Shown here piece after piece: positions 1 to 42,320 of a stretch of 42,320 bases of DNA. Both the position numbers and the translations under genes were made by a program. The DNA is taken from contig NZ_JAKDLO010000014.1 of assembly GCF_030452765.1 (NCBI RefSeq), positions 1-42,320 of the forward strand. The letters run 5' to 3'. The stretch's first letter is position 1. Each line of letters starts with the position of its first letter. A model generated the notes under the pieces. That model was not told the origin of the DNA. It saw only the letters and a list, made by a program, of their open reading frames with translations, and made no database searches. This DNA comes from Intrasporangium sp. (GTDB taxonomy: Bacteria > Actinomycetota > Actinomycetes > Actinomycetales > Dermatophilaceae).

Positions 1-1116
1 GGCCGGGAACTGATGGGGGCAGCACGAGGAGTCACGCCGCGCTGGACCATGTCCGTCGTCAACTGAGTCGAGCGGACATCGACGCGAACCAAACGTCGCA
101 CTCGCACTCACCGAGCCCGATCTGTGGTTGAACCTTGAACATGGGACATACCATAGGTAACCTCTGCAAACAGGACATACGACGTGTAGACTGGCACGGG
201 TCCCGGGCGGGGAGGCGTCGAGTCTTCCGGCTGATTAGTCTCCCGCCGCATCCCCACCTCGCGGCGGCGAATCCGGTCACCGGGGCTTGCACAGACAGGC
301 CCGTCGTTATCTCCCCCAAGATCCGGGCCTGTCTGTGCCCCCACCCCCAAGCCCCGCCGTGTCATTCCTGCTTCCATGGCGAGGCCTTGCTCGAGGATAT
401 GGCGCATACCTACCCTAAGTCACCAAATCGGACTGATTCATCCAATTTTCATGGATCGGGACAAGTCGCGCAGTCGAGGCATCGAGTGGCTTCGGCACGG
501 GTGTCCTCGCGCGCCCGGTTGGGCGCTCCCGCGCAGGCGGAACGCAGGGCGATCAGGTGCGTCACATGAACCTAGGATTCCCAAGACACTGGCCAGTACG
601 GTACGGCGCACCAAGCCAGGGTCAGCACGGTCTCGCCAGCGCGTGCCGGACCCCACGCGGCTTGCGTCGGTCGGGCACCTGGGCGAACACCTCGGACATC
701 GAACGACGCGCCCACCCGGCAGACCACTCGGCGATGCGGGGATATCACATGGCGGCGTGGGGCTCCCAACGAAACGAAGGCGTGTGTGAGAACTCCCATG
801 GTCGGGTAAGCCCCCAAGCCGCCCCAGCAGCGACACGCGCCACTTCAGTCACACACGCAACAGCTAGGTTAGCATCCCAGCCGACTTTGTCGATCCCCCG
901 ACTCCGCCACCACAACCCTTAGCCTCCCAGCCGCACGCACTTCGAGTGTTCTTGATCACACCATGCGTGCCCTAGTAGCAGTGCCCTAACGATCCCGATT
1001 CGCGCTCACGGCGGAGCCCTGAGAAACTCGGAGTCGTTCCAGGCATAGGCGCCCAGGGAGCCACGCCCGTATCAATGTAACTGGCGCGGACACCAACCAC
1101 CGCTCAGAAAGAACGC

Positions 1117-2043
1117 ATGCGCTTGCTCATCACTGGTGGCGCCGGATTCATCGGCTCCAGCCTGTCCCGTTTGGCTCTCGAGGCCGGCCATGAGGTCGTC
1201 GTTCTCGATGACCTCTCGACCGGCCACCGCGAAAACGTCGAAGGCATCGATGTCATGTTCGTCCAAGGCTCGATCGTCGACGCGCACGCCGTGGCCAAAG
1301 CTTGCGAGGGAGCCGACTCGGTCGTCCATCTCGGCGCCCTAGGGAGCGTGCCACGGAGCATTCTTGACCCCATGGCCACCCATGTGGCCAATGCGACGGG
1401 CACGCTGACGTTGCTTGAGGGAGCCCGAGCCGCAGGAGTCAGGCATGTCTCCTGCGCTTCGTCAAGCTCAGTGTACGGCCTCAACCCCGCGCTCCCCAAG
1501 AGCGAGCGCGAGTGGGTCCGCCCGATGAGCCCCTATGCGGTGACCAAGTTGGCCACGGAGCAGTACACACTCGCTTACCAGCAGTCCTACGGCATGAACA
1601 CGCTCGCGTTCCGATTCTTCAACGTATACGGGCCGCGACAGTTGGCTGACCACGTCTACGCCGCTGTGATTCCCGTCTTCGTCCACGCAGTGATGGAGAA
1701 CGAGCCCGTTCCCATCAACGGGGACGGCACGAACTCACGCGACTTCACCTACGTTGGCACCGTGTGTCGGGTGCTTCTAGACGCGGCTGAGCGGCGGGTC
1801 ACCCATCCTGAACCCGTCAACCTCGCCTTCGGCAGCAACACGACACTCCTCGAACTTGTCAGCAAAATTGAGGACATCACAGGCCAACAAGCGACCGTGG
1901 TACACCGCGAGCCCAGGGCCGGCGATGTCAAGCACTCCCAAGCGGACAACACGAGGCTGCGCTCGCTCTTCCCGATGATCAAGCCTGTGTCGCTCGAACA
2001 GGGCCTCGCGGAGACCGTCGCATGGTTCAAGGAGATGGCATGA
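1117..2043 (+). CDS. NAD-dependent epimerase/dehydratase (UDP-hexosamine/UDP-glucose 4-epimerase-like)
   Basis: Extended SDR: N-terminal LLITGGAGFIGSSLSRLALEAGHEV; YAVTKLATEQY (YxxxK); RFFNVYGPRQ. ATGA overlap with the next gene. Confidence 0.9.
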   Translation: MRLLITGGAGFIGSSLSRLALEAGHEVVVLDDLSTGHRENVEGIDVMFVQGSIVDAHAVAKACEGADSVVHLGALGSVPRSILDPMATHVANATGTLTLLEGARAAGVRHVSCASSSSVYGLNPALPKSEREWVRPMSPYAVTKLATEQYTLAYQQSYGMNTLAFRFFNVYGPRQLADHVYAAVIPVFVHAVMENEPVPINGDGTNSRDFTYVGTVCRVLLDAAERRVTHPEPVNLAFGSNTTLLELVSKIEDITGQQATVVHREPRAGDVKHSQADNTRLRSLFPMIKPVSLEQGLAETVAWFKEMA

Positions 2044-3308
2044 CCCAGACATTGGTGGTTCTTGGTCAGGGATACGTCGGCCTACCCATGGCCTTGCGCG
2101 CTGCAGAAGTCGGCATAAAGGTCTACGGCCTAGACACGAATGCAGCGACTGTCAATGCGTTGAACTCCGGTTCTTCGCATATTGACGACGTAACCGATAC
2201 GGACCTCAAAGCTGGCCTAGACGCTGGCTACGAGGCAACGACCGATCTTGCCTGCATCGCGTCCGCCAATGTCGTCGTCGTTTGCGTCCCAACGCCCCTT
2301 AGCGAGGACGGCGGTCCCGACCTCGGCCCGGTGGAGGACGCCGCCAAAGCCATCTGCGCCAATCTCAGTCCGGATACCCTGGTCATTCTGGAATCGACGA
2401 CCTACCCCGGCACTACCGAAGAGGTGTTCGCCCCGATCGTGGTCGGCGATCAGTTCGGGGTGGGCGAGGATGTCTTCATCGCGTTCTCCCCGGAGCGCAT
2501 TAACCCAGGGGATCGGGTATACGGAGTCAGGAACACGCCGAAGGTTGTCGGTGGCTTGACCTCTGAGTGCACGACTCGTGCTCGGGACTTCTACGCTCAG
2601 TTCATCGACACCGTTGTCGAGGCCAAAGGCGCCAAGGAGGCCGAGATGGCCAAGCTCCTTGAGAACACGTTCCGACATGTCAATATTGCCCTAGTAAACG
2701 AGATGCTCCGCTTCTCGCAAGAACTCGATATCGACCTCTGGAATGCGATCGACTGTGCCGAGACAAAGCCGTTCGGTTTTATGGCCTTCCGCCCCGGGCC
2801 CGGGGTTGGCGGTCACTGCATCCCCGTAGACCCCTCGTACCTCTCGCATCGGGTCAAGGCGAAACTAGGCTATGCATTCCGCATGGTCGAACTTGCCGAG
2901 GAAATCAACCACGCCGCCCCGGACTATGTGGCGTCCCGAATCCGTTCAATACTTAACGAGGCGGGTAAAGCCGTCAAGGGTTCCAAGATCCTCCTTCTCG
3001 GCGTCACCTACAAGCCCAACATCGCCGACTGCCGTCAAAGCCCCGCCGACCCGCTCGCCGTTCGGCTGCTCTCTTGGGGCGCAGACATCGCCTACCACGA
3101 TCCATTCGTGACAGACTGGCGCCCACACGGCATGGACCGGGACTTCCGAGGAGTTACCGATCTGGACGCGGCGATGGTAGAGGCAGACGTCGTCGTCCTT
3201 CTCCAACCGCATGCGGAGTACGATCTCGACGCGATCACGTCGTCAGGCGCTGCCGTGCTCGACACCCAGGGCGTGCTGGCGCCAAATGGCACCGTAGACC
3301 GCCTGTAG
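2040..3308 (+). CDS. UDP-N-acetylhexosamine 6-dehydrogenase (WbpA/TviB/WecC-like nucleotide sugar dehydrogenase)
   Basis: VVLGQGYVGLPMA, FRPGPGVGGHCIPVDPSYL active-site Cys motif, C-terminal LLGVTYKPNIADCRQSP. Start refined to the ATG at 2040, overlapping the upstream stop (ATGA). Confidence 0.9.
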   Translation: MTQTLVVLGQGYVGLPMALRAAEVGIKVYGLDTNAATVNALNSGSSHIDDVTDTDLKAGLDAGYEATTDLACIASANVVVVCVPTPLSEDGGPDLGPVEDAAKAICANLSPDTLVILESTTYPGTTEEVFAPIVVGDQFGVGEDVFIAFSPERINPGDRVYGVRNTPKVVGGLTSECTTRARDFYAQFIDTVVEAKGAKEAEMAKLLENTFRHVNIALVNEMLRFSQELDIDLWNAIDCAETKPFGFMAFRPGPGVGGHCIPVDPSYLSHRVKAKLGYAFRMVELAEEINHAAPDYVASRIRSILNEAGKAVKGSKILLLGVTYKPNIADCRQSPADPLAVRLLSWGADIAYHDPFVTDWRPHGMDRDFRGVTDLDAAMVEADVVVLLQPHAEYDLDAITSSGAAVLDTQGVLAPNGTVDRL

Positions 3309-3405
3309 CCGAAACAGCATCAGGGATCGTCATTCGCGAGACCGATACGGCGCGGGCGACTACTCGTGAACAGGTGAACAGGTGGCGCCAAGCGTCGCTA
3401 CTCGC

Positions 3406-3996
3406 TCAGTCGCGACGGAGCACGAACTCCACCTCGTAGGCAGGCATCATCCAGCACATATGCGCCTCATAGAACTCCTTCGTCCAATTCGAGATATTGA
3501 CCCACGCGGAGAGCACCTTCACGATTCCATGACGCACGTAGAAGGGCCGCGAGGCCTTGAAGTGGAATGTCGCGCCGTAAACGACGAGCGGTGCTGGTTC
3601 CGCATAGGTAGGCACCTTGCGCCTGAACGGCGTCCTCCGCGTCCAGTAGCCGAAGGTATAGAGCCCGAAATATGAGCGATGCGTCGGGTCCGAGTAAAAT
3701 CCTGGGTTGGAGAAATGTGGAATGATCGCGCGGAACTCCCCACCGGGCACGAGGACCCGGGCCGCCTCGCGCACGAGTGCCTCGGGATCGGTGACGTGCT
3801 CGAGGAAGTGCTCGCTATAGATCGACTCGACACAGGAATCGGGGATCATCCTGAGCACTTCGAGCGCGTCACCAACGACATCGACATCAGGCAAGTCGAG
3901 CAAGTCGATCCCGACCGCGTCGGCGCGTCGCTTCCTATTGGCACAACCCAGTTCCAAGCGAAGCGGGCGATGCTCTAGGACACTCATATCCCTCAT
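3406..3996 (-). CDS. class I SAM-dependent methyltransferase (Methyltransf_11-like)
   Basis: LELGCANRKRRADAVGIDLLD motif I-like; IYSEHFLEHVTDPEALVREAARVLVPGGEFRAIIP. Confidence 0.8.
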   Translation of the reverse strand: MRDMSVLEHRPLRLELGCANRKRRADAVGIDLLDLPDVDVVGDALEVLRMIPDSCVESIYSEHFLEHVTDPEALVREAARVLVPGGEFRAIIPHFSNPGFYSDPTHRSYFGLYTFGYWTRRTPFRRKVPTYAEPAPLVVYGATFHFKASRPFYVRHGIVKVLSAWVNISNWTKEFYEAHMCWMMPAYEVEFVLRRD

Positions 3997-4066
3997 GACG
4001 TAAGAGTAGCGCCACCTTCGTCATTACGCTCACTCAGCGTTCTCGCTGCCCCCGGCTACCCGACGG

Positions 4067-5467
4067 CTACCCGCCAACTACCCGGCGTGACGTGCTCCTC
4101 GAACGGAACTGAGACGAACGCTCGGGCTCTTCAACCGAATGGCGAGATTTGCTCTTGAGCAGAGCCCCGATCACCGCTGCGCCGATCGCAGCGCCCCACT
4201 GGTGTCCCACTGCTTGGAGGTACGGGTTCGACGCGTTCGCCAATAGCAAAGCCGTTGAAGCCACGCCCGTCGTTACAATCACGCTGCGGTGCTCGGGAAA
4301 CAGGGCTGCGGCCCGACGCATCGCGACAGCAAGCACTACAAGAGCGGCGGCGGTCAGCAGGATGCCGACGAGACCAGTCGAGAACAACAACTGGTGGTAT
4401 TGCAACTCGAACATCCAGGGCCGGTCGTCACTGCGCGTGAATCCGCTCCGAAGTACCGCCCCAAGGCCATGACCCAAAATAGGGCTGTCCGACCAAGCGC
4501 TCACCAACTCGCCCATCTGGTCTCTTCGAGCGGTATCCGATATGGCGTCGGTCGATGAATGTCCTACGCCCAAGAACACAAATGCCGCATCCCTAATCGC
4601 TGAGAGCCCCTGACGTGCAGGGTCTGAGTCAGCGGCGACGAGGAAAAGAGGCAGCAGGACGGGGAGAGCAAGGGGGATCCAAATGGGCAGCCTGAAAGCC
4701 GTCGTGCGAGGAGTAAGCCACCGCTGGAATACTAGAGCCAGCAGGGGGGACAGCACTGTGACGACGGCGATACCGCGGCGGCCGGACACGAGACCGGCAA
4801 CGACTGCAATCACGGCTGCCGTCACTAGCAGACCTCGCGAGGGCAAGTATGAGTCAGCCCGCACGATCGAGCCCGCTGCGCACAACGGAGCCGTGATCGT
4901 GAACGTCGATAGGCCATAGAACCGGATGGCCGTGGACCCCGCTACCTCGTTGAACCCCGCATCCTGTGATGCTAGTAGCGAGTCGGGTAGAGTGACGGGC
5001 AGCAGCCCGAGCTCTCCTGCGATGTAGAGGACAATGATCGTCCCAAATGCGATCGTTACAAGCGTGATGCCTGTCAGAACTCGGCGGATGTCTAGGACAC
5101 GCATGCTGAGTGCCCATGGAGCCCAGATTGCCGCACCGCCTAGCCAGACGGTCGCTTGATGGTCCACGCCAGGACTATCTTTGACGACACCGATCAGCAC
5201 CCCAAGGATGATCACAATCAGGAGCAGGCCACCTGCCAGCAAGAGTGGGCCGGGGATGCGAAACCCTTGCGCCGCCAACGAGATCACCGAGATGCATGCC
5301 AAGACGGCAAGGACCGGGTAGAGGATTTGCCCATTCGAGACCGGGCGCCATAGGACGTAACTGAGGCAGAGAAGCGCGGGGATCGACGACACTGAAGGCG
5401 CCCACCAACCCGATCGACCTTCATCCCTCCTCGGATGGCCGTAAGACTTGAAGGGACCCAAAATCAC
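4067..5467 (-). CDS. O-antigen polymerase/ligase-like polytopic membrane protein (Wzy/WaaL-like)
   Basis: Many predicted TM segments; loop DSPILGHGLGAVLR...YHQLLFSTGLVGILL, typical of O-antigen ligase family. GTG start overlaps the upstream TGA (GTGA, 5464-5467). Confidence 0.75.
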   Translation of the reverse strand: MILGPFKSYGHPRRDEGRSGWWAPSVSSIPALLCLSYVLWRPVSNGQILYPVLAVLACISVISLAAQGFRIPGPLLLAGGLLLIVIILGVLIGVVKDSPGVDHQATVWLGGAAIWAPWALSMRVLDIRRVLTGITLVTIAFGTIIVLYIAGELGLLPVTLPDSLLASQDAGFNEVAGSTAIRFYGLSTFTITAPLCAAGSIVRADSYLPSRGLLVTAAVIAVVAGLVSGRRGIAVVTVLSPLLALVFQRWLTPRTTAFRLPIWIPLALPVLLPLFLVAADSDPARQGLSAIRDAAFVFLGVGHSSTDAISDTARRDQMGELVSAWSDSPILGHGLGAVLRSGFTRSDDRPWMFELQYHQLLFSTGLVGILLTAAALVVLAVAMRRAAALFPEHRSVIVTTGVASTALLLANASNPYLQAVGHQWGAAIGAAVIGALLKSKSRHSVEEPERSSQFRSRSTSRRVVGG

Positions 5468-6723
5468 GCGCGTTTAGCCTCCTCATCCATGCTTGTTCGT
5501 TTGATTTCCATGCGGGCGAGGATTGCGAGCAGCGAGTAGGCAACGAGACTCGCACATGCCGCGCCCATCGCACCCGCCAACGGTACGAGGACGGCGCAAA
5601 GGCCGCCGAGCGCTACTGAACCCGATCCCGTGATGACTCCCGCCCGCTTCATGCAACCCAGGCCATTTAGCACAGCGACATCGATTTGATAACTAGCCAT
5701 GGGAAGTGCGGCGACGCCCAGAACGAAGATCATAGAGATAGAGCCTCGAAATGCGTCGCCGAGGAGGAACGGCACCAGCCAGGGCGCCGCAGCGCACAAT
5801 AGTCCGCTGCCCAGAGCGGTAACCACGAGGGCGGTGCGACGATGCCGATCACTCGACCGGCCTTGTCCCGTCTCCGTGGAGCGCTTGAAAGCGACCTGCC
5901 CAACGCCATTAGAGACGAGCCAGAGGAGCTCTGTGAAGGTCGCCGCGACGCCATATATGCCTACAGCAGCAGGTGACGACATGAACCCAAGGATGAGACG
6001 ATCGCCCCGAATCACGAATGCCTGTCCAAAAATAACCGGCACCGCATGTCGACTGAATCGGACCACCGAGCCCCCAGTCTCTTCGGCGATCTGAACGGAA
6101 CTGGTTGCATCACGCACTCTGAATTCACGTTTTAGAGTCCGCAGATGCATGAACACCTGCACCAACTGGCCGAGGACCATCCCGCCCAGAACGATCCGGA
6201 GATTCAGCGCATCCAAAGTTGCTGCGGCTAGCACGACCGCGGTCTGCGTAGACGTTGTTACAATCTCGCCTCTCACTGCCACGGTGTGCAGGCCCAAGCC
6301 GTGATGACACTCGCGCAGCAAGTAGGAGAAGAGCACGAGGACGGCATAGGGCACAAAGAGAGCACCTATTGCCGGGTCATCAAGACTCTTAGTGAGCCAT
6401 AGAATTCCCAACCCAAGTACGCAGGCTGTTGAACTGTGGAATGCTGACAGCCTTGCTGCCAATGCAAGGTAGAGACGAATTGAAAGGCTTGGCGTGCGGG
6501 CGAGAAGCACGCGTCCGCCTGTGCCCACGCCAAGCGACCCTAGAAGCATCAAAAGCGAGCTGGTCGTCGTCGTTACGACGATGATGCCGCGATCGGAGGG
6601 ACCCAGCCATCGGGAAGTAAGCACCGCGAAGAGGATCGCGCTTGCAGCCATGAACGCCATCGCGACGATGACGGATCCCTCACGACTTCGCAGCGTCCTG
6701 GAAGCATTTGCGTGTACAGACAC
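5464..6723 (-). CDS. Wzx-like polysaccharide flippase (oligosaccharide translocase family)
   Basis: Polytopic membrane protein with MATE/Wzx-like organisation. Start refined to the GTG at 6723 (VSVHANASRTLRSREGS), abutting the upstream stop as TAGTG; the ORF track opens it at 6771. Confidence 0.7.
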   Translation of the reverse strand: MSVHANASRTLRSREGSVIVAMAFMAASAILFAVLTSRWLGPSDRGIIVVTTTTSSLLMLLGSLGVGTGGRVLLARTPSLSIRLYLALAARLSAFHSSTACVLGLGILWLTKSLDDPAIGALFVPYAVLVLFSYLLRECHHGLGLHTVAVRGEIVTTSTQTAVVLAAATLDALNLRIVLGGMVLGQLVQVFMHLRTLKREFRVRDATSSVQIAEETGGSVVRFSRHAVPVIFGQAFVIRGDRLILGFMSSPAAVGIYGVAATFTELLWLVSNGVGQVAFKRSTETGQGRSSDRHRRTALVVTALGSGLLCAAAPWLVPFLLGDAFRGSISMIFVLGVAALPMASYQIDVAVLNGLGCMKRAGVITGSGSVALGGLCAVLVPLAGAMGAACASLVAYSLLAILARMEIKRTSMDEEAKRA

Positions 6724-7766
6724 TAGCTCGAGGTCCCTACCCCAGTTGCCGAGCGCCATAAAGTCGACCAAACCGAGAACGAGTAGTGCTGGGCGACAGC
6801 ATTCAACGCCGCTTTTCCGCGCTCCCGACGTCGTGCCGGCTCATCCTCAATGATTCCGATCAACGCCTCGACCCACTCACTCGGACTTGCGGCCGCAATA
6901 CCGTCGAATCGCTGCAGTGCCAGCGCGTTCGCTCCGACCGGGGACGCTACCATAGGGAGCGCACTCGCTGCGTACTGAAGAAGTTTGTACGCGCACTTGC
7001 CCCGAGTGAAGGCGGTGTCGCTGAGGGGCCCGACGGCCACGTCGGCTCGATGCAGTGCGGGCGCGAACACAGACGGCGTCCATGGCACTCGGTCGATCAT
7101 GTGCTCGAGTGCGCCCAGTTCCGGATTCTCAAGCTGACCACTGATGAGCAGAAGTCGCGCGCCAGTGGCCGCATGAACCGTCCACAGCGCATCGGCGATC
7201 CCTGCTATGAATTGCTCTGTGGACGGGGAACCTAGCCAGACCAACGTTGGCGGCCCTTCGATGGTCCATGAGTCCTTCGCCTTGTAGTCGCTGGGCTCAA
7301 CACAGGACGGAATCATTACTACGTTCGCTGAGAACTGCTCTGCCCATTCTGCAAGATAATCATTGCCGGCAATAACGACGTCTGCGGCGGACGCGGACTT
7401 CTCGCACTTGCGTTCCTGGCCCAGAAGCCTGCGCGTGCTGGTCATGTCGGCGAAAAGGGCGTCATCGAAATCGTACACCGAGTGTGCTCCTGCGCGGAGG
7501 ACGCGCTGCTCAAGGGAACCGGAGCTTAGGGGGCTGACCTCACGGGACACGATGGCTGTAGCCCCACTCAGGTCCGCCCGTCTGAGGCGCAACTCGGCCT
7601 GGACGACCTTCGGCAGATGTCGGGCAAGGGTGCTTCCTCGGACATCCCTCTGCCCGATGTAGGTGTGCCCGATGGCGCTCACGCCCAAATGTCTAAACCA
7701 GTCATATAGGCGGACACGCGTGCTGCCGGCCACCGGTGAGTAAGAGGAGAAGGCATGAACGGTCAC
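6723..7766 (-). CDS. glycosyltransferase (GT-B fold, GT1/GT4-like)
   Basis: C-terminal KLLQYAASALPMVASPVGANALAL donor-binding region; SVYDFDDALF; GTG start overlaps the upstream TGA (GTGA). Confidence 0.75.
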   Translation of the reverse strand: MTVHAFSSYSPVAGSTRVRLYDWFRHLGVSAIGHTYIGQRDVRGSTLARHLPKVVQAELRLRRADLSGATAIVSREVSPLSSGSLEQRVLRAGAHSVYDFDDALFADMTSTRRLLGQERKCEKSASAADVVIAGNDYLAEWAEQFSANVVMIPSCVEPSDYKAKDSWTIEGPPTLVWLGSPSTEQFIAGIADALWTVHAATGARLLLISGQLENPELGALEHMIDRVPWTPSVFAPALHRADVAVGPLSDTAFTRGKCAYKLLQYAASALPMVASPVGANALALQRFDGIAAASPSEWVEALIGIIEDEPARRRERGKAALNAVAQHYSFSVWSTLWRSATGVGTSS

Positions 7767-9892
7767 CGCACGCCCCCTACTGCAGCAGATGGGCTGCTCC
7801 TTGACAGCGGTGCGTAGAACCAGCCTCCGACAATCCTCTGAGGGTTGAACTCACTTGATACCCACTCCCGTGCCTGTGCACCCATGGCGCGCAGTCTGTC
7901 CGCATCTGCGAGGGCCTCGGCCAGCGCTGCGGCGAGCGCGTTCGCATCGGAGGGCGGGACTAGCACGCCGGTCCGTCCGTCAACTACTGAGTCACGACAC
8001 CCGGTGGCCGTCGTCGTAATCGTCGGAACACCCATTGCGGCTGCCTCAAGCACGACGTTCGGGAAGCCTTCGCGCAAGGAAGGGAGAACAAGCACGGACA
8101 GCAGCGCGTAATACGGACGGACGTCCTCAACCGGTCCAACCAAGCTCACTGCGATCCCCGACGACTGCAAACGTGATACGTACTCCTGGGAGTCCTGCTC
8201 GTCCTGTGGCCCGACCACTAGGAGATGGAAAGGCACGCCCGATAGGAGCAGGGAGGATGCCGCTTCCAGCAGAGTGTCAATGCCTTTATCGTGCGTTAGT
8301 CGACCGACGAAGCCCAAGACTGGCACATCCGGGTCGATGCCGTATCGCGCTTGAAGCGCCAGGTCTGGCTGTCGGGGCGCGAAGCGCTGCGCGTTGACTC
8401 CGTGCGTGCTACCCGGAACGGTCTGACGCAACTTTCCGGGCGATACAAGGCGTCTGGCGATGACCTCCTCCTTGAGGGTCGACGAGTTGACCATAACCTC
8501 TGTGGCCGCAGCCATGGCGAAACGTTCCATCCACACCAAGACGAGGCGCAGAAGCCCGGAGGACCCCTCAAGCCGTAGCCCACCGCACAGGTAGACGCGT
8601 CGCGGGACGCGCCAAACTGCGGACGCCGTCATTGCCATCAGAGCGCATTTGGGCGTGCCTGCAACAACGATCGAAGGCCAGACCAAACGAACAACTCGGT
8701 GCCAGTGCAACAAAGCGATCATGTCCTTGAGGGGCGTGACCTGCCGAGACATCTCGATGATGCGCGATTGCGCCCCGGTCTCCGCCATGGCGGCGTCGAG
8801 ATGACTTCCCGACGACGACACCAAAGTGACCTCATAGCCTTCGTGCCGCAACATGCCGACGAGTTCGCCGTAGAAGTGCCGGAGTGTCATCGGAACGGTT
8901 GTGGCAACAAGTGCTGCGTGACGGTCAGCGCGTCGGCACGTAGGGCGCAGGACATCCGTTGTCTCGCCTGCGGATTGGGCTGTCTGTCCGGCCGAGCCAC
9001 AGAGCGCCGTCCATCCTTCATGACCGACCGGTGGCCGCCATCCGGCAACAGTGAGCCAGCTCTCCTTCTGCCCTTGTCCGAACCACATCATCTCGACCCG
9101 TCGCGCAGTTGGAGCCAAGCGCGGTACGAGCCTCCCGGCCCGATTCAGGGACGCGACGGCAAAACGGGCGACAGGATACGGGATAACATGCGGGGGACAA
9201 CCACCGAGCGATTCCATCAAAGATGCCGTCGTGAGGCCCTCCCACGGATGGATGGTAACCGGCGGTGGCTGCTGAGAGCAGACCGCCAAATACACAATGG
9301 CGCTCGCCACGTTGTGAATCAATGCCTGGGGAGATGGTCGCGCGCTGGGCCCCGCGATTGAACGAAAGGGTGAAGAAGCAACGCGTGATAGCACTCGGGT
9401 GATCTTCCGATCCGAACCGTGCACGGCTGGTGGCCGATAGATGACCGCGTTCCTAGGCAATTCCCTCATCACCAATCGCTCACCAGCTATCTTTGATGCG
9501 GCATACGCCGAGAAGGGGTCAGTCTCAGCCGAGGCGTCCAAGGACGCTCGCCGCCCTTGGACGACTGCGCTGCTCACATGGACGAGGCGAGCATTCTCCC
9601 CCAAACGCGCAACGGCACGCGCCACGAGGCCGGGGAGGATTGTGTTCCCACCGCAAAGACGCGCCTTGTCCTGTGAAGATGCATCGGGTACGCCTGCACA
9701 GTTTATGACCGTAGGGTGGCCCTTCAGCACTTTGCACAGTTCCGCAACGACGGTGTCGTGGTCCATAGGCAGGTACTCAATCGCGGATATTCGCGGCGCT
9801 CGAACGGGCGTGATCTCATGGCCGTGGGACGACAACTCATTACAAACTGCGGCCCCAATGAAACCGGTAGAACCGATGACGGCAACTTTCAT
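7763..9892 (-). CDS. Fusion protein: N-terminal NAD-dependent epimerase/reductase (WbpV-like) plus C-terminal GT4 glycosyltransferase (CapM/PglA-like)
   Basis: Start refined to MKVAVIGSTGFIGAAV at 9892. N-domain YAASKIAGERL (YxxxK); C-domain LVATTVPMTLRHFYGELVGMLRHEGYEVTLVSS...GFVGRLTHDKGIDTLLEA...LPSLREGFPNVVLEAAAMGVPTITT. Single uninterrupted ORF. Confidence 0.85.
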   Translation of the reverse strand: MKVAVIGSTGFIGAAVCNELSSHGHEITPVRAPRISAIEYLPMDHDTVVAELCKVLKGHPTVINCAGVPDASSQDKARLCGGNTILPGLVARAVARLGENARLVHVSSAVVQGRRASLDASAETDPFSAYAASKIAGERLVMRELPRNAVIYRPPAVHGSDRKITRVLSRVASSPFRSIAGPSARPSPQALIHNVASAIVYLAVCSQQPPPVTIHPWEGLTTASLMESLGGCPPHVIPYPVARFAVASLNRAGRLVPRLAPTARRVEMMWFGQGQKESWLTVAGWRPPVGHEGWTALCGSAGQTAQSAGETTDVLRPTCRRADRHAALVATTVPMTLRHFYGELVGMLRHEGYEVTLVSSSGSHLDAAMAETGAQSRIIEMSRQVTPLKDMIALLHWHRVVRLVWPSIVVAGTPKCALMAMTASAVWRVPRRVYLCGGLRLEGSSGLLRLVLVWMERFAMAAATEVMVNSSTLKEEVIARRLVSPGKLRQTVPGSTHGVNAQRFAPRQPDLALQARYGIDPDVPVLGFVGRLTHDKGIDTLLEAASSLLLSGVPFHLLVVGPQDEQDSQEYVSRLQSSGIAVSLVGPVEDVRPYYALLSVLVLPSLREGFPNVVLEAAAMGVPTITTTATGCRDSVVDGRTGVLVPPSDANALAAALAEALADADRLRAMGAQAREWVSSEFNPQRIVGGWFYAPLSRSSPSAAVGGVR

Positions 9893-9944
9893 TCGTTTTC
9901 TCCGATCCTGACGGCTGACAGCGACGGCGGGCAGTGTCGACAAT

Positions 9945-10904
9945 TCACCCATCTTCTGGCTGGAACTTGGCGCGAGCGGTGGGCAGGAGTACGTAGGCGA
10001 CAACAACTGTCGCAGTCAACAGGACCGCCGCTGGCGAGGATAAAAGGAGCCAGGCCATGCTAATAAGCGCGGACGAGAGGCCTACGATGGCAGCTACATG
10101 CAGGTGGGTCAGTCCTCGAGCAGTTAATTGCTGATAGACATGTTCCCGGTGCGCCATCGTGAGCGACTCACCAGCGAAAAGACGCCGTACGAGTGTTAGG
10201 AAGACATCGACGAAATACAGAGCGAGCGGCGCCAATAGCAGAGGCAGGGCCACGCGCTCCAAGATCCCGATTAAGATGCCAGCCGCACATAGTGTCCCAT
10301 AGAGATAGCTGCCAACGTCTCCTAAGAACATCTTCGCTTTGATTGCGTTGAACGGCAAGAACGCGACCGAGCTCCCGATCGTAACCAGACCGATAAGCGT
10401 CAGGCTTTGTGCTGCATTTCGATCGCCGAGGTAGGCCATGGTCGCACCCCACACCGACATAGTCATGCCGGTGATTCCGTTGATTCCATCCATGAAGTTG
10501 ATTGCGTTGATGACCGTAGGGAAGAGGACCAAGGCGGTGATGCCCAACCAAGCGTCGTCGATCGTCCAACCCACGAGCCCGCCAATGATGACCTGCGCGA
10601 GCAGGCGAGGCAAGGGATCGATGGTCCGACAATCGTCGGCAAACCCTACGAAGGCGAGCAGGACGGCACCCGCGATTGCAGCATACGGAACTTGCCACCC
10701 ACCGAGGGCGCCAGTGGCAGTTCCTGACAGCACCCCGAGTGCGCATGCGATGCCGCCTCCGCGAGGAGTGGGCTGAAGGTGCGAGGATCGGTGGTTCGGA
10801 ACGTCCACAACCCCCACGTGGAGCATGAGGGCCCGGACAAAAGGTGCGGCGCACAGCGTGGCAGCGGTGCTGCTGATCACCAGCGCCAGCCAAGGAGTAT
10901 TCAC
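9945..10904 (-). CDS. WbpL/WecA-like undecaprenyl-phosphate sugar-1-phosphate transferase (MraY family)
   Basis: NHRSSHLQPTPRGGGIA, AINFMDGINGITGM, FLGDVGSYLYG, AHREHVYQQL. Start refined to the GTG at 10904 (VNTPWLALV), overlapping the upstream TGA as GTGA. Confidence 0.85.
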   Translation of the reverse strand: MNTPWLALVISSTAATLCAAPFVRALMLHVGVVDVPNHRSSHLQPTPRGGGIACALGVLSGTATGALGGWQVPYAAIAGAVLLAFVGFADDCRTIDPLPRLLAQVIIGGLVGWTIDDAWLGITALVLFPTVINAINFMDGINGITGMTMSVWGATMAYLGDRNAAQSLTLIGLVTIGSSVAFLPFNAIKAKMFLGDVGSYLYGTLCAAGILIGILERVALPLLLAPLALYFVDVFLTLVRRLFAGESLTMAHREHVYQQLTARGLTHLHVAAIVGLSSALISMAWLLLSSPAAVLLTATVVVAYVLLPTARAKFQPEDG

Positions 10905-12727
10905 GCGCTCTGAGTCTCCGCGACAGCGCGTTGACCGACCATCGCCGTCTCGCGCATCCATTGAGCGGCGCAGCCGTGCGCGTCGAAGCGGATGGTCCAC
11001 ACTTCGTTGACTCCGAGTCTTGGAACATCGACGCTGTCGACCAAGGGGTGCGCGGTCTTGCGGCGTCCCTCGTGTTCGGAGAAGAGGTCCTCGCCGAGCT
11101 TTTCGCCCGGTCGCAGGCCGCTGAAGATGATGTCGATGTCCGTGCGGCCGCTCATCCGGATAAGGGTGTTGGCGACGTCGACGATCCTCACCTGTTCACC
11201 CATCTCCAGGACCATGACCTCTCCGTCGTTTCCGATTGCGCCGGCCTCGAGGACGAGCTGACAGGCCTCGGGGATGAGCATGAAGTAGCGCTCCACGTCC
11301 GGGTGCGTGACGGTCACCGGCCCGCCCTGCTCGATCTGGGCTGTGAAGGCGTGCACGACCGAACCACGTGAGCCGAGGACATTGCCGAAGCGGACCGAGA
11401 CGTAGCGGCCCTTCTCTCGGTGCGAGAAGTCGGCGGTCAACCGCTCCGCGACGCGCTTACTGTAGCCGAGCACGCAGGTAGGGTTGGCGGCCTTGTCGGT
11501 CGAGACGTTCACGAAGGTGCCGACGCCGACGGCGGCGGCCGCGGTCAGCACATTGAGCGTGCCGAGGACGTTGCTCTTCCACGCCTCAAGCGGGTATGCC
11601 TCTAGTAGGGGCAGGTGCTTGAGCGCGGCCGCATGGAAGACCACGTCGGGCCGGGTGGCCTCAAACACGGTCTTGAGCGCCTCCGGGTCGCGGATGTCGC
11701 ACAGGACGACCTCGTCCGTGTCGAGCAAACCATTGCCGATCATGCCTATCTGCGTGGCCTGCAGGCCCGACTCGTCCCGGTCGAGAAGGTACAGCTTTCC
11801 CGGGCCGAAGCGGGTGATCTGGCGGCACAACTCGGAGCCGATCGAGCCGCCCGCACCGGTGACGAGGATGGTCCGGCCAGAGATCTGCTCGGCGATCACG
11901 GTGGGGTCCAGCTGGATCGGGCGACGACCCAGGAGGTCAGTGACATCGAGGTTGCGCAGATCGTTGGGCGTCGGGCGTCCGCCGATGATCTCTCTGAGCG
12001 GCGGCAGACTGAGGACGTCGAGGCCAGCCGCGGCGGCGCGCTCGGCGAGATCACGCAGTAGCCCGGCCTCGGCGTTGGGCAGGGCCAGGACGAGCGTGTC
12101 CGCCTCGTACTTCCCGGCCACCGCCGCGATGTCGGAGCGGCCGCCACGGACCTTGAGGCCCTCCATCCGCAATCGCGACTTGGCCCTGTCGTCATCGAGT
12201 AGAGCGACCGGCACGTAGCCGCAGGACTGGTCGTAGGCCATGCTGCGGAGCAGGCGACGACCGGCCTCGCCGGCACCAAAGACGATGACCCGACGCTGGG
12301 CCTCGCGACCGACCGCCAAATGGGCCCGGATGGTGCGCAGGACGAAACGGGCCGCAAACATCGCCAGGATCGCGATCGCGGCACCGGTGATGGGGACGCC
12401 CCGGGGCACTATGACCGGGTCGGCCAGCAGCGCCCAGGCGAAGAGCCCGAGGCCGACGAGCCCAACGGTGATGCCGAGGTCGACGACCTCCTCGAACGAC
12501 CCTCGGATGTGCCCGACGGCATAGGGCCCGACGACGAATCCGATGACGAGTTGTCCGATGACAGCGACCGCGGCAAACAGGGTGGTGCCACGAGCGAAGC
12601 TCGGGTCGATCGCGAAGTCGAGGCGCATCCACATCGCGACGTAGGTCGCGCCGACCCAGATCACCGCGTCGATGATGGCCCAGAGCGTACGGAACATGCG
12701 CGCCCTGCGCTGCCGTGCCGGTGTCAC
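10901..12727 (-). CDS. WbpM/CapD/PglF-like nucleoside-diphosphate-sugar 4,6-dehydratase with N-terminal membrane domain
   Basis: N-terminal TM segments; two Rossmann regions (RVIVFGAGEAGRRLLR; ILVTGAGGSIGSELCRQI); NVSTDKAANPTCVLGYSKRVAERL; ISGLRPGEKLGEDLF-type C-terminus. Confidence 0.9.
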   Translation of the reverse strand: MTPARQRRARMFRTLWAIIDAVIWVGATYVAMWMRLDFAIDPSFARGTTLFAAVAVIGQLVIGFVVGPYAVGHIRGSFEEVVDLGITVGLVGLGLFAWALLADPVIVPRGVPITGAAIAILAMFAARFVLRTIRAHLAVGREAQRRVIVFGAGEAGRRLLRSMAYDQSCGYVPVALLDDDRAKSRLRMEGLKVRGGRSDIAAVAGKYEADTLVLALPNAEAGLLRDLAERAAAAGLDVLSLPPLREIIGGRPTPNDLRNLDVTDLLGRRPIQLDPTVIAEQISGRTILVTGAGGSIGSELCRQITRFGPGKLYLLDRDESGLQATQIGMIGNGLLDTDEVVLCDIRDPEALKTVFEATRPDVVFHAAALKHLPLLEAYPLEAWKSNVLGTLNVLTAAAAVGVGTFVNVSTDKAANPTCVLGYSKRVAERLTADFSHREKGRYVSVRFGNVLGSRGSVVHAFTAQIEQGGPVTVTHPDVERYFMLIPEACQLVLEAGAIGNDGEVMVLEMGEQVRIVDVANTLIRMSGRTDIDIIFSGLRPGEKLGEDLFSEHEGRRKTAHPLVDSVDVPRLGVNEVWTIRFDAHGCAAQWMRETAMVGQRAVAETQSA

Positions 12728-12968
12728 GCGTCATCTCCCGAAGTGGTTGTGTCATCGGCCGGTGAGTACGTTCGATGAGCAGGGTGTTGATCGTTGGTGC
12801 GGATCCCACATATGTCCCACGCACTGCAGAAGTTGCAACCAGAATCACCAGCCCTGGAAGCAACACGGCGCGACACGTGGTTGAGACCGATCCCGTGGGC
12901 TAAGCGCAGCGTAGCGACAAATCGGTCATCTTGCGCATCGAGCCCAAATCCGGGCCTACTGTGCGACC

Positions 12969-13607
12969 ATGACCCCCCTTCGTGCAGTCATCATCGGGGC
13001 CAGCGGGCATGGCCGGGAACTCTTGGGCTGGCTCCGAGACAGTGCCCCATCAACAGAGCTGGAGTTCATCGGCTTCCTCGACGACGGATCACCATCCGAA
13101 GCCTGCCTTGATCGCGTGGATGCTCATCACCTCGGCCCGCTCGATGAACTCGCCAACCTGCCGGACGTGGTGCACTACGTCGGCATCGGAGATCCCGCAA
13201 TGCGTCGGACGGTAGCGCAGCGAGCCTTGCTGCGCGGCTCACGGCCTGGGCCGGCTCTCGTCCATCCCCGCGCCCATGTAGGCGCCGACATCACCATCGG
13301 TGACGGAAGCATCCTCGCGCCGGGAGCGGTACTTACGACGAGCATCCGCCTGGGGCAGCATGTCCATGTGAGCTCAAACGTCGTCATTGGGCACGACAGC
13401 GTCGTAGCGGACTTCGTGAGCATCTATCCAGGGGCGACCATCTCAGGCAATGTCGCCATCGACGCCGGCGTCACCATCGGCACCAATTCAACCGTGATCC
13501 AAGAACGGAGTATCGGGGCCGGGTCGACCGTCGGCGCGGGCGCCGTCGTCGTTCGCGATGTCCCGTCTGGAACGACGGTTGCCGGGGTACCTGCGCGTGA
13601 GAGATGA
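12969..13607 (+). CDS. PglD/NeuD-like sugar O-/N-acetyltransferase (left-handed beta-helix)
   Basis: AVIIGASGHGRELLGWLRD N-terminus; hexapeptide repeats (HVHVSSNVVIGHDSVVADFVSIYPGATISGNVAIDAGVTIGTNSTV). Confidence 0.88.
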   Translation: MTPLRAVIIGASGHGRELLGWLRDSAPSTELEFIGFLDDGSPSEACLDRVDAHHLGPLDELANLPDVVHYVGIGDPAMRRTVAQRALLRGSRPGPALVHPRAHVGADITIGDGSILAPGAVLTTSIRLGQHVHVSSNVVIGHDSVVADFVSIYPGATISGNVAIDAGVTIGTNSTVIQERSIGAGSTVGAGAVVVRDVPSGTTVAGVPARER

Positions 13608-13779
13608 CCGGGGCCCCGCGTTGGCCCCGCGCCATACCGAAAGGTTGTTGTCGTGCAAGCGACACATGCGGAGATGCGGAGGTGTGCCGCCGCGAGGCCG
13701 AGCTTTCCGCAGCGGACCAACGGGATATTTGTCACAATCCATCGGCTCGCATCGACAGCTCCGGCCTTGTTAACCTCGC

Positions 13780-13810
13780 ATGTGGGATGTCCTGCCGGGA
13801 CATCCCACAT
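13780..13810. promoter_or_regulatory. Perfect 13-bp inverted repeat (ATGTGGGATGTCC-tgccg-GGACATCCCACAT)
   Basis: Arms 13780-13792 and 13798-13810 are exact reverse complements with a 5-nt loop; no U-tract; lies upstream of the 13842 ORF. Confidence 0.75.
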
Positions 13811-13841
13811 CCATGTCAGATCACTCAGGGGAATCGATTTG

Positions 13842-14234
13842 ATGCTTGACCATCCGGCTGCGGTCCATTCGGTCGTGCTTGCCATACACCTGCGTCGGCG
13901 ACGAATCGATCGGCTGCACACCATCCGGGCTGTCGCCCGCTGCGTCACCGTCCTGGCCGTTGGGGTCTTTGCCGCGACGGCGGTGATCATCGACCGGCCG
14001 GACAGTGCGGGCTCGTCGCTCGTGCGCCTGCTCATCGGCGCCGGACTGCTCGCGTGGGTTGCTGCCGTCGGCCTCGACTTCCGTGTGCAGGCGCACCGTT
14101 TGAACACACGCATCCTCCAGATGCGGTTGCTGGCTGTGCAGGATCGGATCGAGCGGCTCGCCATTGCAGCCGCGGACAGTCAGCGAGAGCGGTCGGCTCC
14201 CTGCCCGTCGCCCATTGCGCGAGCCAGCGCATGA
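13842..14234 (+). CDS. small membrane protein of unknown function (DUF6526-like?)
   Basis: MLDHPAAVHSVVLAIHLRRRRIDRLHTIRAVARCVTVLAVGVFAATAV... two hydrophobic segments; RLNTRILQMRLLAVQDRIERLA. Upstream GGGGAA. Confidence 0.5.
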   Translation: MLDHPAAVHSVVLAIHLRRRRIDRLHTIRAVARCVTVLAVGVFAATAVIIDRPDSAGSSLVRLLIGAGLLAWVAAVGLDFRVQAHRLNTRILQMRLLAVQDRIERLAIAAADSQRERSAPCPSPIARASA

Positions 14235-14404
14235 CCACGCACCCGATCGAGGTGCTCCGCGGCGAGATGCGGCAGATCGAGGGCGCCCTCGACGAGTCGG
14301 AGCGCAGGGTCGAGCACACTTTGGGCGCCGCCGCGTTCGCGGCTCTCGTCGGCATGCTGGCCGTCCTGCTCGTGGTCGTGTTCAGCCTTCACCTCGCCGG
14401 GTAG
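14231..14404 (+). CDS. small single-pass membrane protein
   Basis: MTTHPIEVLRGEMRQIEGALDESERRVEHTLGAAAFAALVGMLAVLLVVVFSLHLAG; ATG overlaps the preceding stop (ATGA at 14231). Confidence 0.5.
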   Translation: MTTHPIEVLRGEMRQIEGALDESERRVEHTLGAAAFAALVGMLAVLLVVVFSLHLAG

Positions 14405-14935
14405 CAGCACAGGCGTGCCACCGACCACCGCAGTTGCTGGTTCACCACGGTCGTCCACCTTTACGGCCGCACCTGCGGCGGGCGGTGCGGCCCGGTCCCG
14501 TGGTCGGCCCGGGCGGGGCCCCGTCACCGCGGCCAACCGGCCAACGTGTCGGAGGACACGGTCAAGAGCGCGGTGGTCACGGATGACCGTGCCGACGTCA
14601 CCCCGCGGCCCCCGCCCAATCAACGTGTCGCCCAACATGTACGACGACGCACAAGACCCCGCCGACCCCGAAGCCGGAGCTGCCCACACGGGTTACCCCA
14701 CGGCCGGGATCATCTGGAGTGGGTTGTTGTTGCTCACGCTCCTCGGCGGCGGGTGGCGGACATGGTCCAGGGCGCGAAGGAAAGCAGGGCGACTGACCGG
14801 AGAGTCCTGACCCGCGGGCACCGGCTCGACGGCGCAGTTCGCCTGACGCGAACTGTCCCTTCAATGGCACCTAGGAACAAGTAGTAGGGCTTCCGACTAA
14901 TGGACGTCATTACAAATCCGACCTACGATGGCGCC

Positions 14936-15454
14936 ATGACCGCTGAGACGTTGGGCAGGCCTGCCCTCTCCGCCGATCCGATCGCCGCTGCGCGTCAGCA
15001 GTGGGTCGAGCACGGCTGGGGGCCCGCCGCGCCCGGTATGGCGGCCATCACCTCGCTGATGCGGGCCCACCAGATCGCCCTGAGCCGGGTCGAGGCGACC
15101 CTCAAGCCCCTCGGTGTGACGTTCGCCCGCTACGAGGTGCTCATGCTGCTGCTCTTCAGCCAGCGCGGGTCGCTGCCGATGAAGCTGATCGCCTCACGAC
15201 TACAGGTCCACCCGACGAGCGTGACGAACGCGGTCGACCGGCTCGAGGCTGCTGGCCTCGTGGCCCGCACGGCGCACCCCGACGACCGCCGCGCGCTCAT
15301 CGTCACCCTGACCCCATCCGGGCGGGCGGTCGCCGCGAAGGCGACGGCGGCCCTCAACTCCGAGGTGTTCGTCCAGCCCGGACTGGACGAGCAGGACGTC
15401 CGGGAACTCGTCGAGGTCCTCGGCCGGATGCGCCAGAGTGCCGGCGACTTCTGA
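14936..15454 (+). CDS. MarR family transcriptional regulator
   Basis: wHTH: SLPMKLIASRLQVHPTSVTNAVDRLEAAGLVARTAHPDDRRALIVTLTPSGRAV. Start refined to MTAETLG at 14936. Confidence 0.88.
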   Translation: MTAETLGRPALSADPIAAARQQWVEHGWGPAAPGMAAITSLMRAHQIALSRVEATLKPLGVTFARYEVLMLLLFSQRGSLPMKLIASRLQVHPTSVTNAVDRLEAAGLVARTAHPDDRRALIVTLTPSGRAVAAKATAALNSEVFVQPGLDEQDVRELVEVLGRMRQSAGDF

Positions 15455-15480
15455 CGGCCGCCTGACCGTACCTGACTGCC

Positions 15481-15564
15481 GACCGAGAGTGCACTTCTCA
15501 CGATTGACAGTGCACGTCTCACGATCGAGGGTGCACATCTGCCGATCGAGAGTGCAGTGCTCCG
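15481..15564. repeat. Four tandem 21-bp imperfect repeats (ga[ct][ct]ga[gc][ag]gtgcac-type)
   Basis: gaccgagagtgcacttctcac / gattgacagtgcacgtctcac / gatcgagggtgcacatctgcc / gatcgagagtgcagtgctccg, each exactly 21 bp. Confidence 0.9.
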
Positions 15565-15566
15565 GA

Positions 15567-16316
15567 CTATCGCTCGAGTTCCGCCCGAGCCGAGTGGCCC
15601 ACCAGGAGGGGCCAGCCGAGCGGGACGAGGGCGGCGGCCAGCCCGGCGAAGGCGATCACGCTGATCAGCAGGTGGCCGGAGATGAAGCCGAAGGGCATCA
15701 ACGCGGCCATTCCGAGCAGGACCGCGCGGCCGGGGCTGAGCAGCCCCGACCTCGCCGTGGCGACGGCGAGCAGCACGAAGCCCACGACCAGTGCTGGTCC
15801 GGAGACGTTCATGACCGTCCGTGGGATGACCTGTGACTCGTCGATGAGCACTGCGGCGGCAGCGCGATGCGCGCCCGTGTCGGTCAACTGCGATGCCGCC
15901 CAGTAGATCGACTGGAAGGAGATCGGGCCGCAGAGACCGATGACGGTGAGCAGCCCTGCGGTGCGGCCCAGCCCGGGCCGGATAGCGGCGACAGCCCCTG
16001 CGACGCCGGCGACGGCGATCAGCAGGAGGATCAGGCTGGCCAAGGAGACCTGGATGGCGAGACCGAAGGTCGTCGGATGGGCCACCATGCCGGCGACGAA
16101 GTCTTGGCCCGCTGCGTGATAGGACGCGATGCCGAGGGCCGAGGCTGCGACGGCCAGCGGCGGCGCCACCACAGCGCAGACCCCGGTGATCCGCGCCCCG
16201 GGAAAGCCCTGCCATCGGTCCGCTGCAGACGAGGCCACGACCGCGTGCACAGCCTCATCCAGCGCCACGCCCTCCACCGGCCCACCCGAGGTCTGAGCGG
16301 ATAGGTTGTTGTCCAT
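15567..16316 (-). CDS. polytopic membrane protein of unknown function
   Basis: Several hydrophobic segments; start refined to MDNNLSAQTSGG at 16316 with GGAGGGG SD upstream. Confidence 0.65.
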   Translation of the reverse strand: MDNNLSAQTSGGPVEGVALDEAVHAVVASSAADRWQGFPGARITGVCAVVAPPLAVAASALGIASYHAAGQDFVAGMVAHPTTFGLAIQVSLASLILLLIAVAGVAGAVAAIRPGLGRTAGLLTVIGLCGPISFQSIYWAASQLTDTGAHRAAAAVLIDESQVIPRTVMNVSGPALVVGFVLLAVATARSGLLSPGRAVLLGMAALMPFGFISGHLLISVIAFAGLAAALVPLGWPLLVGHSARAELER

Positions 16317-16370
16317 AAGTCCCCTCCTTCGGTTGAATCGACTTATAACCAATGAAGATAGGCTTGCCTT

Positions 16371-17018
16371 GTGAAGGAGTCAAGGGGATACCGGTCCCCT
16401 CACCGGGAGCGCCAGGCGCAGCAGACGCGCCGCGCGATCCTCGAAGCCGCCCGGAAGCTGTTCGCCGAGCAGGGCTACGCGGCAACCCCGGTGACCCAGA
16501 TCGCTCGCCACGCAGGAGTGTCCGTGCCGACGCTCTATGCCAGCGTGGGCACCAAGGCCGAGCTCGCCCGCCGTCTGGTGGAGTTCGTCAACGACGAGGG
16601 CGGGGTCGCGCAGAACGATGCCAGGCAGCGCCAGGCGACGAGCGCACCGGAGCTGCTCCGGCTCAACATGCACCTCGTCCGTGAGCTCAACGAGCGCTGC
16701 GGCGACATCATGCGCGCGGTACGGTCCGCCGCCCACACCGAGCCTGAGCTCGCCCCGGTCGCTGCAGCAGGCGATGCCTACCATCGCGACGGAGAGCACG
16801 AGATCGCGCGGCGCCTTCTCGAGATGAAGGCACTTCGCGCGGGGCTGTCGGTGGAGCAAGCCGGCGCCATCCTGAGCACCCTCGCCTCCTCCGAGACCAT
16901 CGACCAGCTCGTGCTTCGGGAAGGCTGGTCCTACGACGAGGTCGAGGACTGGCTCGTCGACTCGCTGAGCCAGTTGCTGCTGGGTCGGCGCGCAGGTCGC
17001 CGGAAGTACGCGCAATGA
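16371..17018 (+). CDS. TetR family transcriptional regulator
   Basis: RQAQQTRRAILEAARKLFAEQGYAATPVTQIARHAGVSVPTLYASVGTKAELARRLV HTH; GTG start. Confidence 0.85.
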   Translation: MKESRGYRSPHRERQAQQTRRAILEAARKLFAEQGYAATPVTQIARHAGVSVPTLYASVGTKAELARRLVEFVNDEGGVAQNDARQRQATSAPELLRLNMHLVRELNERCGDIMRAVRSAAHTEPELAPVAAAGDAYHRDGEHEIARRLLEMKALRAGLSVEQAGAILSTLASSETIDQLVLREGWSYDEVEDWLVDSLSQLLLGRRAGRRKYAQ

Positions 17019-17019
17019 C

Positions 17020-17038
17020 GCCCACCCGGAAGGTGGGC
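17020..17038. terminator. hairpin between convergent genes
   Basis: GCCCACC-cggaa-GGTGGGC immediately after the tetR stop. Confidence 0.5.
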
Positions 17039-17080
17039 TGGGCGGGTACAGCAGGCGTCCGCTCCGCGCGTCGGCACCGG

Positions 17081-18493
17081 TCAGCGCAGCGTACGCAGGG
17101 CTGCTCGGGCGGCGTTCCAGCCACACATGCCGTGAGCGCCGGCACCGGGCGGCGTCGCCGCAGAACAGAGGTAGACACCCGGCACGCCGAGCGAGTATGG
17201 CGTCAGGGTGATCCTCGGGCGGAAGACGAGCTGGAGCGCGTCGTTGGCCCCGCCGACGATGTCGCCGCCGAGGTAGTTCGGGTTGTCCGTCTCAAGCGCG
17301 CCGGCGGACCGGACGTGTCGGGCGAGTACGCGGTCGCGGAACCCGGGCGCGAACCGCTCGATCTGCGCCTCGACGGCGAGAGTCGCATCGCCGGCCCAGC
17401 CATGCGGTACGTGGGCATACGTGTAAACAGGGTGCACGTCACCGCGCGACCGGCTCGGGTCGGCGACATACTGTTGCCCGACGAGGACGAAGGGCCGCTC
17501 GGGCATCCGACCCCGGTTCACCTCACGCTCGGCGAGCGAGACCTCCTCGAGCTTCCCGCCGACATGGACCGTCCCGGCCCGGCGGGACGGTTCGTGGGTC
17601 CACGGCACTCCGCCCTCGACGGCGAAGTCGACCTTGGACACCCCCGGGCCGTGGCGATAGCGCCGGAGCGAACTGGCCACCCGAGGTGGCATGCGATCGC
17701 CGACGATCCGGACCGCTGCCTCGGGAGACGTGTCGAGCAGGATGACGTCCGGCGCACCGAGCTGCTCCAACGAGCCGACCCTCACCCCGGTCTCGACATG
17801 CCCACCGTGCTCGCCCAGCAGGCCGAGCATGGCGCGGGTGATCGCCGCCGACCCGCCCTCTGCGACGGGCCAGCCGTATCGGTGCGCGGCCGCCCCGAGA
17901 GCGACGCCGATCGCCGAGGACAACGCCGCAGTGAAGGGTCGGAGTGCGTGCGCGGCGACCCCGGCGAAGAGGGCTCGGGCCTCGTCCGTCGACCAGATCC
18001 GGGCCAGCGTCGCCGCCGGCGGGAGTGCTGCCGCGCCGAAGCGTGCCAGCTTCACGGGGTGTCGCGGCACGTGCAGGAGCGGGCGCAGGAAGTCCTCGGC
18101 GATGTCGGCGAAGCGTGGCGCGAGGCCGCCGAAGACCCGCTCCCACGAGCGGCCGTCCGGACCGAGCCCGGCCACCGTGTCGGCCACGGACCGGCCGGCC
18201 ACCGCACCCCGGCCCCCGTCGAGCGGGTGCGTGTACTCGAACTCGGCCCAGCGCCAACGCAACCCATGCGCGGCCAGGTCGAAGCGCCGCGAGAACGGGG
18301 TGTCCACCGCGAGCGGGTGGAAGCCGGAGCACTCGTCGTGAATGAGGCCCGGCAGTGTGAGCTCGCCGCTGCGGGCCCCTCCCCCGATCCGGTCTGCCGA
18401 CTCGAGGACGGTGACGTCGAGCCCCTCCGCGGCGAGCGTCAGGGCGGCCGCCAGACCGTTCGGGCCGCTGCCCACCACCACTGCCGTGCTCAC
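17081..18493 (-). CDS. FAD-dependent oxidoreductase (phytoene desaturase/CrtI-like, NAD(P)/FAD family)
   Basis: AVVVGSGPNGLAAALTLAAEGLDVTVLESADRIGGGARSGELTLPG N-terminus; C-terminal GVYLCSAATPPGAGAHGMCGWNAARAAL. Confidence 0.85.
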   Translation of the reverse strand: MSTAVVVGSGPNGLAAALTLAAEGLDVTVLESADRIGGGARSGELTLPGLIHDECSGFHPLAVDTPFSRRFDLAAHGLRWRWAEFEYTHPLDGGRGAVAGRSVADTVAGLGPDGRSWERVFGGLAPRFADIAEDFLRPLLHVPRHPVKLARFGAAALPPAATLARIWSTDEARALFAGVAAHALRPFTAALSSAIGVALGAAAHRYGWPVAEGGSAAITRAMLGLLGEHGGHVETGVRVGSLEQLGAPDVILLDTSPEAAVRIVGDRMPPRVASSLRRYRHGPGVSKVDFAVEGGVPWTHEPSRRAGTVHVGGKLEEVSLAEREVNRGRMPERPFVLVGQQYVADPSRSRGDVHPVYTYAHVPHGWAGDATLAVEAQIERFAPGFRDRVLARHVRSAGALETDNPNYLGGDIVGGANDALQLVFRPRITLTPYSLGVPGVYLCSAATPPGAGAHGMCGWNAARAALRTLR

Positions 18494-18563
18494 CTCGCCA
18501 CCCTTGCACGGCGTTGGGCTGATGTGTAGCCGCGGCGCGGCACTGAGGTAGGCTCTCTCGTGT

Positions 18564-18587
18564 TTAACACGGCATCTGCCGTGTTAA
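18564..18587. promoter_or_regulatory. Dyad TTAACACGGCA-TC-TGCCGTGTTAA upstream of DUF2249 operon 1
   Basis: Perfect 11-bp arms; preceded by putative -10 TAGGCT at 18549-18554. Confidence 0.75.
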
Positions 18588-18605
18588 TTGCAGGACAGGA
18601 GACGC

Positions 18606-18860
18606 ATGAGAAGCCCCGCAGACCTCTCCGTCGAGGAGGCCCTCGCCGGCACGACCGACGTGCTCGTCAAGACGCTGCGAGCCCTCGGCCAGGCCGGACG
18701 GCCCGACGCGGCAAGTCGTCTGGCCGCCAAGGCCTGGTGGGCCCTGCGCGAGGCGAGCCCCCGCGAGGCGGAACGGATCAACGGTGCCATGCACTTCCTG
18801 GCCCGGCTCCCCGCGGAGCCCGGCGCCCACCCGACCGAAGCACCGACACCCAAGGAGTAA
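18606..18860 (+). CDS. small helical protein of unknown function, co-operonic with DUF2249
   Basis: [74 protein letters not shown] at 18598-18601; ends 2 nt before the next ATG. Confidence 0.75.
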   Translation: MRSPADLSVEEALAGTTDVLVKTLRALGQAGRPDAASRLAAKAWWALREASPREAERINGAMHFLARLPAEPGAHPTEAPTPKE

Positions 18861-18862
18861 CC

Positions 18863-19099
18863 ATGAGTGCAGACCCCGAGCTCGATGTCCGCAGCGAGCC
18901 GCCGGCCCGCCGTCACGACCTCATCCTCGGCACCTACCACGACCTGACGCCCGGCGCGGGCTTCGAGCTGGTCAACGACCACGACCCGAAGCCGCTCTTC
19001 TACCAGTTCGACGCCGAGTACAAGGACCAGTTCACCTGGGACTACCTCGAGCAGGGCCCCGAGGTGTGGCGAGTGCGGATCGGACGCCCTGCGGCCTGA
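18863..19099 (+). CDS. DUF2249 domain protein
   Basis: LVNDHDPKPLFYQFDAEYKDQFTWDYLEQGPEVWRVRIGR; start MSADPELDVRSEPP at 18863 with aaggag SD. Confidence 0.85.
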   Translation: MSADPELDVRSEPPARRHDLILGTYHDLTPGAGFELVNDHDPKPLFYQFDAEYKDQFTWDYLEQGPEVWRVRIGRPAA

Positions 19100-19138
19100 G
19101 CCGCGCACGTCAGTCTCACTGCACCACAACGCAACTCG

Positions 19139-19176
19139 AAGGGTATGCCGCTGAGCCGACTCAGCGGCATACCCTT
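19139..19176. terminator. bidirectional hairpin terminator
   Basis: AAGGGTATGCCGCTGAG-ccga-CTCAGCGGCATACCCTT, 17-bp perfect stem between convergent genes. Confidence 0.8.
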
Positions 19177-19209
19177 TCGGTCTTCGTGACGCCGGGCGTT
19201 CTTCGGCGG

Positions 19210-20604
19210 TCAGGCGATCGGCGCGAAGTCGGCTGTGAAGTGACGCAGCGCGGGCGGCTCGCTCGTGATCCGGTAGCCGGGAAGGGAGGCGGCCTCGGTC
19301 GCGACGCGCTCGCAGACCTCGATGACGTAGTCCATGTGGCTCTGCGTGTAGGTGCGGCGCGGGATCGCGAGCCGTACGAGCTCCATCGCGGCGGGCGCCT
19401 CGGAGCCGTCCGGTTGGCGCCCGAACATGACCGATCCGATCTCGCACGAGCGGATTCCGCCGACCTCGTAGAGCGCGACGGCAACCGACTGGCCTGGGTA
19501 CTGGAGCGGCTCGAGGTGCGGCGCGAGCCGGCGGGCGTCGAGGTAGACCGCGTGCCCGCCGATCGGTCGCAGCACCGGGATGCCCCGCTCGTGCAGCGCG
19601 TCGCCGAGGTAGGCGGTCGAGCGGATCCGGTAGCGCAGGTAGTCGTGCTGGACGACCTCCTTGAGCCCTTGGGCGAGCGCCTCGAGGTCGCGGCCCGCCA
19701 GCCCACCGTAGGTGGGGAAGCCCTCGGTGAGGATGAGCTGGGTGCGGCACGTCTGGGCGAGCTCGTGGTCGTTCATCGCGAGCCACCCGCCGATGTTGCC
19801 CATCGGGTCCTTCTTGGCGCTCATCGTCATGCCGTCGGCGAGCGAGGCGATCTCGCGGACGATGTCGGCGACGTCGCGATCCCCTTGTCCTGCCTCGCGT
19901 TCCCGGATGAACCAGGCGTTCTCGGCGAAGCGGCACGCGTCGAGGAAGAGGGGCTTGCCGTAGGCATCGCAGATCTTGCGCACGCCGCGGAGGTTCTCGA
20001 GCGAGACCGGCTGCCCGCCGCCGCTGTTGTTGGTGATCGTCACCATGACGCACGGCACGTCGCCCGCGTGCTCGGCGAGCAGCGCCTCGAGGGCGTCGAG
20101 GTCGACATTGCCCTTGAAGGGGTGCTCCGAGACGGGGTCGTGGCCCTCGGCGATGACGAGGTCGACGGCTCTGGCTCCGGTGGCCTCGACGTTGGCGCGG
20201 GTGGTGTCGAAGTGCGTGTTGCTCGGCACGACCTTGCCGGGGCCACCCAACGCGGAGAAGAGGATCCGCTCGGCGGCCCGGCCCTGGTGGACGGGGATGA
20301 CGTGCTCGTAGGGGAACAGCTCGCGCACCGCGTCGACGAAGACGAACCATGATGGCGAGCCGGCATACGACTCGTCGCCGCGCTGGATCGCGGCCCACTG
20401 GTCGCGGCTCATCGCGCCGGTCCCCGAGTCGGTGAGCAGGTCGATGAGGACGTGCTCGGCGCGCAGCTGGAAGAGGTTGTACGACGCGTCGCGCAGATGC
20501 TTGCGTCGCTCGGCTGCGCTCGTCATGCGCAGTGGTTCGACGGAGTGGATCCGGAAGGGCTCGATGATGGTGCGGAAGGGCGCGTCGGCGAAGTTCTCAG
20601 GCAT
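19210..20604 (-). CDS. tnaA: tryptophanase (beta-eliminating lyase, PLP-dependent)
   Basis: IDLLTDSGTGAMS, IPVHQGRAAE, GGQPVSLENLR, MSAKKDPMGNIGG, EGFPTYGGLAGRDLEALAQGL, LTIPRR-like RLAIPRRTYTQSHMDYV, ALRHFTADF. Start refined to MPENFADAPF at 20604. Confidence 0.9.
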   Translation of the reverse strand: MPENFADAPFRTIIEPFRIHSVEPLRMTSAAERRKHLRDASYNLFQLRAEHVLIDLLTDSGTGAMSRDQWAAIQRGDESYAGSPSWFVFVDAVRELFPYEHVIPVHQGRAAERILFSALGGPGKVVPSNTHFDTTRANVEATGARAVDLVIAEGHDPVSEHPFKGNVDLDALEALLAEHAGDVPCVMVTITNNSGGGQPVSLENLRGVRKICDAYGKPLFLDACRFAENAWFIREREAGQGDRDVADIVREIASLADGMTMSAKKDPMGNIGGWLAMNDHELAQTCRTQLILTEGFPTYGGLAGRDLEALAQGLKEVVQHDYLRYRIRSTAYLGDALHERGIPVLRPIGGHAVYLDARRLAPHLEPLQYPGQSVAVALYEVGGIRSCEIGSVMFGRQPDGSEAPAAMELVRLAIPRRTYTQSHMDYVIEVCERVATEAASLPGYRITSEPPALRHFTADFAPIA

Positions 20605-20726
20605 GTGACCACTCTCGTCCGGATGCCGCACACCTCGGAATGGGTCATGCGTGCCGTTTCCTCGTTATGACCTTGCGATCATGATGAGTTCAGGATGCTG
20701 ACCTTGGGGCCGAAAGGTGGGAAGTC

Positions 20727-21173
20727 GTGGACCGAGTTGACTGGCGCATCCTTACCGAGCTGCAGGCCGACGGGCGCCTCTCCTTCAACGAGCTGTCGAG
20801 GCGAGTACGCCTGTCTGCGCCGGCCGTCGCGGATCGGGTGCGCCGGCTCGAGGATGCCGGGGTCATCACCGGTTACCACGCACACGTCGACCTCGAGCGG
20901 ACCGGCCGACCGGTACGTGCCGTCGTCGTCATGGACTGCTACGGGCCGACCTGTCTGCTGCGCGACCCGGACGTGGCGACGTGGCCGGAGGTGCGTGAGC
21001 TCTATCGCGTGACGGGACAGGGCTGCTCGGTGCTCGTCGTCGCGGCTGCCTCGATGGACGCATTCCAGGAGCTCATCGACCGGCTCGCCCGATACGGGCG
21101 GCCGAGCAGCAGCATGGTCCTGGCCGACCTGCTGCCGTGGAGCCCGGTGACGCAACCGACGGTCGAGCCGTGA
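20727..21173 (+). CDS. Lrp/AsnC family transcriptional regulator
   Basis: MDRVDWRILTELQADGRLSFNELSRRVRLSAPAVADRVRRLEDAGVITGYHAHVDLERTGRPV; divergent from tnaA; GTG start with GGTGGGA SD. Confidence 0.9.
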   Translation: MDRVDWRILTELQADGRLSFNELSRRVRLSAPAVADRVRRLEDAGVITGYHAHVDLERTGRPVRAVVVMDCYGPTCLLRDPDVATWPEVRELYRVTGQGCSVLVVAAASMDAFQELIDRLARYGRPSSSMVLADLLPWSPVTQPTVEP

Positions 21174-21200
21174 CGGCGGACAGAAGGGTAGGCTCTTTTT

Positions 21201-21220
21201 AACACGGAGGCTTCCGTGTT
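21201..21220. promoter_or_regulatory. Dyad AACACGG-AGGCTT-CCGTGTT upstream of DUF2249 operon 2
   Basis: Same half-sites and N6 spacer as 18566-18585; same upstream GTAGGCTCT (putative -10 TAGGCT at 21189-21194). Confidence 0.75.
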
Positions 21221-21246
21221 TATTGATGACCCACTCTGGAGGAAGC

Positions 21247-21543
21247 ATGAGCACGCCAGTCGTCGACACGAGAGAGGGTGGCCGCGCCAGCTGCGCCGAC
21301 CTGACGAACGCGGCCTTCGACGGACTGACCGAGGGCAGCCAGTTCATCCTCGTCGCCGACCACGACCCGACGCCGCTGAAGTACATGCTCAACGCCGAGC
21401 GGCCGGGCCAGGTCAGCTGGGCCCCGATCGAGCAGGGCCCGGAGCTGTGGCGGGTCGAAGTCGGCCGGACCCAGTCCCCCACGGCCAGGATTGCGCTCCC
21501 GGATGGGATCGGCAAGACTGCGGCCACGTCGAATGGAGGCTGA
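21247..21543 (+). CDS. DUF2249 domain protein
   Basis: FILVADHDPTPLKYMLNAERPGQVSWAPIEQGPELWRVEVGR; start MSTPVVD at 21247 with GGAGGAAGC SD. Confidence 0.85.
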   Translation: MSTPVVDTREGGRASCADLTNAAFDGLTEGSQFILVADHDPTPLKYMLNAERPGQVSWAPIEQGPELWRVEVGRTQSPTARIALPDGIGKTAATSNGG

Positions 21544-21546
21544 AAA

Positions 21547-22911
21547 GTGACCGACTACGTTGTCGTCAACCCCGCTACTGGCGAGACCCTGGCCAGTTAC
21601 CCAACGAACACGGACGCCGAGGTGCAGGACGCCGTCGCTGCGGCGGATTCCGCCTATCGGACCTGGCGCGAGGTGCCGGTCGCCGAACGAGCCGCGGTCG
21701 TCCGTCGGATCGCCCAGCTGCACCGTGAGCGACGGGACGAGCTCGCCGCGATCATCGTGCGGGAGATGGGCAAACCGCTGTCCGCGGCGGAAGGCGAGGT
21801 CGACTTCGCGGCGGACATCACCGAGTACTACGCAGACCATGCCGAGAAGATCACCGGCGACCAGCCGGTCGACATCCTCGGTGAGGGCACCGCGGTCATC
21901 CGCCGCTCACCGTTGGGCGTGCTGTTGGGCATCATGCCGTGGAACTACCCGTACTACCAGGTGGCCCGCTTCGCCGCACCGAACCTCGTCATCGGCAACA
22001 CCATCCTGCTCAAGCACGCACCGCAGTGCCCCGAGTCGGCCGCGGCCATCGAGCAGATCTACCGGGATGCCGGGCTCCCCGACGGCGCGTATGTCGGGTT
22101 GCGCCTGACGAACGAGCAGGCAGCGACGGTCGTGGCCGACCCCCGCATCCAGGGTGTGTCGGTCACCGGCTCGGAGCGTGCCGGTGCCGCCGTCGCCGAG
22201 ATCGCCGGACGCAACCTCAAGAAGGTGGCGCTCGAGCTCGGGGGGTCCGACCCGTTCATCCTGCTGTCCACGAACGACCTCGACGGCGCTGTCGAAGCCG
22301 CCGTGAACGCACGCCTGGACAACACCGGTCAGGCCTGCAACGCTGCCAAGCGCTTCATCGTGACCGAGGACCTGTACGACGGGTTCCTGGAGAAGTTCAC
22401 TGCGGCCATGACCGCGGCGCGCACCGGGGACCCGATGGCCCAGGACACCGTGCTCGGACCGCTGTCGTCACTGGCTGCGGCCGAGCGGCTGGACGACCAG
22501 GTGCAGCGGGCAGTCACCCAGGGCGCCACGATGGTCGCCGGCGGCAAGCGTGACGGCGCCTTCTTCGAGAGCACCGTCCTGACCGGTGTCACCAAGGACA
22601 TGGATGCCTACCGCGAGGAGTTCTTCGGCCCGGTCGGCGTCGTCTACAAGGTGTCCGGCGAGGACGAGGCCGTCGCGCTCGCGAACGACACACCGTTCGG
22701 GCTCGGCTCGTACGTCTACACCACCGACGCGGACCAGGCCGCTCGCATCGCCGACAAGATCGATGCCGGGATGGTGTACGTCAACATCGTGCAGGCCGAC
22801 GAGCCCGGGCTCCCCTTCGGCGGCGTCAAGCGCAGCGGCACCTCGCGCGAGATGGGGCTGCTGGCCGCCGACGAGTTCGTCAACAAGAAGCTCATCCGGG
22901 TCGGGCCGTAG
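21547..22911 (+). CDS. aldehyde dehydrogenase, succinate-semialdehyde dehydrogenase type
   Basis: [47 protein letters not shown] catalytic Cys, [31 protein letters not shown] start 4 nt after the DUF2249 stop. Confidence 0.92.
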
Positions 22912-22947
22912 TTCCGACCCCCGTTCCGGCCGATGGAGGAGCGGGAC

Positions 22948-22982
22948 TCGCGACGGGCGGACACATCGCCCGCCCGTCGCGA
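22948..22982. terminator. bidirectional hairpin terminator
   Basis: TCGCGACGGGCGG-N9-CCGCCCGTCGCGA, 13-bp perfect stem between convergent genes. Confidence 0.75.
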
Positions 22983-23033
22983 TCGAAGGCCGACCCAAAG
23001 GACTGTCACGTCCCAGCCCGACACCCAAATCGG

Positions 23034-24647
23034 TCAGCGGTCACGGGCCTGAGCCCGGACCTCGAACTTCTGGATCTTGCCGGTCGCGGTCTTGGGCAGC
23101 GCGTCGACGAGCCGGACGACCTCGGGCACCTGGAAGCCGCCGAGGCGCGACCTCGCGTACTCGATGACACGGTCGGGCAGCTCGCCGACCGGGACCGTGC
23201 CGTCCGGCACGACGACGGCGCACACTGCCTCTCCCCAGCGTTCGTCCGGCACTCCGACGACGCTGCACTCAGCGACGCCCGGCGCGGCCAGCACCGTCGC
23301 CTCGACGGCCACCGAGGAGACGTTCTCGCCGCCGGACTTGATGATGTCCTTGAGCCGGTCGGTGAACCAGACGACGCCCTCGCTGTCCACGTGCCCGATG
23401 TCGCCGGAGTGGAACCAGCCGTTCGCGAAGGCTTCCTGGTTCGCCGCCGCGTTGTTCCAGTAGCCGAGGCAGACGTTCGGAGCCCGGTAGACGATCTCGC
23501 CGGTCTCCCCCTGGCCGAGCAGGTCGCCGTCGGGCCGGCTCATCGTCCGGGTCAGCACGCTGGGCACCTGCGGACCCCAAGAGGCCGCAGCCGTGTGCCG
23601 GTGCTCTGGCCACTGCATCACGGTCGCCGGGACCACCTCGGTCTGCCCGGAGCCGAGGATGACGGCCGCGTTGGGGTACATCTCGTCGACCTTGGCCAGC
23701 AGGTTCTCCGGCATCGGCGCCATCGCATAGATGGCGCACTCGACCGAGGTGAGGTCTCGTGGGGTGCGAGCCTGCTCCGCGGCGCACGCCGCGTGCATCA
23801 TCGGCAGCATCATGACGTGGGTCGCGTGGTGTGCGCTCAGCGCATCGAGCACGGCGGCCGGATCGAAGCCCGCGCCGGGTAGCACGACGGTGCCGCCCAT
23901 CATGATGACCGGCATGGCGAGTGTGTTCAGGGCGGTCACGTGGAAGAGCGGCAGGACCACGAGCATGACCGGCGGCTCCGACCCCCACCGCTGCCGCGTC
24001 ACGATCGCGTTGCTCAGCAGGCCGATGGTCACCGACACGTGGCTCGTCAGCACGCCCTTGGGCCGTGACGTCGTGCCGGACGTGTAGAGGCACTGGACCG
24101 CGCCGCGCTCGTCGACCATGGCGTCGAGCGGTCCCTCCATCCCTGTGGCGACGAGGCCGTCCCAGCCGATCGTGCGTCGGTCTGCGACCGGCGCCGGTTC
24201 GTCCTCGGCGACTACTACGGTGGCGATGGACGCCGCGCCGGTGACGATGCCCTCGGCCTTTTGGCGCAGTGCCGGGTCAACAACGAGGATCGGCGCCTCG
24301 GCGTCCCCGACGATCCACGTGAGGTCCTCTGCCGTGAGCATGACGTTGAGCGGCAGGCAGACGAGTCCCGCCCGGGCGCAGGCGTAGTACGTCGCGAGCA
24401 TCCGCCACGAGTTGGTCATCAGGAGCGCGACCGGGGTGCCCGGCCCGAGCCCGAGCCCGAGCAGGGCATGCCCGAGGCGGTCTGCGGTCTGGGCAAGCTC
24501 ACGGAAGGTCACCTCGCGTGTCCCGTCGATCACCGCCCTCCGCTCGGGGAAGAGGGCTGCGGTGCGGGTCAGGGTGTCCCCGACGTTCACGCGCGTGGCA
24601 AGGTGATGGTCGAGCGGGTCGACCAGGGAGAGGTCCGGCTGCATCAT
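23034..24647 (-). CDS. acyl-CoA synthetase (AMP-forming; AtuH/FadD-like)
   Basis: LYTSGTTSRPKGV, GEIVYRAPNVCLGYWNN, WFHSGDIGHVDSEGVVWFTDRLKDIIKSGGENVSSVAVE, PKTATGKIQKFEVR. Confidence 0.9.
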   Translation of the reverse strand: MMQPDLSLVDPLDHHLATRVNVGDTLTRTAALFPERRAVIDGTREVTFRELAQTADRLGHALLGLGLGPGTPVALLMTNSWRMLATYYACARAGLVCLPLNVMLTAEDLTWIVGDAEAPILVVDPALRQKAEGIVTGAASIATVVVAEDEPAPVADRRTIGWDGLVATGMEGPLDAMVDERGAVQCLYTSGTTSRPKGVLTSHVSVTIGLLSNAIVTRQRWGSEPPVMLVVLPLFHVTALNTLAMPVIMMGGTVVLPGAGFDPAAVLDALSAHHATHVMMLPMMHAACAAEQARTPRDLTSVECAIYAMAPMPENLLAKVDEMYPNAAVILGSGQTEVVPATVMQWPEHRHTAAASWGPQVPSVLTRTMSRPDGDLLGQGETGEIVYRAPNVCLGYWNNAAANQEAFANGWFHSGDIGHVDSEGVVWFTDRLKDIIKSGGENVSSVAVEATVLAAPGVAECSVVGVPDERWGEAVCAVVVPDGTVPVGELPDRVIEYARSRLGGFQVPEVVRLVDALPKTATGKIQKFEVRAQARDR

Positions 24648-24735
24648 TGGTGGTCCTTCACGGTGTTCGATCGGTACCAGCGTGAGCTCGGGGGCCCCAG
24701 CCCGCCAGGGCCGTGAGGCCCCCGAGCTTCGGCTG

Positions 24736-25578
24736 TCAGTCGAGGAAGATGTCCTTCTGCAGCTGGTCGTCCGTGCCGCCGTAGACCGACAGGTCGGTCA
24801 TGCCGGCCTCGCGCAGCACCTCGTCGTCGATGAAGAAGTTGCCGGTGCACTCGCGTGGGTCGCGGGTGAGGATGACGTATGCCGCGTCCGCCACGATCTC
24901 GGGGCTGCGGCTGGCCTGTATGGCCGTGTCGCCGCCAAGCAGGTTCTGGACCGCCGCGGTCGCGATGAGGGTGCGGGGCCAGAGGCTGTTGGCCGCGATC
25001 CCCGCCTCCCGCAGCTCTTCGGCGAGCCCGAGAGTGACCAGGCTCATGCCGTACTTCGCGATCGTGTAGCCGAGGTGCCCGCCGGCCCACTTCGGGTTGA
25101 GGTTGAGCGGCGGCGACATGGTGAGCACGTGGGCGGCGTCAGACTGCTCGAGATGCGGGAGTGCGGTCTTGGCCAGCAGGAACGACCCACGGCAGTTGAT
25201 GTCCTGCATCAGGTCGTACTTCTTCATCGACAGGCTGGACGTGGGTGACAGGTCGATGGCGCTGGCGTTGTTGACGACGATGTCGATCCCGCCGAACCTC
25301 TCGACGGTCCGGGCCATGGCGTCGGCCACGGAGGCGTCGTCGCGCACGTCTCCGACGATGGGAAGCGCGTGCCCACCTGCCTCTTCGATCTCTGCGGCTG
25401 CCGTGTGGATGGTGCCCTCGAGACGTGGGTCGGGCTGGTCGGTCTTGGCGAGCAGGGCGACGTTGGCGCCATCCCGGGCGGCGCGCAGTGCGATGGCCAG
25501 CCCGATGCCGCGGCTGCCGCCGGACATGATGATGGTGCGGTTTGCGAGTGTGCGTTGGGCGCTCTGTTCTTCGGTCAT
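24736..25578 (-). CDS. short-chain dehydrogenase/reductase (AtuB/AtuG- or HSDL2-like)
   Basis: IMSGGSRGIGLAIALRAARDGANVALLAKT, NNASAIDLSPTSSL, LGYTIAKYGMSLVTLG; start refined to MTEEQSAQ at 25578. Confidence 0.88.
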   Translation of the reverse strand: MTEEQSAQRTLANRTIIMSGGSRGIGLAIALRAARDGANVALLAKTDQPDPRLEGTIHTAAAEIEEAGGHALPIVGDVRDDASVADAMARTVERFGGIDIVVNNASAIDLSPTSSLSMKKYDLMQDINCRGSFLLAKTALPHLEQSDAAHVLTMSPPLNLNPKWAGGHLGYTIAKYGMSLVTLGLAEELREAGIAANSLWPRTLIATAAVQNLLGGDTAIQASRSPEIVADAAYVILTRDPRECTGNFFIDDEVLREAGMTDLSVYGGTDDQLQKDIFLD

Positions 25579-25610
25579 GAGCTCATCCTTGCGTGTTGTC
25601 GTGCGACGCG

Positions 25611-26756
25611 TCACGCGGGCAGCCCGTCGAGCCGGGCGAGAACCTGGAGCATGACCTCGTCGGCTCCGCCGCCGATCGACGCGAGTCGTGCGTCCCGGTA
25701 GAACCGCGAGGTCCATGTCTCCTCGACGTAGCCCATACCGCCATGGAACTGCAGGCACGTGTCGGCGACCTCACGGACGAGGCGGCCGGCGGTGAGCTTG
25801 GCGACCGAAGCCATCCGGGTGATGTCCTCGCGGGCCATCCGGGCCTCGCACGTCTCGCGGTTGTGGCTGCGCAGCAGGTCGACCTTGGCCTGCAGCTCGG
25901 CGAGGCGGAAGGCGACATACTGCTTCGACGCGAGGGGGGTGCCGAAGACGCTCCGCTCCGCCACGAACCGTCGGGTCTGCTCGAGTGCCCGGTCGCACTG
26001 ACCGACGGTGGTGTAGGCGGCCGACATCCGCTCGATGACGAACTGCTGCATCTGCTGCTGGAAGCCGCGACCGACCTCTCCGATCGTGTTCGCCACCGGG
26101 ACCCGCACATCCTCGAGCACGATCTCGGCCGTGTCGGAGGCATGGTTGCCCAGCTTGTCGAGGGTCCGGCTGACCGTGAACCCCGGCGTCGTGGTCGGGA
26201 CGACGATCTGCGAGATGCCGCGGTAGCCGCCCTCGTCGGAGGTCCGTGCGAGCAGACAGACCCAGTCGGCCTGGGCACCGTTGGTGATGAACATCTTGCG
26301 TCCGGAGACCACCCAGTCACCTCCGTCACGTCGAGCACGGGTACGCAGGCGCGCGACGTCCGAACCGGTGTCCGGCTCGGTCACCGCGATCGCCGCAACA
26401 GCCTCCCCGGCGATGGCCGGGGCGAGGAATGCGACCTTCTGCTCGTGCGTGCCGAGCTCGGCGAGCGATGGTGTCGCCATCATCGACTGCACCCCGATGG
26501 CCATGCTCACCCCGGCCGAGGCCATCCGGCCGAGCTCCTCACACGCGACCATCTGGTAGGAGTGGTCCGCCCCCAGCCCGCCGTAGGCGGGGTCGTACTC
26601 GATGCCGAGCAGCCCGACCTCGGCCGCCTTCGGGAAGACGTCGTGGGCGGGGAAGGCTCCGTCGCGCTCCCAGTCGTCGGCGCACGGGTTGACCACGGTG
26701 TCGACGAAGTGCCGGACACTCTTGCGGAAGTCGTCGTGGTCTTCGGTGAGGCGCAT
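25611..26756 (-). CDS. acyl-CoA dehydrogenase (AtuD-like)
   Basis: AIAVTEPDTGSDVARLRTRARRDGGDWVVSGRKMFITNG; LQFHGGMGYVEETWTSRFYRDARLASIGGGADEVMLQVLARLDGLPA. Confidence 0.92.
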   Translation of the reverse strand: MRLTEDHDDFRKSVRHFVDTVVNPCADDWERDGAFPAHDVFPKAAEVGLLGIEYDPAYGGLGADHSYQMVACEELGRMASAGVSMAIGVQSMMATPSLAELGTHEQKVAFLAPAIAGEAVAAIAVTEPDTGSDVARLRTRARRDGGDWVVSGRKMFITNGAQADWVCLLARTSDEGGYRGISQIVVPTTTPGFTVSRTLDKLGNHASDTAEIVLEDVRVPVANTIGEVGRGFQQQMQQFVIERMSAAYTTVGQCDRALEQTRRFVAERSVFGTPLASKQYVAFRLAELQAKVDLLRSHNRETCEARMAREDITRMASVAKLTAGRLVREVADTCLQFHGGMGYVEETWTSRFYRDARLASIGGGADEVMLQVLARLDGLPA

Positions 26757-26785
26757 GGACAGACGGTAGACGGGAAGTCACCAAG

Positions 26786-26807
26786 AAACAAGCAGGCTTG
26801 CTTGTTT
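26786..26807. promoter_or_regulatory. Palindromic operator AAACAAGCA-GGCT-TGCTTGTTT in divergent promoter
   Basis: Perfect 9-bp arms between ACDH (-) and AtuA (+); near-identical copy at 39019-39042. Confidence 0.85.
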
Positions 26808-26835
26808 TGGGTTCGGTGTGCCACGCTGCGGTGTC

Positions 26836-28611
26836 ATGAGCGACACGAGCGCATCGCCGGACTCGGCCGAGGTCCTGCGCATCGGAAACTGCTCGGGCTT
26901 CTACGGCGACCGGCTCTCGGCGATGCGCGAGATGCTCGAGGGCGGCCCGCTCGACGTCCTCACCGGCGACTACCTCGCCGAGCTGACCATGCTCATCCTC
27001 GGCCGCGACCGGGCCAGGGATCCCGGGCTCGGCTATGCCCGAACCTTCCTGCGCCAGCTCGAGGACTGCCTCGGGCTCGCCAAGGACAAGGGCGTGCGCA
27101 TCGTCGTCAACGCCGGCGGCCTGGCCCCACACGGCTGCGCCGCCGCTGTCCATGACCTCGCCGCCCGTCTGGGGCTCGACGTCTCGGTCGCCGTCGTCGA
27201 CGGTGACGACCTGACCGACCGGGCGGCCGAGCTCGGCCTGGGCACGCCTCTTGCCGCGAACGCCTATCTCGGCGGGTTCGGCATCGCCGCCGCCTGCCGG
27301 GCCGGTGCCGAGGTCGTCGTCACCGGACGGGTCACCGACGCGTCGGTGGTGGTCGGCCCGGCGATCGCCCACTTCGGCTGGGGCCGAACGGAGTTCGACG
27401 CCATAGCGGGGGCCATGGCGGCAGGTCACGTCATCGAGTGCGGCACCCAGGCGACCGGTGGCAACCTCGCCTTCTTCCGCGAGATCCCCGACCTGACCAG
27501 GCCCGGGTTCCCGGTCGCGGAGATCCACCGTGACGGCTCGTGCGTCGTCACGAAGCACCCCGGCACGGGTGGCGCGGTGACCCTCGACACGGTCCTGTCC
27601 CAGCTGCTCTACGAGGTGCAGGACGCCCGCTACGCGGGGCCCGACGCCGTGCTCCGACTCGACTCGATCACGCTCGCGCAGGAGGGCCCGGACCGCGTCC
27701 TCGTCACCGGCGTCCACGGCGAGGTACCGCCCCCGGACGTCAAGGTCTCGTGCACGAGCATCGGCGGCTACCGGAACGAGATGACGTTCGTGCTGACCGG
27801 GCTCGACATCGACGCCAAGGCCGACCTCGCCCGGCGACAGGTCGAGACGGCACTGCCGGTCCGCCCCACCGAGCTGACCTGGACCCTCGCCCGCACCGAC
27901 CACGACGACCCCGACACCCAGGCTCGCGCCGCAGCGACGCTCACCGTCGTGGCTCGAGACCCGGACGAGCGCAACGTCGGGCGCGCCTTCTCAGGCGCTG
28001 CTGTCGAGATCGTCCTGGCGACCTACCCCGGGTGCTTCCTGACCAGCCCACCGGGTGGCGGCTCCGCATACGGCGTCTACCGGCCCGCCTACGTGCCTCA
28101 GGATGTGCCCGTGCACACCGTGACCCTGCCCAGCGGTGAGCGCCGAATCATCGAGCCGCCTTCGACGACAAGGCAGCTCGAGCCCCTCGCCGACGACCCA
28201 GCCGCGCCGGAAGCTCGCGCGCCGGGCGAAGCGGGCTCAGCGGCATACGAACCGGTTGTCACTGCCCCTCTCGGGACGATCGTCGGCGCCCGGTCCGGGG
28301 ACAAGGGCGGCAACGCGAACGTCGGCGTGTGGGTGCGCTCGGACGACGAGTTCGCTTGGCTGGATGGCTTCCTCACGGTCGAGCGGCTCCACGCGCTCCT
28401 TCCGGAGACGCGCGACCTGACGGTCACGCGCACCCGGCTCCCGCGGCTTCGCGCGCTCAACTTCGTCATCGAAGGCCTGCTCGGCGAAGGGGTCGCGTAT
28501 GCCGCTCGCTTCGACCCGCAGGCCAAGGCACTCGGCGAGTGGCTGAGGGCGCGCCACGTCGACCTGCCGACCCGACTGCTGCCCACGACCGAGGAGGTCG
28601 AGCACGCATGA
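26836..28611 (+). CDS. AtuA-like acyclic terpene utilization protein (DUF1446) with C-terminal extension domain
   Basis: RIGNCSGFYGDRLSAMREMLEGGPLDVLTGDYLAELTMLILGRDRARDPGLGYARTFLRQLE; VVNAGGLAPHGCAAAV; VVTGRVTDASVVVGPAIAHFGW; C-terminal GARSGDKGGNANVGVWVRSD. Confidence 0.9.
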   Translation: MSDTSASPDSAEVLRIGNCSGFYGDRLSAMREMLEGGPLDVLTGDYLAELTMLILGRDRARDPGLGYARTFLRQLEDCLGLAKDKGVRIVVNAGGLAPHGCAAAVHDLAARLGLDVSVAVVDGDDLTDRAAELGLGTPLAANAYLGGFGIAAACRAGAEVVVTGRVTDASVVVGPAIAHFGWGRTEFDAIAGAMAAGHVIECGTQATGGNLAFFREIPDLTRPGFPVAEIHRDGSCVVTKHPGTGGAVTLDTVLSQLLYEVQDARYAGPDAVLRLDSITLAQEGPDRVLVTGVHGEVPPPDVKVSCTSIGGYRNEMTFVLTGLDIDAKADLARRQVETALPVRPTELTWTLARTDHDDPDTQARAAATLTVVARDPDERNVGRAFSGAAVEIVLATYPGCFLTSPPGGGSAYGVYRPAYVPQDVPVHTVTLPSGERRIIEPPSTTRQLEPLADDPAAPEARAPGEAGSAAYEPVVTAPLGTIVGARSGDKGGNANVGVWVRSDDEFAWLDGFLTVERLHALLPETRDLTVTRTRLPRLRALNFVIEGLLGEGVAYAARFDPQAKALGEWLRARHVDLPTRLLPTTEEVEHA

Positions 28612-30206
28612 CGATCCTGCGCAGCACCATCGACCCGACGAGCGAGGACTCCCGAGCCAACGCCGAGGCGATGACGGCCCAGCTGGCCGAGATCGACGCG
28701 CAGCTCGCCCTGGCCATCGCCGGCGGCGGCGAACGAGCGGTCGCGCGACACCGCAGCCGCGGCAAGCTCACCGCCCGCGAACGGGTCGAGCTGCTCCTCG
28801 ACCGGGACGCGCCGTTCCTCGAACTCGCGCCGTTCGCCGGGTACGGTAGTCGGTTCACGGTGGGTGGCAGCGTCGTCGCGGGGATCGGGGTGATCGAGGA
28901 CGTCGAGTGCATGGTCATCGCGAACGACCCGACGGTCAAGGGCGGTGCGAGCAACCCGTCGTCGGTCAAGAAGACGCTGCGGATGCACGACATCGCCCGG
29001 CAGAACCGGCTGCCGGTCATCAGCCTCGTCGAGTCGGGCGGCGCCGACCTGCCCACGCAGAAGGAGATCTTCATCCCGGGCGGCGCGATCTTCCGCAACC
29101 TCACGCGGCTGTCCGCGGCCGGCATCCCGACGATCGCGCTCGTCTTCGGCAACTCGACCGCGGGCGGGGCCTACCTACCGGGGATGAGCGACCACGTCGT
29201 CATGATCGAGGAGCGCTCGAAGGTGTTCCTCGGTGGGCCCCCACTCGTCAAGGCGGCGACCGGCGAGGAGTCCGACGACGAGTCGCTCGGTGGGGCGGCG
29301 ATGCACGCGCGGGTCTCGGGACTCGCCGACTACTACGCCCTCGACGAGCAGGACGCGATCCGGATCGGGCGGCGCGTCGTCGCTCGGCTGAACCGACGCA
29401 AGGCGCTCGATCCCGTGACGGCCGCCCCGAGGCCGCCGAGGTACGCCGTCGACGACCTGCTCGGCATCGTGCCCCCCGACCTGAAGAACCCGTTCGACCC
29501 GCGTGAGGTCATCGCCCGGATCGTCGACGACTCGGACTTCGACGAGTTCAAGCCGCTCTACGGCAGCTCGCTGGTCACCGGGTGGGCGCAGCTGCTCGGC
29601 TATCCGCTCGGCATCCTCGCCAACGCTCGCGGCGTCCTCTTCAGCGAGGAGGCCCAGAAGGCAGCGCAGTTCATCCAACTGGCCAACCAGAGCGACACAC
29701 CGCTGCTGTTCCTGCACAACACGACCGGATACATGGTCGGCAAGGAGTACGAGCAGGGCGGCATCATCAAGCACGGCGCGATGATGATCAACGCCGTGTC
29801 CAACTCGACCGTCCCGCACATCTCGGTCCTGCTCGGCAACTCGTACGGCGCCGGGCACTACGGCATGTGCGGGCGTGCCTACGAGCCGAGGTTCGTCTTC
29901 ACCTGGCCGAGCGCCCGCAGCTCGGTGATGGGAGCACAACAGCTCGCCGACGTCACCTTCAACGTCTCGCGCGTCTCGGCCCTCGCCCAAGGCAAGCCGT
30001 TCGACGAGGAAGGCGCGCTCGCCGTCCGGGCCGCCATCGAACAGCAGATCACCGCCGAGGCCCTGCCGCTCGTGCTGTCCGGTCTCGTCTACGACGACGG
30101 CATCATCGACCCACGCGACACGCGGTCCGTCCTCGGTATCGCCCTGTCTGCGATCCACAACGCGCCGATCGAGGGCACGACCTCGTTCGGCGTCTTCCGG
30201 ATGTGA
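28608..30206 (+). CDS. acyl-CoA carboxylase carboxyltransferase (beta) subunit, AtuC/LiuB-like
   Basis: GKLTARERVELLLDRDAPFLEL; SVKKTLRMHDIARQNRLPVISLVESGGADLPTQ; LHNTTGYMVGKEYEQGGIIKHGAMMINAVSNSTVPHISVLLGNSYGAGHYGMCGRAYEPRF. ATGA overlap with AtuA. Confidence 0.9.
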   Translation: MTILRSTIDPTSEDSRANAEAMTAQLAEIDAQLALAIAGGGERAVARHRSRGKLTARERVELLLDRDAPFLELAPFAGYGSRFTVGGSVVAGIGVIEDVECMVIANDPTVKGGASNPSSVKKTLRMHDIARQNRLPVISLVESGGADLPTQKEIFIPGGAIFRNLTRLSAAGIPTIALVFGNSTAGGAYLPGMSDHVVMIEERSKVFLGGPPLVKAATGEESDDESLGGAAMHARVSGLADYYALDEQDAIRIGRRVVARLNRRKALDPVTAAPRPPRYAVDDLLGIVPPDLKNPFDPREVIARIVDDSDFDEFKPLYGSSLVTGWAQLLGYPLGILANARGVLFSEEAQKAAQFIQLANQSDTPLLFLHNTTGYMVGKEYEQGGIIKHGAMMINAVSNSTVPHISVLLGNSYGAGHYGMCGRAYEPRFVFTWPSARSSVMGAQQLADVTFNVSRVSALAQGKPFDEEGALAVRAAIEQQITAEALPLVLSGLVYDDGIIDPRDTRSVLGIALSAIHNAPIEGTTSFGVFRM

Positions 30207-30213
30207 GGCACTG

Positions 30214-32289
30214 ATGACGACCACGAACGCCACCACGAGCGCGGGCTCGGTCGCCGGCCGACCGATCACGAGTGTCCTGGTCGCCAACCGCGGCGAGATC
30301 GCTCGGCGCGTCTTCGCCACCTGCCGCCGCCGCGGGATCGCTACCGTCGCCGTCTACTCCGACGCCGACGCCGACAGCCCCCATGTCACCGAGGCCGATG
30401 CGAGCGTCCAGCTGCCAGGCACGGCTCCTGCCGAGACCTACCTGCGCGGCGACCTTGTCATCGCGGCCGCCTTGCGTGCCGGCGCCGATGCGATCCACCC
30501 GGGCTACGGCTTCCTCTCCGAGAACGCCGACTTCGCGGCTGCCGTGCAGGAGGCGGGGCTCACGTGGATCGGACCTGACCCCAAGGCGATCCGGCTCATG
30601 GGCTCGAAGGTCGAGTCGAAGCAGCTCATGGCCGATGCCGGCGTCCCGGTGCTCGACCGCCTCGATCCGGACGACATCACCGAGGCTGACCTGCCCGTCC
30701 TCGTCAAGGCATCGGCCGGCGGCGGTGGGCGCGGGATGCGCATCGTCCGGACGCCGGCCGAAGTGCTCGATGCGGTCGCGAGCGCCGCTCGTGAGGCGGC
30801 GAGCGCCTTCGGTGACCCGACGGTCTTCTGCGAGCGCTACCTCGAGTCGGGGCACCATGTCGAAGTACAGGTCATGGCCGACGCCCACGGCACCGTATGG
30901 GCCCTCGGCGAACGCGAGTGCTCGCTCCAGCGGCGTCACCAGAAGGTCATCGAGGAGGCGCCCTCACCGCTGGTCGAGCACGTCGGCGCAGACATGCGCG
31001 AGCGCCTCCTCGCCGCGGCACGCAATGCAGCGACGGCCGTCGACTACCGCAGCGCCGGCACGGTCGAGTTCCTCGCGGACGACACCGGCCGCTTCTGGTT
31101 CCTCGAGATGAACACGAGGCTGCAGGTCGAGCACCCCGTCACCGAGAGCGTCACCGGGCTCGACCTCGTCGGCCTCCAGCTCGACGTGGCCGCCGGGCTG
31201 GCCCTGCAGGGCGACGAGCCGACGATGACCGGTCACTCGATCGAGGCGCGCCTCTACGCCGAGGACCCCGCCCGCGACTGGCAGCCCCAGAGCGGCACCG
31301 TGCACGTGCTCGATGTCCCCGGCGTCACGACGCAGTTCGCGATCCCCGAGCACCACGGCATCCGCCTGGACGCCGGCGTGCGCGAAGGCACCGTCGTCGG
31401 AGTCAGCTACGACCCCATGCTCGCCAAGGTCATCTCCCGGGCACCGACCCGCCACGAGGCGGCCCGTGAGCTCGCGTCCGCCCTGCGCCGAGCGCGCATC
31501 CACGGCCTGACCACCAACCGCGACCTGCTCGTCGCGAGCCTGCTGCACCCGGACTACCTGTCCGGCACGGCGGACACCCGGTTCTACACGCAGCACGACC
31601 CGGCAGAGCTGGCAAGCAGCATCGGACTCGACCCCGCCCTGGGTGCTCTCGTCGCGGCGCTTGCCGATGCTTCCGCCCAACGCGCGAACTCGCCCGTCCT
31701 GCAAGGGATCCCGAGCGGGTTCCGCAACGTGCCGGGAGGCTTCCAACGGCGCAGCTACACGATCCGGGCAGACGAGCTCCCCGTCGCCTACCGCATCATC
31801 CGCCGGGGGCTCGAGCTCGAGCGCCTGCCAGACGGGGTCGGCACCATCGGGCTCCTCGCGGCCGCGCCGGACCGGGTCGTCCTCGATCTCGACGGGGTGC
31901 GGCGACAGTACACAGTCGCTCGTTTCACCTCCGGCGACGTGACGTCCGTCGTGGTCGACGGCGCCGAGGGGAGCATCACCCTGCATGCCGTGCCCCGTTT
32001 CGTCGACCCGTCGACCCAGGTGCAGGCCGGCGCGCTGGTGGCCCCGATGCCGGGCACGATCGTGCGGGTAGCGGTGGTCCAGGGCAGCCACGTCGAGCCC
32101 GGCCAACCGCTGCTGTGGCTCGAGGCGATGAAGATGGAGCATGCCGTCACGGCGACGACCGCCGGTGTCGTGAACCACGTCCACGTCGTCCTCGGCCAGC
32201 AGGTGGACCAGGCCACTACCCTCGCGGTGGTCGATGACGCACCGACCGAGACCGACCAGGACGAGACGATGGAGGACACCACACCATGA
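30214..32289 (+). CDS. biotin carboxylase/BCCP (alpha) subunit, AtuF/LiuD-like
   Basis: VLVANRGEIARRVFATCRRRGI, HPGYGFLSENADFA, ASAGGGGRGMRIV, FLEMNTRLQVEHPVTESVTGLDLV, biotinylation LWLEAMKMEHAVTATTAG. Confidence 0.92.
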   Translation: MTTTNATTSAGSVAGRPITSVLVANRGEIARRVFATCRRRGIATVAVYSDADADSPHVTEADASVQLPGTAPAETYLRGDLVIAAALRAGADAIHPGYGFLSENADFAAAVQEAGLTWIGPDPKAIRLMGSKVESKQLMADAGVPVLDRLDPDDITEADLPVLVKASAGGGGRGMRIVRTPAEVLDAVASAAREAASAFGDPTVFCERYLESGHHVEVQVMADAHGTVWALGERECSLQRRHQKVIEEAPSPLVEHVGADMRERLLAAARNAATAVDYRSAGTVEFLADDTGRFWFLEMNTRLQVEHPVTESVTGLDLVGLQLDVAAGLALQGDEPTMTGHSIEARLYAEDPARDWQPQSGTVHVLDVPGVTTQFAIPEHHGIRLDAGVREGTVVGVSYDPMLAKVISRAPTRHEAARELASALRRARIHGLTTNRDLLVASLLHPDYLSGTADTRFYTQHDPAELASSIGLDPALGALVAALADASAQRANSPVLQGIPSGFRNVPGGFQRRSYTIRADELPVAYRIIRRGLELERLPDGVGTIGLLAAAPDRVVLDLDGVRRQYTVARFTSGDVTSVVVDGAEGSITLHAVPRFVDPSTQVQAGALVAPMPGTIVRVAVVQGSHVEPGQPLLWLEAMKMEHAVTATTAGVVNHVHVVLGQQVDQATTLAVVDDAPTETDQDETMEDTTP

Positions 32290-33077
32290 GCGACAAGCCC
32301 ACCGGCCCGCGCGTCGCAGTCGAGACCTCAGGGGGTGTCGCCCGGATCGCCCTCGACTCGCCGCACAACCGAAACGCCCTGTCGGACCAGCTCGTCCGAG
32401 ACCTGCGCGACGCGCTCACGGCGGCCGAGTCCGACGGCTCCGTGCGCACCGTCATCCTCACCCACACGGGAGGCACCTTCTGCGCCGGGGCCGACCTCAC
32501 CGAGGCGTCGAGCGGACCGGCCGGCGACCCGGCTCGAGCCCGCGCCGACCAGCTCATCGACCTGCTCCAGGCGATCGTCGCCCTGGGCAAGCCGGTCATC
32601 GGACGCATCGACGGGCATGTCCGCGCCGGCGGCATGGGACTCGTGTCGGCCTGCGACGTCGTCGTCGCCGGCCCCAGGTCGACGTTCGCCCTGACCGAGT
32701 CCCGGCTCGGGCTGGCCCCCTCGGTCATCTCCCTGACGGTGGTACCCCGCTTGACGAGCCGGGCTGCCGCGGAGTTCTTCCTGACCGGCGACAAGTTCGA
32801 CGCAGCCCGCGCGGCTCAGATCGGGCTCGTCTCTCGGGCCGTCGACAGCTCGGACGAGGTCGAGGCCTCCGTCGTCGGGTTCGTCGCGTCCTTCGCCGCC
32901 TGCTCCCCGCAGGGCCTGCGGGAGTCCAAGGCACTGCTCAACCACCACCTGCTCGAGGCGTTCGCGGCCGACCGCGACCGGCTCGCCGACCAGTCCTCAA
33001 GGCTCTTCGCGAGCGAAGAGGCCCGCGAGGGGATGGCGGCCTTCCTCGAACGGCGCCCGCCACGCTGGACGAGCTGA
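32286..33077 (+). CDS. enoyl-CoA hydratase/isomerase (AtuE/LiuC-like)
   Basis: GGVARIALDSPHNRNALSDQLVRDL; TGGTFCAGADLTEA; VRAGGMGLVSACDVVVAGPRSTFALTESRLGLAPSVIS. ATGA-type overlap with the upstream gene. Confidence 0.9.
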   Translation: MSDKPTGPRVAVETSGGVARIALDSPHNRNALSDQLVRDLRDALTAAESDGSVRTVILTHTGGTFCAGADLTEASSGPAGDPARARADQLIDLLQAIVALGKPVIGRIDGHVRAGGMGLVSACDVVVAGPRSTFALTESRLGLAPSVISLTVVPRLTSRAAAEFFLTGDKFDAARAAQIGLVSRAVDSSDEVEASVVGFVASFAACSPQGLRESKALLNHHLLEAFAADRDRLADQSSRLFASEEAREGMAAFLERRPPRWTS

Positions 33078-33114
33078 GTCCGCCTCCGGCCGCACCTACC
33101 CACGAACAGCGCTC

Positions 33115-33720
33115 ATGAGCACCGTGACGGAGCCGAAACAGGACCGCAGCCGCCTCACTCGGCAACGGATCCTCGAAGCCACCGTGCAGTCGCTCGCCTC
33201 CCGCGGGTGGGAGGCCTCGTCGGTCGCGGTCATCGCCGCTGACGCGGGCACGAGCCGCGGCGCGCTGCAGCACCACTTCCCGACCCGCGAGGACCTCATC
33301 GTCGCGGCCCTGGACTTCATGTTCGAGAAGCGCTCAGAGCTCGTCAGGACGGTCACCGTTCCCGATCTCACCGGTACCGAGCGGGTCGCCCACGTGCTGC
33401 ACACGATCATCGAGGTCTATGTCGGAACGCTGTTCGGGGCCGCCCTGCAGGTGTGGACGGCGGCAGCCGCCGACGAGGTGCTGCGCGACCGGATCGTCCC
33501 CCTGGAGCGCAAGTTCGGCAGCGGCGTCCACGCCATGACGATCAGGCTGCTCGGGGTGGACGACACCGATCCGCACGTCCGCACCCTGATCCAAGCGACG
33601 CTGGACATGATCCGCGGTCTCGCGCTGGCCGATCTCCTCACCGACGACTCACGGCGGCGCCGCCGCGTCGTCGGCGCCTGGGCACAGCAACTCTCGGAAG
33701 GTCTCGGCCTGACCGAATAG
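33115..33720 (+). CDS. TetR family transcriptional regulator (candidate AtuR-like regulator of the cluster)
   Basis: RSRLTRQRILEATVQSLASRGWEASSVAVIAADAGTSRGALQHHFPTREDLIVAAL; last gene of the rightward cluster. Confidence 0.85.
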   Translation: MSTVTEPKQDRSRLTRQRILEATVQSLASRGWEASSVAVIAADAGTSRGALQHHFPTREDLIVAALDFMFEKRSELVRTVTVPDLTGTERVAHVLHTIIEVYVGTLFGAALQVWTAAAADEVLRDRIVPLERKFGSGVHAMTIRLLGVDDTDPHVRTLIQATLDMIRGLALADLLTDDSRRRRRVVGAWAQQLSEGLGLTE

Positions 33721-33954
33721 CAGCCCGTATGCCGCTCAACACCCCTCCACTCACAGGTGCACTCCCGCTGGAGCCCCCCGACCCCGGATGTGCCTGCCCG
33801 GCCACGTCGACGTGATCCGGCCGATTTGCGTGACAGGCCGCGCACGCCGTCTGCGAGAGCTTCTCTCCGCCCACTATGACGTAGGTCGAGAGCGGGGCCC
33901 TGAACACCGCCGCGTTCGAGGATGTGCATCCTGCGTCTTCGGTAATCTGAAGCC

Positions 33955-34179
33955 ATGTCCTTGCTGGAGCGCATCACCATAGACCCGGAAGTGGTCCACG
34001 GCCGTCCTGCTGTCCGTGGCACTCGGATGCGTGTCGCCGATGTCCTCTCCCTGCTCGCTTCCGGCGCCAGTGAGGGGGAGATCCTGGAGGACTACCCCTA
34101 CCTCTCTGCGGACGACATCAAGGCTTGTCTCGCATACGCGGCAGCCCAGGCCGACCACGCTGTCGTGATCGCTTCGTAG
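33955..34179 (+). CDS. DUF433 domain antitoxin (VapB-like)
   Basis: RITIDPEVVHGRPAVRGTRMRVADVLSLLASGASEGEILEDYPYLSADDIKACLAYAA. Confidence 0.9.
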   Translation: MSLLERITIDPEVVHGRPAVRGTRMRVADVLSLLASGASEGEILEDYPYLSADDIKACLAYAAAQADHAVVIAS

Positions 34180-34184
34180 ACGCG

Positions 34185-34514
34185 GTGCGCTTCCTGATCG
34201 ACGCCCAACTGCCGCCAGCACTTGCGCGGCTACTGAACGACCGAGCCCACGTCGCCGAGCATGTCAATGCCATCGGATTGGGTGAGTCACCCGATCGGGA
34301 CTTGTGGCGCTATGCCCTCGAACATGGAGCGGCCATCGTGACCAAGGACGAGGATTTCGGCAACATGGCAGCCCTCGGCGGTGACGCTCCCACGGTCGTG
34401 TGGGTGCGTGTCGGCAACACGCGACGCACCGCGCTGCTGGCTTGGTTCGAGCCGCTGATCGATGATGTCGTTTCGCTGATCGAGGCGGGCAATCGGCTCA
34501 TCGAACTACGTTGA
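34185..34514 (+). CDS. DUF5615 PIN-like toxin
   Basis: VRFLIDAQLPPALARLLND...HVAEHVNAIGLGESPDRDLWRYALEHGAAIVTKDEDFGNMA; GTG start at 34185, 5 nt after the antitoxin stop. Confidence 0.88.
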   Translation: MRFLIDAQLPPALARLLNDRAHVAEHVNAIGLGESPDRDLWRYALEHGAAIVTKDEDFGNMAALGGDAPTVVWVRVGNTRRTALLAWFEPLIDDVVSLIEAGNRLIELR

Positions 34515-34789
34515 GCCAACCGAGCGCCCGCGAACAACCGCTTCGCCCCGCCGCCGCGCGTCCCGTGCCAGCGTCATACCGCCGCGTGAAGGTCCACCCC
34601 CAACGCCGCATGGCGGTGCGGATCGCGGAGATCGCGGAGAACCCGCAGCGGCTTCGACCACCACGGCGTCCACTTCTTGACCGTCTCGTCGCCGGCGTCT
34701 GGCCGACCATTCCTCAGCCCGTGCCCCGTGCCGATTCCTCCCAGTAGCGGCGACAAGTACGACCGGGGCTGTCCACGCCGATCGAGTTC

Positions 34790-35167
34790 TCAGCCTGGGG
34801 AGCCGGACTCGTCAGCCTCGTCGAATGCCTGGAGCGAGGCGATGACTCCCTCAAGCTGCGCGAACCTACGCGGTACATCGTCGGTCCCCGCGGTGACCAG
34901 CGTCTCGACATCATGTCCCAGTAGCCGTGGACGATTCGATTGCGCAGGCGCGCGGCCGCGCGCCAAGCAATCTCAGGATGGGACTCCTGCACCTGCGAGG
35001 GCACTTGGCTCGCGGCTTCACCGAGGACGTCGGTGAAGTGCCACAGGAGGGCCGGACGTCGGATGCCGTCGGCTTCAACCCGCTCGGCACTTCGACTGCC
35101 GACGAGATCACGGATCGGCGCGCCTGCGTCGACGCTTCTCACGCAGCAGGAGAAGCTCACGCCGCAT
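34790..35167 (-). pseudogene. HEPN (DUF86/HepT-like) toxin, apparently frameshifted
   Basis: Fragments MRRELLLLRE | VDAGAPIRDLVGSRSAERVEADGIRRPALLWHFTDVLGEAASQV...ESHPEIAWRAAARLRNRIVHGYWD | DVETLVTAGTDDVPRRFAQLEGVIASLQAF lie in different frames. RN-X4-H motif RNRIVHGYW present. Confidence 0.75.
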
Positions 35168-35441
35168 AGAGAGTCTTGGCATCGGAGAGCACTCGCTCCC
35201 GGATGTACCTGTTGATCGAGTTGCGCGCGACCAGATCGACCGGGCGGCCGAAGAGGGCGGACAGCTCGTCTTCGAGGTCGAACAGCGTGAAGCCGAGGCG
35301 CACCCCCGGCCTCAGGACGTAGAGCAGGTCAAGGTCACTGTCGGGTCCATTCTCGCCACGCGCGACCGAGCCGAACACCTCCAAGGAGGCGACGCCATAG
35401 CGCTCGCACACCTCGCGCAAACGGGGCAGGTCAGCTTCCAC
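35157..35441 (-). CDS. MNT nucleotidyltransferase (minimal NTase antitoxin, MntA-like)
   Basis: VASLEVFGSVARGENGPDSDLDLLYVLRPG (GSxARG-x-SDxDL). Start approximate; the ORF is open to 35636. Confidence 0.8.
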   Translation of the reverse strand: MEADLPRLREVCERYGVASLEVFGSVARGENGPDSDLDLLYVLRPGVRLGFTLFDLEDELSALFGRPVDLVARNSINRYIRERVLSDAKTLYAA

Positions 35442-35544
35442 GGCGACCACCGACCGATCGTATCGGAGGCGTGATGCGGCTGGATCGGATCGGGCCGAGC
35501 CCAGGACCCGGAATCGGGCCCGGCCCCCCGCACGTGCGCGAGCG

Positions 35545-36924
35545 TCATACCTGTGGTCTCGGCGCGCCGGACGCGGAGCTGGACGCAGTGCTGTTCGTCC
35601 CGGGCCTATGCTCGCTCTGGTCGCCGCGGCTATCACCTCTGCCGCGGTACTCGTGGTTGTCGGCCTCTGGGGTCTGCGGATCGAGAACCATCTGGTCGCG
35701 GCGACGGGTCAGGTAGGCCACCTCGGCGGTGTTGCCCGCCAGCTCGATCGCCCTGTCGTAGGCCCGGCGCGACTCCTGACTGCGGCCCACCCGGCGCAGC
35801 AGGTCCGCTCGGGCCGCGTGGAAAGCGTGATAGCCGGCCAGCTGGTCCTCGAGACCGTCCACCAGGGCCATTGCGACGTCCGGGCCGTCGAGCTCGGCCA
35901 GAGCGACGGCCCGGTTGAGGGCGACGACCGGCGACGGATCCAGGCGGACCAGCTGGTCGTAGAGGGCGACGACCTGCGACCAGTCGGTGTCGCCAGCATC
36001 GCGGGCGGAGGTGTGCACGGCGTTGATCGCGGCCAGGATCTGGTAGCGGCCCGGAGGTACTCCCGAGGACAGGCGCTGACGCACCAACCGATGACCCTCG
36101 CTGACCAGAGCCGGGTCCCAGGCCCCCCGGTCCTGCTCGCCGAGAGGGACCAGCTCGCCAGTCGCCGAGACCCGGGCGACACGGCGGGCCTCGGTGAGCA
36201 GCATCAGCGCAAGCAGTCCGGCCACCTCGCCGTCCTGCGGCAGGAGGGCACGGACCAGGCGAGTGAGCCGGATCGCCTCGCCGGTCAGGTCGGGACGGAC
36301 GGGACCGGTGCCGAGGCCGGTGGCCAGGTAGCCCTCGTTGAAGACGAGGAAGAGGACGGCCAGCACGCCGGAGACACGGGTGGGCAGATCCTCGGCGGCC
36401 GGCACCCGATATGGGATGCGCGCCGCCTTGATCTTGGCCTTCGCGCGGGTGATCCGCTGCGCCATGGCGGTCTCCCGCACCAGGAACGCCCGAGCGATCT
36501 CGGGCACGGTCAGCCCGGCGACCATGCGCAGCGTGAGAGCCACCCGTGCCTCCGTCGCGAGCGCCGGGTGGGCGCAGGTGAAGACGAGCCGAAGCCGGTC
36601 GTCGTCGATGACGCCGAGGGGCTCCGGTGGGTTGTTGCCGGACAAGAGCTGGGCCTCCCGCTCCTTGTCGTCTCGTCTGTGCTCGCGCCGGATCCGGTCG
36701 ATGGCCTTGCGGCCCGCGGTGGTCGTCAGCCAGGCACCGGGGTTGGGCGGTATGCCGTCCACCGGCCACCGCGCCGCCGCAGTCGCGAACGCCTCGGCCG
36801 CCGCTTCCTCGGCGACGTCGAGGTCACCGAACCGCTTGGCCAGGGCGGCGACCAGCCGCGCCCACTCCACCTGGTGGGCCTCGTTGATCGCCTCCCTGAC
36901 GTCGAGGATGCTCTGCCTGCTCAC
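35545..36924 (-). CDS. ECF RNA polymerase sigma factor (ECF42-like, with C-terminal TPR-like region)
   Basis: VEWARLVAALAKRFGDLDVAEEAAAEAFATAAARWPVDGIPPNPGAWLTTTAGRKAIDRIRR; VPEIARAFLVRETAMAQRITRAKAKI; long C-terminal LDPSPVVALNRAVALAELDGPDVAMALVDGLE. GTG start at 36924 overlaps the upstream TGA. Confidence 0.9.
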   Translation of the reverse strand: MSRQSILDVREAINEAHQVEWARLVAALAKRFGDLDVAEEAAAEAFATAAARWPVDGIPPNPGAWLTTTAGRKAIDRIRREHRRDDKEREAQLLSGNNPPEPLGVIDDDRLRLVFTCAHPALATEARVALTLRMVAGLTVPEIARAFLVRETAMAQRITRAKAKIKAARIPYRVPAAEDLPTRVSGVLAVLFLVFNEGYLATGLGTGPVRPDLTGEAIRLTRLVRALLPQDGEVAGLLALMLLTEARRVARVSATGELVPLGEQDRGAWDPALVSEGHRLVRQRLSSGVPPGRYQILAAINAVHTSARDAGDTDWSQVVALYDQLVRLDPSPVVALNRAVALAELDGPDVAMALVDGLEDQLAGYHAFHAARADLLRRVGRSQESRRAYDRAIELAGNTAEVAYLTRRRDQMVLDPQTPEADNHEYRGRGDSRGDQSEHRPGTNSTASSSASGAPRPQV

Positions 36925-37256
36925 AGGAACGGGCGCACCTCGACCTTGCGGTTGCACGCCCCCGACCCCTCGGCAGCGAGCCGCAGCGCCACGTCGAGGT
37001 CGGCCGCCTCGATGATCCAGAAGCCGGCAAGGTGCTCCTTCGACTCGACGAACGGCCCGTCGGTGAGCACCGCCTCACCATCACCGCGGTTGTCGATCAC
37101 CGTGGCCGTGCTGGGCGACCCGAGGCCGCCCGCGAAGACCCAGTGACCCTCGGACTGCAGCCGCTCGTTGAACACGTCGATCGCCGCGGCCTCGTCCGAT
37201 GTGGCGGAGCCGGCCGTGTCGTCGATCACGGAAACCAGGTACTGCATCTCGGTCAT
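36921..37256 (-). CDS. YCII/DGPF domain protein, sigma-factor partner
   Basis: MQYLVSVIDD...FNERLQSEGHWVFAGGLGSPSTATVIDNRGDGEAVLTDGPFVESKEHLAGFWIIEAADLDVALRLAAEGSGACNRKVEVRPFL (DGPF/Y-type motif). Confidence 0.9.
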   Translation of the reverse strand: MTEMQYLVSVIDDTAGSATSDEAAAIDVFNERLQSEGHWVFAGGLGSPSTATVIDNRGDGEAVLTDGPFVESKEHLAGFWIIEAADLDVALRLAAEGSGACNRKVEVRPFL

Positions 37257-37372
37257 CTCCTCAGCTCAGGACACGCCCCTCGTGGGCGCCTCCTACCCCA
37301 TCCACGAACGGTTCGGCCCCGATCCGACAACGCGCCGGGCACGATCCTCGGGACCGTGCACCGTGTTGTGGT

Positions 37373-38932
37373 TCAGCGCGTGACCTGGCTGGATGTCCCA
37401 CTGAAGGTCTCGCGCAGCCGGCGCTTGAGGATCTTGCCGGTGGCGGTGCGCGGCAGCTCGTCGATGAAGTGGACCTCCCGAGGCGCCTTGAAATGAGCGA
37501 CCCGCTCCCGGGTCCACTCCCGCAGCCCTTCGGGCGTCAACGTGGACTCGGACCTGACGACGACGACCGCGGTCACGTGCTCGCCCCACTGCTCGTCCGG
37601 GACGCCGATGACGGCGACCTCGGTGACGTCGGGGTGCTCGTAGAGGACCTTCTCCACCTCGATGGGATAGACGTTCTCGCCGCCGGTGATGACCATGTCC
37701 TTCTTGCGGTCGACGAGGGTGTAGAAGCCATCGTCGTCGACGCGGGCCATGTCGCCGGTGTGGAACCAGCCACCGCGCAGCGCCTGCGCGGTCTCGCCGG
37801 GGCGGTCCCAGTAGCCGACGAACACGTTCGGGCCCTGGATGCACAGCTCGCCGACCGCTCCGACCGGGACGTCGTGGTCCTCCTCGTCGAGGATCCGGAA
37901 CTCGTTGTGGTTGACCGGGCGACCGATCGAGCCGGCATGCTCGAGCACGTCCTCCGGAGCGAGACACGCCGCGATCGGGGAGGTCTCCGTCAGACCGAAG
38001 CCTTCGGTGAACGCCATACCCTGGCCCTGCAGCGCCCGGATGACCGGGATCGGGCAGGGAGCACCACCGGCCACGGCGAAGGTGAGCGATGACAGGTCAC
38101 GCCCGCTGCCGGGCAGTGCCTGCGCGATGGCCGCCCACATGGCCGGGACGTTGAACGCCTTGGTGATCCGGTACTTCTCGGCCGCCTCGAGCCAGCCGCC
38201 GGGGGTGAAGGTCTCGGTGATGACGGTGCACGCACCGATGTAGAGGAACGGCAGGGTGTGCACCCCGAGCGCACCGATGTGGAAGAGCGGCGCAGCCGAG
38301 ACCGTGACGTCGTCGCGCCCGATCCCCGAGCCGAACCCGAAGCAGTTGATCGCGTTGTAGAAGAAGTTGCGGTGGGTCAGCATCGCGCCCTTGGGCAGGC
38401 CGGTCGTGCCCGAGGTGTACATGATCACGCAGACGTCCGTCTCGGCGACGTCGCGCACGACTCGCTCCGGGGAGCCGGTGGCAAGGAGGGCCTCGTAGTC
38501 GCCACCGTCGCCGGCGGCCCGCTCGGCCGCGGTCGGGATGGCGATGTGGTGGCGCACCGAGGGGCTCTCGGTCAGGGCTGCCTCGACCGTCGCGGCGAGG
38601 TTGCTCGACGAGAAGAGGACGATGGCACCGGAGTCACCGAGCACGTAGGCGACCTCGCGTGGCGAGAGCCGGAAGTTCACCGGCACCCCGATCGCTCCGA
38701 GCTTGGCAGCCGCGAGATAGATCTCCATCATCTGCGGGCTGTTCAGCGTCAGCATCGCGACCCGGTCACCGCGGCGGACCCCCTTGCGGCTCAGGGCATC
38801 CGCGAGCCGGTTGGTGCTGGCGTCGAGGTCCCGGTATGTCGTCACCGCCCCGCTCGTCGCGTCGATCAGGGCCGCCCGATCCCCGTTGCGGACGGATTGG
38901 ACCGTCACCCAGTTGCCGTATCCGTGGTCCAT
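37373..38932 (-). CDS. long-chain fatty-acid-CoA ligase (FadD-like)
   Basis: [100 protein letters not shown]. Start refined to MDHGYGNWV at 38932 with GGGAG SD. Confidence 0.9.
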
Positions 38933-39018
38933 GTCGTCTCCCAATGGTCGGTGGCCACGCCCTGAACCCCTTGGAAGGACGGTAACCCTTGGCAGGGCCG
39001 CAGACGCCAACCCATCAG

Positions 39019-39042
39019 AAAACAAGCAGACTTGCTTGTTTT
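39019..39042. promoter_or_regulatory. Palindromic operator AAAACAAGCA-GACT-TGCTTGTTTT in divergent promoter
   Basis: Perfect 10-bp arms; core identical to 26786-26807 except one central base. Confidence 0.85.
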
Positions 39043-39069
39043 GCTGCTTCTGTGCCACGCTGCCATGTC

Positions 39070-39861
39070 ATGAGCGATGCTGTGGCTGCGACCGTGCAGT
39101 CGTTCCTCGACGAGTGCGCGGATCTTGATCGTCTCGTGGCCGGGCTCCCGGCCGAGGACTGGGGCCGTGACACACCCGCAGTGGGGTGGACGGTCGCGCA
39201 CCAGGTCGCGCACCTGGCGTGGACGGACGAGGTGGCACTCCTCGCGCTGGTCGATACCGAGGCGTTCGCAGCCGCCGTCCAGGCAACCGCGGCAGACCCG
39301 ATCGGCTACGTGGACCGGGGGGCGGCGGCCGGCGCCATACCCCCGTATGCCGCTGTGCTGGCTCGGTGGCGAGCCGGACGTGAGGCGCTGGCTTCGGCGC
39401 TCCGCGCGGCCGACCCGAGCACGCCGGTGCCGTGGTTCGGGCCTCCGATGAGCCCTCGCTCGATGGCGACGGCCCGGCTGATGGAGGCGTGGGCCCACGG
39501 CCAGGACGTCGCCGACGCCCTGGGAGTCCGTCGGGCTCCGACCGACCGGCTCCGCGACATCTGCCACCTCGGCGTGCGCACTCGCGACTTCGGGTACCGG
39601 ATCAACGGCCTCGAGCCGCCCGCTGGGCCGTTCCGGGTCGAGCTCACCGGCCCAGGTGGTGAGGCGTGGACGTGGGGGCCGCAGGATGCTCCGGACCGGG
39701 TGCGCGGCAGCGCCGAGGAGTTCTGTCTGGTCGTCGCGCAGCGCCGCGAGGCCCCCGACACCGACCTGTTCACGCAGGGCGAGGCTACGCGCTGGCTCAC
39801 GTTCGCACAGGTCTTCGCGGGGGAACCCAAGAAGGCTGTTCGGGCAAGGAACCGAGCGTGA
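39070..39861 (+). CDS. TIGR03084-like / maleylpyruvate isomerase N-terminal (DinB-like) family protein
   Basis: DAVAATVQSFLDECADLDRLVAGLPAEDWGRDTPAVGWTVAHQVAHLAWTDEVALLAL; LMEAWAHGQDVADALGVRR; start MSDAVAAT at 39070. Confidence 0.8.
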   Translation: MSDAVAATVQSFLDECADLDRLVAGLPAEDWGRDTPAVGWTVAHQVAHLAWTDEVALLALVDTEAFAAAVQATAADPIGYVDRGAAAGAIPPYAAVLARWRAGREALASALRAADPSTPVPWFGPPMSPRSMATARLMEAWAHGQDVADALGVRRAPTDRLRDICHLGVRTRDFGYRINGLEPPAGPFRVELTGPGGEAWTWGPQDAPDRVRGSAEEFCLVVAQRREAPDTDLFTQGEATRWLTFAQVFAGEPKKAVRARNRA

Positions 39862-39922
39862 GCATCGACAACATGCAAGGGGCCGGCGCGACCCGCCGCG
39901 ACGGAAGGACGTGTGACGAGTC

Positions 39923-41092
39923 ATGAGCCATCGGCACTGGGAGACAACGGAGCTGCAGGCGTTGCGCGCGACGACGACCCAGTTCGTCCGGCGCGAGGTA
40001 CTCCCCAACCAGGACGACTGGGAACGCATCGGCGAACTGCCTCGCGACCTGTCCCGCAAGGCCGGCGCGCTGGGGCTGCTCGGCGTCGGCTTCCCGGAGC
40101 AGGCCGGGGGCGGTGGCGCCGGCCTGCGCGAGGTCGTGACGGTCATCGAGGCGTTTCATGAGACCGGCGGTGCGGCTGGTGTCAACGCCTCGCTCTTCAC
40201 CTCCGGCATCGCCTGCCCCCACATCGTCGCAGCCGGTGACCGGGCCCAGATCGACCGATGGGTCCGCCCGGCATTGGCCGGCGAGGCCATCGGGTCGCTG
40301 GCGATCACCGAGCCGGGCGCCGGGTCCGACGTCGGTGGACTGCGCACGACGGCACGCCGCGATGGCGCTCACTACGTCGTCAACGGGGCCAAGACGTTCA
40401 TCACCTCGGGGTGCCGCGCCGACTTCGTGACGACGGCAGCGCGCACCGGCGGCCCGGAGCTGCCCGGCGCGAGGGGGATCTCCCTCATCGTGATCGAGCG
40501 TGGGATGCCCGGCTTCGAGGTGTCGCGCAAGCTCGACAAGATGGGGTGGCGCTCGTCCGACACGGCAGAGCTGTCGTTCACCGACGTACGGGTCCCGGCG
40601 AGCCACCTCGTCGGTCCCGAGAACGCCGGCTTCGCCCTGATCGGCACGGCGTTCCTCTCCGAGCGGATCAGCCTTGCCGCCCAGGCATACTCACAGGCGC
40701 AGCGCTGCCTCGACCTCACCGCCCGGTGGTGCCGGCAGCGGGAGACCTTCGGGGAGCCGCTGATTGCCCGGCAGGGCGTACAGGGCACCCTGGCCCGGAT
40801 GGCCGGACGGATCGACGTGGCCCGCACGTACACCCGGGCTGTCGTGGACCGCTTCGAGGACGGCGAACCGGTCGCCGCCCTCGTCCCACAGGTGTGCTTC
40901 GCGAAGAACACCGCAGCCGAGACCGGGCAGTGGGTGGCGCACGAGGCCGTCCAGCTCTTCGGGGGCATGGGCTACATGACCGAGAGCGAGGTCGAGCGGC
41001 AGTACCGCGACATGCGCATCATCGGCATCGGGGGCGGCACCATCGAGATCCTCTACCAGCTCGCCGGGCGGCGGCTCGGCCTCACGACCTGA
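39923..41092 (+). CDS. acyl-CoA dehydrogenase
   Basis: GSLAITEPGAGSDVGGLRTTARRDGAHYVVNGAKTFITSG; LDKMGWRSSDTAELSFTDVRVP; QLFGGMGYMTESEVERQYRDMRIIGIGGGTIEILYQL. Confidence 0.92.
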   Translation: MSHRHWETTELQALRATTTQFVRREVLPNQDDWERIGELPRDLSRKAGALGLLGVGFPEQAGGGGAGLREVVTVIEAFHETGGAAGVNASLFTSGIACPHIVAAGDRAQIDRWVRPALAGEAIGSLAITEPGAGSDVGGLRTTARRDGAHYVVNGAKTFITSGCRADFVTTAARTGGPELPGARGISLIVIERGMPGFEVSRKLDKMGWRSSDTAELSFTDVRVPASHLVGPENAGFALIGTAFLSERISLAAQAYSQAQRCLDLTARWCRQRETFGEPLIARQGVQGTLARMAGRIDVARTYTRAVVDRFEDGEPVAALVPQVCFAKNTAAETGQWVAHEAVQLFGGMGYMTESEVERQYRDMRIIGIGGGTIEILYQLAGRRLGLTT

Positions 41093-41154
41093 CCGTGCGG
41101 CAGCACCCAGGCACATGACCACCTGCCGCCGCGATGATCACCTCCGCACGGGGA

Positions 41155-42320
41155 TCACGCTGTGACGCCAGCCCGCTCGGCAAGGACCTCCGAGTTGCGG
41201 TCGACGAGGTCGAGGGCCGCCTCGCGAAGGGTGCGACCGGACTGCTCGGCGTCGGCAGTGAGGGTGTCGACGAGCCGCTGCATGACGGTGCGGATCTTGG
41301 CGAAGGACGACTCGGCATTGGGCTCGATGTCCTGGAAGACGATCCACCACCACCAGGCGTTGGTCATGACATTGGCGAGGAAGTCCGGCACGACGGGGAT
41401 CCCGCGCTGGGTGAGCGCAGCCTCGGCCGCAGGGAGGGTCGGCATGTTGGCGCCCTCGATGACGGCACCGGCGTTGATCCTGGGGACGTCGCCCTCCTCG
41501 ATGACATAGGACATCGCCGCGGGCACGAGCAGGTCGCACGGCACGGTGAGCCACTCGTCGCGGTCGCCGACCGTGTCGGAGTCGCGCAGGGCAGCGCGGT
41601 CGATGACGCCGAGACCGTCCCGAGCGGCCAGCAGCGCCTCGATGTCGAGACCGGCGTCGTTGCGGATCAGGCCTTCCCGGTCCGCCACGGCCACGACCCG
41701 AACGCCCGCCTCGGCGAGGTAGCGAGCCGCCGCCCCGCCGATGGAGCCGAACCCCTGGACCACCGCCGTCGTCTCCCCGGGCGTCTTGCCGAGCCGTGCG
41801 GCCGCGGCAAGTCCTGCCTGTGCGACGCCATAGCCCCCGACGAGGTCGCCCAGGCTGATGCCACCGACCATCGTCCCGAAGGCCGCGGCGAGCGCCGCCC
41901 GGGACCCGGACGCGTCGGGGATCGTCGCGAAGACGGCCTCGACGGTCGAGGGCAGGCCGAGCTCGGCGGCGACCTGCTCGATCGTCTCCTGGCGCAGCCC
42001 GAAGTCCTCACCGGTGTTCCACTGGGCCCGCACCACGGGCAGCACTGCAGCGAGGAACCTCCGCAGCACGTTCGTGGCCTCCGGGTCGGCGGGGTCCACG
42101 TCGATCCCGCCCTTGCCGCCTCCGAGTGGGACGTACTTGTCGGCGGGGTCGTAGACGATGGACTCCTTGCGAGTCATCCCTCGGGCCAGCCCGCGCACCT
42201 CCTCGAGGGTGCAGCCCTCCCGCAGCCGCAGCCCTCCGCTGGCCAGGCCACGCACGAGGGTGTCGATCACGACAAAGCCCTTTCGTCCCGTGACCGGGTC
42301 GGTCCAGGTGATCTCGAGCA
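41155..42320 (-). CDS. Glu/Leu/Phe/Val dehydrogenase, 5' truncated by window edge
   Basis: The frame stays open from 42270 to the window end (LEITWTDPVTGRKGFVVIDTLVRGLASGGLRLREGCTLEEV); VPLGGGKGGIDVDP; VVQGFGSIGGAAARYLAEAGVRVV; EGANMPTLPAAEAALTQRGIPVVPDFLANVM. Confidence 0.9.
   Translation of the reverse strand, partial: LEITWTDPVTGRKGFVVIDTLVRGLASGGLRLREGCTLEEVRGLARGMTRKESIVYDPADKYVPLGGGKGGIDVDPADPEATNVLRRFLAAVLPVVRAQWNTGEDFGLRQETIEQVAAELGLPSTVEAVFATIPDASGSRAALAAAFGTMVGGISLGDLVGGYGVAQAGLAAAARLGKTPGETTAVVQGFGSIGGAAARYLAEAGVRVVAVADREGLIRNDAGLDIEALLAARDGLGVIDRAALRDSDTVGDRDEWLTVPCDLLVPAAMSYVIEEGDVPRINAGAVIEGANMPTLPAAEAALTQRGIPVVPDFLANVMTNAWWWWIVFQDIEPNAESSFAKIRTVMQRLVDTLTADAEQSGRTLREAALDLVDRNSEVLAERAGVTA

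Follow-up and report, generated by a model that had tools for sequence, protein, structure and literature searches.

Several TetR-family regulators of catabolic operons have been described in bacteria. AtuR from Pseudomonas aeruginosa regulates growth on citronellol and geraniol (acyclic terpene utilization) and is reported to be encoded divergently from atuA and to bind two 13-bp inverted repeats in the gap between the genes (PMC3511530). BkaR (Rv2506/MSMEG_4718) recognises the operator GTTAnTnnnnAnTAAC, which occurs in two copies before bkaR, the operon also including bkd genes together with accA1/accD1 (PMC3920632), and KstR2 recognises the 14-bp motif AnCAAGnnCTTGnT with a 2-bp gap (PMC3068626). 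The AccA2-AccD2 carboxylase of M. tuberculosis has no assigned role and no known substrate (PMC4347857), and under hypoxia or in stationary phase the operon Rv0971c-Rv0976c is upregulated 20-300-fold (PMC9283954).

Here, a window of 42,320 nucleotides from Intrasporangium sp. (NZ_JAKDLO010000014.1), corresponding to an entire contig of the assembly scanned, was analysed. We consider it highly probable that two palindromes in this window are the operators of a TetR-family protein, which would repress the adjacent genes until a ligand is bound, and that the promoter/operator region of an ancestral divergon was copied and the genes then divided between the two sites. The sites, their conservation, the gene orders, the co-occurrence and the covariation described below were all computed.

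Two palindromic sites in divergent gene gaps

Operator 1 (26786..26807, AAACAAGCA-GGCT-TGCTTGTTT) and operator 2 (39020..39041, AAACAAGCA-GACT-TGCTTGTTT) are strand-neutral palindromes lying about 12 kb apart, with a single central-base difference in 22 bp. They share the architecture CAAGCA-N4-TGCTTG, that is, CAAG-N8-CTTG between the arms, and a profile built from 137 sites reads AArCAA(G/T)CAnG. When the sequence was re-read, the near identity claimed by a preceding sequence-only reading was recovered, and in dinucleotide shuffles of the window nothing comparable arose (four matches in 0/100). The resemblance continues beyond the palindrome, with 48/58 bp identical over the stretch from operator into gene, the same value as reported earlier. 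Compared with random window pairs, both flanks outside the operator are more alike than expected, the right one at 27/36 positions (P ~5e-6) and the left one at 17/31 (P ~0.002). As had also been noted, each operator centre lies 39.5 bp from the start codon to its right (ATG 26836 at site 1, ATG 39070 at site 2). Site 1 is nearly symmetric, the ATG of its divergent acyl-CoA dehydrogenase (26756) being 40.5 bp from the centre; at site 2, the divergent ligase starts 98.5 bp from it. The claim that no third copy exists stood up in a genome-wide scan, which found only these two sites at ≤3 mismatches over the 18 specified bases in the 4.6-Mb, 97%-complete assembly; a motif scattered over many unrelated loci would count against an operator role, and the scan shows otherwise.

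The gap at site 1 separates two gene sets. On the minus strand lie an acyl-CoA dehydrogenase (acad, 25611..26756), the first gene of the divergent operon, a short-chain dehydrogenase (sdr, 24736..25578; NF006133) and an AMP-forming acyl-CoA ligase (fadD1, 23034..24647). The plus strand carries operon 1, comprising an AtuA-like protein (26836..28611; domain matches to PF07287 and PF23544), a biotin-dependent carboxyltransferase of the methylcrotonyl-CoA carboxylase beta type (accD, 28608..30206), a biotin carboxylase/carrier subunit with a BT_MCC_alpha domain (accA, 30214..32289), an enoyl-CoA hydratase (ech, 32286..33077) and, as its last gene, the TetR-family regulator (33115..33720). At site 2, a second AMP-forming acyl-CoA ligase (fadD2, 37373..38932, minus strand), which sits in the divergent operon of relatives, faces a TIGR03084-family protein of the MDMPI_N/DinB type (39070..39861, plus strand) and a second acyl-CoA dehydrogenase (acad2, 39923..41092, plus strand), which relatives have in operon 1. 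Against solved structures, the carboxyltransferase scores higher with methylcrotonyl-CoA carboxylase (3u9r, 562.8 bits) than with geranyl-CoA carboxylase (5ikl, 477.2 bits). All the enzyme classes of the Atu pathway (AtuA, carboxylase subunits, acyl-CoA dehydrogenase and enoyl-CoA hydratase) are encoded in the window, and "Atu-like" is a fair label for the gene set, substrate apart.

Between the two halves, directly 3' of tetR, there is a toxin-antitoxin-like pair of DUF433 and DUF5615 (PIN-like) proteins (33955-34514). It is followed on the minus strand by a region (34714-35480) in which a nucleotidyltransferase resembling the MntA antitoxin (54.4 bits, under its cutoff of 60) possibly forms an MntA/HepT-type pair with a small ORF that has no family match, and by a sigma factor of the ECF type extended at its C-terminus (35545-36957; sigma-70-like and DUF6596).

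Co-occurrence of the motif with the TetR-family regulator

The sequence-only reading had proposed the TetR at 33115-33720 as the regulator and its co-conservation with the motif as a check, which was carried out at two levels. A scan of 395 Actinomycetes genomes with the motif pattern alone, blind to genes, detected it in 37 genomes, most of which had a single site, and control patterns gave hardly any matches; in all 29 inspected loci (29/29) it lay directly upstream of an atuA-like or TIGR03084 gene. The TetR (E <= 1e-25) was present in every one of the motif genomes (37/37) and in 72 of the 358 remaining ones. Put the other way, the motif occurs in 37/109 genomes with the TetR and in 0/286 without it (Fisher 1e-23), a pattern consistent across families, with the p-values of these counts overstated and not to be taken literally, as related genomes are treated as independent. 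In the family sample, a site was found in 11/11 genomes with a close TetR orthologue and in 2/87 others, the latter only as 3-mismatch matches. It is extremely unlikely that the palindromes match by chance or belong to a repeat element devoid of regulatory role, and no point in favour of this was found: there are two copies only, both in promoters, at orthologous positions conserved across the class, and the class scan, the inspected loci and the comparison of atuA-bearing genomes given next all contradict it.

The dependence of the motif on the TetR or on the operon was compared over 2.5 kb upstream of atuA (some stretches being shorter), with 14 positions scored. Among 40 genomes with atuA and no TetR or only a weak match, of which 20 were mycobacterium-like (a label that rests on gene order and size) and 20 were others, no motif was found upstream of atuA at <=3 mismatches (0/40), the best matches averaging 4.8 and 4.65 mismatches, as in shuffled sequence. 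Two genomes counted here as TetR-negative (G374 and G200) have distant TetR matches of 1e-25 to 1e-29, where orthologues reach 1e-40 or better. Conversely, in 20 atuA stretches from genomes that have the TetR and had escaped the strict scan, the mean was 1.5 mismatches, with 17/20 at <=2. Among the loci reaching the first operon gene, 64/69 had a site within 260 bp upstream.

Gene layouts also vary around the site, which lies between fadD2 and tetR in Dietzia and between tetR and atuA in two further genomes (G459 and G437). In G437 and G328, the motif is found just upstream of a second TetR gene whose recognition helix is almost the same (SRGAQQHHYPT). These second-TetR operators (4056-4077 in locus L215 and 3882-3903 in L216) are located away from any atuA operon. 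In G042, the TetR is 42% identical and its recognition helix is unchanged, yet only degenerate sites are present. The one congener of the window organism in the sample, G001, is devoid of the TetR, atuA, TIGR03084 and the motif; because of this, by gene content, the cluster is taken to have been gained or lost within the genus.

Protein and site appear to have changed together as well. The helix SRGAQLHHFPSK replaces SRGAxQHHFPTR in family f45 and also in G028, and in both the half-site TTGACTGTTT replaces TGCTTGTTT, so that QLHHFPSK pairs with TGACTG; in f45, this variant site occurs before tetR-TIGR03084 and also before atuA. The variant loci are L294, L295, L281, L282 and L149. This is apparently a natural specificity switch within the TetR family to which the window regulator belongs.

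The window genome encodes further TetR proteins (34 candidates at first look), and it is conceivable that one of these or some other transcription factor binds both palindromes, the operon's TetR merely travelling with its genes. We regard this as very unlikely, considering that the motif tracks the TetR rather than the operon (0/40 genomes with atuA and no TetR), that helix and half-site covary, and that the motif stands directly before tetR in Dietzia and before a TetR with a near-identical helix elsewhere. The co-occurrence in class and family and the covariation favour the regulator first proposed, and both operators are very probably controlled by the TetR encoded between them.

Putative promoters and proposed mode of control

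Promoter hexamers were assigned by sequence comparison rather than with a promoter-prediction tool. At site 1, the rightward promoter of atuA has a putative -35 element, TTGCTT (26798..26803, plus strand), within operator 1, and a putative -10 element, CACGCT (26822..26827, plus strand), 8 nt before the ATG and reading CANNNT in most family relatives. For the divergent acyl-CoA dehydrogenase, the candidates are TTGTTT (26786-26791, minus strand) and TACCGT (26763..26768, minus strand), 6 nt before ATG 26756, at which -10 position 8 family relatives have a TA-containing hexamer. The resulting arrangements are TTGTTT-17-TACCGT leftward and TTGCTT-18-CACGCT rightward, and by this reading both transcripts should be leaderless or near-leaderless. 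At site 2, the rightward promoter of the TIGR03084 gene is retained, with a predicted -35 at the equivalent place (39032-39037) and, by comparison, a putative -10 of CACGCT (39056..39061, plus strand). The leftward -10 is not recognisable and looks decayed. The proposal that each site controls both divergent arms is supported for site 1 and for the rightward arm of site 2; control of fadD2 by operator 2 is doubtful, given the decayed leftward hexamer and a gene start 98.5 bp away.

Binding, repression, the ligand, these hexamer assignments and the pathway substrate are the steps that we infer. A TetR dimer on operator 1 would cover both divergent -35 elements and block both promoters, and a pathway intermediate, probably an acyl-CoA, would bind the TetR and free them. 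As tetR is the last gene of operon 1, the protein would repress its own synthesis, making the circuit self-limiting, and operator 2 would keep the exported genes under the repressor of operon 1. The regulator is assigned to its family by PF00440 (45.2 bits, above the cutoff of 24), and its AlphaFold2 model (pLDDT 90.8) has nine helices, among them the recognition helix SRGALQHHFPTRE. A Foldseek search with this model returned general TetR neighbours only, resembling KstR and B. subtilis FadR and equally QacR and others, and gave no indication of the ligand. KstR and B. subtilis FadR bind CoA thioesters, and acyl-CoA as the ligand of the window TetR is a guess from context.

Activators exist among TetR proteins and the operator overlaps the predicted -35, so that the TetR might bind both sites and activate, or the site might be mainly an RNA-polymerase element, with the regulon switched on. 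This seems unlikely to us, because the operator sits on the -35 and not upstream of it, and because BkaR and KstR2, the local TetR proteins of catabolic operons, are repressors (PMC3920632, PMC3068626).

Proposed origin of the split locus

Loci around 80 TetR orthologues were compared. The usual order, seen in Rhodococcus and many relatives, is site-TIGR03084-atuA-acad2-accD-accA-acad-ech-tetR, and in many Nocardia loci atuA is the first gene. Within the window's family, the operon of relatives faces acad-fadD2-sdr-fadD1 across the site (for example in L142; L140 is similar, without a detected fadD2). The gene set at site 2 (fadD2, TIGR03084 and acad2) is exactly what site 1 misses. The genes downstream of the two operators, previously called unrelated, are indeed so in sequence; in function they are not, as both stand in one operon of relatives. 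The N-terminus of the window AtuA, MSDTSASPDSAE, is absent from family relatives, and ATGAGCGACAC is the start of the TIGR03084 protein in G047 and G039. From these termini, the window atuA seems to have acquired a copied promoter and gene start of TIGR03084, which would account for two unrelated proteins having the same 39.5-bp distance to an operator centre.

The proposed ancestor would be a divergon with a single operator, acad-fadD2-sdr-fadD1 facing TIGR03084-atuA-acad2-accD-accA-ech-tetR. In the window lineage, the promoter/operator region would have been copied and the genes shared out between the copies, site 1 keeping fadD1-sdr-acad and atuA-accD-accA-ech-tetR, and site 2 keeping fadD2 and TIGR03084-acad2. 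Judging from the gene orders, the divergon was probably duplicated and then underwent reciprocal gene loss. It is also quite possible, though we hold this the more tentatively, that TIGR03084-acad2 relocated with its promoter and atuA acquired a second promoter copy, with no duplication of the whole divergon. In line with relocation, pseudogene remnants that would prove duplication were not found, and the TIGR03084-acad2 unit stands apart in G212, G295 and, with only degenerate sites, G042. Against it, site 2 also has fadD2, in the opposite orientation, and its left flank retains some similarity to that of site 1, which suits a copied divergon.

Whether by duplication or relocation, two-operator splits have, by these gene maps, occurred or persisted in several lineages, as separate second operators are carried by G212 (one site before TIGR03084-acad2, another before atuA-accD-accA-acad-tetR), G295 (sites before atuA in L284 and before TIGR03084-acad2 in L296) and G041 (where an additional site precedes an isolated acad2). 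In G057 (L152), accA-ech-tetR lies 3.3 Mb from TIGR03084-atuA-acad2-accD, possibly through an assembly error; accA is immediately preceded by a run of N, which may mark an assembly join, and this operon was set aside as a parallel. The window would be a clear case of an operon that was split with common control kept by operator copying, similar to the splits in other lineages.

Comparison with known systems

The Rv0971c-Rv0976c operon of M. tuberculosis (echA7-fadE12-accA2-accD2-fadE13-Rv0976c) has the same enzyme set as the Nocardia and Rhodococcus operon, and its gene order was met in three genomes. In the mycobacterium-like genomes sampled, the operon is present and the TetR and operator are absent. 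It appears likely that a new dedicated TetR repressor and its 22-bp operator govern the atuA/accD2-accA2-type operon across Actinomycetes, that the divergon of the window lineage was split after promoter/operator copying, and that mycobacterium-like genomes lost repressor and operator together. If so, this joint loss may underlie a different control of Rv0971c-Rv0976c, for which no function or direct regulator is assigned (PMC4347857, PMC9283954). The pair offers a testable regulator and operator for a conserved carboxylase operon. The ligand of a TetR that co-evolved with this operon is expected to be an intermediate of the pathway, and its identity would indicate the substrate.

The literature searched, outside subscription journals, contained no description of this regulator or of its motif; TIGR03084 gave no match, and the half-sites combined with TetR returned only unrelated papers and KstR/KstR2. 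Rv0158 of M. tuberculosis, whose knockout induces accA2/accD2, belongs to a different system with the motif YGGCGGBGMCGGCGG.

Among described regulators, AtuR is likewise a TetR-family protein adjoining atuA and genes for a geranyl/methylcrotonyl-type carboxylase. The window tetR differs in that it follows atuA in the same orientation and closes the operon, with one 22-bp palindrome per promoter; the divergent tetR and the two 13-bp repeats of the AtuR type are not found here. BkaR, AccR and PccD share with it an actinomycete TetR repressor, a methylcrotonyl-type carboxylase operon, a palindrome and divergent promoters, and were rejected as the regulator since the 137-site profile does not match the BkaR operator core. 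KstR2 has similar CAAG...CTTG half-sites, few sites per genome and one dimer site for two divergent genes. Its spacing is wrong for both window sites, however, and the genes for cholesterol degradation that KstR2 controls are not part of the window's gene content. By its predicted mode of action, the window TetR is a regulator that works like AtuR, BkaR or KstR2, and its operator sequence, operator spacing and gene layout distinguish it from all three; the kind of regulatory system is familiar, and the reading of its evolution, in which one locus was split, is the new addition.
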